Shown: positions 1 through 64,000 of the stretch, piece by piece
Numbering within the stretch: position 1 is the stretch's first letter
How the letters are laid out: the number at the start of each line of letters is the position of its first letter
Origin: Roseicyclus salinarum
Lineage (GTDB): Bacteria > Pseudomonadota > Alphaproteobacteria > Rhodobacterales > Rhodobacteraceae
DNA: 64,000 nucleotides
Direction of reading: 5' to 3'
Assembly (NCBI RefSeq): GCF_029624655.1
Contig: NZ_JARRSA010000009.1
Span: 92,012-156,011 of the forward strand
Position numbers and translations under genes: made by a program
The notes under the pieces: model-generated
Seen by the model: the letters and a program-made list of their open reading frames with translations, nothing else
Databases searched by the model: none
Told to the model about the DNA's origin: nothing

Positions 1-230
1 CCGTCCCGGCGCAGGCTGAAGCGCCGCCCGTGAGGAACGCTCCCATCTGCAAAATCAGCGCCTTGCAGCCCCTTCTTGACGTGCCCGGGGCTGTCCGTCC
101 CGGGCACGCCGCATGTCTCCGCAAACCCGGGCGACGGCTTTTGCCGCCAGGTCGCGCCCTGCCGAAGGAGCGCGATCAGCTCCGCCGACAGGCGCACGTC
201 GCAATCAGGGGCGGAGACGGTCGGCGTCAT
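1..230 (-). CDS. Partial uncharacterised protein downstream of pyp (5' end only)
   Basis: An open reading frame starts with ATG at 230, 16 bases after the pyp stop codon, and runs without a stop off the left edge, giving about 76 residues. The N-terminus reads MTPTVSAPDCDVRLSAELIA and then becomes Gly/Pro/His rich. Same-strand position directly behind pyp suggests co-transcription, although the ribosome-binding site is weak. I do not recognise the family. In other PYP-bearing bacteria the chromophore genes (tyrosine ammonia lyase, p-coumaroyl-CoA ligase) can lie nearby, but nothing in these 76 residues identifies either enzyme. It could also be a chance frame; the plus-strand frames over the same bases look less protein-like. 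Confidence 0.45.
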   Translation of the reverse strand, partial: MTPTVSAPDCDVRLSAELIALLRQGATWRQKPSPGFAETCGVPGTDSPGHVKKGLQGADFADGSVPHGRRFSLRRD

Positions 231-246
231 CCCGGGGCGATGCCGC

Positions 247-621
247 TCAGGCGCGCTTGACGAAGAGCCAGCAATGCTGCCCGTCCGCCTGCGACTTGAG
301 GTGGATCTTCACGCCCACATTCGCGCCCTTGTAGGCGAACTTGTAGTCGAAAAGGACGTTTATCTGCCCGGTCTGGTGGAACTTCAGGAATTCCCCGTGG
401 AAGCGCTTGCCCTTGGCGCAGGGGGCGACCTCGTTGAAGAAATTCAGCCCGATCACCTCGTCGGGGTTGCGGTTGGCGATCGCGCTTTCGGCCTTGTTGT
501 ACTTCACGATGGTGCCCTGGCGGTCGAGCAGCACCGCGCCGAAGGGCAGATACTCGGCGCGCTGGGGCTCGCGGGCGAGAATGTTGTCGACGTCCTGGCT
601 ACCGAAGGGGATGATTTCCAT
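247..621 (-). CDS. pyp: Photoactive yellow protein (PYP), Rhodobacter type
   Basis: This is a 124-residue cytoplasmic blue-light sensor with a PAS fold that binds p-coumaric acid through a cysteine thioester. Aligned by eye with Halorhodospira PYP, with one fewer residue at the N-terminus, the chromophore cysteine is C68 (FFNEVAPCAKGKRFHGEF). The chromophore hydrogen-bond partners are Y41 and E45, and R51 is also kept. Halorhodospira T50 is replaced by Ala and the M100 region reads YKGANVG, as in Rhodobacter capsulatus/sphaeroides PYPs, which are known for mixed absorbing forms and fast recovery. An AAGGA ribosome-binding site precedes the ATG. The gene follows the 142-residue gene at 646-1074 by 24 bases, so the two are probably one operon. 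No tyrosine ammonia lyase or coumaroyl-CoA ligase gene is seen in the window. Confidence 0.96.
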   Translation of the reverse strand: MEIIPFGSQDVDNILAREPQRAEYLPFGAVLLDRQGTIVKYNKAESAIANRNPDEVIGLNFFNEVAPCAKGKRFHGEFLKFHQTGQINVLFDYKFAYKGANVGVKIHLKSQADGQHCWLFVKRA

Positions 622-645
622 GGCTCTGGTCCTTGATGAGTGCGC

Positions 646-1074
646 TTACTGTTCGGAGGTGTCGACGCCGTCGACGTTCTTGAGAAAACTGTCGTTGTAG
701 GTCAGCGACATGTCCTGAACGCGCGCGACGGTGTGGCCGTCGAACCGCGCGCCCATGATCTCGCGCCCCTCGGGCGCGGCCCAGCGGTAGTCCAGCTTGC
801 CCATGGTGACGACGCATTGCGGGATCGTCTCGAACCTTGTGCTGTGCTGGAACCTCGCGCTGTCGACGTCGAGATCGGATGCTTCCTCGAATTCGACGAG
901 GGAACTCAGTTCGTCGATCCTGCTCTCCAGCTCCAGGCGACATGTCTGCGACATGACCTCCGCGGCGGCCTGCAAGACCCATTCGGGGTGGTCGCCGCGA
1001 ACGACGAGCGCCATGTCGTGATGGCGGAACTCGTAGCGCCCATCGGCTTCGATGAGGTGCCCAATTTGCTTCAT
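646..1074 (-). CDS. Uncharacterised 142-residue protein co-transcribed with pyp
   Basis: A soluble, acidic 142-residue protein with no signal peptide or membrane segment, beginning MKQIGHLIEADGRYEFRHHD. It is rich in Asp/Glu and ends in a polar tail. A GGAGATCACTCCGG stretch just before the ATG supplies a ribosome-binding site. It lies 24 bases upstream of pyp on the same strand, and a promoter region shared with the divergent gene at 1240 lies behind it. I do not recognise the family. Its tight linkage makes it a candidate partner or output protein for PYP, but that is inference from position only. Confidence 0.8.
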   Translation of the reverse strand: MKQIGHLIEADGRYEFRHHDMALVVRGDHPEWVLQAAAEVMSQTCRLELESRIDELSSLVEFEEASDLDVDSARFQHSTRFETIPQCVVTMGKLDYRWAAPEGREIMGARFDGHTVARVQDMSLTYNDSFLKNVDGVDTSEQ

Positions 1075-1239
1075 CCGGAGTGATCTCCTTTCGGCGGCAA
1101 TGGCGGGTTAGGCGACAGATGTTTCTGCACGGACCCCGTTTGCGCGGAGAATCTCAAGAAAGCCTTTCCAGGGGGATCGACAGCCGCGCGGTAATGCCTA
1201 AGATTCGATGCGTTCAACACCGCAAGAGGGGTGAAAAGG

Positions 1240-1392
1240 ATGACTGGATCGGTCGAGCTTCGCGTGCGCGACGGGGAGGCGGACATCCTCGTCTACACCT
1301 TCGACACCGCCTCGAAGGCCGCGGACATGATCCACTTCCTGTCGGACTTCTTCCCCGCCGCACAGTTCCTCGTGCAGCCGCTTCGGCACTGA
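1240..1392 (+). CDS. 50-residue microprotein divergent from the pyp operon
   Basis: This short reading frame starts with ATG behind a strong purine-rich site (AAGAGGGGTGAAAAGG) and encodes 50 residues beginning MTGSVELRVRDGEADILVYT and ending in QPLRH. The composition (balanced charged residues, hydrophobic AADMIHFLSDFFPAAQFLV segment, few Arg/Pro runs) looks like real protein, unlike the competing frames here. It is transcribed away from the 646-1074/pyp operon across a 165-base intergenic region. No family is recognised. Confidence 0.6.
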   Translation: MTGSVELRVRDGEADILVYTFDTASKAADMIHFLSDFFPAAQFLVQPLRH

Positions 1393-1516
1393 ACCAGGCC
1401 GCATCGCGTTCTCCGTTTACCGGGAAGTAACCGGTCCGATCCTATGGTGGGGGTCGGCGCGTCACGTTCTTGCGCCGTCCCGTTGCCCGCCCACGCCCGC
1501 CGAGGATCTCATACGC

Positions 1517-1954
1517 ATGTGGAACGACGTGATGTGCCAGAGGGTCGGTGCGCCGCCACTTCGCTTCCTTGGAATGCGTCTCGACCACGTCGAGGCGCCG
1601 ACGCCCGCGGGGACGCGGCTTTTCCTGACGCTCTGGGCGCGGCGCACCCGCGAGAAGCGGGATTTCGTCGTTGCCCTGAGCGAGCCGGACGCCATGTGGA
1701 AGCCCACCTCCCTGATCGTTCGCGACATCGAGGGGGCTCTCGCCGCCGTGGAGGACCGCTGCGCCCGGATGCGCGCGCAGGATCTCGACGCGCCGCCGGA
1801 CGGCGCCGGCGGGCAAAGCCTGGCCGACATCATCGAGATGCAATGCCGCCTCGCCATCGACGAGCGCCGTTTCCGCGCCCTTGCAGCCAAGGCGCTCGAC
1901 CGCTGGCTTGCCTTCGAAACGCTCCAGCCCGCGCTTGACCGTGCGGCGAATTGA
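1517..1954 (+). CDS. Hypothetical protein, 145 residues
   Basis: A soluble 145-residue protein beginning MWNDVMCQRVGAPPLRFLGM. The C-terminal half is predicted largely helical (DIEGALAAVEDRCARMRAQ; ADIIEMQCRLAIDERRFRALAAKALDRWLAFETLQPAL). No catalytic motif, signal peptide or membrane span is visible. GAGGA precedes the ATG by about nine bases. Ten bases separate its stop from the next start at 1965, so the two genes probably form an operon. In characterised Rhodobacter species pyp lies near gas vesicle genes; I could not match this protein to any Gvp family, so the function is unknown. Confidence 0.7.
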   Translation: MWNDVMCQRVGAPPLRFLGMRLDHVEAPTPAGTRLFLTLWARRTREKRDFVVALSEPDAMWKPTSLIVRDIEGALAAVEDRCARMRAQDLDAPPDGAGGQSLADIIEMQCRLAIDERRFRALAAKALDRWLAFETLQPALDRAAN

Positions 1955-1964
1955 AAGGTCCGAC

Positions 1965-2993
1965 ATGCCTGCCTTGCCAACCGACAGCCGCAGCCGCAGC
2001 CGGGACCTGCGTGGTTCCACGCGCGCACACCTTGCCCGTCTTCGCGAGGCGCGCCTGAAGAAACGCCACGCGAACGCCGTGCAGGCGCCAGGCGCCGCCA
2101 CCCTGCCGTTCACCGTCGAAGAGCCGGAATGCCGCCTCGACGCCGGGCGCGTACGAGAGCTCGGCCCGCCGCCGCCGGAGGCGATGATCGCGATCGCGCG
2201 ATCCCAAGGGGAGCGCGCGGCCACCGCCATTGCCACGGCGGGGCAAAGGCCCTCTCCTGCAGGGCCCGCGCCGGCACAAGACGGCGACGAGATCGTCGCA
2301 CTTCACCCCACGATCCGGGCTCCCGCGGATGATGAGGCGGCTTCCCCGCCGTCTTCGCCGGCTTCGGAGACGCAGGATGAACCTGCTTCCACATCGCCTG
2401 CCTCCGGGCCGCTCGCGCCGGAACCCCCTGCTTCCCGGGCATGGGCATCAGCGCCGTCTTCCTGCGGTTCCGGGCCGCACGGGGCGCCGTCGCTCGCGTC
2501 CTCCGCGCCCGAATGCGCTACCGCGCCCGGCCCCTCAACCGATACGACGCCCGATACATCATCCCGACCCCTCGCCGGATCGACCGGCGCGACCCCCAAC
2601 GCACTTTCCACGGAGGCGGCGGCCGTCACGCCCCAAGAGGCACCCGTTGCGAATTCAGCCCCCGATCCGCAACGGCAGCAATGGACGCCGCACGATGCGC
2701 CCGCGACGCACGACCGGGCTGGGAACGCCACCGCCGCGGATGCGCAGGGTGCGGATGCGCAAGGTAGTGACCGAACGGTCGCGACCGATGCCGTGGATCC
2801 GCCTGAAGGCAGCGATCTCGACAGTCTGCCGGGTGCGGGTCCGGGCCTGATCTGGCTTTTTGGCGAATGCGGGATCCGAACGCTGGCCGACCTCGCGAAG
2901 GCCGACCCGGCCTGGTTGCGGAAAAGGCTGGGACTGGTGGGCGAGCTTCTCGACCTCGACCACTGGATCGCCTTCGCGCGGGACAGGACCTGA
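1965..2993 (+). CDS. Disordered Pro/Ala-rich protein with C-terminal helix-hairpin-helix domain
   Basis: The 342-residue protein starts at ATG 1965 (MPALPTDSRSRSRDLRGSTR), behind GAAAGGTC; longer versions starting further upstream would run into the preceding gene. Residues about 1-45 are Arg-rich and basic. Residues 60-280 are low-complexity Ala/Pro/Ser/Thr and probably disordered. Residues about 285-340 (LPGAGPGLIWLFGECGIRTL, then DLAKADPAWLRKRLGLVGELLDL) form a helix-hairpin-helix domain of the kind found at the C-terminus of many alphaproteobacterial proteins and in DNA-binding proteins. A nucleic-acid or scaffold role is possible but unproven. It follows the 145-residue gene by ten bases. 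Confidence 0.75.
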   Translation: MPALPTDSRSRSRDLRGSTRAHLARLREARLKKRHANAVQAPGAATLPFTVEEPECRLDAGRVRELGPPPPEAMIAIARSQGERAATAIATAGQRPSPAGPAPAQDGDEIVALHPTIRAPADDEAASPPSSPASETQDEPASTSPASGPLAPEPPASRAWASAPSSCGSGPHGAPSLASSAPECATAPGPSTDTTPDTSSRPLAGSTGATPNALSTEAAAVTPQEAPVANSAPDPQRQQWTPHDAPATHDRAGNATAADAQGADAQGSDRTVATDAVDPPEGSDLDSLPGAGPGLIWLFGECGIRTLADLAKADPAWLRKRLGLVGELLDLDHWIAFARDRT

Positions 2994-3846
2994 CGCTCTC
3001 CGCCACGTCGCGAGGCCGCAGGGACGGCGACGGCTGGCCGGACTGACAGAAGCCCCGTTCAAGATGAAGCAGTTCGTCCGTGCCAGGCGAGCCAAGTCCC
3101 GATCGTTTCGCGACGCAGGGCATCCGTGCGGGAGCGTCGCGCCCATGAGACACGCCGATCCGGCTGCGCGGCGGAAACCTGACGCTTGAGCTTCATGGCG
3201 CGTCTTTCCGGAGGCCTCCGCCAAAAGGAAAGGCAATGGCTGCCGAAGCGGCACCGGCAGTATCCGTCACCTGTCCCAGGACCCGTCCCCTTGCCCCGAG
3301 GCCTTGCGTTTCACCACGACCTATCTTCCGCGGAAGTCACTTGCGGCAGGCGCACAACGAGACGCGCCGTGTGCCGGCCAGCCCGGTCGAGGCGGAGCGG
3401 ACCCATGACAAGGCAATTCCCAGCCACACCGCGCGGCATTGCAGCAGAAGAACCGTGCGCGCCGGGACCGCGCGGTATGTCTGCGCGGCTCGAGCGGAGG
3501 ACCCGCCGGGCGATACGCCGCGCAAGACGCCCCCGCAGGCTTGCGGCGAGATGCGCTCACGAGGCCCCCATGCGACCCGGCGGGCGACGACGCCTTGGCA
3601 TCCCTCGCCGCGCCGGTCGCGAAGGCACCGCGCAAGGGGGCGTCACGCCCCACCACCGTTCGCCGCGCCGGACGCCCCGGCCGGCCTCCCTCCACGCGCG
3701 CGCTGCAGACGGCTTCGTGACAGCCGCCGTCGGGGTGATCGTGCGAAACCCCGCCGCCTGTGGCCTCCCCATGTTGCGAAAACGGCGAAAGCTGCTAGAT
3801 CGTCCGCCCCGGACGGACTTCGTCGGCCATTGAAGGGAGATGCGGC
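2994..3846. other. Gene-free stretch
   Basis: About 850 bases separate the helix-hairpin-helix gene from the symporter unit. All long frames here translate to Arg/Pro/Ala-rich, low-information sequence on both strands, typical of spurious frames in GC-rich DNA, and none has a ribosome-binding site with a recognisable domain. No tRNA, convincing terminator or repeat was found. It may be decayed sequence or a boundary between blocks. Confidence 0.6.
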
Positions 3847-4059
3847 ATCGCACCTGATCCTCGAGACGCGCGCCCCGCCGGACGCAGGCTCTGGCTTCTG
3901 ACGGTCGCGGTCGTGGTACTGGCGGGCGTCGGCGTGCCCTACGGCCTTCTCGCGGGGCCGTCGCCGGGCCTCGGCGTTCTCGGCTTCTGGCTCGTCTTCG
4001 GCATCGTGGTGATCGGCCTCGTCGTCCTTGGCGCGCTGCGCTGGAGGGACAGGCCATGA
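3847..4059 (+). CDS. Small two-helix membrane subunit paired with a sodium:solute symporter; start codon not canonical
   Basis: The frame encodes about 70 residues: APDPRDARPAGRRLWLLTVA followed by a hydrophobic helix, a short loop (YGLLAGPSPGL) and a second helix (VLGFWLVFGIVVIGLVVLGA) ending in RWRDRP. This is the layout of the small subunit that commonly precedes SSS-family transporters. The stop overlaps the symporter start (ATGA at 4056-4059), implying translational coupling. There is no in-frame ATG, GTG or TTG before the first helix: the frame is open from 3799, and the codon correctly spaced behind GAAGGGAG (3833-3839) is ATC at 3847. GTG 3913 lies inside the first helix. Either a rare ATC/ATT start, a sequence error or a recently damaged gene would explain this. 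Confidence 0.6.
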   Translation: MAPDPRDARPAGRRLWLLTVAVVVLAGVGVPYGLLAGPSPGLGVLGFWLVFGIVVIGLVVLGALRWRDRP

Positions 4060-5531
4060 TCGCGCCTGCGCTCGTCTGGACGGTCATCGCTCTCTTCGCG
4101 GCGCTTGGCGTCGCGATCGCGATCCGCGCGGCGCGGGCGAACACGGGCACGGCGGGCGACTACTATGTCGGCGGGCGCAACATCGGCGGCATGGTCGCGG
4201 GCCTGTCCTACGCGGCCACGACCTACTCGGCCTTCATGCTTGTCGTGCTGACCGGCCTGACCTACCGGGGCGGGATCGGCGCGCTCGGGTTCGAGCTGAT
4301 CTATTTCGCCGGCCTGTCGCTTCTGGTCGTGTTCGCGCCCCGGTTCTGGCTGGTCGGGCGGCGCTGGGGCTTCATCTCGCCGGCCGAGATGATCGGCGCG
4401 CGCTACGGCAGCCGCACGGTCGCGCGGGCCATGGCGATTGTCGGCATCGTCTTCCTCCTGCCCTACTGCACGACGCAGATGGCCGGCATCGGCCTGTTGC
4501 TGTCGGGCGTGACGGGGGGCGGCATCAGCCTGTTTCAGGCCGTCGCGACGGGGGCGGCGCTGGCCATGTTCTGGGCTCTGGTCGCCGGCCTGCGCTCGGT
4601 GGCGTGGACCGATGCGGCGCTGTCGGTCGTGATGTTCGTGTCGGGTCTTCTCGCGGTTGGCTTCGCGGTCTCGGCGCTGGGCGGGCCGGGGGCATTCCTC
4701 GGCACGCTTCAGGCCGAGAAACCCGAATGGCTGGGCGTGCCGGGACCGGGCTTGTGGAGCCTGCCGACCTTCGTCGCACTGTCCTTTCCGTGGTTCTTCT
4801 TCGCGCTCTCGAACCCGCAGGTCAGCCAGCGGCTTTTCATCCTGAAGGATTTCCGCGCGATGCGCCGGATGCTCCTGTGGGTGCTGGGCTTCGGTTTCCT
4901 GTTCACCCTGATCGCGGTCGTCTGGGGGCTTGCCGCGCTGCAGCTGGCGCCCGGTCTGGAGAACACGTCGATGGCGACGCCCGCGCTGCTTTCGTCGGGG
5001 GTCGTGCCGGTGTGGGTGGCGTTTCTGCTGATCCTGGGGATCCTCTCGGCGGCGATCTCGACGCTCGATTCCATCGCGCTGACCGTGGGCGCGATGGTCG
5101 CGCGCGACCTCGTGCGCCGCGAGACCGCCTCCAGCGACGCGCGCCAGATCCTCGCGGGACGGCTGATGATCGTGGCCGTCGTGCTGTTCGCGAGCTACTT
5201 CGCACTGCGGCAGACGTCGATCGTCGACCAGTTGGCGGCACTTTCGGCGGCGGGCCTGATCGTGTCGGTGCCCGCCATCGTCGGCGCCTTCTTCTGGCGC
5301 CGGGGCACGGCGGCGGGGGCACTGGCGTCGATCCTCGGGGGCGCGGGCGTGGCCGCGGTGCTTGCGATCTTCCTCGGCGTGAGCGTGTTCGATCCGACCC
5401 TGCCGTTTTCGGTGGCCGGAACAAGCGTCGCGCTGTTCGTGATCGTCAGCCTCGTCACCTCGCCCAGGCCCGGCGCCCTGGATTTCGAGGCCGAGATCGC
5501 GGCGGACCTGGCGCGGCATCGTGCGTGGTAA
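4056..5531 (+). CDS. Sodium:solute symporter (SSS family) permease
   Basis: A 491-residue inner-membrane protein with about 13 hydrophobic segments, the usual number and size for the solute:sodium symporter family (PutP/ActP/DctP-like). Early hallmarks are DYYVGGRNIGGMVAGLSYAA followed by TTYSAF, and SPAEMIGARYGSRTVARA in the loop before the next helix. FALSNPQVSQRLFILKDFRA and AISTLDSIALTVGAMVARDL are also characteristic. The substrate cannot be read from sequence; acetate, proline, pantothenate or other carboxylates are possible. Its start overlaps the stop of the small membrane subunit, and a monocistronic gap follows before the cytochrome c gene. Confidence 0.9.
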   Translation: MIAPALVWTVIALFAALGVAIAIRAARANTGTAGDYYVGGRNIGGMVAGLSYAATTYSAFMLVVLTGLTYRGGIGALGFELIYFAGLSLLVVFAPRFWLVGRRWGFISPAEMIGARYGSRTVARAMAIVGIVFLLPYCTTQMAGIGLLLSGVTGGGISLFQAVATGAALAMFWALVAGLRSVAWTDAALSVVMFVSGLLAVGFAVSALGGPGAFLGTLQAEKPEWLGVPGPGLWSLPTFVALSFPWFFFALSNPQVSQRLFILKDFRAMRRMLLWVLGFGFLFTLIAVVWGLAALQLAPGLENTSMATPALLSSGVVPVWVAFLLILGILSAAISTLDSIALTVGAMVARDLVRRETASSDARQILAGRLMIVAVVLFASYFALRQTSIVDQLAALSAAGLIVSVPAIVGAFFWRRGTAAGALASILGGAGVAAVLAIFLGVSVFDPTLPFSVAGTSVALFVIVSLVTSPRPGALDFEAEIAADLARHRAW

Positions 5532-5638
5532 GACGTGCCCCTGCCGGCCGAGGGCTGTCGTTGTGTCGCGGTTTCAACGGCGGCGCATGAACCAGATCCC
5601 ATCAGGGAGCAAATGCGAATGACTGGAGTGAACTCAAG

Positions 5639-6523
5639 ATGAACTTCCAAATCGACGACGTGACGGGCCCGGCCCGCGCCATCACCTTCGGCGGTCTCGC
5701 GATCCTTCTGTTCCTCGCCGCGCAGGACGTCGCAACCCGCACGCCCGACGCCGCCCCCGAGGCGAGCGAGAGCGCCGAGGCGCAGGACGCGAGCGAAACG
5801 GCAGACCCCGCCGAGACGCAGATGGCGGAGGCGGAGGCAACCGGAGAAACCGACATGGCCGCCGCGGATGCGGCTGCCGAGCCCACTCCGGCGACCGAGG
5901 AAGCCCCCGCCGAGACGCAAACGGCGGAGGCGGAGACCACCGAGACGGACATGGCCGCCACGGATATGGCCGCCGAGCCCGCTCCGGCGACAGACGATGC
6001 TCCAGCCGAGACGCAAACGGCGGAGGCGGAGGCCAGCGGCGAGACGGACATGGCCGAGGCGGATATGGCGGAGCCCGCTCCGGCGACCGAGGAAGCTCCC
6101 GCCGAGACGCAGGGTGCGGAGACGGAGGGCGAAGCCGCCGCCGCGCCCGAAGCCGAGGCGTCCGGCGCTGATGGCGCTGGTGACTGGCCGGCAGAACAGA
6201 TGGCCTATCTCGACGGCGACGCCGCCGCGGGTGAGCAGGTCTGGCGCCAATGCGCGGCCTGCCACGTCGCCGACCAGGAGCAGAACCGCGTCGGTCCACA
6301 CCTCGTGGGCATCGTCGGACGTGACGTCGCCTCGATCGAGAGCTTCCGCTATTCGAACGCGCTGCAGGAGCTTCAGGGGCAGGTCTGGACGCCGGAGGAA
6401 CTCGATGCGTGGATCGAGAACCCGCGCGGCTATGCGCGCGGCACCTCGATGGGCTACGGCGGTCTGCGCGACGAGGGGCAGCGCCGGGATCTTCTGGCCT
6501 ATCTCGCCAGCCTCCAGGACTGA
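5639..6523 (+). CDS. Membrane-anchored class I cytochrome c with long acidic repeat linker
   Basis: The 294-residue protein has an N-terminal uncleaved anchor (residues about 12-30, ARAITFGGLAILLFLAAQDV), then about 150 residues of Ala/Glu/Thr/Pro-rich linker, then a periplasmic cytochrome c domain from about residue 185. The heme-binding motif is C205-AAC-H209 and the likely axial methionine is M271 in ARGTSMGYGGLRD. The domain resembles the mitochondrial-type soluble c2/cy family (GPHLVGIVGRDVASI). The arrangement matches cytochrome cy, which carries electrons between bc1 and oxidases while tethered to the membrane. The linker is made of 32-33-residue tandem repeats. It converges on the gamma-glutamyltransferase gene. 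Confidence 0.92.
   Translation: MNFQIDDVTGPARAITFGGLAILLFLAAQDVATRTPDAAPEASESAEAQDASETADPAETQMAEAEATGETDMAAADAAAEPTPATEEAPAETQTAEAETTETDMAATDMAAEPAPATDDAPAETQTAEAEASGETDMAEADMAEPAPATEEAPAETQGAETEGEAAAAPEAEASGADGAGDWPAEQMAYLDGDAAAGEQVWRQCAACHVADQEQNRVGPHLVGIVGRDVASIESFRYSNALQELQGQVWTPEELDAWIENPRGYARGTSMGYGGLRDEGQRRDLLAYLASLQD
5810..6130 (+). repeat. Tandem 96-99-bp coding repeats in the cytochrome c linker
   Basis: The segment GCCGAGACGCA recurs at 5810, 5909, 6005 and 6101, a spacing of 99, 96 and 96 bases. Each unit encodes about 32 residues of the type AETQTAEAE, then GETDMA, then EPAPATEEAP. Units keep the reading frame, so the linker can lengthen or shorten without disrupting the heme domain. 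Confidence 0.85.
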
Positions 6524-6534
6524 GCGGGAGATGC

Positions 6535-6570
6535 GCGGCCCCTGCCCCGCCCGCGCGGGCCGGGGGCCGC
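6535..6570. terminator. GC-rich hairpin between convergent genes
   Basis: GCGGCCCC at 6535-6542 pairs with GGGGCCGC at 6563-6570, with further GC pairing inside. It lies between the convergent cytochrome c and gamma-glutamyltransferase genes. There is no U-tract on either strand, so it is at most a weak or Rho-assisted bidirectional terminator. Confidence 0.4.
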
Positions 6571-6616
6571 GTCCGGTCCGGTCCGGCCTGTGGGCCGCGC
6601 CGCGGCGCGCGGCCCT

Positions 6617-8212
6617 TCAGAAGCCCACGGCCTGCCCGTCCTTGCGCGGGTCGGATCCCGCCGAATAGCCGCCCGAAGGCAGCCGCTCCACCAGTTGCGC
6701 GCCGCCGAAGCCGAAGGCGCTGTCGGGGGCTTCGACAGAGATCTCGTGGCCGAGCCCCGCAAGGCGGGCGAGCGTGTCGGCCGGCAGCGACGTCTCGCAG
6801 GCCACCGCGTTGCCCTCCACGAAGCGCCAGCGCGGCGCGTCGGCGGCCGTTTGCACGTCCTGCCCCCAGAGCTGGGTGCGCAGCACCATCTGCACATGGC
6901 CCTGCGCCTGCATCGGGCCGCCCATGACGCCAAAGCTCATCCTCGGGGCGCCGTCGCGCATCAGGAAGCCCGGAATGATGGTGTGGAACGGCCGCTTGCC
7001 CGATCCCACCTCGTTGGGATGCCCGGGTTCGAGCTTGAAGCCCGCGCCGCGGTTCTGCAGGCTGATGCCGGTGCCCGGCACGACCACCCCGGACCCGAAG
7101 CCCGCGTAGTTCGACTGGATGAAGGACACCATCATCCCCGAGGCGTCGGCCGCCGTCAGGTAGACGGTGCCGCCCGCGCGCGGTGCGCCCGGCCCGTGCC
7201 GCTGCGCCCTGTCCCGGGACACGAGGCGGGCGCGCGCCTTCAGGTAGTCGGGATCGATCAGGTGGGCCGGCGTCACCTCGGTCATGTGACTGCTGTCGGC
7301 GACGTAGGCCTCGAGATCCGCGAAGGCGAGCTTGATGGCCTCGATCTGGAGGTGCAGCGCCAGCGGATCGTCGGCCTCGAGATCCTGAAGGCCGAGGTGG
7401 TCCAGCATCCCCAGCGCCATCAGCGCGGCGATGCCCTGGCCGTTGGGCGGGATCTCGTGCAGGACGCTGTCCCCGAACCCCGTGGAGAGCGTGCCGCACC
7501 ACTCGGGGCGGTTGGCGGCGAGGTCCGCCTCGGTCAGGGCGGCGCCGTTCTCGCGGGCATGGGCGGCGATACGCTCGGCCAGTTCGCCCTCGTAGAAGGC
7601 GCGCCCCGAGGTCTCGGCGATCAGCTGAAGGCTGCGGGCCTGGTCGGGGTTGCGGAAACGCTCGCCCGCGCGCGGCGCTCGCCCGCCCGGCATGAACGCC
7701 TCCGCGAATCCCGGCTGCTCCGACAGGGTCTCGGCGCCGCGCTGCCAGAGCGCGCCGATCACCGGCGTGACGGTGAAGCCCGCCTCGGCGTAGGAGATCG
7801 CCGGCGCAAGCAGGATCGGCAGGTCGAGGGTGCCGAACCGCTCGGCCAGCGCGACCCAGGCCCCGATCGCGCCCGGCACGGTCACGCTGTCCCATCCGCG
7901 GAACGGCATCGCATCGCGGCCGCGGAACCGGTCGGGGCCCCAGGCCGCTGGCGACGCGCCCGACGCATTGAGGCCGTGCAGGGAGGTCCCGTCCCAAAGG
8001 ATGCAGAAGGCGTCCGAGCCAAGGCCGTTGCCCGTCGGCTCGACCACCGTGAGCGCCGCCGCCGCAGCGATGGCCGCGTCCACGGCATTGCCGCCGCGCG
8101 CAAGCATCGACAGCCCCGCCTGCGCGGCGAGCGGATGCGAGGTTGCGACGACATTGTCGGCGAGGACGGGCGAGCGGCGGGACGCGTAAAGAGCATCATG
8201 GCGAAATGACAT
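6617..8212 (-). CDS. Gamma-glutamyltransferase family protein, no signal peptide
   Basis: A 531-residue Ntn-hydrolase of the gamma-glutamyltranspeptidase family. N-terminal hallmarks are VVATSHPLAAQAGLSMLARG and GGNAVDAAIAAAAALTVVEP. The autoprocessing threonine is in GGTVYLTAADASG near residue 350, which would start the small subunit. Downstream Gly-rich loops (MGGPMQAQGHVQ) also fit. The start at 8212 (MSFRHDALYASRRSPV) gives no signal peptide, so the enzyme is predicted to be cytoplasmic, unlike classical periplasmic GGTs. Its ATG overlaps the tctA stop by one base, implying translational coupling, so it probably processes the substrate imported by TctABC. A glutaryl/cephalosporin acylase-like activity is an alternative. 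Confidence 0.9.
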   Translation of the reverse strand: MSFRHDALYASRRSPVLADNVVATSHPLAAQAGLSMLARGGNAVDAAIAAAAALTVVEPTGNGLGSDAFCILWDGTSLHGLNASGASPAAWGPDRFRGRDAMPFRGWDSVTVPGAIGAWVALAERFGTLDLPILLAPAISYAEAGFTVTPVIGALWQRGAETLSEQPGFAEAFMPGGRAPRAGERFRNPDQARSLQLIAETSGRAFYEGELAERIAAHARENGAALTEADLAANRPEWCGTLSTGFGDSVLHEIPPNGQGIAALMALGMLDHLGLQDLEADDPLALHLQIEAIKLAFADLEAYVADSSHMTEVTPAHLIDPDYLKARARLVSRDRAQRHGPGAPRAGGTVYLTAADASGMMVSFIQSNYAGFGSGVVVPGTGISLQNRGAGFKLEPGHPNEVGSGKRPFHTIIPGFLMRDGAPRMSFGVMGGPMQAQGHVQMVLRTQLWGQDVQTAADAPRWRFVEGNAVACETSLPADTLARLAGLGHEISVEAPDSAFGFGGAQLVERLPSGGYSAGSDPRKDGQAVGF

Positions 8213-9723
8213 TAGGCGGGATCCTTGAATTCCTGGGTCTGTCTTCTGGATCGGAGGATGCCCCGCACCGCCCAGGCCACGGACAGAGCCGCCGCGGCGA
8301 GGAACAGCAGGCTGACCGGCCGGGTGACGAACAGCGTCCAGTCGTTGTCCGTCATCAGCGCCCGGCGCAGGTTGGTCTCGGCGATCGGCCCGAGGATCAC
8401 CCCGAGGACCAGCGGCGCCAGCGGATAGTCGAGCGACTTGAGCGCATAGCCCAGCATGCCCACGGCCGCGAGCAGGTAGAGGTCCGTCACGCGGTTGTTC
8501 AGCGAGAAGGAGCCGACGACGCAGCACGTCAGGACCACGGGCACGACGACCCACTTGGGCACCTCGGCCACCCGCAGGAACAGGCGCATCGACAGCACGC
8601 AGACCACCAGCATCATCAGGCTCGAGACGGCCATGGCAAGGAACATGCCGTAGACGAGATCGGCATTGTCCATGATCAGGCGCGGGCCGACCGAGATCCC
8701 GTGCACCATCAGCGACGCCATCAGGATCGCGTCCACGGCCGATCCCGGAATGCCGAGCGCGATCAGAGGGATCAGGCCCCCGCCCGCAGTGGCCGAGTTC
8801 CCGGCCTCGGAGGCGACGACGCCGTCCGGCGTTCCGGTGCCGAATTTCTCGGGCGTCCTCGAGCTGCGCTTGGCCTGGTCGTAGGCGACGAGGTTCGCGA
8901 TCGACCCCCCCGCCCCCGGCAGCGCGCCGATGCCCACGCCGATCAGCGAAGACCGGATCAGGTTGACCGGGCGCATCAGCACCTCGCGCATCACGCTCCA
9001 GGTGCGGAACTCGATGTTTCCGGTGATCAGGCGTTCGCCCTTCTTGATCGCCGATGCGTCCTCGACCTCCGAGGCGAGCTGCGAGATCGCGAAGATCCCG
9101 ATCAGCACCACGAGGAACGGCAGACCCGCCGCCAGAAGCTCCAACCCCATGTCGAAGCGCGGACGGCCCATCATCGGGTCGGCCCCGATGGTGGCGATCG
9201 CAAGACCGATCAGCGCCGCGATCAGCCCGCGCTGAAGCGAATGCCCAACGAGGCTCGCCACGATGGTCAGCGCGAAGACGATGAGCGAGAAGTATTCCCA
9301 CGGGCCAAGGCGCACCGCGAAGATCGCGAGCGGCGGGGCGGCCACGATCAGCACGGCCGTCGAGATGATCGTGCCGAAGAACGACGCCCAGACGCCGAGC
9401 GACAGCGCCCGCCCCGCCTCGCCGTTGCGCGACATGGGGAAAGCGTCGAAGGTCGTGGCGACGGAGGACGGCGTGCCCGGAATTCCCAGAAGCGCCGCCG
9501 AGATCAGGCCGCCGGTATAGCCGCCCACATAGACCGACAGCATCACCGCGATGCCCTGCAGCGGGTCCATCGTGAAGGTCAGCGGCAGCGTGAGCACGAT
9601 GGCCATGGTCACGGTGAAGCCGGGGATGGCCGCGGCGATGATCCCCGCGATGGTGCCGATCACCATCATCAGGAGCGTCGCGGGCGACAGGACCTCGGCG
9701 GCGCCGAGCATGAAGGCGTCCAT
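8212..9723 (-). CDS. tctA: Tripartite tricarboxylate transporter, large permease TctA
   Basis: A 503-residue inner-membrane permease with 11-12 predicted spans. Family signatures include AGIIAAAIPGFTVTMAIVLT, PLTFTMDPLQGIAVMLSVYV and YTGGLISAALLGIPGTPSSV near the N-terminus, with a second conserved repeat GALPGAGGSIANLVAYDQAK and GNSATAGGGLIPLIALGIPG in the middle. Length agrees with the family (about 500). It sits in the order tctC-tctB-tctA-ggt, four bases downstream of tctB. The substrate is unknown: members import citrate, tartrate, glutarate, terephthalate and others. Confidence 0.95.
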   Translation of the reverse strand: MDAFMLGAAEVLSPATLLMMVIGTIAGIIAAAIPGFTVTMAIVLTLPLTFTMDPLQGIAVMLSVYVGGYTGGLISAALLGIPGTPSSVATTFDAFPMSRNGEAGRALSLGVWASFFGTIISTAVLIVAAPPLAIFAVRLGPWEYFSLIVFALTIVASLVGHSLQRGLIAALIGLAIATIGADPMMGRPRFDMGLELLAAGLPFLVVLIGIFAISQLASEVEDASAIKKGERLITGNIEFRTWSVMREVLMRPVNLIRSSLIGVGIGALPGAGGSIANLVAYDQAKRSSRTPEKFGTGTPDGVVASEAGNSATAGGGLIPLIALGIPGSAVDAILMASLMVHGISVGPRLIMDNADLVYGMFLAMAVSSLMMLVVCVLSMRLFLRVAEVPKWVVVPVVLTCCVVGSFSLNNRVTDLYLLAAVGMLGYALKSLDYPLAPLVLGVILGPIAETNLRRALMTDNDWTLFVTRPVSLLFLAAAALSVAWAVRGILRSRRQTQEFKDPA

Positions 9724-9727
9724 GCTC

Positions 9728-10237
9728 CTATCTCCCCCTGGGCAAGAATACGTTGAAGACTTCGGCGAACACCCAGTTCAGGCCGAACGAGAAGATCAGC
9801 GCGAGCGCGAGCGCGATGGCGAAGGCCGCGCGGGTCTTGGGCGCCAGCGTGACCTGCAGGACGATGAGAAACAGGAAGGTTGCGACCGGGTAGCCGATCA
9901 CCGGCATCGTCGCGACGTAAAGGCCGAGCGCGCCGAAGACCGCGAAGACGAGGCGCTTGGCCCGCGCCCATTCCGCGACCTCGACGGCGAAGCGCGCGTA
10001 GGCGCTGGCCGGGATCTTGCGCAGCGACCCCGCGATCGACCCGATCAGCAGGACGATCAGCGCGCCGTGCACCAGCATCGGGAAGGCCCCCGCGCCTAGC
10101 ACCTCGAAGCGCGAGGTCGGGATCGTGCGGGCCTCTAGAAAGAGGCCCGCCGATGCCGCGAGGAGCGCGACGTAGGAAAGGAGCCGGGCGATTTCGCCCG
10201 ATCCTTCCGTCCGCGTGCGCCCGGGTGTCGCGCTCAA
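9728..10237 (-). CDS. tctB: Tripartite tricarboxylate transporter, small permease TctB
   Basis: A 169-residue protein with four hydrophobic segments, the normal size and topology for TctB. The first helix (LLSYVALLAASAGLFLEART) is followed by the family motif FEVLGAGAFPMLVHGALIVL. A cytoplasmic loop (RFAVEVAEWARAKR) separates helices 2 and 3. The start overlaps the end of tctC by four bases (10234-10237), so the genes are coupled. TctB is required with TctA to form the membrane unit of this secondary transporter. Confidence 0.9.
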   Translation of the reverse strand: MSATPGRTRTEGSGEIARLLSYVALLAASAGLFLEARTIPTSRFEVLGAGAFPMLVHGALIVLLIGSIAGSLRKIPASAYARFAVEVAEWARAKRLVFAVFGALGLYVATMPVIGYPVATFLFLIVLQVTLAPKTRAAFAIALALALIFSFGLNWVFAEVFNVFLPRGR

Positions 10238-11184
10238 GGCGCGATGACCTGTGCGAGGCGCTCGACCGTCGCGCCCAGGTTGGACAGGTAGGTGGTGTAG
10301 GCCTCGCGTCCCCGGAACGCGACATCCGCGCCCGCATTGTTGATCTGCTCCACGTAGGTCGGATCCGCGGACAGTTCGGCCAGCGCCGCCTCGAGCGTCG
10401 CCTGCGCCTCCTCGGGGGCGCCCTTGGGCATCACGATGCCGCGCGTGATCGACAGGTCGAGATCCGCGCCCAGTTCCATGAAGGTCGGAACGTCGGGCGT
10501 CTGGGGCAGGCGCTCGGTCGCGCCGGTGGCGAGAAACACGAGGTCGCCGTTCTCGACGAACTGCAGCGAGGACGAGATGTCGCCGATGGCGAGGTCGAGG
10601 TTTCCGCCGACGAGGGCGCGGATACGCTCGCCCGTGCCTTCATAGCCGACGTAGCGCCACTCGATGTCATAGGCCTCGGCGATCATGGCGGCATGAAGAT
10701 GCGGCACGCCGCCCAGCGTCACGCCGATGGTCAGCTCGCCCGGATTTGCCTGCGCGTATTCAACGAGGCCCTCCATCGTGTCGAAGGGCTGGTCGGCGGA
10801 GGCGACGAGATACTGCGGCGAGGCGGTCAGAAGGGCGATCGGCTCGAAGTCGTCCCACGCAAGCTCGGTCAGGCCGGTCGCGGTCGCCGCGAGGAGACCC
10901 TCGTGCACCTGGCTGATCGTGTAGCCGTCCGCGGCGCGGCGCGAGGCCTCGGTCAGGCCGACGGTGCCGCCCACGCCGGGGATGTTGATGACGGGCATCT
11001 CGGCGCCGAGGTAGGGGGTGACGTTGTTCGCGACGATCCGCATAAGCGTGTCGCTGCCGCCGCCGGGGCCCCACGGCACGATGAACTCGACAGGCTGGCT
11101 GGGGTATTCCTGAGCTGCGGCCGGCTGGACGAGGGTGGCGACTGCCAGCCCCAGTCCAGCGAGGCTCCGCGAGAATACGGTCAT
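10234..11184 (-). CDS. tctC: Tripartite tricarboxylate transporter substrate-binding protein (Bug/TctC family)
   Basis: A 316-residue periplasmic binding protein with a signal peptide (LAGLGLAVATLVQPAAAQEY; cleavage after AAA-Q or AQ-E). The mature N-terminus PSQPVEFIVPWGPGGGSDTL is the classic Bug-family start, and NIPGVGGTVGLTEASRRAAD follows as expected. Bug proteins bind carboxylated or amidated small molecules in the periplasm and hand them to TctAB. It is the promoter-proximal gene of a tctC-tctB-tctA-ggt operon and is divergent from a LysR gene. Confidence 0.95.
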   Translation of the reverse strand: MTVFSRSLAGLGLAVATLVQPAAAQEYPSQPVEFIVPWGPGGGSDTLMRIVANNVTPYLGAEMPVINIPGVGGTVGLTEASRRAADGYTISQVHEGLLAATATGLTELAWDDFEPIALLTASPQYLVASADQPFDTMEGLVEYAQANPGELTIGVTLGGVPHLHAAMIAEAYDIEWRYVGYEGTGERIRALVGGNLDLAIGDISSSLQFVENGDLVFLATGATERLPQTPDVPTFMELGADLDLSITRGIVMPKGAPEEAQATLEAALAELSADPTYVEQINNAGADVAFRGREAYTTYLSNLGATVERLAQVIAP

Positions 11185-11251
11185 GAGAGAGTCTCCTTTC
11201 TGAGGGTGCCCACTCGATCCGGGCTGTCGAATGGTTAAGCGCGGAGAGACT

Positions 11252-11291
11252 CTTTCGAAAGCGAATGTTCTTTGCCTTTTGCTGAAGCAAA
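11252..11291. promoter_or_regulatory. Divergent LysR/tct control region with two dyads
   Basis: The 122-base gap between tctC and the LysR gene holds two short inverted repeats: CTTTCGAAAG at 11252-11261 and TTTGC-TGAA-GCAAA at 11278-11291. LysR-type regulators bind T-N11-A dyads in such divergent regions, and the second dyad has that format. The region is also unusually AT-rich for this genome. The assignment is by position and pattern only. Confidence 0.45.
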
Positions 11292-11306
11292 TCTTAACAA
11301 AGACCG

Positions 11307-12203
11307 ATGGACATGCGTCAGCTTCAAACCATTGTCGCCGTCGCGGACACCGGCAGCTTTGCCGCCGCGGCCAATCTCGTGAACCTCACGCCGTCCGCGG
11401 TAAGCCAACAGATTCAGGCGCTTGAGAACCACCTCGGGGTCGAGTTGTTCGACCGCAGGAAACGACCCCGCCAGCTCAATGCGAAGGGCGAGGAACTGGT
11501 CCGCGCGGCGCGCGAGGTCGTGCGGACGATGGCCGAGACCCGCATGGTGATTTCCGGGGGCAGGACGGCCGGCGTGCTCAGATTCGGGGCAATTCGCACA
11601 GTTTCCATGCAGCTTGTGCCCCGCGCCTTCGCCGAAATGCGGTCGATCTACCCCGATCTCTCCTTCGAACTGACCGTCGGCGTGTCGCAGGCGCTGATGT
11701 CGGACGTCGCCGCGGGACGCCTCGACGCCGCCATGGTCGCCGAGCATGTCGGCGTTCCCACCGGTCTTTCGTGGAGCACCGTGCTGACCGAGCCGCTGGT
11801 CCTGATCGCCCCCCCACGGGAGGGGCGGCGCAGCGACATCTCGCTCCTGCGCGATCTGCCCTTCGTCCGCTACGCCACCGACGTGCCGCTCGCGCGGCAG
11901 ATCGACACCGAGCTGTCGCGCCTGTCGATCACGCCGAGACAGGTCGTCCTGACCAACACGATGCCCTCGGTCGTGGGCATGGTTCAGGCCGGCCTCGGGG
12001 TCGCCATCGTGCCCCAGATCGCCACCATCGATGCGGCGCCGGGCTCGCTGAACAGCAGGCCCTTCGGCAATGGCGCCATCGTCCGCCGCATCGGACTGGT
12101 GCAGCGGCAGGTCTCGTCGCGCTCGAAGGTGCTCGCGGGACTGCGCGAGGTGCTTGTCCGGCGCGCGATCGACATCGGGCTCGATCCCGGCGAGACACCC
12201 TGA
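11307..12203 (+). CDS. LysR-family transcriptional regulator
   Basis: A 298-residue regulator with the standard N-terminal winged helix (MRQLQTIVAVADTGSFAAAA and LTPSAVSQQIQALENHLGVE, then LFDRRKR) and a periplasmic-binding-type effector domain from about residue 90. Length is typical of LysR proteins. It is transcribed divergently from tctC, so the likely job is control of the tctCBA-ggt operon in response to the transported compound, plus autoregulation. The stop lies three bases from the end of the convergent phosphotransferase/kinase gene. Confidence 0.93.
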   Translation: MDMRQLQTIVAVADTGSFAAAANLVNLTPSAVSQQIQALENHLGVELFDRRKRPRQLNAKGEELVRAAREVVRTMAETRMVISGGRTAGVLRFGAIRTVSMQLVPRAFAEMRSIYPDLSFELTVGVSQALMSDVAAGRLDAAMVAEHVGVPTGLSWSTVLTEPLVLIAPPREGRRSDISLLRDLPFVRYATDVPLARQIDTELSRLSITPRQVVLTNTMPSVVGMVQAGLGVAIVPQIATIDAAPGSLNSRPFGNGAIVRRIGLVQRQVSSRSKVLAGLREVLVRRAIDIGLDPGETP

Positions 12204-12206
12204 GCG

Positions 12207-13736
12207 TCAGCCGGCATTCGCCCCGCGATCCGCGCCGAGACGCGCCGCCGCATCCGCGAAGACGTCCCCAGACGCACGCCCCGCATCGAGGCGGCACCAC
12301 GCCACCTGCCCCGCGCCCGCCGCGATCTGCCGCTCCAGGACGGCGACGTCCGCGTCCGAGGCATCGCCGCGGCGCGCGCGAAGGCGCGCCCGCAGCACGG
12401 CGTCGGGCGCTTCCAGCCAGAACCCCACGAATGGCCGCCCGGCCCGCTTCGCCACGTCTTCGGCCCGCGCGCGCATCGCCGGGTCCAGGAACGTCGCGTC
12501 GAGGATGACCGAATGGCCCGCCGCAAGCAGCGTGGCGGCGCGCCCGAGCATCGCGAGGTAGACGGCCTCGCGCCGCTCGCGGGCGTAGGCGGCGCTGTCG
12601 AGGCGCGTCCCGGCGGGCCGTCCGGCCTTGCGTTCCAGGTCCGAGCCGAGAAGCACCGCCCCCGGCAGCGGGCCCGCCAGGGGGGCGAGCGCGCGCGCAA
12701 GCACGCTCTTGCCGCTGCCCGACAGGCCCCCGACCGCGACAAGCCGCGCGGGCACGGGATCTAGCGCGGCGCAGGCGAGATCCAGGTAGTCCGCGACCTC
12801 GGGCGCCGACGTGCCGGGGCATCCGCGCGCGGCGTCCGTCTGCAAGAGCACCATCGCCCGGATCGCGGCGCGCACCGACAGGAACAGGGGCAGCGCGGCA
12901 AGGCCCCCGTCCTCGGTGCCGCGCGCCGCGCGAAGCCACGCATCGAGCACCCTGCAGGCCTGCCGACGCAGGCCGCGATGGCACAGGTCCATGACGAGGA
13001 ATGCGATGTCGTAGAGCACGTCGCAGGTGCCCAGCGTCTCGTCGAATTCGAGCGCGTCATAAAGAACCGGCCGCCCGTCGATCAGCACCAGGTTGCGCAG
13101 ATGCAGATCCCCATGGGCGCGGCGCAGGTGCCCGTCACGGGCGCGGGCGTCCAGAAGCGCGCCGTTGGCCCGCAGCCGCGCGGCGACGGCCCCCTGCCAT
13201 GCCGCAAGCCGCCCGGTCCCGGCGGCCCCCTCGAACCCGGCGAAAACGCGCCCAAGTTCCGCGAGGATGTCGGCCAGAAGCGCCCTGCCGCCGCGCAGGA
13301 CCGCCGGGGCCTTGGCATGATAGGCCGCGACGGCCTCGCCGATGGAGGTCGCGAGCCGGTCGTCGAGCTCTCCGCGGGCCACGACGCGCTCCAGCTCGTT
13401 CTCCGCGGGGAAGCGCCACATCCGCAGGACCCAGTCGACGACCGCCCCCGCGCCGCCCAGCTCCAGCCCCGCCTCGCCGCGCGTGACCGGCAGCATGTCG
13501 CGATAGATCTCGGGCGCGGCGGGGCGGTTGAGCTCCAGTTCGCGCGCCACGAGCTTCCTGCGCAGCGCGACCGTGCTCAGGTCCATGTAGTCGTATTTCA
13601 CCTCGCGCTTCAGCTTGAGCGCCGTGTCCCCGCACAGGAAAACGTAGGCGCCGTGGGTCTCGATGACCTCAACGGGCCCGCCGCCGGGAAAGGCCCGGCC
13701 GGAGGCAAGGAAGGCGACGGTTTTGGCTTGCGTCAT
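12207..13736 (-). CDS. Bifunctional phosphotransferase-like/P-loop kinase protein
   Basis: The 509-residue protein starts at ATG 13736 (MTQAKTVAFLASGRAFPGGG). The N-terminal part (about 1-320) resembles the aminoglycoside phosphotransferase fold, with LRRAHGDLHLRNLVLIDGRP near residue 210 and a metal-ligand-like LYDALEFDETLGTCDVLYDI. The C-terminal part (about 330-509) is a P-loop kinase with Walker A GLSGSGKS near residue 340 and an LLGSDLERK segment, as in gluconate/chloramphenicol-kinase-like ATPases. Such APH-AAA fusions are common in proteobacteria but have no settled substrate. A TTGA-N6-TCAT site is centred about 60 bases before the start, linking it to the Crp/Fnr-type regulon here. 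A second, kinase-less homologue lies immediately upstream. Confidence 0.82.
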   Translation of the reverse strand: MTQAKTVAFLASGRAFPGGGPVEVIETHGAYVFLCGDTALKLKREVKYDYMDLSTVALRRKLVARELELNRPAAPEIYRDMLPVTRGEAGLELGGAGAVVDWVLRMWRFPAENELERVVARGELDDRLATSIGEAVAAYHAKAPAVLRGGRALLADILAELGRVFAGFEGAAGTGRLAAWQGAVAARLRANGALLDARARDGHLRRAHGDLHLRNLVLIDGRPVLYDALEFDETLGTCDVLYDIAFLVMDLCHRGLRRQACRVLDAWLRAARGTEDGGLAALPLFLSVRAAIRAMVLLQTDAARGCPGTSAPEVADYLDLACAALDPVPARLVAVGGLSGSGKSVLARALAPLAGPLPGAVLLGSDLERKAGRPAGTRLDSAAYARERREAVYLAMLGRAATLLAAGHSVILDATFLDPAMRARAEDVAKRAGRPFVGFWLEAPDAVLRARLRARRGDASDADVAVLERQIAAGAGQVAWCRLDAGRASGDVFADAAARLGADRGANAG

Positions 13737-13789
13737 GTGCTGTTCCGGGGCTGTGGCCTCAGGGTCCCGCCACCGACCGGCCGGTGGCA

Positions 13790-13803
13790 ATGATCTCGGT
13801 CAA
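13790..13803 (-). promoter_or_regulatory. Crp/Fnr-type site before the phosphotransferase/kinase gene
   Basis: Read on the minus strand the bases are TTGACCGAGATCATTG (core TTGA-N6-TCAT). The site is centred about 60 bases before the ATG at 13736. It differs by only two core positions from the site before groEL at 20900. Confidence 0.6.
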
Positions 13804-13870
13804 TCCTGCCGCCGGGCGGGGACCCGGCGCCGGGTCGGCCCAACCGAAGCCGCACCCCTGCCAGCGCGCC

Positions 13871-14929
13871 TCAGCGCGCGCCAAGCTCCCCCTTGCGCAT
13901 CGCTTCCGGCTCCAGAAGCCGCGTCGCCATCACGACGTGGTCCCGCGTCGTCTTGCGCCACTTGAGGGGCGTCGGCACGACCGCGTCCCGGAAATGGTCG
14001 GCGGCGATGCGCGCGCGCGTCAGGCAAGACACCGCGCCGTAGGCCGTCAAGAGACGGGGCGAGGGCCGCGCGACCTGCTGCGACAGCGCGGCAAGCAGGC
14101 GCTCGCGGATCCACCCTGCCCCCAGAAGCGCACATTCCAGCCCGAGCGCGTTCACCTCGTGGAACGGGTTCATGACCCGGAGCCCGTGGTCGATCTCGAG
14201 GCGGTCGAACACGACGGGCGGATCGCCAAGGCAGACGTGCTCGGCCCGAAGATCGCCGTGCCCCTCCACGATCAGCCCGGTTTCGCCCCGCTCGAGGATC
14301 TCGTCACGGCAGAGCCGGATCGCGCGCTCGGCCGCATCGAGGACCCGCGCGGGCGCATCCATGCCGATGGCCGGCGCCATGTCGCGCAGGTGCCGCCGCG
14401 CGATCCGGATGTCACCCCGAAGCCGGTCGTGGAAGATGCGCGCGCCGTCGGCTTCGGGGGGACGTTCGCGGTAGAACCGCACGAGGAGGTCGCAGGCGCG
14501 GCCGATCTCCTCGCCGCTCGGCGGGGGCCCGCGCAGCAGGCGGCGATCAAGCATGTCCCCGGCCGGCAGGCGCACCGTCTCCACCAGCCAGTCGACCACG
14601 CGCCCCTGGCCGCCAACCGCGAGACCGCCACCGTCGCGCTGCACCAGGGGCGTCATGCCGCGGTAGACGTGGCCCGGCATCTCGCTGTTCACGCGCAACT
14701 CCGCACGGCAGAGCCGCTCGCGCGCCTGAAGCCTGCGCTGGTCGACATGGACGAGCCGCACGGGCTTGCGCAGCTTCCATGCCCGGTCACGGGTCAGGAA
14801 AACGAGCGAGGCGTGGGTTTCGACGCAGTCGGGGCGGGGCTCGCCCGGCCAGGCCGCGCCGCTTTCCAGGAACGCGCGCTTCTCGGCAAGCGTGGGCCGG
14901 CCGCCGCCGTCCCCGTCGCCCTCCGCCAC
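13871..14929 (-). CDS. Phosphotransferase-like protein without kinase domain
   Basis: A 352-residue protein related to the N-terminal part of its neighbour at 12207-13736: both share VETHASLVFL/IETHGAYVFL, a Lys-containing LKxxRxVKY-like strand (here LRKPVRLVHVD), GHVYRGMTPLV/EIYRDMLPVT and a catalytic-loop sequence (here EGHGDLRAEHV near residue 225, followed by VVFDRLEIDHGLR). It ends where the P-loop kinase domain of the neighbour would begin. The substrate is unknown. Its start lies ten bases after the DUF2267 stop, so it is probably the second gene of that operon, driven from the region around 15430. Confidence 0.75.
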   Translation of the reverse strand: MAEGDGDGGGRPTLAEKRAFLESGAAWPGEPRPDCVETHASLVFLTRDRAWKLRKPVRLVHVDQRRLQARERLCRAELRVNSEMPGHVYRGMTPLVQRDGGGLAVGGQGRVVDWLVETVRLPAGDMLDRRLLRGPPPSGEEIGRACDLLVRFYRERPPEADGARIFHDRLRGDIRIARRHLRDMAPAIGMDAPARVLDAAERAIRLCRDEILERGETGLIVEGHGDLRAEHVCLGDPPVVFDRLEIDHGLRVMNPFHEVNALGLECALLGAGWIRERLLAALSQQVARPSPRLLTAYGAVSCLTRARIAADHFRDAVVPTPLKWRKTTRDHVVMATRLLEPEAMRKGELGAR

Positions 14930-14939
14930 GGCCAGGGGC

Positions 14940-15362
14940 CTATTCCCAGAGCTCCCGGATCGGTTTGCGCATGGCGTTCTTCACCTGCTCGAACTCGCCC
15001 CACGAGACGTGCCGGCGCAGCAGGTCGAACACCGCCGACACCGCGCGTTCGGGATCCTCCAGCGGCTCCTTGCGAAAGCGCGCCTCGACGCGGGCGAGGA
15101 AATCGGCCTTGTTGCGGGGCCTTGCAGGCGTGCGCGAGGGATCCCAGCCATCGAAGAACACGCCCCGCACCAGCAGCGGAAGCTGCGCCGAAAGGTCGGC
15201 AGCCTCATCGACGGACAGGAAGTCGCGCACCGCGTGCAGGGTCTCGCACAGCAGCAGGTAGGCGCGCGCCTTTTCCCAGCCGAGGTCCGCGCACAGCTCG
15301 TTGAGCCATTCGGCAAAGACCTGCGGAGCGTGGTCGATCGCGGAAATGCCAGTCGTGGCCAT
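14940..15362 (-). CDS. DUF2267 family protein
   Basis: A 140-residue soluble helical protein beginning MATTGISAIDHAPQVFAEWL. The pattern ARAYLLLCETLHAVRDFLSV, DEAADLSAQLPLLVRGVFFD and GWDPSRTPARPRNKADFLAR is typical of DUF2267, a family repeatedly found with stress chaperones, universal stress proteins and CBS proteins, with unknown function. The start at 15362 was chosen because it yields family length and follows a GGTGATCC purine stretch. It is divergent from the PRPP synthetase gene, and one palindromic Crp/Fnr-type site lies in the shared upstream region. Confidence 0.85.
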   Translation of the reverse strand: MATTGISAIDHAPQVFAEWLNELCADLGWEKARAYLLLCETLHAVRDFLSVDEAADLSAQLPLLVRGVFFDGWDPSRTPARPRNKADFLARVEARFRKEPLEDPERAVSAVFDLLRRHVSWGEFEQVKNAMRKPIRELWE

Positions 15363-15426
15363 TGGATCACCTTCGTTGCGGACGAAAGACGCGCGCCAAC
15401 CTTCCCGCAGAAGGGCGGCCTGCGCA

Positions 15427-15440
15427 TTGACGGCAATCAA
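15427..15440. promoter_or_regulatory. Crp/Fnr-type site between DUF2267 and PRPP synthetase genes
   Basis: TTGACGGCAATCAA followed by TG. The dyad is centred about 41 bases before the PRPP synthetase ATG and about 71 bases before the divergent DUF2267 start, so it could serve both directions. Confidence 0.6.
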
Positions 15441-15474
15441 TGCCGCGCCCGCGCGCATCGGGAACACCCGTGGC

Positions 15475-16470
15475 ATGCTGGTCTTCGCGCTCAAGGGCTC
15501 TGCCGCGCTCGGCGACCGCGTCGCGGCCTGCGGCGGTCTGCAGCTCGCGCCGCACGAGGAACGCGAGTTCGACGGCGGCGAGCACAAGGCCCGGCCCCTC
15601 GTGGATGTGGCCGGGCAGGATGTCGTCGTGCTGCAGTCCCTGCACGGCTGCGACCGCGCCTCCGCGAACGACAAGCTCCTGCGGCTTCTGTTCTTCGTGG
15701 GGGCCTGCCGCGATCACGGCGCGCGGCGCGTCACCGCCGTCGCGCCCTACCTCGCCTATTCGCGCAAGGACCGGCGCACGAAGCCCCAGGACCCGGTGAC
15801 CGCGCGCTACGTCGCGCAGCTTTTCGAGGCCGTGGGCGCTTCGGCGGTGGTGACGCTCGAGGTCCACAACCTCGCGGCCTTCGAGAACGCCTTTCGATGC
15901 CCGACGCTGCACCTGTCCACGGACGGGCTTTTCGCCGATCACATCGCCGCCGGGCTCGCGGGGCCCGGTGCGAAGCTGCCGCCGGCCGTGGTCTCGCCCG
16001 ATCTTGGCGGCGTCAAGCGCGCCCAGCTTCTGCGCGAGGCGCTGGAGGCGCGGACGGGCGTCGCGGTACCCTTCGGCTTCATGGAGAAGCGGCGCAGCGC
16101 GGGCGTCGTGTCGGGAACGCTTTTCGCGGGCGAGGTGGCGGGCTGCGCCGTCTACATCGTGGACGACATGATCTGCGGCGGCGGCACGATCCTGCGGGCG
16201 GCGAAAGCCGCGCGCGCACATGGCGCGGCCGAGGTCCACGCTCTCGCCGCGCACGGGCTGATGACGGATGCGGCGCTCGAGGTCCTGTCGCGGAGCGCGC
16301 TCCTCGACAGCATCGCCATCAGCGACGGCGTGGAGCCGTGCCCCGCCTTCGGCGCGGCGCTTGGCGCGCGGCTGCGCATCGTGACCTGCGCGCCGCTGCT
16401 GGCAGAGGCCCTCGCGCGCCTGCACCCGCCCCCCGGCACCGGCCCCGCAGCGCGCGGGGGGTCCGCTTGA
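15475..16470 (+). CDS. Ribose-phosphate pyrophosphokinase family protein
   Basis: A 331-residue cytoplasmic enzyme expected to make PRPP from ribose 5-phosphate and ATP. The ATG at 15475 gives MLVFALKGSAALGDRVAACG; upstream residues in the open frame are not protein-like. Family motifs: the flexible-loop region YLAYSRKDRRTKPQDPVTAR, VTLEVHNLAAFENAF, VVSPDLGGVKRAQLLREALE, and the PRPP loop VYIVDDMICGGGTILRA. It is more divergent than the housekeeping Prs, which should be encoded elsewhere. Such second copies appear in anaerobic or stress clusters beside CBS and chaperone genes. The last codons overlap the Crp/Fnr-type site of the next gene. Confidence 0.88.
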   Translation: MLVFALKGSAALGDRVAACGGLQLAPHEEREFDGGEHKARPLVDVAGQDVVVLQSLHGCDRASANDKLLRLLFFVGACRDHGARRVTAVAPYLAYSRKDRRTKPQDPVTARYVAQLFEAVGASAVVTLEVHNLAAFENAFRCPTLHLSTDGLFADHIAAGLAGPGAKLPPAVVSPDLGGVKRAQLLREALEARTGVAVPFGFMEKRRSAGVVSGTLFAGEVAGCAVYIVDDMICGGGTILRAAKAARAHGAAEVHALAAHGLMTDAALEVLSRSALLDSIAISDGVEPCPAFGAALGARLRIVTCAPLLAEALARLHPPPGTGPAARGGSA

Positions 16471-16480
16471 CGGCCGTCAA
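16467..16480 (+). promoter_or_regulatory. Perfect palindromic Crp/Fnr-type site before the CBS gene
   Basis: TTGACGGCCGTCAA is a perfect 14-base palindrome, followed by TG as in the other sites. It overlaps the final codons of the PRPP synthetase gene and is centred about 70 bases before the CBS-protein ATG at 16544. Confidence 0.7.
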
Positions 16481-16543
16481 TGAACCCTCGGCCGGGATGA
16501 CGCAGACTTCCGACCATCACCCCTGAAGCGAGGGAACCCCGAC

Positions 16544-16963
16544 ATGGACATCGCATCTGCAATGCACCGCAAGGCCGACTGGGCCGAGGCAGACACGCCC
16601 GTCAGCGAGATCGCGAAGATCATGGAGAAGGACGATATCGGCGCGATCCCGATCGGAAAGGACGACCGGCTGATCGGAATGGTCACGGATCGCGACATCG
16701 CACTGCGCGTCGTGGCCGCGGGGCGCGACCCCGAAAAGACCACCGCGCAAGAGATCATGACCGAGGGGATCGTCTACTGCCGCACGGCCGAGACGGTCGA
16801 GGACGCGATCCACCTCATGGACCAGCGCAAGATCCGGCGGCTTCCGGTCATCGACGACAACAAGCGGCTCGTGGGGATGCTCAGCCTCGGCGACATATCG
16901 CACGCCGTCAGCCGGGAACTGTCCGGCGAGCTTCTGCACGCGGTTGCCGACCACCATGGCTGA
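16544..16963 (+). CDS. Two-CBS-domain protein
   Basis: A 139-residue soluble protein made of two CBS modules: DTPVSEIAKIMEKDDIGAIP through GMVTDRDIALRVVA, and AETVEDAIHLMDQRKIRRLP through LVGMLSLGDISHAVS. CBS pairs bind adenine nucleotides and act as energy sensors. No other domain is attached. GAAGCGAGGG precedes the start. The upstream palindromic site suggests activation by a Crp/Fnr regulator, and the gene heads a run with the lipoprotein and hibernation factor genes. Confidence 0.92.
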   Translation: MDIASAMHRKADWAEADTPVSEIAKIMEKDDIGAIPIGKDDRLIGMVTDRDIALRVVAAGRDPEKTTAQEIMTEGIVYCRTAETVEDAIHLMDQRKIRRLPVIDDNKRLVGMLSLGDISHAVSRELSGELLHAVADHHG

Positions 16964-16996
16964 GGCCGCGCGCGAACCGCCAAGGTAGGAAAGACC

Positions 16997-17272
16997 ATGA
17001 CCAGACACGCTGTCGCGACGGTCCTGACGGCGCTGACGATCCTGTCGGGCTGCGAGGATCTCACACCCCAGCAGCGCACCGTGGTCGGCATCACGGCGGG
17101 CGCCGCCGTCGGCCTGATCACCGCCGAGGCGCTCGAGGCCGACGACGACTGGCGCCTGATCGCGGCCCTCGCGGGGGCGGCCGCAGGCACGATCGTCGCT
17201 CAGAACTCGGCCGACGACAGGTGCGCCTACTCGCGGGGCGACGCGACCTTCTACATCATGCCCTGCCCTTGA
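16997..17272 (+). CDS. Small lipoprotein with glycine-zipper segment
   Basis: A 91-residue protein with a lipoprotein signal (VATVLTALTILSGC; lipidated Cys19) followed by a Gly/Ala-rich hydrophobic hairpin (TAGAAVGLITAEAL and AALAGAAAGTIVAQNSADD), the glycine-zipper pattern of small envelope lipoproteins. The C-terminal part has two cysteines (DRCAYSRGDATFYIMPCP) that could form a disulfide. AGGAAAG precedes the ATG. It lies 33 bases after the CBS gene and 22 before the hibernation factor gene, so it is probably in that operon. The specific function is unknown. Confidence 0.75.
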   Translation: MTRHAVATVLTALTILSGCEDLTPQQRTVVGITAGAAVGLITAEALEADDDWRLIAALAGAAAGTIVAQNSADDRCAYSRGDATFYIMPCP

Positions 17273-17294
17273 TCGCCGCCACGCGGAGCCCGTC

Positions 17295-17846
17295 ATGCAG
17301 ACCGAACCGATCATCTCCTACCACAACATCGACCACTCGCCGGCCGTCGACGAGCTGGTGCAGCGGCGCATCGCGCTGCTGGAACGCCGCGACGAGCGCA
17401 TCACCGGCTGCGAGGTCACGATGGAGGCGCCGCAGAAGCGCAAGCGCCATGGCCGGGTCTTCAAGGTCCGGCTGAACGTCCACCTGCCGGGACCGGATGT
17501 CTCGGTCGCGCGCGAGGTGGCGCAGGGAAGCGCGCAGGAGGACCTGATCCTCGCCGTGAACCGTGCCTTCACAGCGGCAGAGAAGGCGTTGAAAAAACGC
17601 AAGAAAGTGATGGGCGGAGTCGAGGTGAAGCATCACGCGCCGATCCTGCACGGCGAGATCGCCGAACTGGAGCCCGAGCTTGGCTACGGCTGGGTCACGG
17701 CTGACGACGGGCGGCGCGTCTACTTCCAGCGCGACAGCCTGACCTCGGACCAGTGGGAGCTTCTCGAAAAGGGCACCCGCATCCGGTTCCGGGAGATGGA
17801 GGGCGAAAAGGGCCCCTACGCCACCGCCGTCACCATCGCCGGGTGA
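17295..17846 (+). CDS. Ribosome hibernation factor HPF/RaiA fused to a cold-shock domain
   Basis: A 183-residue protein. Residues 1-105 match the HPF/YfiA (S30AE) fold (ALLERRDERITGCEVTMEAP, RLNVHLPGPDVSVAREVAQG, DLILAVNRAFTAAEKALKKR). Residues about 122-183 resemble a cold-shock/OB domain (ELGYGWVTADDGRRVYFQRD, then LLEKGTRIRFREMEGEKGPY and ATAVTIAG) in place of the dimerisation domain of long HPF. HPF proteins bind the 30S A/P sites and silence ribosomes in starvation; the OB domain may add RNA binding. It is last in the CBS-lipoprotein-HPF run and convergent with the Crp/Fnr gene, eight bases away. Confidence 0.88.
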   Translation: MQTEPIISYHNIDHSPAVDELVQRRIALLERRDERITGCEVTMEAPQKRKRHGRVFKVRLNVHLPGPDVSVAREVAQGSAQEDLILAVNRAFTAAEKALKKRKKVMGGVEVKHHAPILHGEIAELEPELGYGWVTADDGRRVYFQRDSLTSDQWELLEKGTRIRFREMEGEKGPYATAVTIAG

Positions 17847-17854
17847 CCCCGCGC

Positions 17855-18628
17855 TCAGCCGGCACGCAGGCCGCGCGACATTCCCCCCAGCGCGTCGGGA
17901 ACGCACTCGCACTCCTCCTCGCCAGCCCGCTCCGCAAGCGCCTGCCGGTCGCGCACGAGGATGCGGCCGGGATCGAGGATCTCGATGTCGCCAAGGTCCT
18001 GCAACCGGTGCAACGCGCGCGAGATCGACTCGGGCCGCGTGCCCAGAAGGTGCGACAGGTCGGTGCGGCTGATCGGTATCCTGACCTCCACCCCTTCGCC
18101 CGCAGGCGCAAGCACGTCGCCGACCGCCGAGAACCGCGCGCACATCAGGTTGAGAAATCCCGCGACCCGGTTCGCGATCTTCTGGTTGGACAGGATCACC
18201 ATCCACTCCCGCGCGCGGTCGAGCTCGTCGAGCACGTTCAACAGCACGGCCCGGTCGAGGTCGGGCGAGCGCATCAGGAGGGACTCGAACGGCGCGCGGG
18301 CGAACGAGCAGTACTCGGCATCGACCGCCGCCTCGACCGAGTAGCCGGTCGGCCCGCCGAAAACCCGGCCGAACACGTCTCCCTCCACGAGAAGCCCGAC
18401 GATATGCTGCCGCCCGTCGGCAAGCGTCTTCTGCATCCTCAGAACGCCCGAAACGACGAGGCCCACGACGTCCGCCGCCTCGTTCTCCTGCAGGACGGTC
18501 TGACCCGCCCGGAAGCGCCGCAGGAGGCACATCGACATCAGCGCGTCGCGCGTGTCGGGCCGCAGCTCAGAAAAGATGCCAGAACGTGTCACGCGCTCGC
18601 GCGTGGCGGTGCAGCCTTGCCCCATCAT
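17855..18628 (-). CDS. Crp/Fnr-family regulator without Fe-S cysteines
   Basis: A 257-residue regulator. The cyclic-nucleotide-binding-like beta roll spans about residues 20-135 (FRAGQTVLQENEAADVVGLV, VEGDVFGRVFGGPTGYSVEA), followed by the dimer helix and a winged helix (PISRTDLSHLLGTRPESISR then ALHRLQDLGDIEIL). The recognition helix carries E-S-I-S-R, the Glu/Ser/Arg set that reads TTGA half sites in Fnr/FixK. The N-terminus has one Cys and lacks the Fnr cluster, so it is closer to FixK/Dnr types. It is divergent from the Host_attach gene, with a Crp/Fnr-type site between them. Confidence 0.92.
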   Translation of the reverse strand: MMGQGCTATRERVTRSGIFSELRPDTRDALMSMCLLRRFRAGQTVLQENEAADVVGLVVSGVLRMQKTLADGRQHIVGLLVEGDVFGRVFGGPTGYSVEAAVDAEYCSFARAPFESLLMRSPDLDRAVLLNVLDELDRAREWMVILSNQKIANRVAGFLNLMCARFSAVGDVLAPAGEGVEVRIPISRTDLSHLLGTRPESISRALHRLQDLGDIEILDPGRILVRDRQALAERAGEEECECVPDALGGMSRGLRAG

Positions 18629-18744
18629 GCCCTCTCAGCCTCGCCTGCGTAGCTGGACCGGGCGGACGCCCGATCCCGCCTGCCAACTGTTGGCGTGAAA
18701 AATGGTTCCAGCCGCAATGACATCATCGCCACGCACGCGGCGCG

Positions 18745-18758
18745 TTAACCGCCATCAA
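18745..18758 (+). promoter_or_regulatory. Crp/Fnr-type site before the Host_attach gene
   Basis: TTAACCGCCATCAA followed by TG. The site is centred about 65 bases before the ATG at 18817 and about 123 bases before the divergent Crp/Fnr gene start. One half site deviates (TTAA). Confidence 0.55.
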
Positions 18759-18816
18759 TGAGGCGAAGCCTGGAATCGGCTCAAATCATCGCAGGGACGA
18801 CGACAATGGAGGCGAC

Positions 18817-19281
18817 ATGGCACTCCCGAAGACCTGGGCCCTCGTGACCAACGGCGTTCGCGCGCGCATCCTGCGCGGGCTCGACGGGAGTGGCGGCGGC
18901 GAGGAACCGATCGAGCTTCACAGCAAGGCCGCGTCGACCCATCTGGGCGAGATCATGGCGGATCAGGCCGGGCGCAGTTTCGCCTCCGACGCCAGCGGAA
19001 GGCGCTCGGCGATGGAGCCGGGGTCCGACCCTGTGCAGCGCACCATGCAGGATTTCGCGCGCGAGATCCTCGACAGCCTCGAGGCGCACCGCCACGAGGG
19101 GCGGCTGGGCCGCCTCGCGATATTCGCCGCGCCGAGGATGCTGGGCATCCTGCGCCACGAAATGCCCGCGTCGCTGGGCGAGACCGTTGTGCTCGAACGC
19201 GATCTCAACATCGTCAACCTGCCCGACGCCGAGCTGAGGGATGCGGTCACCGAGGCGCTCGGCCAGGGGTCTCTGAAATGA
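18817..19281 (+). CDS. Host_attach family protein
   Basis: A 154-residue soluble protein of the family named for 'protein required for attachment to host cells' (Pfam Host_attach). Typical features are the start MALPKTWALVTNGVRARILR, the mid-region SDPVQRTMQDFAREILDSLE, and RLAIFAAPRMLGILRHEMPA followed by ERDLNIVNLPDAEL. Despite the name, distribution and neighbours (Hsp20, stress genes) suggest a role in stress or anoxia, perhaps nucleotide or RNA related. Its stop overlaps the next start (ATGA at 19278), so it is coupled to the FnrL-like regulator gene. Confidence 0.85.
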   Translation: MALPKTWALVTNGVRARILRGLDGSGGGEEPIELHSKAASTHLGEIMADQAGRSFASDASGRRSAMEPGSDPVQRTMQDFAREILDSLEAHRHEGRLGRLAIFAAPRMLGILRHEMPASLGETVVLERDLNIVNLPDAELRDAVTEALGQGSLK

Positions 19282-20150
19282 CGTTCGTCCCGGCCGCCGA
19301 CACGCTTCGGGGCGCGCTGCGGCCGGACGGCGGCAGCATCGGGGGCCGGTCCTGCGAGGGATGCGCGCTCCGCGGCGCGGAGCTGTGCCGCGCGATGCGC
19401 GACGACGGCTCCACCGGCGCAGGCAGGCCCGCGGTGCGTACCTTTCCGCGCGGCAGGCAGATCCTCGAACAGGGCGGGCAACCCGGGTTTCTGGGCGTGA
19501 TCCGCAAGGGCTACGTCCGCCGCTCGACCATCAGGCTCAGCGGCAAGCGCATCCTGCTCGGCCTCGCCGTGCCGGGCGACCTCGTGGGCGCATTGGCGGG
19601 AGAGGCCTCCGTCTGCGGCCTGGAGGCGGCCACGGACGTCGAGATCTGCCTCTACGACAGCGCGGGCGTCAGCCGGCGGATGCGGCACGACCCGCGGATC
19701 CGGCAGCTGGTGCTGCGCGAGGTCGACCACCTTCACCAGAGCCTCCTCGAGGCGCTCTGGCGCTACGGCACACTGACCAGCCGCGAGCGGATCATCGCGT
19801 TCCTCGTCTCGGCGGCCTCGATCATGCCGGTGGAGCCGTTGCCCGACGGGGCCCTCGTCCTGACGATGGAGATCGACCGGCGCGACTGGGCGGACCTGAC
19901 CAACACGGCGGTCGAGACGATCAGCCGGACCCTGCGCTATCTCGAGGAGAAGGACCTCCTGACGAGCCTTTCACCCTACCGGTTCCGGATCCGCGACCTC
20001 GACCGGCTGGCGCTTCTTGCGGGCGTGGAGCCGCCGGGGCGCGAGGCGGAGGGGCGCGTGGCTTCCGGGCCGCCGGCATCGCCCGCCGCGACGGCGGACC
20101 CCCGGCGGCCGATGACGGCGATCAATGCTCCGACCGGGGCGCGAGGATAG
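19278..20150 (+). CDS. FnrL-like Crp/Fnr regulator with predicted oxygen-sensing Fe-S cluster
   Basis: A 290-residue regulator. The N-terminus has C26-x2-C29-x7-C37, the spacing of alphaproteobacterial FnrL, and C124 in TDVEICLYD sits where the fourth Fnr ligand lies; C113 is extra. These four would hold an oxygen-labile [4Fe-4S] cluster. The winged helix contains WADLTNTAVETISRTLRYLE, whose E-T-I-S-R reads TTGA-type half sites. A 35-residue Pro/Ala-rich tail follows the domain. It is translationally coupled to the Host_attach gene. The end of its coding sequence carries the Crp/Fnr-type site for hsp20. A housekeeping FnrL probably exists elsewhere. Confidence 0.9.
   Translation: MTFVPAADTLRGALRPDGGSIGGRSCEGCALRGAELCRAMRDDGSTGAGRPAVRTFPRGRQILEQGGQPGFLGVIRKGYVRRSTIRLSGKRILLGLAVPGDLVGALAGEASVCGLEAATDVEICLYDSAGVSRRMRHDPRIRQLVLREVDHLHQSLLEALWRYGTLTSRERIIAFLVSAASIMPVEPLPDGALVLTMEIDRRDWADLTNTAVETISRTLRYLEEKDLLTSLSPYRFRIRDLDRLALLAGVEPPGREAEGRVASGPPASPAATADPRRPMTAINAPTGARG
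20112..20125 (+). promoter_or_regulatory. Crp/Fnr-type site before hsp20
   Basis: ATGACGGCGATCAA followed by TG, lying inside the last codons of the FnrL-like gene and centred about 98 bases before the hsp20 start. The first half site deviates (ATGA). Confidence 0.5.
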
Positions 20151-20216
20151 ACTGCCCCGCGTCACGATAGGCCCGGCCGCGCTCCTGCGCGGTCTTGTTC
20201 GAAGGGAGACGCAAGG

Positions 20217-20741
20217 ATGACCAGCAAGACATCGGAGATCGAGGTTCAGAAGGAAGCGGCGCCGGCAGCTAGCGAAGGCTGGCCGCCCATTCTTTCGCTC
20301 AGGAACGAGATCGACCGGCTGTTCGACGATTTCAGCGCGGGTTTCTGGCGGCGGCCGCTGTCGCGCAGGATGCAGTCGCTGCTGCCCGCCGAGGGCGCAT
20401 GGGCGCTGCAGCCCGCGACCGAGCTTGTCAAATGCGACGGCGAATACCGCATCACGGCCGAGCTGCCCGGAATGGCCGCCGAGGACATCGACATCAAGCT
20501 GAGCGACGGGACCATCACGATCCATGGCGAGAAGTCGGAGGAAAGGAAGGAAGAGAAGGAGGACTACCTCCTGAGCGAGCGCCGCTACGGCGAGTTCCAT
20601 CGCACGCTGTCCCTTCCCCCCGGCATCGACGCAGGCGCCGTGTCGGCCAGCTTTGCCAACGGCGTCCTGACAGTGACCCTGCCCAAGAGCGCCGAGGCGA
20701 AGGAGAAGGAACGCAAGGTCGAGGTCCAGTCCGCGGCCTGA
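20217..20741 (+). CDS. Hsp20 family small heat-shock protein
   Basis: A 174-residue alpha-crystallin-domain chaperone. The N-terminal arm ends in LRNEIDRLFDDFSAGFWRRP, a common start for this subfamily. The core runs from about residue 65 (PATELVKCDGEYRITAELPG), with the strand-loop ISDGTITIHGEKSEE-like stretch, and ends with LPPGIDAGAVSASFANGVLT, VTLPKS. Small Hsps hold unfolding proteins for refolding by ATP-dependent chaperones, and the GroEL-like gene follows. GAAGGGAGACGCAAGG precedes the ATG. Confidence 0.95.
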   Translation: MTSKTSEIEVQKEAAPAASEGWPPILSLRNEIDRLFDDFSAGFWRRPLSRRMQSLLPAEGAWALQPATELVKCDGEYRITAELPGMAAEDIDIKLSDGTITIHGEKSEERKEEKEDYLLSERRYGEFHRTLSLPPGIDAGAVSASFANGVLTVTLPKSAEAKEKERKVEVQSAA

Positions 20742-20899
20742 ACGCGGACGGCCGAACGAGGCTCCCGGCGCCTCCGGCTCCGGCGGAGGTGCAACTGGCC
20801 CCGGCAGCACGCTCCGGCCTGTCCCCGGTCCGAAGTCTGCCGGGGCTCTTTGCGGCGCGGCCCCGCCCGCGCGGGCCCTGCCCCGCCGCAGCCCGCCCG

Positions 20900-20913
20900 T
20901 TGACCGCGGTCAT
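20900..20913 (+). promoter_or_regulatory. Crp/Fnr-type site before the GroEL-like gene
   Basis: TTGACCGCGGTCAT, centred about 63 bases before the ATG at 20970 in a 228-base intergenic region. The inner CCGCGG is itself palindromic. Confidence 0.6.
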
Positions 20914-20969
20914 CGACAGCGCAGCGCGGCGGCGCATCCTGTCGGGGCCGCGACCATCGGGAGACCGAC

Positions 20970-22595
20970 ATGGCCTACAAGAAACTCCTTTTCCGGTCAG
21001 AGGCGCGCGAGGCGCTGCTCAAGGGGACCCGCGCGCTTGCCGATGCGGTGCGCATCACGCTGGGTCCGCGCTCGAAGTCGGTCTTCATCCAGAAAAGCTA
21101 CGGCGCGCCGGTGGTCTGCGACGACGGCGTCACGATCGCCAAGGAATTCCGCCTGAAGGAGTCCGAGCAGGACATGGGCGCGCAGCTTCTCCGGCAGGCG
21201 GCGGAACGCACGGGCGACGCCGTCGGCGACGGCACCACGACCTCCACCATCCTCGCCCACGCGCTGTTCTCCGAGGGGGTGCGCAACGTGGCCGCGGGCG
21301 CCTCGGGGGTGGAGTTGCGCCGCGGCTTCGAGGACGGCCTCGCCGCCGCGGTCGAAAGCCTGCGCGCCCTGTCGCGGCCGGTTCAGTCGCGAAAGGAGAA
21401 GGGACAGGTCGCCGCGCTGTCGGCCCACGGCAACGAGGCGATCGGCGAAATGGTCGCCGAGGCGATGGAGAAGGTGGGCGACGAAGGGGCCATCATGGTC
21501 GAGGATTCCCGCACCACCGAAACCGTCCTCGAGGTCGTGGAGGGCCTGCAGTTCGATCGCGGCTACATCTCTCCCTACTTCGTCACCGACGCCGAGACGC
21601 TGACCGCGCGGCTCGACGAGCCGCTCATCCTGCTGCACGAGCGCAAGCTGAGCGGCCTGCGCCCCCTCGTGCCGCTTCTGGAGGCAGTGATGCAGGCGGG
21701 GCGGTCCCTGCTGATCGTGGCCGAGGATCTGGACGACGAGGCGCTCGCGACGCTCGTGGTGAACAGGCCTCGCGGCACGCTCAAGGTCGTCGCCGTCAAG
21801 GCGCCGGGCTTCGGGGACAGGCGGCGCGCCATGCTCGAGGACATCGCCGTGCTCACCGGCTGCCGCCCCGTTTCGCCCGACCTCGGGATCGACATCGAGA
21901 AGCTGGGGATCGACGACCTCGGCCGCGCGGCCTCCGTCAGGGCCGACCGCGAGACGACGACGATCGTGGGCGGCGCGGGCGACCCGGAGCGGATCGAGGC
22001 GCGGATCGCGCAGATCCGCCTTCAGCTCGACGAGAGCACCTCGGACTACGACCGCGAGAAGCTCCGCGAGCGCCTCGCCAAGCTGTCGGGCGGCGTCGCC
22101 GTGATCCGTGCGGGCGCGGCCACGGAAGCCGAGCTGAAGTCCCGCAAGGAAGCGCTGGACGACGCGATCAACGCGACCAAGGCCGCCGTCGCCGAGGGCG
22201 TGGTGCCGGGCGGGGGCCTTGCGCTGGTGCGGGCCATCGGCGCCGTTGAAGCCGCCGCGGAGGCTCGCGAAGGCGACCGGCGCACCGGCGTCTCGTGCCT
22301 TGCGCGCGCGCTCGCCGAGCCTGCCCGCCAGATCGCCGAGAATTCCGCGATGGATGGCGGCGTGGTGCTGGCGGAGATGAAGAAGGGCACGGGCGCGCGC
22401 GGCTTCGACGCGGCGCGCAACGTCTACTGCGACCTGCTGGAGGCCGGGATCATCGACCCGACAAAGGTGGTGCGCATCGCGCTGGAGAACGCCGTGTCCG
22501 TGGCCGGCACGCTCCTCCTGACGGAGGCCACGATGGCCGAGATCCCCGAGGACGAGGACAGGCCCGCACCGGCGCCGCTCGACACCTATGCCTGA
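20970..22595 (+). CDS. Divergent GroEL-type chaperonin without adjacent groES
   Basis: A 541-residue chaperonin subunit. The ATPase signatures remain: RITLGPRSKSVFIQKSYGAP, VVCDDGVTIAKEF, and GDAVGDGTTTSTILAHALFS with the catalytic Asp. The apical region keeps ERGYISPYF-like DRGYISPYFVTD. Differences from housekeeping GroEL include the N-terminus MAYKKLLFRSEAREALLKGT, many substitutions in the equatorial domain, and a C-terminus of acidic/proline residues (DEDRPAPAPLDTYA) instead of the Gly-Gly-Met tail. No groES flanks it. It probably works under low-oxygen or stress conditions, given the upstream site and Hsp20 neighbour. Its stop overlaps the next start by eight bases. Confidence 0.93.
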   Translation: MAYKKLLFRSEAREALLKGTRALADAVRITLGPRSKSVFIQKSYGAPVVCDDGVTIAKEFRLKESEQDMGAQLLRQAAERTGDAVGDGTTTSTILAHALFSEGVRNVAAGASGVELRRGFEDGLAAAVESLRALSRPVQSRKEKGQVAALSAHGNEAIGEMVAEAMEKVGDEGAIMVEDSRTTETVLEVVEGLQFDRGYISPYFVTDAETLTARLDEPLILLHERKLSGLRPLVPLLEAVMQAGRSLLIVAEDLDDEALATLVVNRPRGTLKVVAVKAPGFGDRRRAMLEDIAVLTGCRPVSPDLGIDIEKLGIDDLGRAASVRADRETTTIVGGAGDPERIEARIAQIRLQLDESTSDYDREKLRERLAKLSGGVAVIRAGAATEAELKSRKEALDDAINATKAAVAEGVVPGGGLALVRAIGAVEAAAEAREGDRRTGVSCLARALAEPARQIAENSAMDGGVVLAEMKKGTGARGFDAARNVYCDLLEAGIIDPTKVVRIALENAVSVAGTLLLTEATMAEIPEDEDRPAPAPLDTYA

Positions 22596-23526
22596 GCGCG
22601 GCACCGCCGGGGCCCCGCCCCCCGTGCAGGAGAACCTCCAGATCGCCGCGCGCCTGCGGGAATACGCCGGACTTCTGGAGGCCCAGGGCGAGGACGGCTT
22701 TCGCGTGGCGGCGTTCCGCACCGCGGCCCACGGCATCGAGACCTCGCCCGAGCCGCTGCGCCGCCTCTTCGAGAGCGGCGGCACCGGCGCGCTGATCGCG
22801 CTTCGAGGGATCGGGCGGGGCATCGCGGCGGCGATCGCCGAATTGCTGACGACGGGGCAATGGCGGCAGCTCGAGCGCCTGAAGGGCAGCCTGTCGCCGG
22901 AGGATCTCTTTCGCACCATACCGGGCATCGGCCCGGAACTCGCGCGACGCCTCGTCGATACGCTCGACGTCGAGACGCTGGAGGACCTCGAGACGGCGCT
23001 GCGCCTGGACAGGACGCAGGTGCCGGGGATCGGCCCGCGCCGTCGCGAGGCGATCCTCGCCGCGCTGGAGCAGCGGCTTGCGCGGATGCGGCGCGGGGCG
23101 GCGCCCTGTGGCAAGGGCGTGCCGCCCGTGTCGCTCCTGCTCGACGCCGACGCGCTCTACCGCGCGCGGGCGGAGGCCGGGGATCTCAGGCGCATCGCGC
23201 CGCGGCGGTTCAACCCCACGGGCGAGGCGTGGCTGCCGATCATGCACGCGCGCCGCGGCGACTGGCACCTGACGGTCCTGTTCTCGAACACCGCGCGAGC
23301 GCACGAGCTGGACCGGACGGGGGACTGGGTCGTGATCTACTTCCACGACACCGACGGCCCGGAGGAACGCTGCACCGTCGTGACCGAACGGCGCGGCGTC
23401 CTTGCCGGCAAGCGCGTCGTGCGCGGCCGCGAGGACGAGTGCCTGAGGCACTACGCGGCCAGTCCCGGCGGGGACGCGCCCGCCGATGCCGGCGCGCCCT
23501 CCGGCGCGGGCGGGCCCAGGCACTGA
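22588..23526 (+). CDS. PolX N-terminal-like helix-hairpin-helix protein without polymerase domain
   Basis: A 312-residue protein. Residues about 12-75 resemble the 8-kDa lyase domain of family X DNA polymerases (NLQIAARLREYAGLLEAQGE, then FRVAAFRTAAHGIE), and residues about 75-165 contain helix-hairpin-helix motifs (RGIGRGIAAAIAEL, IPGIGPELARRLVDTLDV, VPGIGPRRREAILAAL). The nucleotidyltransferase and PHP domains of PolX are absent. The C-terminal half ([40 protein letters not shown]) is a separate domain of unknown function that I do not recognise by name. It is coupled to the GroEL-like gene by an eight-base overlap. DNA binding is probable; catalysis is not evident. Confidence 0.75.
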   Translation: MPERGTAGAPPPVQENLQIAARLREYAGLLEAQGEDGFRVAAFRTAAHGIETSPEPLRRLFESGGTGALIALRGIGRGIAAAIAELLTTGQWRQLERLKGSLSPEDLFRTIPGIGPELARRLVDTLDVETLEDLETALRLDRTQVPGIGPRRREAILAALEQRLARMRRGAAPCGKGVPPVSLLLDADALYRARAEAGDLRRIAPRRFNPTGEAWLPIMHARRGDWHLTVLFSNTARAHELDRTGDWVVIYFHDTDGPEERCTVVTERRGVLAGKRVVRGREDECLRHYAASPGGDAPADAGAPSGAGGPRH

Positions 23527-23571
23527 ACCCGCCATTGAACCCTTTCACTGAACCCGGTCACTGAACCGCGA
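23521..23571. repeat. Four imperfect 13-bp repeats spanning two convergent stop codons
   Basis: CACTGAACC-type units begin at 23521, 23533 (CATTGAACC), 23546 and 23559. The first unit supplies the stop of the helix-hairpin-helix gene, and the third and fourth frame the stop of the BON gene on the other strand. No hairpin is evident; replication slippage is a likely origin. Confidence 0.6.
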
Positions 23572-24205
23572 GGTCGTCCACCACCTTCGTCACGCCCGGC
23601 GCGGCCCATGCCGCGCGCTCCGCGCTTCTGCGCTCGCCGAGATAGCGGACGTTTCCCTTCAGCGTGACGATGCCGTCCTGCACGGCGACGCGGATACCCG
23701 AGGCGTCGAGTTCCGCATCGCGCATGAGCGCCTTGCGGATCCGGTCGGCGACGTCCTCGGCCGAGACGGCGGGCCTGACCTTCAGATCGTTGTCGATGCC
23801 GGTCACGCCCGTCAGCTTGGCGATGGCGCGTTCCGCCGCATCCGCCTGGTAGCGCCACTCGACGTCGCCCTCCAGGCTCACCCGCCCCTTGGAGACGGTG
23901 ACATGGATCCGCTCGTCCGGGATCGACGTGTGCCAGCGCAGCGTGTTGGCGATGCGCTTCGCGATCTCGTCGTCCGCCGTGATGTGGGCGCCGATGGGGC
24001 GCACCTCGATCTCGTCCGCGATGGCGCGCACGCCGACCACGTTCTCCACGATGTCCATCGCCGTGAGCTTGTCGCTGTAGCTGCGGACATGGCCCGTCAG
24101 GGTCACCACCCCCTGATCGACGGCCACGCCGATATCGGCCGCATCGATGCTCGGCTCGAAGTCGAGCTCGTCGATGATGTCCAGCCGCAGTTGCTTGTCG
24201 GTCAT
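23558..24205 (-). CDS. Triple BON-domain protein
   Basis: A 215-residue protein made of three BON repeats, each with the pattern VxDGxVTLxGxVxxxxxxxxAE: VAVDQGVVTLTGHVRSYSDK, VTVSKGRVSLEGDVEWRYQA and VAVQDGIVTLKGNVRYLGER. BON domains bind phospholipids or other hydrophobic ligands, and OsmY is the periplasmic model. No signal peptide is present with the ATG at 24205, chosen because GGAGGAAGAG lies directly before it; a start at 24217 would add only four residues. Cytoplasmic three-BON proteins of this kind recur in stress clusters. A Crp/Fnr-type site lies about 66 bases before the start. Confidence 0.88.
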   Translation of the reverse strand: MTDKQLRLDIIDELDFEPSIDAADIGVAVDQGVVTLTGHVRSYSDKLTAMDIVENVVGVRAIADEIEVRPIGAHITADDEIAKRIANTLRWHTSIPDERIHVTVSKGRVSLEGDVEWRYQADAAERAIAKLTGVTGIDNDLKVRPAVSAEDVADRIRKALMRDAELDASGIRVAVQDGIVTLKGNVRYLGERRSAERAAWAAPGVTKVVDDLAVQ

Positions 24206-24264
24206 CTCTTCCTCCATCCGGGGTATCGGAGGTGAGATCGTAGGCCTGCCGCGCGCGCGCGGCA

Positions 24265-24278
24265 TTGACCGCCCGCAA
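24265..24278 (-). promoter_or_regulatory. Crp/Fnr-type site before the BON gene
   Basis: Read on the minus strand the bases are TTGCGGGCGGTCAATG; one half site deviates (TTGC). It is centred about 66 bases before the BON start codon, the same distance as at the Host_attach and groEL genes. Confidence 0.5.
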
Positions 24279-24767
24279 CGGCCCGCGCGCGCGGAGGGCT
24301 GCGCGACCGGGACCCACCCTGAATGTCGGGGCTGCCGGCGCCATGTTCGCCAAGGAAACGGCCAAGAACGGTCTGACGCGACAAGGGAGGGATTCGGGCG
24401 CGAACGCGCCGCGCGGAGCACGCAGATCCTCGCCAAAGCGCACAGGAAAACGCGCGATCCCCCCCAATGGGCGCACAAGAATGCGGCAGTTGCCGAAGAC
24501 GCCGCCGCGAACGGCCGCACGGGCTTTCATGCGCCGGTGAACACGGCCAGTCTGGAATTGTCGATGCGCCGGGGTCTGTCTCCTCCCTTCCTTGCTGACC
24601 CTGGGCACGACATGAGAAAACTGCTGGCGACCCACCTCCTCGTCTCTCTTCCAACTGGCTGGGTCGCCAGTTCTTTTTCGGAGTAGAAGCTGGCAGGGCG
24701 CCCCATCGCGCGCCCCGGTCATTGCTCCCTTCCCCCGGGTCCGGCCCGGCAGGACAGGAGCAGGGCC
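24279..24767. other. Gene-free intergenic region with one strong hairpin
   Basis: About 490 bases lie between the BON promoter region and the 2OG-Fe(II) oxygenase gene. Frames here are Arg/Pro-rich and lack recognisable domains. The only clear structure is the hairpin with a T-tract at 24624-24678, which has no plus-strand gene in front of it to terminate. A small RNA gene could occupy this region. Confidence 0.55.
24624..24678 (+). terminator. Intrinsic terminator-like hairpin with anti-Shine-Dalgarno loop
   Basis: CTGGCGACCCA (24624-24634) pairs perfectly with TGGGTCGCCAG (24660-24670), followed by TTCTTTTT. The 25-base loop includes CCTCCTCGTCTCTCTTCC, and ACCTCCT across the stem-loop junction equals the 16S anti-Shine-Dalgarno core. 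No coding gene precedes it on this strand, so it may end a small RNA. Confidence 0.65.
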
Positions 24768-25775
24768 ATGCGCCACCCCGATCATCCCGACGCCCACCAC
24801 GAGCTGTCCCGCGAGCGCCGCATGGGCGGCATCGGCGCGGCAGGCGCGCACGAGGTCGCGCTGATCGACCTGTCGGACTACGAGGACCGCAAGCCCCGGA
24901 TCGCCGACGCGCTCTGGCAGGCCGCGACCACGCTCGGCCTCTTCCAGCTGACAGGCCACGGCATCCCGATCGCCAGCATCGAGGAGGCCTTCGCGCTGTC
25001 CGAGGCGTTCTTCGCCCTGCCCGAGCATCGGAAGGCCGCCCTGCCCCTGCGCCCCGGAACCAATGCCGGCTGGGAATTCAAGTCGCAGGTGCGCCCCTCC
25101 ACCGGCACGCCCGACCAGAAGGAAAGCTACCAGATCACGCGGCCGCGGATGGAAGGGCTCTGGCCCGACCCGGCGGACATCCCGGGATTCCGCGAGACCA
25201 TGCTGGCCTTCGAACGCGCGAACTGGGAAGTCGCGATGAAGGTGCTGTCGTGCTTCGCGCTGAAGCTGGGGTTCGACGAGGACCTCTTCGCCCGCGCCCA
25301 CGATCCCGCCTCGCCCGACTACCAGTCGACGCTCCGGCTGATCCACTACCTGCCCATGCAGGACGCGCGGCCCGAGGATTTCGAGGGCTGGCGCGCGGGC
25401 GCGCATACCGACTTCGACTGCCTGACGCTCCTGCACCAGAAGACCGGACAGGGCGGCCTGCAGGTCTGCCCCGGCCACGCCGCCGAAGACGGCGCGTGGA
25501 CCGACGTGGAGCCGCGCACCGGCATCATCACCTGCAACATCGGCGACATGCTGATGCGCTGGTCGGACGACAGGCTTCTGTCCAACCCGCATCGCGTGCG
25601 GATGCCCCGCGCCGACGAATATCTCGGGCCGCGTTATTCGATCCCCTTCTTCGCGCAGGCCAACAGGGATTTCGTCCTTCAGGGCCCCGACAAGGCCTAT
25701 CCCGCGATCAAGGCGGGCGACTACATCCAGGAGCGGATCCGCGCGAATTACGATGCGCTGAAGGCCCGGCCCTGA
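24768..25775 (+). CDS. Isopenicillin-N-synthase-type 2-oxoglutarate/Fe(II) oxygenase
   Basis: A 335-residue protein of the 2OG-Fe(II) dioxygenase superfamily. The DIOX_N part (VALIDLSDYEDRKPRIADAL; TTLGLFQLTGHGIPIASIEE) precedes the jelly-roll core. The metal ligands are visible as H-T-D in RAGAHTDFDCLTLLHQ, with the distal His in LLSNPHRVRMP, and the 2-oxoglutarate-binding Arg is in PRYSIPFFAQ (R-x-S). Substrate cannot be inferred: these enzymes include ethylene-forming and isopenicillin-like members and many catabolic hydroxylases. GACAGGAGCAGGGCC precedes the ATG. No obvious pathway neighbours. Confidence 0.92.
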   Translation: MRHPDHPDAHHELSRERRMGGIGAAGAHEVALIDLSDYEDRKPRIADALWQAATTLGLFQLTGHGIPIASIEEAFALSEAFFALPEHRKAALPLRPGTNAGWEFKSQVRPSTGTPDQKESYQITRPRMEGLWPDPADIPGFRETMLAFERANWEVAMKVLSCFALKLGFDEDLFARAHDPASPDYQSTLRLIHYLPMQDARPEDFEGWRAGAHTDFDCLTLLHQKTGQGGLQVCPGHAAEDGAWTDVEPRTGIITCNIGDMLMRWSDDRLLSNPHRVRMPRADEYLGPRYSIPFFAQANRDFVLQGPDKAYPAIKAGDYIQERIRANYDALKARP

Positions 25776-25904
25776 GGGTGCGCCCTTCCGAAAATGCGTC
25801 GCACGGGTCACGCCCGAGACACATTCTTTCCCCGCGGCGGGGCCAATCAGGCCGACTTGGACGTGTTGACTGCACCGGTGTCCACGACGCGCCGGAGCAT
25901 CCCG

Positions 25905-26000
25905 ATGCACAAGAAGCCCAAACCAGCACCCCCCCAGGGCGGCCCCCCCGCGAAACCGCGCCCCCTGCCTGTCCGCTTCACCGACTGGGCCAGCATCTGA
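25905..26000 (+). CDS. Possible 31-residue proline-rich microprotein
   Basis: ATG at 25905 follows GGAG at a good distance and encodes MHKKPKPAPPQGGPPAKPRP, then LPVRFTDWASI. The Lys/Pro-rich composition could be chance in GC-rich DNA, but the ribosome-binding site and the non-Arg-rich ending are in its favour. It fills a 250-base gap before the TfoX-like gene. Confidence 0.3.
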   Translation: MHKKPKPAPPQGGPPAKPRPLPVRFTDWASI

Positions 26001-26028
26001 TAGCCTGACCCGCGGGGAGGGCCCGCAG

Positions 26029-26376
26029 ATGACGGACAGACCGGATCCCGGCGACAGGGTAAGCACGATCCGCAACATCGGTCCGGCGATGGAGCGCGCG
26101 TTTGCCGAGGCCGGCATCACGAGCGCCGCGGCCCTGCGCGACATGGGCGCGGACGGCGCCTATGCCCGCCTCGTCGCGGGCGGCCACCCGCCGCACTTCA
26201 TCGGCTACTATGCCCTCGCCATGGGCCTGCAGGGGCGGCCCTGGAACGATTGCCGCGGAGCCGAGAAGGCCGCGCTTCGCGTGCGATTCGACGCGCTGGT
26301 GGCAAGCGCTTCACCGGAGGGGCCTGCCGGGATCGAACGCATCCTCGACGACATCGGGACCGGGCGGCGGCGATGA
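26029..26376 (+). CDS. TfoX C-terminal-domain protein
   Basis: A 115-residue protein consisting of the TfoX/Sxy C-terminal helix-hairpin-helix-like domain: TIRNIGPAMERAFAEAGITS, AAALRDMGADGAYARLVAGG, HFIGYYALAMGLQGRPWNDC. The N-terminal TfoX domain, which in Sxy drives competence gene activation, is absent. Such stand-alone C-domains are widespread in alphaproteobacteria, with unknown role. GGAGGGCCCGCAG precedes the ATG. Confidence 0.85.
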   Translation: MTDRPDPGDRVSTIRNIGPAMERAFAEAGITSAAALRDMGADGAYARLVAGGHPPHFIGYYALAMGLQGRPWNDCRGAEKAALRVRFDALVASASPEGPAGIERILDDIGTGRRR

Positions 26377-26472
26377 CCCTCGCGGGAGGCGCGCCCTGCC
26401 CGCCCACATGGATGCGGGCAGGAACCCACGGGCGCCGCAACGGGTTCGCCTTCCAACAGGAAGGAGACCGCA

Positions 26473-26649
26473 ATGGACATTCTGCGCATCGTCGCCGCCA
26501 TCGTGCTGCCACCCCTCGGCGTCTTTCTCGAGGTCGGGCTCGGCAAGCACTTCTGGATCAACGTGCTGCTGACGCTTCTGGGCTACGTGCCCGGCATCGT
26601 GCACGCCGTCTACATCATCCTGCGGGAGCCGAGGGGCGTCAGATCATGA
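26473..26649 (+). CDS. YqaE/Pmp3 family small membrane protein
   Basis: A 58-residue protein with two hydrophobic helices: MDILRIVAAIVLPPLGVFLE and FWINVLLTLLGYVPGIVHAV, then [12 protein letters not shown]. The LPPLGVFLxxG and LTLLGYxPGIxHAxY motifs define the Pmp3/UPF0057 family of stress-induced inner-membrane proteins that affect membrane potential in yeast. AGGAAGGAGACCG precedes the start. The stop overlaps the next start (ATGA at 26646). Confidence 0.95.
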   Translation: MDILRIVAAIVLPPLGVFLEVGLGKHFWINVLLTLLGYVPGIVHAVYIILREPRGVRS

Positions 26650-27065
26650 CCCCCGAGGACCGCCAACTGCAGAAGCTCGAGCGTCTTGCCGGGCAACTGG
26701 ACGCCGCCTTCCGCGTGCCCGGCACTGGGATCCGCATCGGCTACGATTCGATAGTGGGCCTGATACCGGGCGTCGGCGACACGCTGGCGCTGCTGCCCGC
26801 CGCCTACATCCTGAACGAGGCGCGCAAGCTGGGCGCTTCGAGGGGCGTCCTTGCGCGGATGGCGGGCAATACGGGCATCGACTGGGTGATCGGGGCGATC
26901 CCGCTCGTAGGCGACCTGTTCGACGTGGGTTGGAAGGCCAACCGCCGGAACGTGGCCCTTCTGCGGCAGGACCTGCAGCGCCGGGGGCGCCTCGGGCATG
27001 AAAAAGGGGCGGACAAACGCCCGCCCCCTGATCGTGCCTCCGGCCGCAGGCCGCTCGAGGCTTAG
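26646..27065 (+). CDS. DUF4112 family protein
   Basis: A 139-residue protein starting [20 protein letters not shown]. The core [40 protein letters not shown] and [20 protein letters not shown] is characteristic of DUF4112, with two amphipathic or membrane-associated Gly-rich segments. It is translationally coupled to the Pmp3 gene. The last 20 or so codons double as the ndk terminator on the opposite strand and the final four bases overlap the ndk stop, so the polar tail ([12 protein letters not shown]) may be a by-product of that overlap. Confidence 0.88.
27001..27027 (-). terminator. Intrinsic terminator of ndk
   Basis: On the minus strand GGGGCGG (27027-27021) pairs with CCGCCCC (27012-27006) around an eight-base loop, followed by TTTTT (27005-27001). 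It lies 35 bases beyond the ndk stop, inside the 3' end of the convergent DUF4112 gene. Confidence 0.85.
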
Positions 27066-27484
27066 CCGGTGATTTCCATGCCGGCGAAGAAATACGCGAT
27101 CTCCTCGGCCGCGGTCTCGGGCGCGTCCGAGCCATGCACCGAGTTCTCGCCCTTGGACAGCGCGAAGTCCTTGCGGATGGTGCCCTCGGCCGCCTCGGCG
27201 GGGTCCGTCGCGCCCATCACGTCGCGGTAGGTCGCGATCGCGTCCTCGCCCTCCAGCACCTGCACGACGACCGGCTCGGAAACCATGAAGTCGACCAGTT
27301 CGCCGAAGAACGGGCGCTCGCGGTGCACGCCGTAGAAGTGCTCGGCCTGGGCGCGGGTCATGTGGATGCGCTTCTGGGCGACGATGCGCAGGCCGGCGGC
27401 CTCGATCTTGGCGTTGATCGCGCCGGTGAGGTTGCGCTTGGTGGCGTCGGGCTTGAGGATCGAGAAGGTGCGTTGAACGGCCAT
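27062..27484 (-). CDS. ndk: Nucleoside diphosphate kinase
   Basis: A 140-residue enzyme that exchanges the terminal phosphate between nucleoside triphosphates and diphosphates. The start at 27484 ([20 protein letters not shown]) is the conserved family N-terminus; longer frames add unrelated residues. The catalytic histidine lies in [19 protein letters not shown] (consensus NxxHGSDS). [19 protein letters not shown] is also diagnostic. It is monocistronic with a clear downstream terminator and is convergent with DUF4112 (four-base overlap). Confidence 0.98.
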
Positions 27485-27611
27485 GTGGTGCTCCATCGGG
27501 AAAGAGTTCGGCGCGCAGGTAGCATGAGGGTCCGGCATTGGAAACCCGCCCGTTGCCTCGCTGCGCGCGAGGCACGTTGACACTCTGCCCGGCGGCCTTC
27601 AAACCGCGCCC

Positions 27612-29459
27612 ATGCTCAGGATCGAGGACATCTCATATGCCGTCGCGGGCCGCCCCCTCCTTGAGAGCGCGAGCGCCACGATTCCCGCCGGCCACAAGGT
27701 GGGCATCGTCGGGCGCAACGGCGCCGGAAAGACCACGCTCTTCCGGCTGATCCGGGGCGAACTGACGCTGGACGGCGGCGCCATCACCCTGCCCGCGCGC
27801 GCCCGCATCGGCGGCGTCGCGCAGGAGGTGCCGGGCTCGGAGGTCTCGCTTCTGGACACCGTGCTGGAGGCCGACACCGAGCGCGCGTCGCTCATGGCCG
27901 AACAAAGCGACGACCCCGCCCGCATCGCCGAGATCCAGACCCGCCTCGCCGACATCGACGCGTGGTCCGCCGAGGCGCGGGCGTCGTCCATCCTCAAGGG
28001 CCTCGGCTTCACCGACGCCGAGCAGCGCATGCCGTGCTCGGCCTTTTCGGGCGGCTGGCGGATGCGGGTGGCGCTGGCCGGGGTTCTCTTTGCCGAACCC
28101 GACCTCCTGCTGCTGGACGAGCCGACGAACTACCTCGACCTCGAGGGCGCCCTGTGGCTGGAAAGCTACCTGCAGCGCTATCCGCACACGGTGCTCATCA
28201 TCAGCCACGACAGGGGCCTCCTGAACCGCGCGGTCGATCACATCCTGCATCTCGAGGGGCGCAAGCTGACGCTCTACACGGGCGGCTACGACGCCTTCGC
28301 CCGCGCCCGCGCCGAGACGCGCGCGGTGCAGGCCGCCGCCGCCAAGAAACAGGACGCGCAGCGCGCGCACCTGCAAAGCTTCGTGGACCGCTTCAAGGCC
28401 AAGGCCTCCAAGGCTCGGCAGGCGCAGTCGCGCGTCAAGATGCTGGAAAAGATGGAGCCGATCCGCGCCCCCGAGGATGCCGCGCGCACGGTCTTCGGCT
28501 TTCCCGAACCAGAAGAGCTTTCGCCGCCCATCGTGAACCTCGAGGGCGCGGCGGCGGGCTATGACGGCAAGCCGGTCCTGAACCGCCTGTCATTGCGCAT
28601 CGACCAGGACGACCGGATCGCGCTCCTGGGGCGGAACGGCGAAGGAAAGTCCACGCTTTCCAAGCTTCTGGCGTCCAAACTTAAACCTCTGGACGGCACC
28701 GTCACGACCGCCTCCAAGTTGCGGGTCGGCTACTTCGCGCAGCACCAGGTGGACGAGCTGCACATCGACGAGACGCCGCTTCAGCACATCCGCCGCGAGC
28801 GTCCTGACGAGGCGCCGGCGAGGCTGCGCGCGCGCCTTGCGGGCTTCGGCCTCGGGGCGGACCAGGCCGAGACCGTCGTGGCCAAGCTTTCGGGCGGGCA
28901 GAAGGCGCGGCTGTCGCTGCTTCTGGCCACGCTCGACGCGCCGCACCTGCTGATCCTCGACGAGCCGACGAACCACCTCGACATCGAAAGCCGCGAGGCG
29001 CTGGTCGAGGCGCTGACCGCCTATTCCGGCGCAGTGGTCCTCGTCAGCCACGACATGCACCTTCTCGGCCTCGTCGCCGACCGGCTCTGGCTGGTCAAGG
29101 ACGGCGAGGTTGCGCCCTATGACGGCGACCTCGAAAGCTATCGCCGCCTCCTGCTCAAGGGCGACGAGAAGCCTGCGAAACCGGAGAAGGCGAAGCCCAA
29201 GCCCGCGCCGGTGTCGAAGGACCGTCTGAAGGAACTTCGCTCCGAGGTGCGGCAGGCCGAGATGCGCCTGCAGAAGATCGAGGACATGCGCGAGAAGCTT
29301 GCCAAGAAGCTCGCCGATCCCGAGCTCTACGAGACCGAGCGCGCGGGCGACCTCGGCGTCTGGCAGAGGAAATACGCCGAAGTCATGGACGGCCTCTCGC
29401 GGGCCGAGGCGCTCTGGGTCGCGGCGGCCGAACGGCTGGAGGAAGCCGAGGCGCGCTAG
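27612..29459 (+). CDS. ABC-F family ATPase (Uup/YheS-like)
   Basis: A 615-residue soluble protein with two ABC ATPase cassettes and no membrane domain. Cassette 1: Walker A GRNGAGKTT (residues about 35-43), signature FSGGWRMRVALA, Walker B LLLLDEPTNYLD. Cassette 2: GRNGEGKST, signature LSGGQKARLSLL, LLILDEPTNHLD. The interdomain linker is rich in Lys/Arg/Gln, as in ABC-F translation factors, and the C-terminus (from about residue 520) is a Lys/Glu coiled coil. ABC-F proteins bind the ribosomal E site to relieve stalling. Convergent four-base overlap with the next gene. Confidence 0.96.
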   Translation: MLRIEDISYAVAGRPLLESASATIPAGHKVGIVGRNGAGKTTLFRLIRGELTLDGGAITLPARARIGGVAQEVPGSEVSLLDTVLEADTERASLMAEQSDDPARIAEIQTRLADIDAWSAEARASSILKGLGFTDAEQRMPCSAFSGGWRMRVALAGVLFAEPDLLLLDEPTNYLDLEGALWLESYLQRYPHTVLIISHDRGLLNRAVDHILHLEGRKLTLYTGGYDAFARARAETRAVQAAAAKKQDAQRAHLQSFVDRFKAKASKARQAQSRVKMLEKMEPIRAPEDAARTVFGFPEPEELSPPIVNLEGAAAGYDGKPVLNRLSLRIDQDDRIALLGRNGEGKSTLSKLLASKLKPLDGTVTTASKLRVGYFAQHQVDELHIDETPLQHIRRERPDEAPARLRARLAGFGLGADQAETVVAKLSGGQKARLSLLLATLDAPHLLILDEPTNHLDIESREALVEALTAYSGAVVLVSHDMHLLGLVADRLWLVKDGEVAPYDGDLESYRRLLLKGDEKPAKPEKAKPKPAPVSKDRLKELRSEVRQAEMRLQKIEDMREKLAKKLADPELYETERAGDLGVWQRKYAEVMDGLSRAEALWVAAAERLEEAEAR

Positions 29460-30025
29460 GACGCGGCCCGGTCCGCCACCTCCAGCGCGACGAGACCCGG
29501 CGGCACGCAGGGCACAAGCAGGATGGCCGCGCCCGCGTCGCCGAAGACAGCCTGCGCCGCCTGCCCGTCCTGTCCTTGCTGCCCCTGGGCCACGAAGCGC
29601 ACGACGGCGCCTTCGATGTCGTGCGCGGTGGCGACGATCCGGCGTTGGCCGCCCGCCTCCCGCTCGCTGTCGATGTCGAGCGTCAGGACCACCTCGCCCT
29701 CCGGCGCCAGCGCGATCAGGGCGATGTCGAGCGCGCGCGCGCCGTCCGGGACCGGCGCGACCTCGGCCGGACCGCTTGTCACGCGGACCTCGGCGGGATG
29801 AAGCGTTCCGCCGCCGCCGTATTCGGTATCGATCACCACGCGCCCCTGCGACGGTCCGAAATCGACCGTCAGACGCCCCGAGACGGCATCGCAGCCACCG
29901 GCATGGCGCACGAGGATGAGGTCGAAGGCGCTGCCGTCCTGCACGAAGACCTCGAGGACCGCCTCCTGCGCATGGGCGGGCATGGCCGCCAGAGCCGCGG
30001 CCGGAAGAAGGTGGCGAAGCTGCAT
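29456..30025 (-). CDS. Secreted hypothetical protein (aggregation-factor-core-like)
   Basis: A 189-residue protein with a signal peptide (MQLRHLLPAAALAAMPAHAQ, cut after AHA). The mature part is beta-rich with alternating hydrophobic and polar residues, including FDLILVRHAGGCDAVSGRLT and PSQGRVVIDTEYGGGGTLHP. It resembles proteins annotated in this bacterial group as 'aggregation factor core', a weak name with no proven function. No catalytic motif is seen. Stop codons of this gene and the ABC-F gene share CTAG. Confidence 0.75.
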   Translation of the reverse strand: MQLRHLLPAAALAAMPAHAQEAVLEVFVQDGSAFDLILVRHAGGCDAVSGRLTVDFGPSQGRVVIDTEYGGGGTLHPAEVRVTSGPAEVAPVPDGARALDIALIALAPEGEVVLTLDIDSEREAGGQRRIVATAHDIEGAVVRFVAQGQQGQDGQAAQAVFGDAGAAILLVPCVPPGLVALEVADRAAS

Positions 30026-30143
30026 GGGCCTGCGCGTCCTTGTGTCGGGTCGCCGAAAGGCTAGCGCGCGGAAGCCCGCGCGCAAAGCCCTGTCCCGCCT
30101 CGCCCCTTGCGGCACGCGGCCGAACCTGCCACAGCCCGGCCCC

Positions 30144-30761
30144 ATGGAGATCGCCATCTACATACCGGCCTTCGTGGCGCTGTTCGTGATCATCGACCCC
30201 GTGGGCCTCGCGCCGCTTTTCGCCGCGCTGACGCAGGGCATGGACCCGCGGGAGCGCCGGGCGGTGGCGATCCGCGCCTGCCTCGTCGCGCTCGGCATCC
30301 TGACGCTGTTCGGGATCGCGGGCGAGGCGGTGCTGAATTTCCTCGGCATTTCCATGCCCGCCTTCCGCATCGCGGGCGGCGTGCTTCTGTTCCTGACCGC
30401 GCTCGACATGCTGTTCGAGCGGCGCGCGCAGCGCAGGCAGGGTCAGGCCGACACCGCGCATCCCGCCGATCCCTCGGTCTTTCCGCTCGCCATCCCGCTG
30501 ATCGCCGGGCCGGGTGCCATCGCGACGATGATCCTTCTGACCGGGCAGGAAGGCGGCGGCGCGCTGCATGTGCTGGCGGTCCATGGCGTCATGGCGATCG
30601 TGCTTCTGGCCGTCTTCGCGCTGTTCCTTCTGGCCGCCCCGCTCGAGCGTCTGCTCGGGCCGACGGGCATCAACGTGGTCACCCGGCTTCTGGGGATGCT
30701 TCTGGCGGCGCTGTCGGTGCAGTTCGTGATCGACGGGATGCGCGATCTGCAGGTGATCTGA
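30144..30761 (+). CDS. MarC family integral membrane protein
   Basis: A 205-residue inner-membrane protein with six hydrophobic segments. Signatures are FVALFVIIDPVGLAPLFAAL in the first helix and SVFPLAIPLIAGPGAIATMI before the fourth, both diagnostic of the MarC/UPF0056 family. GGxxLFLTALDML also matches. The ATG at 30144 places the first helix at the extreme N-terminus as in homologues. Function is unknown; the original link to multiple antibiotic resistance was not upheld. Confidence 0.94.
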   Translation: MEIAIYIPAFVALFVIIDPVGLAPLFAALTQGMDPRERRAVAIRACLVALGILTLFGIAGEAVLNFLGISMPAFRIAGGVLLFLTALDMLFERRAQRRQGQADTAHPADPSVFPLAIPLIAGPGAIATMILLTGQEGGGALHVLAVHGVMAIVLLAVFALFLLAAPLERLLGPTGINVVTRLLGMLLAALSVQFVIDGMRDLQVI

Positions 30762-30839
30762 GGCGGCCGCGCCCCTATATACGGCTCCTCGACACGCGGC
30801 CACGGGACCCGGGCCGCGCAAACGGCCGGTGACATATCC

Positions 30840-31424
30840 ATGCTGAACGGCGATCAGATCGGAAGCCTCGTCTACCTCGTCCTCCTGGCCGTGGCGATCG
30901 CCGGCTGGCTGTTCGCCTCGAGCCGCCGCAACCTTGGCCGGCTGGCGCAATACGCCGCCGTCTGGAGCTTCATCTTCATCGGCGCGATCGTGGCCGTGGG
31001 CCTCTGGAGCGACATCCGCCAGACCGTCGCGCCGCGCCAGTCGGTGATGCTGGACGGCGGCAGGATCGAGGTGCCGCGCGCGCCAGACGGGCACTACTAC
31101 CTCACGCTCGGCGTGAACGGCGTGCCGGTGCGCTTCGTGGTGGATACCGGCGCCAGCGAGATCGTGCTGAGCCGCGAGGATGCGGCGCGGGCCGGCATCG
31201 CCCTCGACCGTCTGATCTTCTCGGGGCGCGCGCTGACCGCGAACGGCATGGTCGAGACCGCGCCCGTCCGGCTGGAGACGGTGCAGGCGGGCCCCGCCGT
31301 CGAGACTGGCGTCCGCGCCGTTGTGAACGCCACCGACATGCAGGACAGCCTTCTCGGCATGAGCTACCTGCAGCGGTTCGAGCGGCTGGAAATCTCGGGC
31401 GGGCGGCTGGTGCTGGAGCGCTAG
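30840..31424 (+). CDS. Membrane-anchored retropepsin-like aspartic protease (TIGR02281 type)
   Basis: A 194-residue protein with two N-terminal membrane segments (residues about 8-26 and 39-57) and a periplasmic retropepsin-like domain from about residue 70. The catalytic motif is VVDTGASEIVLS, flanked by GHYYLTLGVNGVPVRFVVDT, and the second conserved strand is SLLGMSYLQRFERLEISGGR. This clan AA family is widespread in alphaproteobacteria; Rickettsial relatives process surface proteins. Its stop shares CTAG with the convergent holC gene. Confidence 0.93.
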   Translation: MLNGDQIGSLVYLVLLAVAIAGWLFASSRRNLGRLAQYAAVWSFIFIGAIVAVGLWSDIRQTVAPRQSVMLDGGRIEVPRAPDGHYYLTLGVNGVPVRFVVDTGASEIVLSREDAARAGIALDRLIFSGRALTANGMVETAPVRLETVQAGPAVETGVRAVVNATDMQDSLLGMSYLQRFERLEISGGRLVLER

Positions 31425-31879
31425 GCGCCGCCGGACTGGGCCGCCATCGTCCAGCGGCCCGACTCCTCGGACCAGTATTTCGCACCTACCCCCGCCGAGG
31501 TCAGCGTCTTCCACTGCTCGCGCGCGGCCTGGACCGCGCCGGGATCGTGGCCGTCGAACAGGATCATGGCGCGCTGAAGCGTCGCCACCTCGTCCGCGCC
31601 GATGTCCGCGCCCTCGACCGAGACGAGGCAATCGGGCGCGTTCCCCGCCTGCCCCGTCGTCAGGAGGACCGGCTGCTCGGCGTCATGCGCGCCGCCCGCG
31701 CGGCCATGCGGCAGGAAACCGTCGCCGAGCCACAGGTGCTGGTCGAGCCGGTCCAGAAGCGCGTCGGTGCGCCCCCGGACCGCCACGCGCCACGACCGCT
31801 CCAGCGATTTCTCCAGCAGGACCCGCAGCGTCACCTCGAGCGGCTGGCGGGTCAGATGGTAGAAATACGCCTCGCCCAT
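31421..31879 (-). CDS. holC: DNA polymerase III chi subunit
   Basis: A 152-residue protein starting MGEAYFYHLTRQPLEVTLRV. The conserved chi features are FYHLT near the N-terminus, LLEKSLERSWRVAVRGRTDA, LDQHLWLGDGFLPHGR and QPVLLTT. Chi bridges the clamp loader (via psi) and single-strand binding protein. It lies eight bases downstream of pepA on the same strand, a pairing seen in many proteobacteria. Confidence 0.93.
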   Translation of the reverse strand: MGEAYFYHLTRQPLEVTLRVLLEKSLERSWRVAVRGRTDALLDRLDQHLWLGDGFLPHGRAGGAHDAEQPVLLTTGQAGNAPDCLVSVEGADIGADEVATLQRAMILFDGHDPGAVQAAREQWKTLTSAGVGAKYWSEESGRWTMAAQSGGA

Positions 31880-31887
31880 GGCGCCGG

Positions 31888-33354
<1,467 letters not shown>

Positions 33355-33616
33355 CTGGGCGTCCTGCTGATGCGGGTCTGTCGTGGCGGGCCGGTCTGGC
33401 GTATCCGTATGGCGGCGACATTAGGGTGCCGGCGGCGGAATGGCCAGATCGCCCTGTTGCAGACGGCCGGCTTGCTTTAAACTCCACATGCAGTCGTTCG
33501 CGCCGCCCGCACCCGCATCATGTGGATGCCTCGGGCGCGGGCGCGCAGGCACGCGGCGCCATGCGCCCGAGGGGAAACGTCACCGCCCGAGGACGGCGGC
33601 CGGACAGGAGACAGGC

Positions 33617-34768
33617 GTGGGACGGTTCGACCGCTACATACTGACCCAGCTGATCGTCCTGTTCGGCTTCTTCAGCCTCGTGCTGGTCTCGGTCTACTGG
33701 ATCGAGGCGGCGGTGGACCTGTTCGACACGCTGATCGCGGACGGGCAGAACCTGAGCGTCTTCTTCGAGTTCACGGCCCTCGCCCTGCCGCAGATCATGC
33801 TTCTGGTGCTGCCGATCTCGGCCTTCGTGGCGACGCTCTACATCTTCAACCGGATGATCGGGGAAAGCGAACTCGTGGTGATGCAGACGGCGGGCCTTTC
33901 GGCGTGGCGCCTGCTGCGGCCCGTGCTTCTGTTCGGCCTTCTGCTGGCGTCGCTTGTCGGCGTGCTGGGCAACGTCCTCGCACCCTCCGCGCGCAGCCAG
34001 TTCATCGACCGGCAAGCCGAGGTGCAGGAGGATCTGACAGGACGCCTGCTGCGCGCGGGAGAGTTCATCCATCCCGCCCGCGGCCTGACCGTCTACATCC
34101 GCGAAATCACCGAGCTGGGCGAATTCGAGGACATGTTCCTGCAGGATCGTTCGCAGCCGGGCGTGGAGACGACCTACACCGCGACCACCGCGCTCCTCGT
34201 GCGCTCCGAGGCGGGGCCGCGCCTCGTGATGTTCGACGGCATGGCCCAGTCGCTCGACCGCGCGACGGGCCGGCTTTCGACCGTGACCTTCTCTGATTTC
34301 ACCTACGACGTCGCCGCGCTGATCGCGGAGGGGCGGGCGAGGTCCTTCGACGTGCGCGAACTGCCCACGAGCCTTCTGATTCGCGCCGATGCCGAGCTGG
34401 CGCAGGAAATGCGCCTGCCGCTCGCGCGGATGCTGTTCGAGGGGCACGGGCGCATCGCGCGGGCGCTCTTCTCGGTCTTTCCGCCGCTCATCGGCGCGGC
34501 CTGCCTGATGCTGGGGCACTTCTCGCGCTTCGGGGTCTGGCGGCAGATCCTGCTGGCGGTGGTGCTGGTTGTGCCGCTTCAGGTGATCTGGAACGCCTCG
34601 GAATCGGCGGGACGCAACGACGCGGACCTGTGGTATCTCGCCTATGCCCAGCCTGCGGCGGCGGCGCTTCTCACGCTGGCGATCCTGACCTTCGCGGGCA
34701 CGCGCCGCAAGGTGCTGGCGGGATGGCTGAGGCGCGCATCGCCCTCCGACACGGAGGCCGCGGCATGA
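33617..34768 (+). CDS. lptF: LPS export ABC transporter permease LptF
   Basis: A 383-residue inner-membrane protein with a GTG start at 33617 behind GGAGACAG, giving VGRFDRYILTQLIVLFGFFS; upstream frame content is not protein-like. Six membrane spans flank a large periplasmic beta-jellyroll, with characteristic helix 2 (ALPQIMLLVLPISAFVATLY, then IFNRMIGESELVVMQTAGLS). With LptG and the LptB ATPase it extracts LPS from the inner membrane. The stop overlaps the lptG start (ATGA). Confidence 0.96.
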   Translation: MGRFDRYILTQLIVLFGFFSLVLVSVYWIEAAVDLFDTLIADGQNLSVFFEFTALALPQIMLLVLPISAFVATLYIFNRMIGESELVVMQTAGLSAWRLLRPVLLFGLLLASLVGVLGNVLAPSARSQFIDRQAEVQEDLTGRLLRAGEFIHPARGLTVYIREITELGEFEDMFLQDRSQPGVETTYTATTALLVRSEAGPRLVMFDGMAQSLDRATGRLSTVTFSDFTYDVAALIAEGRARSFDVRELPTSLLIRADAELAQEMRLPLARMLFEGHGRIARALFSVFPPLIGAACLMLGHFSRFGVWRQILLAVVLVVPLQVIWNASESAGRNDADLWYLAYAQPAAAALLTLAILTFAGTRRKVLAGWLRRASPSDTEAAA

Positions 34769-35859
34769 TCCTGCACCTCTACCTCGCCCGCCGCTTCCTG
34801 CGCGCCATCCTCATCGTGACGGCGGTGTTCGTCGGCATCCTGATGCCCATCGACATCGCCGAGCAGATGCGCCGGATCGGCGGCGAACAGGGCCTTGGCG
34901 CGGTGGTGGAGCTGTCGCTCCTGAACCTGCCGAGGGCGCTTTACGCCTGGCTGCCGCTGTTCGTGATGCTGGCCACCGTGGTCCTGTTCCTCGGTCTCGC
35001 ACGCAGTTCCGAGCTTGTCGTCGTGCGCGCGGCGGGCCGCTCGGCGCTGCGCACCGCGCTCTCGCCGGTCGTGGTCGCCTTCGGGATCGGGGTCCTCGCG
35101 CTTCTGATCCTGAACCCGATCGTGGCGGCCACCTCGCGCGAATACCAGCTGACCGTCGCGCGCTACCAGGGCGCCGAGGAGCGCGCCGTCTCGGTAAGTT
35201 CCGAGGGCCTGTGGCTCAGGCAGGGCACGCTGACCGAGCAGACGGTGATCAATGCGCAGGGCACCAATTCCGACGGCACGCACCTGTTCGACGCCACCTT
35301 CTTCACCTTCGACGCCGAGGGCATCGTCACACGGCGGATCAGCGCCGAGGAGGCGCGCCTCGTGGATGGGGCGTGGAACCTCGAGGGGGTCAAGTCATGG
35401 CCCCTCGCGGGCGCGCCCAACGCCGAGGCCGCAGCGAGCCTTCAGGACCGGCTCGTTCTGCCCTCCACGCTGACGGCCGAGCAGATCCGCGACAGCTTCG
35501 GCCGCCCCTACACGGTGCCGATCTACGAGCTGCCCGGCTTCATCGCGCAGCTGAACGCGGCCGGATTCGCCGCCGTCCAGCATCGCATCTGGCTGCAGAT
35601 GCAGCTTTCGAATCCGCTGATGCTTTCGGCGATGGTCCTGATCGGCGCGGGCTTCACGATGCGGCACACGCGCTTCGGCAAGACCGGAATCATGGTCCTC
35701 GCCGCGATTCTTCTCGGATTCGGGGTGTATTTCATTCGCGATTTCGCGGAAGTTCTGGGAGAGAGCGGGCAGTTGCCCGCATCCCTCGTCGCGTGGGCTC
35801 CGCCGGTATCGGCGATCCTGCTCGCCATGGGGATGTTGCTGCATATGGAAGATGGCTAG
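34765..35859 (+). CDS. lptG: LPS export ABC transporter permease LptG
   Basis: A 364-residue partner of LptF with the same architecture: N-terminal spans (MILHLYLARRFLRAILIVTA), the coupling-helix region ARSSELVVVRAAGRSALRTA, a periplasmic domain (about 150-270), then three C-terminal spans. Its ATG overlaps the lptF stop, and its 3' end overlaps lptD by eight bases, giving a tightly coupled lptF-lptG-lptD unit. Confidence 0.96.
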   Translation: MILHLYLARRFLRAILIVTAVFVGILMPIDIAEQMRRIGGEQGLGAVVELSLLNLPRALYAWLPLFVMLATVVLFLGLARSSELVVVRAAGRSALRTALSPVVVAFGIGVLALLILNPIVAATSREYQLTVARYQGAEERAVSVSSEGLWLRQGTLTEQTVINAQGTNSDGTHLFDATFFTFDAEGIVTRRISAEEARLVDGAWNLEGVKSWPLAGAPNAEAAASLQDRLVLPSTLTAEQIRDSFGRPYTVPIYELPGFIAQLNAAGFAAVQHRIWLQMQLSNPLMLSAMVLIGAGFTMRHTRFGKTGIMVLAAILLGFGVYFIRDFAEVLGESGQLPASLVAWAPPVSAILLAMGMLLHMEDG

Positions 35860-38065
35860 ACGCACGGGAAAAATGACAGGCGCGCGGCGGGTCTCCGCCG
35901 CGGCGCTGATCGCGGGGATGGCCTGGGCCGCCCCCGCCCCCGTCGGCTATGCGCAAGGCGTGCCCGCCACCCTCATCGCCGACGACATCAGCTTCGAGCA
36001 GGGCAGCGAGACGATCACCGCGCGCGGCGGCGTGGAGGTGTTCTACGAGGGCGCGCGGCTGCGGGCGCAGTCGATCACCTATACCGGCGCCGGAGACCGC
36101 ATCTCGGTCGAGGGGCCGCTCACGCTGATCGATCCGTCCGGCAACGCCATCATCGTCGCCGATTTCGCGGACCTGTCGGCCGACCTGCGCGACGGGGTGC
36201 TGCAATCCGCGCGCCTCGTGCTCGACCGGCAGCTGCAGATCGCGGCGACGCGCATCGACCGGGTCGAGGGCCGCTATTCGCAGGCCTATCAGGCCGTGGC
36301 CTCGTCCTGCGAGGTCTGCGAGGACAACCCGATCCCGCTCTGGGAGATCCGCGCGCGCCGCATCATCCACGACGAAGAGGCCCAGCAGCTCTATTTCGAA
36401 AGCGCCCAGTTCCGCGTTCTCGGCGTGCCGGTGATCTGGCTGCCGCAAATGCGCCTGCCCGACCCCACGCTGGAACGCGCGACGGGCTTTCTTTCGCCCT
36501 CGATCCGCGCCACGGACACGACGGGCACTCAGATCAAGGTCCCCTACTTCATCGCGCTCGGCGATCACGCGGACCTGACACTGACGCCGTGGATCGGCCT
36601 CGGCGACAGCCAGACGGTCGAGCTTCGGTACCGGCAGCTCTTCCGCAACGGGAGGATCGAGGCCGAGGGCTCGCTCACGGCGGACGAGCTGACCGACGAC
36701 GACATCCGCGGCCATCTCTTCGCCAACGGCTCGTTCCGGCTGCCCCGCGACCTCGACCTGACATTCCGCATCGAGGGCGTGACCGACGAGGGCTATCTCA
36801 CGACCTACGGTTTTCCCGATCCCGACCTGCTGCAAAGCGACATCCGCATCGGGCGCACCGAGGCCGACACGCATTTCGACTTCGGGCTGACGAACTACGT
36901 CTCGCTCCGGGACGGCGACGACAACGACACGCTGCCCACGCGGGTCGCGGACGGCCGTTACGTGCACCGCTTCGAGCCGGACCGCATCGGCGGCATCGCC
37001 GAATTGCGGCTCGACGCGCTTGGCTACCTGCGGCCCTCGGACGTTCCCGGCACGGACACGCGCGGGACGCCGCGGACCGACGACGACCGGCCGCAGGCGA
37101 CCGACACGGCGCGGCTGACCGCGGTGCTGGACTGGCGCCGCACCGAGGTCCTGCCCGGAGGCTTCGTGCTGACGGTCGAGACGGCGCTGGCGGGGGACCT
37201 CTATGCCAGCCGCCAGAACGCCGATCCCGACCTGAACGACACGGAAGCGCGCCTGACGCCCTACGGCGCCCTCGAGCTGCGCTACCCGCTCCACCGTGCG
37301 GGCGCGGGAGGCGTCTCGCACCTTCTGGAGCCCGTGGTGCAGGTGGCATGGTCCGAGACGCAGGGCGGCGACGTCCCCGTCGAGGAAAGCGCCATCGTCG
37401 AGTTCGACGAGGCCAACCTCTTCGCTCTGGACCGTTTCCCCGGCGCGGACCTCCGCGAGGAGGGGCGGCGTGCCGCGCTCGGCATCGGCTACACGCGCAT
37501 CGCGCCCGGCGGATGGTCGGCGGGCGTGACCGCCGGGGTGATCCTGCGCGCCGACGAGGCGGTGGGCTTCACGCCCGGCTCGGGCCTCGACGGGCGCACC
37601 TCGGACTGGCTTGTCGCGGCGCACCTGACGTTCGGGGACGGCTTCCGCGTGGTCAACCGCGCGCTGTTCGACGAGGACTTCGATTTCACCTCCAACGAGT
37701 TCGCGTTCAACTGGAGCGCGCCCGACTACAACGTGAGGTCGACCTACACCTGGCTCGAGGCCGACCCGTTCGAGGGGCGGCCCGAGGATACCGGCGAATG
37801 GACAGTTGGCGCCGGCTACCGCTTCGACACCGACTGGACGGCGGGCGTCAGCTGGCGTTACGACTTCGCCGAGACCGAGCCGACGCGCGCCGGCCTGAAC
37901 CTCGGATACGAGACCGAATGCGTCGACGTCGACTTCACGGTGACGCGCCGCTACACCAGCGCGCCGACGCTGGAGGCGACGACCGAGTTCGGGGTCACGA
38001 TCGGCCTCAACGGCTTCGGCGCGGGCCGCGAGGGACGCAGCCGGGCGCGCACATGCCGCAACTGA
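35852..38065 (+). CDS. lptD: LPS-assembly outer-membrane protein LptD
   Basis: A 737-residue outer-membrane barrel. A signal peptide (AALIAGMAWAAPAPVGYAQG) precedes the OstA-like jellyroll (VPATLIADDISFEQGSETIT, ARGGVEVFYEGARLRAQSIT). The barrel contains the conserved VPVIWLPQMRLPDPTLERAT, GFLSPS region. Cysteines in SSCEVCED and at the C-terminus (ECVDVD; RTCRN) are placed for the interdomain disulfides of LptD. It inserts LPS into the outer leaflet with LptE. It is smaller than E. coli LptD, as usual for alphaproteobacteria. Confidence 0.96.
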   Translation: MARRTGKMTGARRVSAAALIAGMAWAAPAPVGYAQGVPATLIADDISFEQGSETITARGGVEVFYEGARLRAQSITYTGAGDRISVEGPLTLIDPSGNAIIVADFADLSADLRDGVLQSARLVLDRQLQIAATRIDRVEGRYSQAYQAVASSCEVCEDNPIPLWEIRARRIIHDEEAQQLYFESAQFRVLGVPVIWLPQMRLPDPTLERATGFLSPSIRATDTTGTQIKVPYFIALGDHADLTLTPWIGLGDSQTVELRYRQLFRNGRIEAEGSLTADELTDDDIRGHLFANGSFRLPRDLDLTFRIEGVTDEGYLTTYGFPDPDLLQSDIRIGRTEADTHFDFGLTNYVSLRDGDDNDTLPTRVADGRYVHRFEPDRIGGIAELRLDALGYLRPSDVPGTDTRGTPRTDDDRPQATDTARLTAVLDWRRTEVLPGGFVLTVETALAGDLYASRQNADPDLNDTEARLTPYGALELRYPLHRAGAGGVSHLLEPVVQVAWSETQGGDVPVEESAIVEFDEANLFALDRFPGADLREEGRRAALGIGYTRIAPGGWSAGVTAGVILRADEAVGFTPGSGLDGRTSDWLVAAHLTFGDGFRVVNRALFDEDFDFTSNEFAFNWSAPDYNVRSTYTWLEADPFEGRPEDTGEWTVGAGYRFDTDWTAGVSWRYDFAETEPTRAGLNLGYETECVDVDFTVTRRYTSAPTLEATTEFGVTIGLNGFGAGREGRSRARTCRN

Positions 38066-38149
38066 CGGCGCGCGCGCCGCGGCCTCGCGGCCGCAACACC
38101 AGACGGCGCGGCGCTTGCGCCCCGCCAGAGAGACGAAGATAAGGTGCCC

Positions 38150-39061
38150 ATGACGAACCGCCTGCCCCGCTTCCCGACCCTGATCCCGGCGCTTTGCCTC
38201 GCCGTGGCGCTTGGCGTGCTGACGCCCCTGCCCGCCGCGGCCCAGAGCCCCTTCGCCGTCGCCGTGCAGGTGAACGACGACATCGTGACGAATTACGAGA
38301 TCCAGCAGCGGAGGCAGTTCCTGTCTTTGCTCAACGCGCCCGCCGAGGTGGTTTCGCGGGCGCGCGAGACGCTGGTCAACGAGCGCCTGCAGAACCAGGC
38401 GGCCGAGCGCCTCGGCGTCACGGCCGGGCCCGACGAGATCGAGGCCGCCGTCGCGGAATTCGCAGGCCGGGCCAACATGTCGCCACAGCAGTTCATCGGC
38501 GCGCTCGGCCAGGCGGGCGTCGCGCCCGAGACCGTGCGCGACTTCCTCGAAGCGGGGGTGAACTGGCGCAACGTGGTGCGCGCGCGCTTTGCGCAGGCCG
38601 CCGCCGTCAGCAACGACGAGATCGACCGCGCGCTTTCGATCAACCGCACGGGCGGCGCGCCCGACATATCGGCGATCGATTATGCCACGATCCCGATCGC
38701 GGGCGGCCGCAGCGGGAATGCGCTGGCGCGCGCGCAGGCGCTGCGCGACAGCGTGGACACCTGCGACGACCTCTATGGCGTGCGGCCCGCAGGCCTCGAA
38801 CGGCAGCAGGCTTCCCCCTCGCAGATACCGCAAGACGTGGCCGCGGCCCTCACGCGGCTCGACGCCAACGAGATGTCCTTCGATGTCGTGCGCGGCGACG
38901 TGCTGCTGGTGACGATGCTCTGCGAACGCACCACCGCCGCGCCCGAGGGTGCGCGCGACCAGGTGCGCGAACAGCTGTTCCAGCAGCGGATGCAGGCCTA
39001 TGCCTCGAGCTTCCTCGAAGAGCTTCGGGCGGACGCGATCATCACCTATTCGGACGGCTGA
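38150..39061 (+). CDS. SurA-like periplasmic chaperone
   Basis: A 303-residue protein with a signal peptide (ALCLAVALGVLTPLPAAAQS) and a SurA N-terminal chaperone domain (FAVAVQVNDDIVTNYEIQQR, ETLVNERLQNQAAERLGVTA). A parvulin domain is hard to see, so it may be chaperone only or a degenerate PPIase. The ATG at 38150 follows AAGG with good spacing; an in-frame GTG at 38144 is possible. It lies between lptD and pdxA as surA does in E. coli, and its main client is probably LptD. Confidence 0.88.
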   Translation: MTNRLPRFPTLIPALCLAVALGVLTPLPAAAQSPFAVAVQVNDDIVTNYEIQQRRQFLSLLNAPAEVVSRARETLVNERLQNQAAERLGVTAGPDEIEAAVAEFAGRANMSPQQFIGALGQAGVAPETVRDFLEAGVNWRNVVRARFAQAAAVSNDEIDRALSINRTGGAPDISAIDYATIPIAGGRSGNALARAQALRDSVDTCDDLYGVRPAGLERQQASPSQIPQDVAAALTRLDANEMSFDVVRGDVLLVTMLCERTTAAPEGARDQVREQLFQQRMQAYASSFLEELRADAIITYSDG

Positions 39062-39064
39062 GCC

Positions 39065-40060
39065 ATGTCGCACGGTCCGGCACCCGTCGCCCTGACCGTG
39101 GGCGAGCCGGCCGGCATCGGCCCGGAACTGGCGGCCATGGCGTGGTCGCGCCTCGCCGGCCGCGTGCCCTTCTTCGTCATCGGCGACCCCGACCATTTCG
39201 CGGGTCTCGGCGTGCCCGTCCGCACCATCTCCGCCCCCGCAGAGACGGGGCGCGCGCTGGCGTCCGGGCTTCCGGTCCTCGCGCATCCGTTTTCCGCCCC
39301 CGCGACGCCGGGACGACCCGCGCCCGAGAACGCGCAAGCCGTCATCTCGGCCATCGCGCGCGGCGTGCACCTGGTGATGAGCGGCGAGGCCTCGGCCCTG
39401 ACCACCGGTCCGATCCACAAGAAGGCGCTGATCGACGGCGCGGGCTTCGCCTATCCCGGCCATACCGAATACCTCGCCCATCTCGCGGGCGTGGAGCGTG
39501 TGGTGATGATGCTGGCGGGACCGGACCTGAAGGTGGTGCCCGCCACGATCCACATTCCCCTCGCAGACGTGCCCGGCGCGATCGACCGGGCGCTTCTGTC
39601 GGACACGATCCGCATCACCGACGCCGGCCTGCGGCGCGACTTCGGCATCAAAAGCCCCCGGATCGCCGTCGCGGGACTGAACCCCCATGCCGGAGAGGGC
39701 GGCGCGATCGGCCGTGAGGAGATCGAGACCATCGCCCCCGTGATCGAGGCGCTGCGGGCCGAGGGCCTGGCCGTCACCGGCCCGCATTCGGCCGACACGA
39801 TGTTCCACAAGGCCGCGCGGTCGCGCTTCGACGCGGCGGTGACGATGTATCACGATCAGGCGCTGATCCCGATCAAGACGCTGGCCTTCGACGAGGGCGT
39901 GAACGTGACCCTTGGCCTGCCCTTCGTGCGCACCTCGCCCGACCACGGCACGGCCTTCGACATCGCCGGAACCGGCCGGGCCAACCCCTCAAGCCTGATC
40001 GAGGCGCTGTTGCTGGCCGAGCGCATGGCCGCGACGCGCGCCTCCGGGGTCCGTGCATGA
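39065..40060 (+). CDS. pdxA: 4-hydroxythreonine-4-phosphate dehydrogenase
   Basis: A 331-residue NAD-dependent, metal-requiring enzyme of pyridoxal 5'-phosphate synthesis. Motifs: [20 protein letters not shown] at the N-terminus, [25 protein letters not shown], and [20 protein letters not shown] with metal ligands; [20 protein letters not shown] closes the site. It follows the SurA-like gene by three bases and overlaps or abuts rsmA, the classic surA-pdxA-rsmA order. Confidence 0.97.
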
Positions 40061-40085
40061 GGCGCCCCCCGCAGCGCCCCGCCCG

Positions 40086-40922
40086 ATGAGCGCCATCGAT
40101 ACCCTTCCCCCGTTGCGGCAGGTCATCGCCGCGCACGGCCTGTCGGCGCGCAAGGCGCTGGGGCAGAACTTCATCCTCGACCTCAACCTCACCGCGAAGA
40201 TCGCGCGGATCGCGGGCGACCTCGCCCATGCCGACGTGCTCGAGGTGGGGCCCGGACCAGGCGGCCTGACACGTGGGCTTCTGGCGGAGGGCGCGCGCCG
40301 CGTCGTGGCCGTGGAGAAGGACGCCCGATGCCTGCCCGCGCTGGCCGAGATCGCCGAGGCCTGTCCCGGCCGGCTGGAGGTGATCCACGGCGACGCGCTG
40401 GAGCTCGACTGGGCCGCGCATCTCGCGCCGCCGATCAAGGTCGTGGCGAACCTGCCCTACAACGTGGGAACCGAGCTTCTGGTGCGCTGGCTCACGCCCG
40501 CCGCATGGCCCCCCGCCTGGAGCAGCCTTACGCTGATGTTCCAGCGCGAAGTGGCCGAGCGGATCGTCGCCGTGCCTGGGTCCAAGGCTTACGGGCGGCT
40601 CGCCATTCTCGCCCAGTGGCGTGCCGATGCGCGCATCGCCATGACGCTGCCGCCCGAGGCGTTCAGCCCGCCGCCCAAGGTCCGCTCGGCCGTGGTGCAG
40701 ATCGAGGCCCTGCCCGAACCGCGCTATCCCGCGGACGCCGCGATCCTGTCGCGCGTGGTCGCCACCGCCTTCAACCAGCGGCGCAAGATGCTGCGCGCCG
40801 CGCTGCGCGGGCTGGCCCCCGATATCGAGGACAGACTTGTATCGGTCGGGATCGCGCCGACGGAACGGGCCGAGGAGGTATCGCTCGAGGCGTTCTGCGC
40901 GCTTGCGCGAACCTTCGAGTGA
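40086..40922 (+). CDS. rsmA: 16S rRNA dimethyladenosine transferase RsmA (KsgA)
   Basis: A 278-residue SAM-dependent enzyme that dimethylates A1518 and A1519 of 16S rRNA. Signatures: [20 protein letters not shown] at the N-terminus, the SAM loop [16 protein letters not shown], and catalytic [18 protein letters not shown] (NLPY). The start at 40086 ([20 protein letters not shown]) fits homologues; ATG 40053 would overlap pdxA by eight bases and add eleven Pro/Ala residues. Confidence 0.97.
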
Positions 40923-41045
40923 CCCTCGTTTAACTTGAAATCGGGAACCGGGGCGGGAATGGCCCCCGGTCGGGGCCACGCCATTGCGTCAGGCTTTCAC
41001 GTCAGGCTTGCCGCGCCGTCTCGGGCCGCCGGCAGTCGAGGGACG

Positions 41046-41705
41046 TCATTCCGCCGCTTCGCGGGACGAGCCATCACCGTCGGTGCCGCCCGAATCCGGG
41101 CCCTCGCCGCCCTCGGCGTCAGCCTTCCTGGGACGGCGCGTGCGGCTGCGCTTGGGTTTCGGCGCGCTTTCGGGCGTCTCGACCAGCGTGCTGTCGCCGT
41201 CGCCCTGATCGGCGGTGTCGATCACCGCGTCGAAGGATCGGCCGTCCTTGCCCTCGCCGCCCCGATCGCCCCGGTCGGACTTGTCGCCACGGTCGCCACG
41301 CTCACCACGGTCGCCCCTGTCGCCCCTGTCGCGCTGCTGCCGGCCGCCATCGTGCGATGCGCCCTGCTGCTCGCCCTGCTGACCTTCGCCCTGCTGGCCG
41401 CCGCCCTGCTGCTGGCCGCCGCCTTGCTGGCCGCCCTGCTGGTCGCGGCGGGCGTCCTGCTCACGCTGCGCTTCGGCGAGCATCCGCAGGTAGTGCTCTG
41501 CGTGCTGCTGGAAATTCTCGGCCGCGACGCGGTCGTTTCCAAGCTGCGCATCGCGGGCAAGCTGGTTGTACTTGTCGATGATCTGCTGCGGGGTTCCGCG
41601 CACCTTGCCCTCGGGGCCGGAGGAATCGAACACCCGGTTGACGATATTGCCCACCGAACGGTTGCGGTTCCCCTTGGACCGCGAGCGGTTCTTAGATGAT
41701 CTCAT
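41046..41705 (-). CDS. DUF4167 domain protein with Gln/Gly and Arg/Asp-Gly low-complexity region
   Basis: A 219-residue protein starting MRSSKNRSRSKGNRNRSVGN. Residues 1-85 are the conserved DUF4167 domain (IVNRVFDSSGPEGKVRGTPQ; DKYNQLARDAQLGNDRVAAE then NFQQHAEHYLRML). The rest is disordered: a QGGGQQ-type stretch, then DRGDRG repeats, then a basic KPKRSRTRRPRK motif. It is rich in RGG-like and polar repeats, as in RNA-binding proteins, but the function is unknown. It lies downstream of prfA-prmC, the usual location in this order of bacteria. A 249-base gap precedes it. Confidence 0.92.
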   Translation of the reverse strand: MRSSKNRSRSKGNRNRSVGNIVNRVFDSSGPEGKVRGTPQQIIDKYNQLARDAQLGNDRVAAENFQQHAEHYLRMLAEAQREQDARRDQQGGQQGGGQQQGGGQQGEGQQGEQQGASHDGGRQQRDRGDRGDRGERGDRGDKSDRGDRGGEGKDGRSFDAVIDTADQGDGDSTLVETPESAPKPKRSRTRRPRKADAEGGEGPDSGGTDGDGSSREAAE

Positions 41706-41954
41706 GTGTTTACTATTGATCCAGTTGTCCTGGGTGTTGCGAGGGTGGCGCCTTTGGGCCCCGAGACCGCGAACACGCCGAGCCGGTGGTATCGAATGGC
41801 CCGTGGTATCTGACGAAATCGGCGCAGGGAGGCGTGTTGCCATCCATCCCGCGCCAGTCTGAATAAACACGGGCTGCGGGCCGAAACAAGGCGAAATCGT
41901 AAAAAACCGCGGATTTTACCGCAAGTTGCGCGCCAAAGGCCCGTGGTAGCGCTA

Positions 41955-42848
41955 TCAAGCCCCGCAGCGGCGGCCCAGGACCACGCGCTGCCTCCCCGTA
42001 AGGTCGGGACGGATGCGGACGTCTTCAAGCCCCGCGGCCCGAAACAGCGCCGATACCGCCGCGCCCTGGTCCCGGCCGATCTCGACCGCGAGACGGCCGC
42101 CGGGCTCCAGATGGGCGGGCGCGCCCGCAAGGATCGCGTGGTAGGCCCCAAGCCCGTCGCCGCCCGGGCTGAGGGCGCCCGGCGGCTCGAAGCGGGTGAT
42201 CTCGGGCGCGAGCGCCGCGTACTCCGCTTCGGTCACGTAGGGCGGATTGGAGACGATCAGATCGAAGCGCGCGCCTTCGGGCACGCCCCCCCACCAGTCG
42301 CCCCGCGCGAACGAAAGGCGGTCCGAGACGCCGTGGCGCGCGGCGTTCTCGCGGGCCACGTCCAGCGCGTCTGCCGAGATGTCGGTGGCGAGGCCCGTCG
42401 CGCCCGCGCGCTCGGCCAGAAGCGTGACGGCAAGCGCGCCCGAGCCCGTGCCGAGATCGAGCAGCCTCTCGAAGGGGTCGCAAAGCGCCGCCTCGACCAG
42501 CGACTCGGTATCGGGGCGCGGCGTCAGGACGGCGGAGGACACGACGAATTCGCGGCCATGAAAGGCCCAGTACCCGAGGATCTGGGCCGTTGGCTCGCGC
42601 GCGGCGCGCCGCTCGAGCATCGCGTCGGCGGCGGCCAGCGCCGCTTCGGGCAAAGGATCCGGTCCCGCCGCGGCGAGGCGCGCGGCACTCCAGCCCGTCG
42701 CCGCTCGCAGCAGAAGCCGCGCGTCGCGCCGCGCCTCATCGGCGCCGATCAGTGGCCCGAGGCGCGCGACCGCCGCGCGCAGCCATGCGTCTGTGGCGAC
42801 GTTCAATGGCGGGGATGTGGCGCGCGGCATCGGTCGGCCACCCCTCAC
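41955..42848 (-). CDS. prmC: Release factor glutamine methyltransferase PrmC
   Basis: A 297-residue SAM enzyme that methylates the GGQ glutamine of release factors. Motifs: [16 protein letters not shown] (SAM loop) and the catalytic [15 protein letters not shown] (NPPY). [14 protein letters not shown] is also typical. The GTG at 42848 overlaps the prfA stop (GTGA), consistent with coupling; ATG 42830 ([20 protein letters not shown]) is an equally plausible start six residues further on. Confidence 0.96.
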
Positions 42849-43900
42849 GCTTCCATGTCGGCCAGCATCCGCGCCTGCGCGTCCTCGGTGAGCGCGTCGA
42901 TGATCTCGTCCAGATCGCCCTGCATGACCTCGGGCAGGCGATAGAGCGTCAGGTTTATGCGGTGGTCGGTCAGGCGGCCCTGCGGAAAGTTGTAGGTCCG
43001 GATGCGCTCGGACCGGTCGCCGGTGCCGACCTGAGACTTGCGGTCGGCGGCGCGCTCGGCCTCGGCGCGGCGGCGCTCGAGGTCGAACAGGCGCGCGCGC
43101 AGGACGGCCATCGCGATCTCGCGGTTGCGGTGCTGCGACTTCTCCGACGAGGTCACGACGATGCCCGTGGGCAGGTGCGTGATGCGGACCGCGCTGTCGG
43201 TCGTGTTGACGTGCTGCCCGCCCGCCCCGGAGGCGCGCATCGTGTCGATGCGGATGTCGGCCGCGGGAATGTCGATATCCACCGCCTCGGCCTCGGGCAG
43301 GACGGCCACGGTGGCCGCCGAGGTGTGGATGCGCCCGCCGGATTCCGTCTCGGGGACGCGCTGGACCCGGTGGACGCCGCTTTCGAACTTCAGCCGCGCG
43401 AAGACGCCCTCGCCCGCGATGCGCGCCGTGACCTCCCGGATGCCGCCCAGCTCGGTCTCCTGCAGATCCACGATCTCGACCGTCCAGCCCTTCGCTTCGG
43501 CGTAGCGGGTATACATCCGCAGCAGGTCGCCCGCGAACAGCGCCGCCTCCTCCCCGCCGGTGCCGGGGCGGATCTCGAGCATCGCGGGGCGGGCGTCGGC
43601 CTCGTCCCTCGGCAGAAGCGAGAGGCGCAGCGCCTGCTCGGCATCCCTTATGGCAGGCTTCAGGCGCGCGATCTCCTCGTCGGCGAGGTCGCGCATCTCG
43701 GGGTCGGAGGCCAGCGCCTCGGCGCCCGCAAGCTCGTCGCGGAGGGCGTCGTAGTCGGAGATGCGCGTGACGACGGGCTTCAGCTCGGAATACTCGCGCG
43801 CAATCGCCGCGATGGCGTCGGGCGCCGCGCCCGCGTTCAGCTGCGCCTCGAGATACTCGAAGCGTTCGGTGATCTGGCGAAGGCGGTCGCGGGGAAGCAT
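42845..43900 (-). CDS. prfA: Peptide chain release factor 1
   Basis: A 351-residue class I release factor recognising UAA/UAG. The peptidyl-hydrolysis motif is in [20 protein letters not shown] (GGQ), and the codon-recognition region and C-terminal tail ([20 protein letters not shown]) match RF1. Length agrees with the family. It is first in a coupled prfA-prmC pair, its substrate-modifier partner. Confidence 0.97.
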
Positions 43901-43948
43901 GGCGCGGATGTGCAGGCGCGGGCGCGCGCGGTCAAGGGGCGGCGGCGC

Positions 43949-44392
43949 TCAGGGCGTCGCGGCGTCGATCCATCGCGCGACCCGCGCCGCGTTCACGCCG
44001 AGGTCCGACTGGCCGAAACGCGAGCGCGAGAAGATCTCGACGCGCGTGCCCTCGCCCTCAGGGGAAAGCCGTATCGAGACGGCGTCGGGAAAGCCCATGA
44101 GCCGCGTCCGCGCGACATAGGTGGCATGGCCCTGTGCAAGATCGCCTGCGATCAGCGTGGCGCCGTCGGCCTCGGCCACGGCGGCGAGGCGGGCGGCCAC
44201 GGTCGTGGGCGGGCTGTCGATGCGCGCCGCGCTGTCGCCCGCGCGAAGCGCGTAGTTCGGCGTGCCCGGCGGCGTGGCCGTCGCGGGATCGGCGTGCCAG
44301 CGCTCGGGCGGCATCGGGGCGAGACGAAACAAGACCGCCGCGCCGAGGACGGCGACGGCGAGGACGGCGAGAACGAGAATGGCGATACGCAT
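43949..44392 (-). CDS. DUF1499 family protein
   Basis: A 147-residue protein with an N-terminal hydrophobic anchor (ILVLAVLAVAVLGAAVLFRL) and a DUF1499 domain recognised by the ending SRSRFGQSDLGVNAARVARW. The domain probably faces the periplasm. Function is unknown. It lies upstream of prfA by about 48 bases on the same strand and may be transcribed with it. Confidence 0.85.
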   Translation of the reverse strand: MRIAILVLAVLAVAVLGAAVLFRLAPMPPERWHADPATATPPGTPNYALRAGDSAARIDSPPTTVAARLAAVAEADGATLIAGDLAQGHATYVARTRLMGFPDAVSIRLSPEGEGTRVEIFSRSRFGQSDLGVNAARVARWIDAATP

Positions 44393-44434
44393 GACCCCGC
44401 CATGACAAGAGGGGCCGCGAAGGTCAAGCCTGCC

Positions 44435-45055
44435 CTAGCGCCCCTCGTGCTTCTCGAGGAAAGCCTCGACGGGGAGTTCGCGGAAATCGTCCAGCGCGGC
44501 GCGGATGCCTGCGTGGTCCCAGTCCCACCAGGCCAGCGCGATCAGGCGCTCGGCCAGCGCGGGGGGCTGGCGCGGGCGCAACGGACGCGCCGGGCACCCC
44601 GCCACGATCGTGTAGGGCGCGACATCCTTCGTCACCACCGCGCCCGCGGCGACGACGGCCCCGTGGCCCACGGTGAGCCCGGGTTTCACGATCGCGCCGT
44701 GCCCGATCCAGGTGTCGTGGCCGACATGGGTCCTGCGGCTGGCGCGATGGGCGAAGAAGGCCGCGTCGTTCCCGGCGTCGGGCCAATAGTCGGCAGAGCG
44801 GTACATGAAGTGATGCAGGCTCGCGCGGTCGAGCGGGTGATCGGTGGGCCCGATCCTTGCGAAGGACGCGATGTTGGAGAACTTGCCCACGCTCGCATTC
44901 GCGATGTCGCAGAAGCGCGTCGTGTAGGAATAGTCGCCAAGCTCGGAATTCAGGAGGACCGACCCCTCCCCCACCTCGGTATACCGGCCAAGCGTGCTGT
45001 CGGTGATGCGCGCGCCGTCATGGATGCGCGGCTCTTCGGTGAGGGACTTGGACAT
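44435..45055 (-). CDS. Hexapeptide-repeat acyltransferase of the phosphonate-metabolism type
   Basis: A 206-residue left-handed beta-helix acyltransferase of the xenobiotic acetyltransferase group. The N-terminus ([40 protein letters not shown]) and [20 protein letters not shown], then [20 protein letters not shown] are typical. It most resembles the family annotated in phn operons (TIGR03308). No phn gene is nearby, so the name is a family label only. It is transcribed toward the DUF1499 gene. The start at 45055 was chosen over longer frames that lack homology-like sequence. Confidence 0.85.
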
Positions 45056-45121
45056 CGGACGCCTTTCGTTTCTTCCCGCGCGGTGAAGCAGACCTCCGTG
45101 ACGGCGTGATGACAAGCGAAA

Positions 45122-45165
45122 GGGGGGCGCTGCCCCCCGGCCTGCGGCCTCCCCCCGGAGTTTTT
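45122..45165. terminator. Tandem GC hairpins downstream of ackA
   Basis: GGGGGG-CGCTG-CCCCCC (45122-45138) is followed by GGCC-TGC-GGCC (45139-45149), CCCCCC and TTTTT at 45161-45165. On the minus strand, the ackA direction, the first hairpin is followed by only TTTC. This hairpin-plus-T block recurs at gene ends in this bacterial group. It probably ends ackA transcription. Confidence 0.6.
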
Positions 45166-45189
45166 CGGCAAGGATGAAGCCCGCGGGGG

Positions 45190-46347
45190 TCAGGCCAGCG
45201 CGGCCGCGGTTGCGCGTGCGATCACGCGCTCCTCGTCGGTGGGGATCACGAGAACGGGGACCGGGCCCGCGTGGATCTCGATCGCGTTCGCGGCGTTGGC
45301 GTCCGCGTCGACGGCGAGCCCCAGGAAGCCGAGCCTGGCGAGGGCGCGGGCGCGGATCTCGGGGCTGTTCTCGCCGATGCCGCCGGTGAAGACGAGCGCA
45401 TCGACGCCGCCGAGAATGGCGGCCATGGCGCCGATCTCACGGGTCAGACGGAAGACATAATAATCAACGGCTTCCGAGGCGTTCTTCGTGTCGGACGCCA
45501 AGAGGGTGCGCATGTCGTGGGACAGGCCGGAGAGGCCCTTCAGGCCGCTTTCGCGGTAGAGAAGCGTGGTGATCGCCTCCGCGTCCATGCCCTCGCCCAT
45601 CATGTGCAGGATCACGCCGGGATCGAGCTGGCCGCAGCGGGTGCCCATCGGCATTCCGTCGAGCGCGGAAAAGCCCATGGTGGAGCCGACCGAGCGCCCT
45701 TCGCGGATCGCACAGAGCGAGGCGCCATTGCCGAGATGCGCCACGATGACCCGGCCCCGCGCGAGGGGGCCGAAGTCCCGTTCGAGCCGGCCGGTGATGA
45801 AGTCGTAGCTGAGCCCGTGGAAGCCGTAGCGCCGCACGCCGGCATCGTAGAAGCGGCGCGGGAGGGCGAAGGTGTCGTTGACCCACGGGTGGCCGCGGTG
45901 GAACGCGGTGTCGAAGCAGGCGACCTGCCGCGCGCCGGGGAAGGCCGCGACGGCCGCCCGGATGCCCGCGATGTTGTGCGGCTGGTGCAGGGGCGCCAGC
46001 GACGACAGCGCTTCGAGCGCCTCGATCAGGGCGGGCGTCAGTTCGCGCGGGGTGGCGATGTCGGGACCGCCGTGGACGACGCGATGGCCGACGCCGGCGA
46101 CCGGCTGCGGGCCGAGATGCGGGGCGAGCGCGTCGAGGATGGCGCGCAGGCCGCCGGCATGGTCGGTGGCGTCGACGGCGCGCGCACCGCCCGCCCCTCC
46201 CGTCCCGGTCGTCACGACGAGCCGCGCCTCGGGCCCGAGGCGGTCGACCTGGCCGCGCAAGCGTTCCTCGGGCTCGGGTCCCGGCGCGTAGAGGCCGAAC
46301 TTGATCGAGGAGGAGCCCGCGTTCAGCGTCAGGACGAGGCCGCTCAA
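45190..46347 (-). CDS. ackA: Acetate kinase
   Basis: A 385-residue enzyme interconverting acetyl phosphate and acetate with ATP. Motifs: [20 protein letters not shown] at the N-terminus, [42 protein letters not shown] and the C-terminal [17 protein letters not shown]. No ATG precedes the conserved N-terminus; the best start is TTG at 46347, whose TTGA overlaps the stop of the phosphotransacetylase gene. Translational coupling would explain the weak start. Together they form the Pta-AckA overflow or acetyl-phosphate pathway. Confidence 0.96.
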
Positions 46348-47738
46348 GGCGCGAGGCCCCGCAGGACGCCGCGGGCGTTCGCATAGAGCGCCGCGACCGC
46401 GCAGGAGGCCAGCCGCGCGCGGTCGTCGTCGGCGCGCGAGGTCAGGATCACGGGCACCTGCGCGCCCATCACCACGCCCGCCGCGGCGGCATGGGCGAGG
46501 AAGGTCAGTTCCTTCGCGATCATGTTGCCGGCCTCGAGGTTCGGGGCCACGAGGATCTCGGCGCGCCCGGCCACGAGGCCCGTCAGGCCCTTGGTGCGCG
46601 CCGCGCCGAGATCGACGGCGTTGTCCATCGCCAGCGGCCCGTCCACGAGGCCGCCCGTGATCTGGCCCCGGTCGGCCATCTTCGAGAGGATCGCGGCATC
46701 GAGCGTGGAGGGGATCGAGGACGTCACGGTCTCGACCGCCGACAGGATGCCGACCTTGGGTTGGGCGATCCCGAGCGACAGCGCGAGGTCGATCGCGTTC
46801 TGCACGATGGAGACCTTGGTCTCGAGGTCCGGGGCGATGTTGATCGCCGCATCGGTCACGAACAGCAGATGGTCGAGGCCCGGCACGTCCATGACGAAGA
46901 CATGGCTGAGGCGGCGGTTCGTCCTGAGCCCGCCCTCCTTCTTCAGGATCGCGTGCAGAAGCTGGTCGGTGTGCAGATGGCCCTTCATCACCGCGCTCGC
47001 GCGCCCTTCGTGGACCAGCGCGACGGCGCGCAAGGCGGCGGCGCGGTGGTCGGGAATGTCCACGATCTCGATGCCCGAGATGTCGGCCCCGGCTTCCTGG
47101 GCGGCGGCCTCGATCCGGGCACGCGCGCCCACGAAGACGGGATCGATCAACGTGTGGTCGCGGCCGAGCAGCGCCCCCATCAGCGCATCGGGGCTTTCGG
47201 GGCAGACGACGACGGTGGGCATGGCCGGCAGCGGCTCGGCCCGGTCGAGCAGGCGGTCGAAATTGGCGTGGCTCTGCACGGTCAGGCCCGGCATCCCCTC
47301 GACGTCGAAGCTGAGCGCGTGGTCCGGCGCCCTCACCCGCGCCTCGCCCGTGCAGATCGCGCCCTTGGGGCCGTCCACGCGGGTGGAGAGCCGCACCTCG
47401 CCATCCGGCCCCTTCTCCTCGACGCGGACGGTCACGGTCAGCGTGTCGCCGGCATGGGCGCGGCCGACGAAGCGGACGTCCTGCGACAGGTAGAGCGTCC
47501 CTGGCCCCGGAAGCTGGTTGCCGAGCACGCCCGAGATCAGGGCCGCGACCCAGGCGGACGGCGCTACCGCCTCGGGCACGCCGTCGCCATCGCCGTCGTA
47601 TTTCGGCAGGTGCATCGGGTTCACGTTGCCGCTTGCATGGGCGAAGACGTAGAGATCGTCCGCGCGCACGAGCCGCCGGGTCGAGGCCTCCATCCCCGGC
47701 GTGAGATCGGCGTAGGGCGTGGCCGTGAAGATGGTCAT
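46344..47738 (-). CDS. MaoC-like hydratase/phosphate acetyltransferase fusion
   Basis: A 464-residue fusion. Residues about 1-140 are a MaoC/hot-dog (R)-enoyl-CoA hydratase-like domain (DDLYVFAHASGNVNPMHLPK; GPGTLYLSQDVRFVGRAHAG). Residues about 170-464 are a phosphate acetyl/butyryltransferase (LLGRDHTLIDPVFVGARARI; VMKGHLHTDQLLHAILKKEG; VFVMDVPGLDHLLFVTDAAI). The pairing is common in Rhodobacterales. The transferase converts acetyl-CoA or another acyl-CoA to acyl phosphate for AckA, which is encoded immediately downstream in an overlapping frame. Confidence 0.94.
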   Translation of the reverse strand: MTIFTATPYADLTPGMEASTRRLVRADDLYVFAHASGNVNPMHLPKYDGDGDGVPEAVAPSAWVAALISGVLGNQLPGPGTLYLSQDVRFVGRAHAGDTLTVTVRVEEKGPDGEVRLSTRVDGPKGAICTGEARVRAPDHALSFDVEGMPGLTVQSHANFDRLLDRAEPLPAMPTVVVCPESPDALMGALLGRDHTLIDPVFVGARARIEAAAQEAGADISGIEIVDIPDHRAAALRAVALVHEGRASAVMKGHLHTDQLLHAILKKEGGLRTNRRLSHVFVMDVPGLDHLLFVTDAAINIAPDLETKVSIVQNAIDLALSLGIAQPKVGILSAVETVTSSIPSTLDAAILSKMADRGQITGGLVDGPLAMDNAVDLGAARTKGLTGLVAGRAEILVAPNLEAGNMIAKELTFLAHAAAAGVVMGAQVPVILTSRADDDRARLASCAVAALYANARGVLRGLAP

Positions 47739-47926
47739 GACGTTCCGTCGCTTTCGGGCATGGACTGATCCCGCCTACCCTAGGGCGCATCGCGCGCGCC
47801 ACCTTGATTTGGGTCAGGTCGCAGCACCGCTTGCGGTCGCCGCGCGCCCGGTCCAGTTTCGCCGTGCCGACAACAGGGGACAGGGACATGGGCGACGGGG
47901 TCGACACGAGTGGAAACGGCGGGGGC

Positions 47927-48865
47927 ATGGCGCGGAAGATCATCATCGACACCGATCCGGGGCAGGACGACGCGGTCGCGATCCTGCTGGCCCTGGCCAG
48001 TCCCGAGGAGATCGACGTCCTCGGCATCACCGCGGTCGCGGGCAACGTGCCGCTGGAACTGACCCAGAAGAACGCGCGCAAGATCTGCGAACTCGCCGGG
48101 CGCAGCGACGTCCCGGTCTTCGCGGGATGCGCGGCCCCCATGACGCGCAAACTCGTGACGGCCGAGCACGTCCACGGCAAGACCGGGCTCGACGGCACCG
48201 ACCTGCCCGATCCGAAGATGCCGCTCCAGGAGGCCCACGCCGTCGATTTCATCGTCGAGACGCTGCGCCGCGAGCCCTCGGGCACCGTGACGCTCTGCCC
48301 GATCGGGCCGCTCACCAACATCGCCACGGCCTTCCGGCGCGCGCCCGACATCGTGGGGCGGGTGCAGGAGATCGTCCTGATGGGCGGCGCCTATTTCGAG
48401 GTGGGCAACATCACGCCCGCGGCCGAGTTCAACATCTACGTGGACCCCGAGGCCGCCGACATCGTGTTCCGCTCGGGCGTGCCGATCACCGTGATGCCGC
48501 TCGACGTGAGCCACAAGGCCCTGACGACGCGCCCCCGCATCGAGGCGTTTCGGGCGCTCGGCACCGAGGTCGGGCGCGCCGTCGCGGAATGGACCGACTT
48601 CTTCGAGCGCTTCGACATGGCGAAATACGGCTCGGAGGGGGCGCCGCTCCACGATCCCTGCGTGATCGCCTACCTGATCCGGCCCTCCCTGTTCACGGGG
48701 CGGCACGTCAACGTCGAGATCGAATGCGCCTCGGAGCTGACGCGCGGGATGACCGTCGCGGACTGGTGGGGCGTCACCGACAGGCAGCCCAACGCCACCT
48801 TCATGGGCGATCTCGACGACGCGGGCTTCTACGACCTTCTCGCCGGCAGGCTCGCGCGGCTCTAG
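47927..48865 (+). CDS. Inosine/uridine-preferring nucleoside hydrolase
   Basis: A 312-residue calcium-dependent N-ribohydrolase. The N-terminal DTDPGQDDAVAILLAL Asp cluster binds Ca2+, and VTLCPIGPLTNIATAFRRAP, VLMGGAYFEVGNITPAAEFN and APLHDPCVIAYLIRP complete the site. The ATG at 47927 (MARKIIIDTDPGQDDAVAIL) gives the family length; ATG 47888, with a better AGGGAC ribosome-binding site, would add thirteen Gly/Asp-rich residues. It is divergent from the Pta fusion gene. Confidence 0.94.
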   Translation: MARKIIIDTDPGQDDAVAILLALASPEEIDVLGITAVAGNVPLELTQKNARKICELAGRSDVPVFAGCAAPMTRKLVTAEHVHGKTGLDGTDLPDPKMPLQEAHAVDFIVETLRREPSGTVTLCPIGPLTNIATAFRRAPDIVGRVQEIVLMGGAYFEVGNITPAAEFNIYVDPEAADIVFRSGVPITVMPLDVSHKALTTRPRIEAFRALGTEVGRAVAEWTDFFERFDMAKYGSEGAPLHDPCVIAYLIRPSLFTGRHVNVEIECASELTRGMTVADWWGVTDRQPNATFMGDLDDAGFYDLLAGRLARL

Positions 48866-48896
48866 CAGAGGGGCGCCGGGGCGTGGCCCTGCGCCC

Positions 48897-49436
48897 CTAG
48901 GTGACGACGGCCAGGACGATGATCATCAGGATCGAATAGAGCGCGATCCCGCCGCCGACCAGCCAAAGGTGCCACTGCTGGAAGATCGTGGCCTTGGCCA
49001 TCTGCCCCGCCTGGTAGATCAGGTCGGGCCAGGTGAAGCTGACGAAATCACCTTGCGTGAAGACCGCCTTGATCCTGTTCTCTTCGTCGACGACGGGCAG
49101 CCTGCGGAACCGCTCGTTCGACATGATGCGGAGCCAGTCCAGAAGGTCGTCCGTCTCGCGGGCGACGCGCGGATCGGCGGTCATGATCTCCGACAACCTG
49201 GTGGTGGCCGCGTCGCGATCCTCGTGGACCAGGCGGCTCATTATGTCACGCTCGGTCACGACGCCGAGCACGCGGCTGTCCTCGTCGGTCACGATGACCG
49301 AGCCGAAGCGCCGGGCGGTCATGGCGGCGACGGCCTCCTTCACGGTGGCATCGGGCGCGAAGGTCAGCGGCTTGGGTTTCGAGGCGAATTCGGGTCTGTC
49401 GCGCAGGGTCATGGCGACGCGGTCTGTTGCGGGCAT
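48897..49436 (-). CDS. CBS-pair protein with C-terminal membrane helix
   Basis: A 179-residue protein. Residues about 20-145 contain two CBS modules (ATVKEAVAAMTARRFGSVIV, VLGVVTERDIMSRLVHEDRD; ETDDLLDWLRIMSNERFRRL, PVVDEENRIKAVFTQGDFVS). The C-terminus has one hydrophobic span (WLVGGGIALYSILMIIVLAV), which would tether an adenylate-sensing module to the inner membrane. Convergent with the nucleoside hydrolase gene. The target is unknown. Confidence 0.9.
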   Translation of the reverse strand: MPATDRVAMTLRDRPEFASKPKPLTFAPDATVKEAVAAMTARRFGSVIVTDEDSRVLGVVTERDIMSRLVHEDRDAATTRLSEIMTADPRVARETDDLLDWLRIMSNERFRRLPVVDEENRIKAVFTQGDFVSFTWPDLIYQAGQMAKATIFQQWHLWLVGGGIALYSILMIIVLAVVT

Positions 49437-49579
49437 CGGGGCGTATCCCTCCTTGAAGCTGCGAAAACGAGGCTAAAGACCTAAGGCGGACGCGCGCGGG
49501 ATCAAACGCGCCTTCCAAATGCGCCCCCCTTCGCCTACCTCGGAGGGAACAGCCCCAGACGCAGACCGGAGCGCACCCA

Positions 49580-51022
49580 ATGACCGCGCATTTCCCCTTC
49601 GACAACAGCTACGCGCGCCTTCCCGACCGCTTCTACACGCGGCAGGCGCCGGTGCCGGTGGCCTCGCCCGCACTCGTGGCGGTGAACCGCGACCTCGCCG
49701 AACGTCTCGGGCTGACGCTGCCGCAGGACGAGGCGGAGACGGCCGCGATCTTCGCCGGCAACCGCCTTCCGGACGGGGCCGAGCCGCTCGCACAGGTCTA
49801 TGCGGGCCACCAGTTCGGCGGCTGGTCGCCGCAGCTCGGAGACGGGCGCGCCATTCTGCTGGGCGAGGTCGTCGCGCCCGACGGCGCGCGCTTCGACATC
49901 CAGCTGAAGGGCGCGGGACGCACGCCCTATTCGCGCATGGGCGACGGCCGCGCCTGGCTGGGCCCGGTGATCCGCGAATACGTCGTCTCCGAGGCGATGG
50001 CGGCGCTCGGCATCCCCACGACGCGCGCGCTTGCCGCGGCGACGACGGGCGAGGTCGTCCTGCGCGAGGGCCGGATGCCGGGCGCGGTGTTCGCGCGTGT
50101 GGCGTCCTCCCACATCCGCGTCGGTACCTTCCAGTTTTTCGCCGCGCGCCGTGACGTGGACGCGCTGAGGGCGCTGTGCGAACACGCCATTGCGCGCCAC
50201 TACCCCGACGCGGAAGGCCCCGCGGGACTGCTCGACGCGGTGATCGGCGCGCAGGCGGCACTCGTGGCGAAGTGGATGGGCGTGGGCTTCATCCACGGCG
50301 TGATGAACACCGACAACATGGCGATCTCCGGCGAGACCATCGACTACGGCCCCTGCGCGTTCATGGACGAATACCACCCCGACCGGGTGTTCTCCTCCAT
50401 CGACCAGTTCGGGCGCTATGCCTACGCCAACCAGCCGCAGGTGGCGGTCTGGAACATCGCGCAGCTGGCCACTGCGCTGCTGCCCCTGATGCCAGACGGC
50501 GACGCCGCGATCGAGGCCTTCACGGAGGCGGTCAACGGCTTCTCCGACCGGTTCGACGCCGAGTGGCACGCCGTCCTCGGCGCGAAGCTGGGCCTGGCCG
50601 AGCGGCGCGAGGGCGACGCGGCGCTCGCCTTCGACCTGCTCGAGCGGATGGCCGCGAACGCGGCCGATTTCACGAATACCTTCCGCGCGCTTTCGGGCGC
50701 GACGCCCGAGGCCGCATCGGCGGAGTTCTCCGATCCCGGCGCGCTCGCCCCCTGGCTTGCCGACTGGCGCGCGCGGCTGGCGGCAGAGGGGCGCCCCGAG
50801 GCCGACCGCATCGCCGCGATGCAGGCCGCGAACCCGGCCCTGATCCCGCGCAACCACCGCGTGGAAGAGGCGATTTCAGCGGCGGTCGCAGGCGATCTGG
50901 CGCCCTTCCGCCGTCTCGGCGAGGCGCTGTCGCGCCCCTTCGATCCAGCGCCCGGCGACCTCGATCTCGCGGCGCCGCCGCGCGCGGAGGAGCGCGTGAC
51001 CCAGACCTTCTGCGGAACCTAG
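49580..51022 (+). CDS. selO: SelO/YdiU family protein AMPylator
   Basis: A 480-residue pseudokinase-fold enzyme that transfers AMP to hydroxyl side chains of proteins, linked to redox homeostasis. Signatures: [40 protein letters not shown], and the catalytic [20 protein letters not shown] then [12 protein letters not shown]. Length matches the bacterial family. The C-terminal Sec/Cys of some homologues appears as the Cys in TQTFCGT, three residues from the end. Shares CTAG with the convergent transporter gene. Confidence 0.96.
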
Positions 51023-51918
51023 CCGTCCGCGGCGCGCGGGGACGGCCGGTTAACGAGGATCAGCCCCGCGCAGACCAGCACCAGCGCCACGACGAGGTCG
51101 GGGCCCACCGGCTCGCCCAGCATGAGCCAGCCGAGGCCGACGCCGAAGACCGGCGCGAGGAAAGCAAAGGAGGCGACCGACGAGGCCGGGTAGATCGTCA
51201 GGAGCCAGAACCAGAACAGGAACCCCGCCGAAACGATGGCCACGATCTGGAAGCCGAGGCCGGCCCAGTGGGTCGCCGAGGGATCGCGCAGGGCGGGCCC
51301 GAAGAACGCGGCCGCGACGAACAGGATGGGCGCGGACACGGCAAGCTGCCACAGAAGCTGCACCTCGGGGCGCACCTCCTTCAGCTTGGTGACGCGCACG
51401 ATCAGCGCGATCCCCGCCCAGCCAAGCGCGCCCCCGAGCGCGAAGAGGTCGCCGAGGAGCGAGGCCTGCCCGTCGTCCCCACGGGAGGCGAGCGCCACCA
51501 CCACGCCCCCGAACGCCAGCGCGAGGCCCGCCGATTTCGCCCGCGTCAGCCGCTCGGCGGGGATCAGGACGTGCGCCGCGAGCGCAAGCCAGATCGGCAT
51601 CGTGTAGAAGATGACGGAGGTCCGCGTGACCGTGGTGAGGTCGAGGGCGATGAACAGGCAGACGAACTCGAAGGCGAAGACCGCGCCGATCAGGAGGCCC
51701 GCTGGCAGCGTGGCGCGCGGCAGCGTCAGCGAAAGCCCCCGCCAGCGGATCCACCCGTAGATCAGGAGCGCGCCGCCAAGCGAGCGGAGTGCGGCGAAGA
51801 AGACCGGCTGCAGCCCCTCGTTCGTGACCTTGATCACGACCTGGTTGAACGCGAGCAGCAGGGCGAACCCGGTGAGGGAGGCGGCGCCGAAGGCGTCGAT
51901 CCGGGGCTTGCGGGGCAT
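51019..51918 (-). CDS. EamA/DMT-family transporter
   Basis: A 299-residue inner-membrane protein with ten predicted spans arranged as two EamA repeats. The first starts [20 protein letters not shown] and includes [20 protein letters not shown]; the second includes [20 protein letters not shown] and ends [20 protein letters not shown]. The substrate is unknown; related carriers export amino acids or metabolites. The start at 51918 follows GGAGACGAC and gives family length. Confidence 0.92.
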
Positions 51919-52078
51919 GTCGTCTCCGGCTGATGTCCTGAGGGCCTCGCAGTGGCGGCGGCAGGACGCGGTGTCAAGCGCGCCACGAAGGCTGCGGCGC
52001 GCCCGCGCGGCCTTTCCTCGCCGCGCGCTTTCCCGTAATCCTCGACGGCGAAGACCGGCATCCGGAGGACGAGAGCGG

Positions 52079-52492
52079 ATGAACGACACGATCGAGGCGC
52101 GCTGCGAGGCCAAGGGATTGCGCATGACCGAACAGCGCCGGGTGATCGCCCAGGTGCTGGAATCGTCGAGCGACCATCCCGACGTCGAGGAGCTCTACAC
52201 GCGGTCCACCGCCCGCGATCCCCGCATCTCGATCGCGACGGTCTACCGGACGGTCAAGTTGTTCGAGGAATCGGGCATCATCGACCGGCTGGAGTTCGGC
52301 GACGGCCGCGCGCGTTACGAGGATGCCGAGCGAGACCACCACGACCACCTGATCGACATGAATTCGGGCGAGGTGATCGAGTTCGTTGATCCAGAGATCG
52401 AGGAACTTCAGGAACGCATCGCGCGCAAGCTGGGCTACAGGCTCAAGGGCCACAGGCTGGAGCTTTACGGCGTCCCGATCCGCAAGGACTGA
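52079..52492 (+). CDS. Fur-family metalloregulator (Fur/Mur type)
   Basis: A 137-residue repressor. The winged helix is GLRMTEQRRVIAQVLESSSD then SIATVYRTVKLFEESGIIDR. The dimer domain contains the metal-site segment ERDHHDHLIDMNSGEVIEFV. The CxxC structural zinc motifs of many Fur proteins are absent, as in alphaproteobacterial Fur/Mur, which often respond to manganese. GAGGACGAGAGCGG precedes the ATG. The target is not evident from neighbours. Confidence 0.93.
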   Translation: MNDTIEARCEAKGLRMTEQRRVIAQVLESSSDHPDVEELYTRSTARDPRISIATVYRTVKLFEESGIIDRLEFGDGRARYEDAERDHHDHLIDMNSGEVIEFVDPEIEELQERIARKLGYRLKGHRLELYGVPIRKD

Positions 52493-52594
52493 CGGCGGGC
52501 CGGGGGCGCTTGCCGGGCGGGAGGGCGTTTCGGGAGGCGGCAGGCCTTCGGTGCGCTTCGGCCTTCGGTGATGGATCGCCTCCGAAGGATCGCG

Positions 52595-53092
52595 TCAGTA
52601 GATGTAGCGGATCTGGTCAGACCAGTAGCGCTCGACGCGCTTGAGCGAGTGGTTGACCCGGTCGAGGCCGTCCGTCTCCAGCACGCCCTGCCGTTGCAGG
52701 CCCTCGGCCTGGCGTTCGAACAGGGCGTTGACGGTATCGCGGATGTGGCGGCCCTTGTCGGTCAGCCGCACGCGCACCGAGCGCCGGTCGATCTCGCATC
52801 GCTGATGGTGCATGTAGCCCATCTCGACCAGTTTCTTGAGATTGTAGCTGACGTTCGAGCCCTGGTAATAGCCGCGCGTCTTCAACTCGCCCGCCGTGAC
52901 CTCGTTGTCGCCGATGTTGAACAGCAAAAGCGCCTGCACCGCGTTGATGTCGAGAACGCCGATACGCTCGAATTCGTCCTTTATGACGTCGAGGAGCAGT
53001 CGATGCAGGCGCTCCACCAGCGAGAGGGACTCCATGTACCCGGCCAGGAATCCTGCCTTGGCCGAGGTCGCAAGGGGCGCGTGCATACTCAT
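52595..53092 (-). CDS. ldtR: LdtR-type MarR-family regulator
   Basis: A 165-residue winged-helix regulator. The segment YMESLSLVERLHRLLLDVIK followed by INAVQALLLFNIGDNEVTAG, ELKTRGYYQGSNVSYNLKKL and HQRCEIDRRSVRVRLTDKG is very close to LdtR of Liberibacter/Sinorhizobium, a regulator of L,D-transpeptidase and stress genes. It is followed downstream by sdhE-like and XRE genes on the other side (same strand, separate units). No transpeptidase gene is adjacent. Confidence 0.93.
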   Translation of the reverse strand: MSMHAPLATSAKAGFLAGYMESLSLVERLHRLLLDVIKDEFERIGVLDINAVQALLLFNIGDNEVTAGELKTRGYYQGSNVSYNLKKLVEMGYMHHQRCEIDRRSVRVRLTDKGRHIRDTVNALFERQAEGLQRQGVLETDGLDRVNHSLKRVERYWSDQIRYIY

Positions 53093-53150
53093 GATGGTCT
53101 CCGAAACGCTGCTCTGCGGCGGAGACTGCGGCCAAAAGGGAAAAATTCCG

Positions 53151-55242
<2,092 letters not shown>

Positions 55243-55314
55243 GGCGGCGCGCGCGGAACGGGACGACGGCGCCGGTGGCGGGCATCGTCCCGGCGCCGAC
55301 TGTCCCCTGCCCCG

Positions 55315-55509
55315 TCAGCCGCGACCGTCGAGAAACGGGATGAAGGCCAGGAGCGCCGCGATGGGGGCCGAGGCGCTGCGGGTCCTGCGCGCGGCGCGGC
55401 CCGCGATGCCGTGCGCGGCCTCGCTGCGGTGGCGGCGTCCGGCGTTCATGTAGAACGCGGTGTCGATCGAGCCGTCGGGGCGGCGGCGGATGGTGCGTGT
55501 ATCGGTCAT
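55315..55509 (-). CDS. 64-residue basic hypothetical protein
   Basis: A short reading frame with a strong AAGGAGGACACC ribosome-binding site before the ATG. It begins MTDTRTIRRRPDGSIDTAFY and is Arg/Ala-rich, with a C-terminal hydrophobic stretch (APIAALLAFIPFL). The N-terminal IRRRPDGSIDTAFYMNAGRR pattern looks conserved-type rather than random. It is divergent from the CadC-like gene by 141 bases. Function unknown. Confidence 0.6.
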   Translation of the reverse strand: MTDTRTIRRRPDGSIDTAFYMNAGRRHRSEAAHGIAGRAARRTRSASAPIAALLAFIPFLDGRG

Positions 55510-55650
55510 GGTGTCCTCCTTGGTGACTGAACCCACCTTGACCGGACGCGCGCCGCGCCGCTTGAAGGCCACCTTCCGGTTTCCTTGGGATGCCTGAAGG
55601 AACCCTTCGAAAGCCTTGAGACGGACAGGCCTTGCGCGCAGTATCGGCCC

Positions 55651-56850
55651 ATGCGCCTCGTCTTTGCCGACTGCGAACTGGATCTCGACGCCCATCTCCT
55701 GCGTCACGCGGGCGAGGAGGTGCGCGTGGAGCCGCAGGTCTTCGACCTGATCGCCTGCCTCGCGCAGTCGGGCGGACGCCTTGTCGGCTACGACGACCTG
55801 ATCGCCGACGTCTGGCACGGACGCATCGTGTCCGACGCGACCATGGCCGCACGGATCAGCATGGCGCGCAAGGCCCTCGGCGACGACGGCAAGCGTCAGG
55901 GCGTGATCCGCACAATCCCGCGCCGGGGCGTTCAGATGGTGGTTCCGGTGACGCGCATCGCCGACGCCCCCGCGGCGCCGGGCGCGACCCATGCGCACGA
56001 CCGCCCCAGGACGCAGGTGATCCGCTACACGACCTCGCGCGACGGGACCGGGATCGCGTGGGCCGACTGCGGAGAGGGGCCGCCCGTGCTGCGCGGCGGG
56101 CACTGGCTGGGACATCTCGAGCACGACTGGTCCAGCCCGGTCTGGCGTCCCCTGCTCGACCGGCTGTCGGACGGGCGGCGCCTCGTGCGCTACGACCCGC
56201 GTGGCACCGGGCTGTCGGACCGGCAGATGAACGGCGCAACGGTCGAAGAGCTGGCCGACGACATGGAGGCTGTCGCAGACGCCGCCGGGCTGGACACGTT
56301 CCCGATCTACGCCACGAGCCAGAGCGTCCCCGCCGCCATCGTCCTCGCCGCGCGCCGGCCCGAACGGGTCAGCCGGCTCGTCTTGCTGAACGGTCTCGTG
56401 CAGGGGTCCAACGCGCGGGGCGAAAGGGAGAAGACGGATACCATCGTCGGCATGATCCGCACCGGCTGGGGCGTCGACGGCTCGGCCTTCATGCGCGCGC
56501 TGGCGACCGTCTTCATGCCGAGCGCGACCGCGCCGGAACTCGAAAGCCTGATGCGGATGCAGGCCCTGTCGGCGACCGCCGACGTCGCCGCCGAACTGCG
56601 GCTGACGATCGGCGACATCGACGTGCGCCACCACCTCGGGAATGTCGAATGCCCGACGCTCGTGATGCACTTCACGGGCGACCAGGTCCAGTCGCCCGAA
56701 CAGTCGAGGCTGATCGCGCGCAGCGTCCGCAACGCCGAGATCCACTTCCTGGACTCGCAGAACCACGTCCTCGTGCCCAGCGACCCGGTCTGGTCCGCCT
56801 GCCTCGACGAGATCGACCGGTTCCTCGCGGCCGGGGAGACGGCACACTAA
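55651..56850 (+). CDS. CadC-like winged-helix regulator fused to an alpha/beta-hydrolase domain
   Basis: A 399-residue protein. Residues about 1-100 are an OmpR/PhoB-type winged helix (LDAHLLRHAGEEVRVEPQVF; VSDATMAARISMARKALGDD; VIRTIPRRGVQMVVPV). Residues about 125-399 are an alpha/beta-hydrolase fold (RLVRYDPRGTGLSDRQM; ARRPERVSRLVLLNGLV; ECPTLVMHFTGDQVQ). The nucleophile elbow reads YATSQSVPAAI in place of G-x-S-x-G: the Ser is kept but both Gly are replaced. A His is retained in SQNHVLVP. It may bind a small-molecule ligand rather than hydrolyse. No membrane span, unlike CadC. Confidence 0.85.
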   Translation: MRLVFADCELDLDAHLLRHAGEEVRVEPQVFDLIACLAQSGGRLVGYDDLIADVWHGRIVSDATMAARISMARKALGDDGKRQGVIRTIPRRGVQMVVPVTRIADAPAAPGATHAHDRPRTQVIRYTTSRDGTGIAWADCGEGPPVLRGGHWLGHLEHDWSSPVWRPLLDRLSDGRRLVRYDPRGTGLSDRQMNGATVEELADDMEAVADAAGLDTFPIYATSQSVPAAIVLAARRPERVSRLVLLNGLVQGSNARGEREKTDTIVGMIRTGWGVDGSAFMRALATVFMPSATAPELESLMRMQALSATADVAAELRLTIGDIDVRHHLGNVECPTLVMHFTGDQVQSPEQSRLIARSVRNAEIHFLDSQNHVLVPSDPVWSACLDEIDRFLAAGETAH

Positions 56851-56891
56851 GGCCGCCCATGCGCGACGCGCCCCCGCAACCGAGGTCCCCG

Positions 56892-57524
56892 ATGCCCGGC
56901 GAAACCCCGCAAGCCGCCTTCTGGAACGGTGTCGCGCGCCGCTACGCCGCCATGCCGATGCGCCGGCCCGAGGCGTGGGAGCGGACGCTGGAACGGGTGC
57001 GCGCGCATCTCGATCCCGGCGCGCGCGTTCTGGAACTGGGCTGCGGCACCGGCTCCACCGCGCTGCGGCTCGCGCCGCACGTCGCCGCCTACGAGGCCAC
57101 CGACGACGCGGGCGAGATGATCGCGATCGCGCGCGAACGGCTGCAGGCGGACCCCATTCCGGGCCTCGCCTTCCATGCCGCCCGTCCGGGCGACGGATCA
57201 CTGCCGCCGGGGCCGTTCGACGCGATCCTCGCCTTCAACCTCCTGCACCTCTTGCCCGACCGCGCCGCCGCGCTGGCCGAGGCGAGGGCGGCGCTCGCGC
57301 CCGGCGGCCTCCTGATCACCAAGACGCCGTGCGTCGGGGGCGCGTGGCGGGTCCTGTGGCCGGTCGTGGCGGTCCTGCGGCTGTTCGGCAAGGCCCCGCC
57401 CCTGCGCTTCCTGCGCCCCGCGCGCCTCGAGGCCGACATCACGGCGGCGGGCTTCACCATCCTCGAACGCGCGGACCATCCCGTCCGCCCGCCCTCGCGC
57501 TTCGTCGTCGCCCGCGCGCCGTGA
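56892..57524 (+). CDS. Class I SAM-dependent methyltransferase
   Basis: A 210-residue methyltransferase. SAM motif I is RVLELGCGTGSTALRL, motif II/III DPIPGLAFHAARPG with FDAILAFNLLHLLPDRAAAL, and motif post-III ALAPGGLLITKTPC. The ATG at 56892 follows GAGGTCCCC; ATG 56859 would add eleven residues. The substrate is unknown. It is 41 bases after the CadC-like gene on the same strand, perhaps co-transcribed. Confidence 0.9.
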   Translation: MPGETPQAAFWNGVARRYAAMPMRRPEAWERTLERVRAHLDPGARVLELGCGTGSTALRLAPHVAAYEATDDAGEMIAIARERLQADPIPGLAFHAARPGDGSLPPGPFDAILAFNLLHLLPDRAAALAEARAALAPGGLLITKTPCVGGAWRVLWPVVAVLRLFGKAPPLRFLRPARLEADITAAGFTILERADHPVRPPSRFVVARAP

Positions 57525-57600
57525 CGCCCCCGGCTTTGACAGCGGCCCCGGCCCTGCCTAACGTCGCGCGGCGCGATCCATTCATGGCTGTCCTGCCCCG

Positions 57601-58017
57601 ATGACCGACCTGCCCGACTATTACTTCCGGATCCGCGACAACGGCGCGGCGGTGTTCCGCATGTCCGCCGAGAACCGCCACAACCGCATCGAGATGACGG
57701 AAATCGCGGCCGCGAACCTGAGGAACGGCAACATCCGGGCCCACGGGACGCATGTGCTGACCGAGGCCGAGCGGCAGGCGATCGAGGCATGGATGGACGA
57801 GCGGCGCGTCCTGATGGCGGCGCGCGAGCTCGACGACATCCACCGGACCATCGACCACCTCAACCACACCGCGCACTGGGCGCAGGCGCGGGCCACGGAC
57901 GCCGAGCTGGAGGAAGTCACGGACCGCCTGCTTCTGGCGATGCACGACCTGCGCGCGGTGCTGGTGCGCCGGAAGGCCGACCGTCTCGGCGCGGGCGGCG
58001 ATCAGAGCGGCGAATAG
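57601..58017 (+). CDS. Conserved hypothetical protein, 138 residues
   Basis: A soluble 138-residue protein. The N-terminal half (LPDYYFRIRDNGAAVFRMSA; NRHNRIEMTEIAAANLRNGN) is followed by a helical, partly coiled-coil C-terminus (RELDDIHRTIDHLNHTAHWA; DAELEEVTDRLLLAMHDLRA). Such proteins are common in Rhodobacterales, of unknown role. The last 16 bases overlap the convergent DUF6314 gene. Confidence 0.8.
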   Translation: MTDLPDYYFRIRDNGAAVFRMSAENRHNRIEMTEIAAANLRNGNIRAHGTHVLTEAERQAIEAWMDERRVLMAARELDDIHRTIDHLNHTAHWAQARATDAELEEVTDRLLLAMHDLRAVLVRRKADRLGAGGDQSGE

Positions 58018-58406
58018 CGGCTTCGGATCAGCAGATCCTTGCGCGGGCCGGTGACGCGCCAGAGGGTCGAAAAAGCCGGGCCGTCGAAAAGATAGGTGAC
58101 GGTATAAGTGTCGGGGTCGCAGTGGTGCGTGTCCGAAGACCGGCCGGGTTCGATGCGGTGGAACGGCCTTCCGTCCTCGAACAGGACGTCGATCGCCGCG
58201 CCGTCCGCCCGCCAGAGATAGCGGCGCTGCGCCATCATCGGCGGGCCGCCGCCATAGGTCAGGCGCCCGGTCTCCTCCTGCACGAGGCCCGCGGCGTCCG
58301 GCGTCCAGCTGCACGTGCCCTCCAGCCGCCCGGTCAGGCCGGCGCGGAAATCCTCGATCCCCCGCTCCAGCCGCCAGGCCCCCCGCAACCGCTCCAGCGT
58401 GATCAC
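58002..58406 (-). CDS. DUF6314 family protein
   Basis: A 134-residue beta-rich protein. Patterns LRGAWRLERGIEDFRAGLTG, YGGGPPMMAQRRYLWRADGA and FHRIEPGRSSDTHHCDPDTY, then YTVTYLF and RKDLLIRSRY match a lipocalin-like family seen beside dehydrogenases in this group. No catalytic motif. Its start overlaps the stop of the upstream secreted protein (ATGA at 58403-58406). Confidence 0.82.
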   Translation of the reverse strand: MITLERLRGAWRLERGIEDFRAGLTGRLEGTCSWTPDAAGLVQEETGRLTYGGGPPMMAQRRYLWRADGAAIDVLFEDGRPFHRIEPGRSSDTHHCDPDTYTVTYLFDGPAFSTLWRVTGPRKDLLIRSRYSPL

Positions 58407-58813
58407 CGCGGCCCGCCTCCGTCCGGATCCCGTGTCACCAGCCGCCCCTCGCTGACGTTGCCGTATGCGTCGGTGAAGCGGATGCCGTCGCCGCCGTCAG
58501 TCTGCACGGCGTAGCATTCCCAGCCGCCCGCCCCGTTCCAGCGCAGACAACGCGCGTCGCCGCGCACCATCCACTCACCCACGCTGGTGCGTCCAGACGG
58601 CCCCTCCAGGCTGCGGACCAGAAGCATCCCGTTCGCCTCGTGCCGTTCCCATGCGAGGTCGTCATAGGCCACGTCGTAGGCCGTCAACGCCGCGACGATC
58701 TCGGGGCCGTATAGCCCGCGCCAGTCGGCCATCGCGGGCGCGGGCGCGAGGATTGCGGAGGCGACGCAGGCGGCCCGCACCAGCGCCCGCGTCCATTTGC
58801 GTGGATGGCTCAC
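58403..58813 (-). CDS. Secreted hypothetical protein, 136 residues
   Basis: GTG start at 58813 behind GGGGAGGGACAAG gives VSHPRKWTRALVRAACVASA; the hydrophobic core ACVASAILAPAPAMA is a signal peptide cut after AMA. The mature part has DWRGLYGPEIVAALTAYDVA and a beta-rich rest with two Cys (RCLRWNGAGGWECYAVQ) that may form a disulfide. Function unknown. It is divergent from purB by 64 bases and precedes the DUF6314 gene in a coupled pair. Confidence 0.75.
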   Translation of the reverse strand: MSHPRKWTRALVRAACVASAILAPAPAMADWRGLYGPEIVAALTAYDVAYDDLAWERHEANGMLLVRSLEGPSGRTSVGEWMVRGDARCLRWNGAGGWECYAVQTDGGDGIRFTDAYGNVSEGRLVTRDPDGGGPR

Positions 58814-58877
58814 CTTGTCCCTCCCCTCGCCGCTCCTTATGAGAGCGCGAAACAGGACGCGAAGACAAGGGCCGCCC

Positions 58878-60182
58878 ATGATCCCCCGCTATTCCCGCCC
58901 CGAGATGACCGCCATCTGGGAGCCTGCCACCAAGTTCCGCATCTGGTTCGAGATCGAGGCCCATGCCTGCGACGCGCAGGCCGCGCTCGGCGTGATCCCG
59001 AAGGCCAACGCCGAAGCCGTCTGGCGCGCCAGGGACGTCGAGTTCGATGTCGCCCGCATCGACGAGATCGAGGCCGTCACGAAGCACGACGTGATCGCGT
59101 TCCTCACGCACCTCGCCGAGATCGTGGGCGCCGACGAGGCGCGCTTCGTCCACCAGGGCATGACCTCGTCGGACGTGCTCGACACGACGTTCAACATCCA
59201 GCTGGTGCGCGCCGCCGACATCCTCCTGGCCGACATGGACCGGCTTCTCGCCGCGCTGAAGGCCCGCGCGATGGAGCACAAGATGACCGTCCGCATCGGG
59301 CGCTCGCACGGTATCCACGCCGAACCCGTGACGATGGGCCTGACCTTCGCGCGCTTCTACGCAGAGATGGACCGCAACCGGGAGCGCCTCGTGCGCGCCC
59401 GCGAGGAGGTCGCGACCGGCGCCATCTCGGGCGCGGTCGGCACCTTCGCGAACATCGACCCGGCGGTCGAGGCGCATGTCTGCGAGAAGCTTGGCCTGAC
59501 GCCCGAACCGATCTCGACGCAGGTGATCCCGCGCGACCGCCACGCCATGTTCTTCGCCACGCTCGGCGTCATCGCCTCGTCGATCGAGAACGTCTCGATC
59601 GAGATCCGGCACATGCAGCGCACCGAGGTGCTGGAGGCCGAGGAGTTCTTCTCGAAGGGCCAGAAGGGCTCCAGCGCGATGCCCCACAAGCGCAACCCGG
59701 TGCTGACCGAGAACCTGACCGGCCTGGCGCGGCTCGTGCGCATGTCGGTGATCCCGGCGATGGAGAACGTTGCGCTCTGGCACGAGCGCGACATCAGCCA
59801 TTCCTCGGTCGAGCGCATGATCGGCCCCGACGCGACGGTGACGCTGGACTTCGCGCTCAACCGGCTGGCCGGCGTGATCGAGAAGCTGGTGATCTATCCC
59901 GACGCGATGATCGCCAACATGGAGAAGTTCCGCGGCCTCGTTCATTCGCAGCGCGTGCTTCTGGCCCTGACGCAAGCGGGCGTCAGCCGCGAGGACGCCT
60001 ACCGCCTCGTGCAGCGCAACGCGATGAAGGTCTGGGAGGAAGGCAAGGATTTCCGCGAGGAGCTTCTGGCCGACCCCGAGGTGACCGCCGCCCTCAGCCC
60101 CGCCCAGATCGAGGAGAAGTTCGACCTCGGCTATCACACCAAGCATGTCGACACGATCTTCGCGCGGGTGTTCGGCGCCTGA
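58878..60182 (+). CDS. purB: Adenylosuccinate lyase
   Basis: A 434-residue fumarase-superfamily enzyme acting twice in purine synthesis (SAICAR to AICAR; adenylosuccinate to AMP). The active-site segments are MTSSDVLDTTFNIQL, IGRSHGIHAEPVTMGLTFAR and the signature loop KGQKGSSAMPHKRNPVLTEN with catalytic Ser. The ATG at 58878 (MIPRYSRPEMTAIWEPATKF) gives family length. Convergent with the methyltransferase gene. Confidence 0.98.
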   Translation: MIPRYSRPEMTAIWEPATKFRIWFEIEAHACDAQAALGVIPKANAEAVWRARDVEFDVARIDEIEAVTKHDVIAFLTHLAEIVGADEARFVHQGMTSSDVLDTTFNIQLVRAADILLADMDRLLAALKARAMEHKMTVRIGRSHGIHAEPVTMGLTFARFYAEMDRNRERLVRAREEVATGAISGAVGTFANIDPAVEAHVCEKLGLTPEPISTQVIPRDRHAMFFATLGVIASSIENVSIEIRHMQRTEVLEAEEFFSKGQKGSSAMPHKRNPVLTENLTGLARLVRMSVIPAMENVALWHERDISHSSVERMIGPDATVTLDFALNRLAGVIEKLVIYPDAMIANMEKFRGLVHSQRVLLALTQAGVSREDAYRLVQRNAMKVWEEGKDFREELLADPEVTAALSPAQIEEKFDLGYHTKHVDTIFARVFGA

Positions 60183-60189
60183 GGCGCGC

Positions 60190-61392
60190 CTAGCGCCGGT
60201 AGAGGCCCGAGTAGTTCAGAAGCCCGAAGGAAGACAGCCGCTCCGATAGCGGCGTCCAGCGGGGCGCGAGCGCGAACCAGTCGGTTCCGCTCGCCCTTGC
60301 GATCTCGTCGAGCGTGCGGCGCCCGTTGATCCGCGCGATGATCGGGGCAAGCGCCTTCGGCGCCTCGATGAAGCTTCTGCCCGCCGCCGACGTGACCGGG
60401 ATGCGGCCCGACTTCGCCACCGCCTGCGCCAGCGCTCGCGCCTGCACACCGCGGATGTGGGGCACCATGCCCGGCGCGGGCCGCGCCACGCGCGCCTCCG
60501 CCTCGCCCGCCCGCGCCGCGTAGACCACATGGAGCCGGATCGCGCCGCACAACTCCTCGGCAAGCGCCATCCGCTCGAGGCCGGACAGGGCGTCGAGATC
60601 GGCCGCGTCGCCCACGATGGGCGCGGGATCGTAGAGATGCGCGTTCGGGGTTCCCGTCATGACGAGCCCCGCGCGCTCCAGCGCCTCGGCCAGCGCGGTG
60701 ATCGTGAAGGGCGTGTCCTGGCTGTGCAGAAGCAGGTCGTAGAAGCCCGCGTCGCCGGTCTCGTGATCGCCGAGATGAGGGTTGCGGCGGAAGGGATGGC
60801 CCTCCGGCAGCCGGCCGAAGATCGCCCTCGCGCGCTTCAGGCGGTCCTCGGGCGGGCCCTTCAGCAGCCGCCCGAAGGCCGATTGCAGCGGATAGACGCC
60901 CGACCGGCCATGCGGCGCATAGACCATCAGGCCGATGCCGCCGCCCGGCGCGAGCGCGGCGGCGAGCGCGTCGAACCCCGCCTGCGGGTCGGACAGATGG
61001 TGCAGGACGCCGCAGCAGTCGATGTAGTCGAACCGCCCATGCCCGGCCGCGTCCAGTAGCGATCCGGTATGGAACGCGATGTTGTCGAGCCCGCGCGCCC
61101 GCGCCCGCGCCTCGGCGATGCGCCGCGACGCCTTCGACAGGTCGAGGTAGACGATCTCGGCCTCGCGCCCGGCGCTCGCCATGACCTGCGCAAGCTGGAT
61201 CAGCGCGTCGCCCGTCCCCCCGCCCGCGACCAGCGCACGGAAGGGCCGGGTCCAGTCGCGGCGCCCGGCATGGAGGAAATGGTCGATCTCGAGCGGGTGC
61301 GAGGGCGAGCCGGTGATCAGGCGCTTCGTCTCGTCTTCCGGATCGCGCTCGGGGTACGGATAGGCCTCGTACTGGGCCTCGACCCCGCTCAC
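60190..61392 (-). CDS. SAM-dependent methyltransferase, two-domain
   Basis: A 400-residue protein with a GTG start at 61392 overlapping the preceding stop (GTGA). Residues about 40-210 form a class I methyltransferase core (RALVAGGGTGDALIQLAQVM; IVYLDLSKASRRIAEARARA; FDYIDCCGVLHHLSDPQAGF). Residues 210-400 are a separate C-terminal helical/winged-helix-like part (ARINGRRTLDEIARAS) of unknown role. The N-terminus VSGVEAQYEAYPYPERDPED resembles trans-aconitate/tetratricopeptide-associated methyltransferases. Substrate unknown; coupling to a DUF3445 demethylase-like gene is suggestive. Confidence 0.85.
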   Translation of the reverse strand: MSGVEAQYEAYPYPERDPEDETKRLITGSPSHPLEIDHFLHAGRRDWTRPFRALVAGGGTGDALIQLAQVMASAGREAEIVYLDLSKASRRIAEARARARGLDNIAFHTGSLLDAAGHGRFDYIDCCGVLHHLSDPQAGFDALAAALAPGGGIGLMVYAPHGRSGVYPLQSAFGRLLKGPPEDRLKRARAIFGRLPEGHPFRRNPHLGDHETGDAGFYDLLLHSQDTPFTITALAEALERAGLVMTGTPNAHLYDPAPIVGDAADLDALSGLERMALAEELCGAIRLHVVYAARAGEAEARVARPAPGMVPHIRGVQARALAQAVAKSGRIPVTSAAGRSFIEAPKALAPIIARINGRRTLDEIARASGTDWFALAPRWTPLSERLSSFGLLNYSGLYRR

Positions 61393-62195
61393 AGGCCCCG
61401 CCCCGCGTAGTCGACCGGATGATCCTCGAGCGCCGCCGCCTGCGCCCCGGTCAGGGCCGCGAAGGGCAGGACGTAGGTGTGGATCGAGAACAGGATCGCC
61501 CCCGTCCGCGGAAGCCGCAGAAGGCACTGCCGCTCGGAGCGCAGGTAGTCGGGCCGCGTCGCGGGCTCGACGCGCGGCTCGGCCTCGGGGCGCGGCTGGA
61601 ACAGCGCGGGGTCGGCATAGAGCAACGCGTTCTGCCGCCAGAGCGGGCGACCGGGGCGGATCATGTCGAACATGCGCTGCACCCGCATCCCGAGATCGTC
61701 GGTGTAGGAGGCGACCGGCACATGGATCGAGGTCAGCGGCCGGCCGATCTTCTCGGCCAGCGTCCAGCTTGCCGGAAAGCACAGGATCGCCGCCGACAGA
61801 AGATGCTCGGCCCCGTCCTCGGGCCGCTCCAGCACGCAGAGGTCGTCCTGCACCAGCCGCCCCGCCACGGCGAGCGGCGTGTCCCCGTAGAGGTCGACCG
61901 AGACGCCGTCGGGCCGGGTGACGCGGGCGCCGTCGCGCCGGAAGCCCTGCGGCAGGTGGTCGAGCACAGTCTCAAGCACCTCGCCCTGCGCCGCCTCCGA
62001 GCCGGGCGTGTCGGCCAGAACGTCGTCCCGCCGCCCGGACACCAACCTGTCGCGCAGCGCCATCTGCCCGGCATAGGCCTCGTCCACCAGCAGCCACTCG
62101 GCCATGTCGAGCGGTTGAACGCCCGGCAGCCGGCGCTGTGCGGGCACCATCCAGGGGGCCGAGGGCAGGACGGAGTGGAACACGGGATCCTTCAT
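61389..62195 (-). CDS. DUF3445 (heme-dependent oxidative N-demethylase alpha-like) protein
   Basis: A 268-residue protein of the DUF3445 family, whose characterised members are the heme-binding alpha subunit of oxidative N-demethylases. Recognised by QPLDMAEWLLVDEAYAGQMA (R-DxxL style region), DLCVLERPEDGAEHLLSAAI, LCFPASWTLAEKIGRPLTSI, HVPV and YLRSERQCLLRLPRTGAILF, SIHTYV. No binding partner subunits (beta/gamma/delta) are adjacent. It overlaps the methyltransferase gene by four bases, so the two probably act on the same compound. Confidence 0.85.
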   Translation of the reverse strand: MKDPVFHSVLPSAPWMVPAQRRLPGVQPLDMAEWLLVDEAYAGQMALRDRLVSGRRDDVLADTPGSEAAQGEVLETVLDHLPQGFRRDGARVTRPDGVSVDLYGDTPLAVAGRLVQDDLCVLERPEDGAEHLLSAAILCFPASWTLAEKIGRPLTSIHVPVASYTDDLGMRVQRMFDMIRPGRPLWRQNALLYADPALFQPRPEAEPRVEPATRPDYLRSERQCLLRLPRTGAILFSIHTYVLPFAALTGAQAAALEDHPVDYAGRGL

Positions 62196-62768
62196 GTGCG
62201 ACCTGTTTCCCCCTGGACATTCCGCATCGTGAAGCGCCCCCCGGACAGCCTCCAGCGGAGGTTTCTGGATGCGGCGCGCGCCTCCGGCGGAGGACCGCGT
62301 CCGACTGAAACCCATCGCACCCCGGCGCGCAAGATCGTTCCGGCCGCGTCGAGGGGTGCGCGACCATGGCACTCTAGGCATCGGGCCAGCCATCACAGGG
62401 TGGCGCGGCGTGGCGCGGCCGCCGGGCCGCACGTCACCCATGAGGGAGGAAACCACCGGTCCACGGGCCGACGGGATCATGCGCCACCCGCGCCCGGCCC
62501 GGACGCGATGGAACGCGACGGCCCGGCCGCACGGGCTCGGGAGGGATCCATGGCCCCGCCCTGCGCCATTCGGACGGTCGGGAGATCCGCCGCGATTGCG
62601 CACGCGGCCACCCTCCCCGGCGACCGCGCTGCCAGGGGGGCGCTGTCCGGTTCCGGGGCTCACGCCGCGCGCCCGCGCCGACACGTCCCCGTGACGGCGG
62701 GCCCGCACGGGTTGTCCGGACGGCAGCGGACCTCCATGCTCCATATCCAAAGAGCGGAGACTGCCCCG
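62196..62768. other. Gene-free divergent intergenic region
   Basis: About 570 bases between the DUF3445 start and the hydrolase-OsmC start. Frames are Arg/Pro-rich and lack domains. No tRNA, terminator or clear operator was found. It probably holds the two divergent promoters. Confidence 0.5.
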
Positions 62769-63977
62769 ATGCCGACCGAGCGCTTCACCTTCCCCGGCCA
62801 TGGCGGCCACGACCTTGCAGCGCGGCTTGACCTGCCAGAGGGGCCGCACCTTGCGACCGCGCTCTTCGCGCACTGCTTCACCTGCGGCAAGGACATCGCC
62901 GCCGCCCGCCGCATCGCCGCGCGCCTGACCGCCGAGGGGATCGCCGTCCTGCGGTTCGACTTCACCGGCCTCGGCCATTCGGGCGGGGAGTTCCGTAACA
63001 CATCGTTCACCTCCAACGTCGGCGACCTGCTCTGCGCGGCCGAGGCGCTGGCCGGCCGAGAGATGGCCCCGAGCCTCCTGATCGGCCATTCGCTGGGCGG
63101 TGCGGCGATCCTGAAGGCCGCGCGCGACGTGCCATCGGCCCGCGCCGTCGTCACCATCGGCGCGCCCTTCGATCCCGGACACGTCACCCACAACTTCGGC
63201 GACGCGCTCGAGGCGATCCGCCGCGACGGCACGGGCGAGGTGGACCTCGGCGGACGGCGCGTGCGGATCGGGCGCGAGTTCGTCGAGGACGTCGAGGGCG
63301 CGGCGCTTGCGGACGACATCCGGCACATGGACCGCGCGCTTCTGGTGCTGCACGCGCCGCGCGACGCCGTCGTGGGCATCGACAACGCCACGCAGATCTT
63401 CACCGCCGCGAAGCACCCCAAGAGCTTCGTGACACTCGACGACGCAGATCACCTCGTGAGCAGCGGCGAGGATGCCGAATACGCCGCCGCGATCATCGCC
63501 TCCTGGGCGCAGCGTTACCTCGACCTCAGGCCTCCCGCCCCGCCGCCCGGCGCGCCCGAGGGCGTGACCCGCGTGACCGAGGCCGATCCCGACGGCTTCC
63601 TTCAGGACGTCATGGCGGGACCCCGGCACCACGTTCTGGCCGACGAGCCCGAAAGCTACGGCGGCACCGACCGGGGCCTCACGCCCTACCAGTTCCTCGC
63701 AGCGGGCCTCGGGGCCTGCACCTCGATGACGGTCCGCATGTATGCGCGCCGCAAGGGCTGGCGGCTCGGCCATGTGTCGGTGGACGTGCGCCACGACAGG
63801 GTCCACGCGCAGGACGCGGGCAACGGGCAGCGGCCGCTCGATACCTTCCGGCGGACGATCCGGCTGGAGGGCGACCTCGACGAGGAGCAGCGCGGGCGCC
63901 TTCTGGAAATCGCCGACAAATGCCCCGTTCACCGCACGCTCGAGCGCGGGGCGAAGGTGGTGACGGAACTGGTCTGA
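62769..63977 (+). CDS. Alpha/beta-hydrolase fused to OsmC peroxidase-like domain
   Basis: A 402-residue fusion. Residues 1-255 are an alpha/beta hydrolase (FAHCFTCGKDIAAARRIAAR; LRFDFTGLGHSGGEF; SLLIGHSLGGAAILKAARD with catalytic Ser in GHSLGG; a late His in LDDADHLVSSG). Residues about 270-402 are an OsmC/Ohr-type domain (TPYQFLAAGLGACTSMTVRM, YARRKGW and DKCPVHRTLERG), with Cys pair C(GACTSM) and C(DKCPVH) positioned as in OsmC. Possible role: hydrolysis and reduction of lipid or organic hydroperoxides. The ATG at 62769 follows AGAGCGGAGACTGCCCCG. Confidence 0.93.
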   Translation: MPTERFTFPGHGGHDLAARLDLPEGPHLATALFAHCFTCGKDIAAARRIAARLTAEGIAVLRFDFTGLGHSGGEFRNTSFTSNVGDLLCAAEALAGREMAPSLLIGHSLGGAAILKAARDVPSARAVVTIGAPFDPGHVTHNFGDALEAIRRDGTGEVDLGGRRVRIGREFVEDVEGAALADDIRHMDRALLVLHAPRDAVVGIDNATQIFTAAKHPKSFVTLDDADHLVSSGEDAEYAAAIIASWAQRYLDLRPPAPPPGAPEGVTRVTEADPDGFLQDVMAGPRHHVLADEPESYGGTDRGLTPYQFLAAGLGACTSMTVRMYARRKGWRLGHVSVDVRHDRVHAQDAGNGQRPLDTFRRTIRLEGDLDEEQRGRLLEIADKCPVHRTLERGAKVVTELV

Positions 63978-64000
63978 CGCGGCGTCCGGCGGGGGGGGGG

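Follow-up and report, generated by a model that had tools for sequence, protein, structure and literature searches.

The bll4634–blr4655 region of Bradyrhizobium diazoefficiens belongs to the FixK2 regulon, with FixK2 boxes reported, in the sections of the papers drawn on here, at groEL5, hspC2, usp, host attachment, dnaJ and ppsA (PEP synthase) genes (PMC9104804, PMC6515984). The boxes are predicted 47–150 bases upstream of the first genes, and at 0.5% oxygen the genes are expressed at a lower level when fixK2 is deleted; expression of blr4646, a CBS gene in this region, increases when oxygen is low (PMC9104804, PMC6515984). A predicted alphaproteobacterial FixK core regulon, drawn up by phylogenetic profile, includes Hsp20, CBS and putative kinase genes (PMC2908626, Table 1). 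In Rhodobacter sphaeroides, the regulator CrpK has been suggested to act where FnrL is inactive, and the same study suspected that the spacer, or bases outside the core, allow targets to be told apart (PMC4263372).

Here we describe an island of stress genes with a pair of Crp/Fnr regulators (Reg1 and Reg2) of its own, located in a 64 kb stretch of DNA (the whole of which is referred to below as the window). The genes of the island are:

12207–13736, minus strand: APH phosphotransferase plus AAA_33 kinase protein, 509 amino acids from the ATG (Pfam, gene call)
13871–14929, minus strand: phosphotransferase-like protein with no Pfam match, 29% similar to the L047 relative of the APH-kinase protein
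14940–15362, minus strand: DUF2267 protein (Pfam)
15475–16470, plus strand: ribose-phosphate diphosphokinase (PRPP synthetase; Pfam; TIGR01251 at 200 bits, cut-off 113)
16544–16963, plus strand: two-CBS-domain protein (Pfam)
16997–17272, plus strand: small glycine-zipper protein (Pfam, 24.8 bits, cut-off 24.2)
17295–17846, plus strand: S30AE (HPF-like) domain fused to a cold-shock domain (CSD) (Pfam)
17855–18628, minus strand: Reg1, Crp/Fnr regulator with an E-S-I-S-R helix, without an N-terminal cysteine cluster
18817–19281, plus strand: Host_attach/baeRF family protein (Pfam)
19278–20150, plus strand: Reg2, FNR-like Crp/Fnr regulator with C26-x2-C29-x7-C37 plus C124 and an E-T-I-S-R helix
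20217–20741, plus strand: Hsp20 small heat shock protein (Pfam)
20970–22595, plus strand: GroEL, the third in the genome, with 54% and 53% identity to the other two
22588–23526, plus strand: helix-hairpin-helix protein (Pfam)
23558–24205, minus strand: three-BON-domain protein (Pfam)

The product of the 17295 gene is read as a putative ribosome hibernation factor because its S30AE domain is fused to a cold-shock domain (the fusion scores under the NCBIfam HPF cut-off). Distributed amongst these genes are seven sites of the Crp/Fnr type:

13790–13803, minus strand: operator 1, TTGACCGAGATCATTG, upstream of the APH/AAA_33 kinase gene
15427–15440, plus strand: operator 2, TTGACGGCAATCAATG, exact core, between the divergent DUF2267 and PRPP synthetase genes
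16467–16480, plus strand: operator 3, TTGACGGCCGTCAATG, exact core and perfect palindrome, upstream of the CBS-pair gene
18745–18758, plus strand: operator 4, TTAACCGCCATCAATG, between the divergent Reg1 and Host_attach–Reg2 genes
20112–20125, plus strand: operator 5, ATGACGGCGATCAATG, ahead of Hsp20, within the 3' end of the Reg2 coding sequence
20900–20913, plus strand: operator 6, TTGACCGCGGTCATCG, upstream of the third GroEL gene
24265–24278, minus strand: operator 7, TTGCGGGCGGTCAATG, upstream of the three-BON-domain gene

A first-pass annotation had described all seven as fitting TTGA-N6-TCAA. The coordinates of all seven stand, as does the perfect palindrome at 16467, but the fit is exact at 15427 and 16467 only, with one mismatch in each of the other five (plus-strand letters ATGATCTCGGTCAA at 13790, TTAACCGCCATCAA at 18745, ATGACGGCGATCAA at 20112, TTGACCGCGGTCAT at 20900 and TTGACCGCCCGCAA at 24265). 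The two exact cores in the window compare with a mean of 0.10 in shuffles, and the ending TCAATG is present in five of the seven sites. Scored with a 16 bp matrix built from the seven window sites, exactly seven places in the 64 kb reach at least 15 bits (the island sites score 18.9–25.6), all of them within the cluster, which agrees with the earlier impression that other promoters in the window lack similar sites. With leave-one-out matrices, six of the seven are outranked by nothing except positions at other sites, and 24265 additionally by the single position 35239. The seven sites are real and not a product of chance.

Sites of this kind recur at the same promoters in related loci. The window-only matrix finds 41 places of at least 15 bits in nine such loci, where a first-order Markov model predicts 1.6, and relatives (L046, L047, L048, L111, L112, L114, L115, L117 and L119) keep a site at five of the seven promoters. 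A site is found at the operator 1 promoter in L047, L111 and L117, at the operator 2 place in L047 and L111, at the CBS promoter (operator 3) in L111, L112 and L119, and between the regulator genes (operator 4) in L046, L047, L048, L111, L112, L114 and L115. Operator 5 is conserved in L046, L047, L048 and L111, and 36 of 116 Reg2 homologues carry its in-frame reading, [ML][TM]A[VI]N, in their C-terminal part. Operators 6 and 7 leave no footprint because the relatives' loci lack a GroEL and a BON orthologue, respectively. A tenth locus (L121, outside the 41) has matches at hsp20, between the regulator genes and ahead of Host_attach, three in all. In Rhodobacter sp. CZR27, which keeps the divergent regulator pair, Hsp20 and the host attachment gene, 24.6 kb contain only two matches, one located between the regulator genes and the other at hsp20. 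With a threshold of 20 bits, the island loci have 14 matches in 164 kb, whereas there are none in 68 kb surrounding 19 Crp/Fnr homologues of lower identity (presumed FnrL) or in 40 kb from two loci with Reg1 only; with a threshold of 15 bits, the presumed FnrL loci yield ten (some with the TG flank and a central TG) and the Reg1-only loci two.

The centres of the seven sites had been placed about 41–98 bases before start codons, and measurement gives 41.5–98.5: 60.5 for APH-kinase (ATG at 13736), 41.5 for PRPP synthetase, 71.5 for DUF2267, 70.5 for CBS, 65.5 for Host_attach, 98.5 for Hsp20, 63.5 for GroEL and 66.5 for BON (ATG at 24205). A −10-like hexamer 23–28 bases past the core, noticed by eye before it was scored with generic hexamer weights, ranks first of 129 offsets as an average over nine window promoters, a good hexamer being missing at several single promoters. 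The same offset also ranks first of 129 on average across 38 relatives' promoters, and in 20 one-directional promoters (five from the window) it ranks second towards the gene and 58th away from it. Such a hexamer would put the site centre at −41.5, the class II geometry. Predicted −10 hexamers in the window include:

20148–20153, plus strand: TAGACT, hsp20 promoter, 23–28 bases past operator 5
24237–24242, minus strand: TACGAT, BON promoter, 23–28 bases past operator 7
18781–18786, plus strand: TCAAAT, Host_attach–Reg2 promoter
18717–18722, minus strand: TGTCAT, Reg1 promoter

Both regulators possess the E-x-x-S-R recognition helix previously attributed to them: E, S and R are present in 120 of 120 Reg1 homologues (the best 120 of 329), whilst in Reg2 homologues E and R are found in 116 of 116 and S in 97 (C in the other 19). 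Reg2 has the Crp/Fnr fold, with cNMP-binding-like and HTH_Crp domains over the Pfam cut-off and a predicted structure (pLDDT 85) for which Foldseek retrieves FNR, FixK2 and CRP with E < 1e-12. Its C26, C29, C37 and C124 are kept in 109, 111, 111 and 114 of 116 homologues, and are spaced as in the FnrL of this genome; C124 aligns with an FNR cysteine in the best phmmer alignment (a second is shifted by three residues) and with the FnrL cysteine in MAFFT. Reg2 is predicted to sense oxygen via a [4Fe–4S] cluster and, since these cysteines are conserved, low oxygen is a reasonable inference as the signal. No pointer to nitrosative stress emerged among the observations reported here. The N-terminal cysteines are absent from Reg2 of L117, L119 and Rhodobacter CZR27, so the predicted oxygen sensing is not universal. 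A CxxCx5-8C motif is seen in none of the best 120 of 329 Reg1 homologues, one of which bears the label CrpK. Neither regulator reaches an NCBIfam equivalog cut-off (curated at 300 in each case): Reg2 scores 61.5 and Reg1 145.3 against FnrL (NF045989), and Reg1 84.1 against FixK (NF050806). Reg2 (E 1e-20) occurs in nine of 149 family genomes, all nine belonging to the set of 11 in which Reg1 scores at least 140 bits (p = 7e-13).

Good support for the seven sites as a set of Crp/Fnr-type operators at neighbouring stress genes comes from the same-promoter sites in other genera, the average class II-like spacing, the built-in regulator pair and the FixK2 parallel. We favour, with somewhat better than even confidence, the reading that the palindromes are class II activator operators from which Reg2 and Reg1 switch the whole island on as oxygen falls. 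On loss of oxygen Reg2 would retain its cluster, dimerise and bind, and occupied sites would recruit RNA polymerase in the manner of class II FNR promoters. Operator 4, between the divergent regulator genes, may confer autoregulation on both, and Reg1 might amplify or prolong the output where Reg2 is inactive, as suggested for R. sphaeroides CrpK beside FnrL. It is likely that the regulators turn on chaperone, predicted ribosome-parking and nucleotide genes together at low oxygen, and the output would be protection during stalled growth: Hsp20 and GroEL would hold proteins, the S30AE–CSD protein would park ribosomes, PRPP synthetase would maintain nucleotide supply and the BON and CBS proteins would guard the envelope and energy sensing. 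The central GC of the spacer and the TG flank may bias the sites to the island pair over FnrL. A bolder proposal, which we regard as rather doubtful, is of a portable module for dormancy at low oxygen, insulated by an FNR channel of its own, in which the divergent [4Fe–4S] sensor and its cluster-free partner read CATTGAC-NGCN-GTCAATG. If FnrL reads this spacer code poorly, the module would carry sensor, amplifier, operators and output together, with wiring kept across genera.

It is less probable still, though worth weighing, that the sites are ordinary FnrL operators, with FnrL controlling the island and Reg1 and Reg2 acting elsewhere or only fine-tuning. The genome encodes FnrL (453.5 bits to NF045989, cut-off 300), which has cco/hemN/fnrL sites of its own and could bind the seven sites. 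Usp genes are directly activated by FnrL in Dinoroseobacter (PMC5398030), as is uspA in R. sphaeroides (PMC2908626, Table 2), and the latter source, in the part cited, describes the boxes of FNR, FixK and DNR as very similar and has the island-type core TTGACagctGTCAA in one FnrL ChIP peak. Elsewhere in the present genome, Usp genes on contigs C33 and C68 are preceded by sites of the island type at distances of 61.5 and 69.5 bases, and a looser association is seen with a DnaJ gene (C66; site 199.5 bases upstream) and a Lon gene (C7; 277.5 bases). With these sites and FnrL present, the earlier claim that the regulon is self-contained is not supported. The genome scan proposed in the first-pass annotation was run by patterns. 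Exact TTGA-N6-TCAA occurs 39 times against seven for the reversed pattern. Allowing one mismatch to TTGACSGNNNTCAATG gives 16 distinct places, five of them in this 10.5 kb and 11 outside the island; two of the latter (C45:8114 and C66:108159) have no called gene start nearby downstream. The letters of the sites argue against FnrL. Central GC is found in six of seven window sites and 16 of 27 relatives' sites, against one of 28 FnrL ChIP-chip sequences (PMC2908626) and none of 26 FixK2 boxes (PMC9104804) in the sets drawn from these papers. The four cco/hemN/fnrL sites reach 11.7–14.2 bits, well short of the island scores, and exact island motifs are commoner in Reg2 genomes, TTGAYNGCNRTCAATG occurring in five of nine against 22 of 140 others (p = 0.010). 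This motif lies inside the island in G070, G077 and G125 and inside or within 8 kb of it in G049, and is absent from four Reg2 genomes (G012, G062, G091 and G148); with three matches each in G127 and G144, which lack Reg2, it is not exclusive to Reg2 genomes.

Repression of the island in air by Reg1 or Reg2, with induction as release rather than activation, seems quite improbable. Crp/Fnr proteins can repress, five of 27 FnrL peaks lack sigma-70 and decreases are recorded for some FnrL targets (PMC2908626, in the part cited), and the PRPP synthetase site lies just 41.5 bases from its ATG. The average −10 signal, present on the gene side of the sites and absent from the other, nevertheless fits class II activation.

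We give very little credence to the palindromes being plasmid-partition (RepB) sites: the repABC palindrome has a centre like NGCN, and copies of TTGACAGCTGTCAA lie close together in G091 and G051, as partition sites do, but the repABC palindrome has the ends GTT...AAC whereas the island sites mostly end TCAATG and stand singly at promoters with an average −10 at fixed distance, and the whole genome yields no RepB above cut-off, the two matches on contigs C11 and C15 being sub-threshold. It is equally hard to credit that TTGAC serves a dedicated sigma factor as its −35 box: though the left half resembles a −35 hexamer, the right half TCAATG is also kept, the element is palindromic and 31 bases separate TTGAC from the hexamer, not the usual 16–18. 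Chance matches in G+C-rich sequence or codon constraint, suggested by the position of the 20112 site inside a reading frame, are very unlikely as the origin of the sites because of the excess in relatives, the intergenic sites kept at orthologous promoters and the excess of exact cores genome-wide.

How, then, does the island compare with known systems? A possible parallel is the mycobacterial DosR dormancy regulon, in which Hsp20, CBS, universal stress and APH-kinase-like genes are hypoxia-induced; DosR is a two-component regulator with an operator unrelated to the Crp/Fnr type. The FixK core regulon shares Hsp20, CBS and kinase genes with the island, but is a cross-species prediction with FixL and FixJ in the set (PMC2908626). 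R. sphaeroides FnrL and CrpK resemble the island pair in that one has the FNR cysteines and the other, like Reg1, lacks the cluster, and in their overlapping TTGA-N6-TCAA sites; their targets in the cited parts of these reports are photosynthesis, oxidase and iron genes, whereas Reg1 and Reg2 are divergently encoded within an island of presumed targets whose sites have a different spacer (PMC4263372, PMC2908626). How co-resident Crp/Fnr proteins with identical half-sites discriminate between targets is a question to which the island brings a concrete difference, namely the central GC and TG flank. FixK2-controlled GroEL, Hsp20 and host-attachment genes are already known from Bradyrhizobium, and in the island TTGA-N6-TCAA-like boxes lie at chaperone, CBS and host-attachment promoters. 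The sections of PMC9104804 and PMC6515984 used here describe no built-in regulator pair and do not list PRPP synthetase, S30AE–CSD or DUF2267 genes among FixK2 targets, whereas the island has all of these, and central GC, found in none of the 26 FixK2 boxes, is the rule in its sites. What is new is the built-in regulator pair, the spacer variant and the PRPP synthetase and hibernation-like genes that adjoin the known low-oxygen chaperone response, in a compact locus, found in several genera of Rhodobacteraceae, where the presumed sensor is a neighbour of its outputs.

The window forms the end of contig C69 (156,011 bases) of the 3.95 Mb Roseicyclus salinarum genome and has a G+C content of 70%. 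The stress gene island lies within 12.2-24.3 kb of it and comprises the following genes:

APH/AAA_33 kinase protein and a similar neighbour
DUF2267 protein, PRPP synthetase, two-CBS protein and glycine-zipper protein
Reg1 (Crp/Fnr regulator lacking an N-terminal cysteine cluster), Host_attach/baeRF protein, Reg2 (Crp/Fnr regulator with FNR-like cysteines) and Hsp20
17295-17846, fusion of an S30AE (HPF-like) domain with a cold-shock domain, over the Pfam cut-off
20970-22595, third GroEL gene of the host genome, 53-54% identity to the other two
helix-hairpin-helix protein and three-BON protein

With a score of 28.9 against an NCBIfam HPF cut-off of 40.9 bits, the S30AE-cold-shock fusion falls below that threshold while exceeding Pfam's, and on its domain content would be an unusual candidate for ribosome hibernation. 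No groES-sized gene is called between hsp20 and the third GroEL gene or directly 3' of the latter.

Seven operator sites in the island (13790, 15427, 16467, 18745, 20112, 20900 and 24265) had been described in a first-pass annotation as fitting TTGA-N6-TCAA. The match is exact in two only, with one mismatch in the other five; read in one direction, all seven are variants of TTGAC-S-GC-NN-TCAATG. The same annotation noticed no similar sites at other promoters in the window, and a 16-bp weight matrix built from the seven picks out seven positions, no more, at 15 bits or above in the 64 kb. When sites were held out, each ranked below other sites only, except that position 35239 came ahead of 24265. 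Chance or codon constraint as the origin of the sites is rejected in the light of shuffles, the relatives and a reversed-pattern control; roles as a -35 box or as repABC partition sites were considered and rejected.

To examine promoter geometry, TATAAT-like hexamers were scored, with assumed weights, at each of 129 offsets from the core. A hexamer start 23 bases past the core was the best of all offsets for nine window promoters (2.90 versus a mean of 0.88, sd 0.45), an offset that had been seen by eye before scoring; a number of individual promoters lack a good hexamer. This offset was also the best of 129 for 38 relatives' promoters (1.76 versus a mean of 1.20, sd 0.22). In a set of 20 one-directional promoters (five from the window), its rank is 2 on the side of the gene and 58 on the opposite side. 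It is the offset needed for a site centred at -41.5 in the predicted promoters.

Searching with Reg2 identified relatives in Rhodobacteraceae HLUCCA09 (L046), a Roseivivax MAG (L047) and Rhodovulum sp. 12E13 (L048); a fourth match, in Rhodoblastus (L049), lacks both the island and any matrix match. Of 149 family genomes, 11 have a Reg1 homologue of at least 140 bits and nine have Reg2 at E 1e-20; all nine are among the 11. In six Reg2 genomes besides the host, a single 20-kb stretch contains Reg1, Host_attach and Reg2 together (L111, L112, L114, L115, L117 and L119), and a seventh, L121, has a diverged regulator pair with Hsp20 and Host_attach. Sites recur in the Reg1-Host_attach interval and in front of the Hsp20, CBS, PRPP/DUF2267 and APH kinase genes, with no counterpart of the GroEL and BON sites in the relatives' loci. 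The Hsp20 operator lies inside the 3' end of reg2, where its in-frame reading, [ML][TM]A[VI]N, is found in 36 of 116 Reg2 homologues.

The window-only matrix gives 41 matches in nine relatives' loci, against 1.6 expected; L121, left out of that count, has three. Real-sequence controls are less extreme, with two matches in the Reg1-only loci (40 kb) and ten in the 68 kb flanking 19 Crp/Fnr homologues (32-36% identity, presumed FnrL), loci presumed to carry genuine FNR sites. At 15 bits, island sites are not fully separated from those at presumed FnrL loci, and higher thresholds alone achieve this: at 20 bits or more the tally is 14 for island loci and zero for both Reg1-only and presumed FnrL loci. 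One locus, L112 (G148, 7286-16820), has eight matrix matches, four with a TTGTC left half, possibly because operator and regulator have drifted together.

Genome-wide, pattern searches approximating the matrix scan that had been proposed give 39 occurrences of the exact core against seven for the reversed pattern. Sixteen distinct places lie within one mismatch of TTGACSGNNNTCAATG, five in the island and 11 outside. Genes near the outside sites include the following, a provisional list since the starts were assigned by a simple in-house caller:

C33, Usp gene, site 61.5 bases away
C68, Usp gene, site 69.5 bases away, with a twin site
C44, cytochrome c gene, site 56.5 bases away
C67, DksA-like and phosphatase genes, site about 125 bases away
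C66, DnaJ gene, site 199.5 bases away
C55, Crp/Fnr regulator gene, site 184.5 bases away
C7, Lon gene, site 277.5 bases away

Two of the outside sites, C45:8114 and C66:108159, lack a called gene start a short way downstream. The twin operators (L078 11642-11679; G000 C68:22141-22178) lie between DUF3775 and universal stress genes with cores 20 bases apart, whilst the C67 site (L077) lies between the DksA-like gene (3127-3444) and a BLH-type phosphatase gene (3695-4126).

Which regulator reads these sites? Both Reg1 and Reg2 do possess the E-x-x-S-R helices first attributed to them, the signature that reads TTGA. The cysteines of Reg2 (C26-x2-C29-x7-C37 plus C124) have the spacing of host FnrL, an FNR-type regulator encoded elsewhere in the genome, whereas a cysteine cluster is seen in none of the best 120 of 329 Reg1 homologues. 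FnrL itself scores over the NCBIfam cut-off, and its four cco/hemN/fnrL sites reach 11.7-14.2 bits with the island matrix. A central GC separates the island sites (6/7) and those of relatives (16/27, picked by a core with at most one mismatch near orthologous promoters, irrespective of centre) from FnrL ChIP sequences (1/28) and FixK2 boxes (0/26); the TG flank is less specific, being present at some presumed FnrL loci. The exact TTGAYNGCNRTCAATG motif is commoner in Reg2 genomes (5/9) than in others (22/140), a modest association. On these sequence features, we favour the island pair over FnrL as the binder, although control may be shared. Two genomes (G127 and G144) have three exact TTGAYNGCNRTCAATG matches each with no Reg2 homologue at E 1e-20; a different regulator may recognise this spacer there. 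Without the TG flank, presence of TTGAYNGCNRTCAA is uninformative (matches in 100 of 149 genomes), and it is more frequent in G117, G048 and G120, three genomes with no Reg1 at 140 bits, than in any genome having Reg1. TTGACAGCTGTCAA, which stands in closely spaced copies in G091 C84 and G051 C1 and a single time beneath a plasmid-borne FnrL ChIP peak of R. sphaeroides (PMC2908626), resembles the consensus of a plasmid partition site rather than an FNR box.

In four congeners (G149-G152), Reg2 has no match better than 1e-14, and the island is therefore accessory. A clean insertion is not demonstrable in a congener from the flanking LysR and 2OG-oxygenase genes: G152 has close matches to both, but on different contigs, and G150 to the 2OG-oxygenase alone. 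A search of 72,556 plasmid records found no Reg2 at E 1e-15, though a Rhodobacter sp. CZR27 plasmid keeps a divergently arranged pair of diverged regulators together with genes for Hsp20 and host attachment, its region having only two matrix matches, at hsp20 and between the regulators.

A Crp/Fnr-controlled stress cluster of this kind is already known. One region of Bradyrhizobium contains groEL5, hspC2, usp, host attachment, dnaJ and ppsA genes that have FixK2 boxes and whose expression falls in a fixK2 deletion (PMC9104804). Across alphaproteobacteria, Hsp20 and CBS genes are among the predicted targets of FixK (PMC2908626), and CrpK is a cluster-free regulator sharing many sites with FnrL (PMC4263372). 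The portions of the literature reached by our search contain no description of the island, nor an account of its divergent built-in regulator pair, spacer variant, PRPP synthetase or S30AE-cold-shock genes, and it is in these features that the island differs from the FixK2 regulon, FnrL and CrpK as those portions present them.
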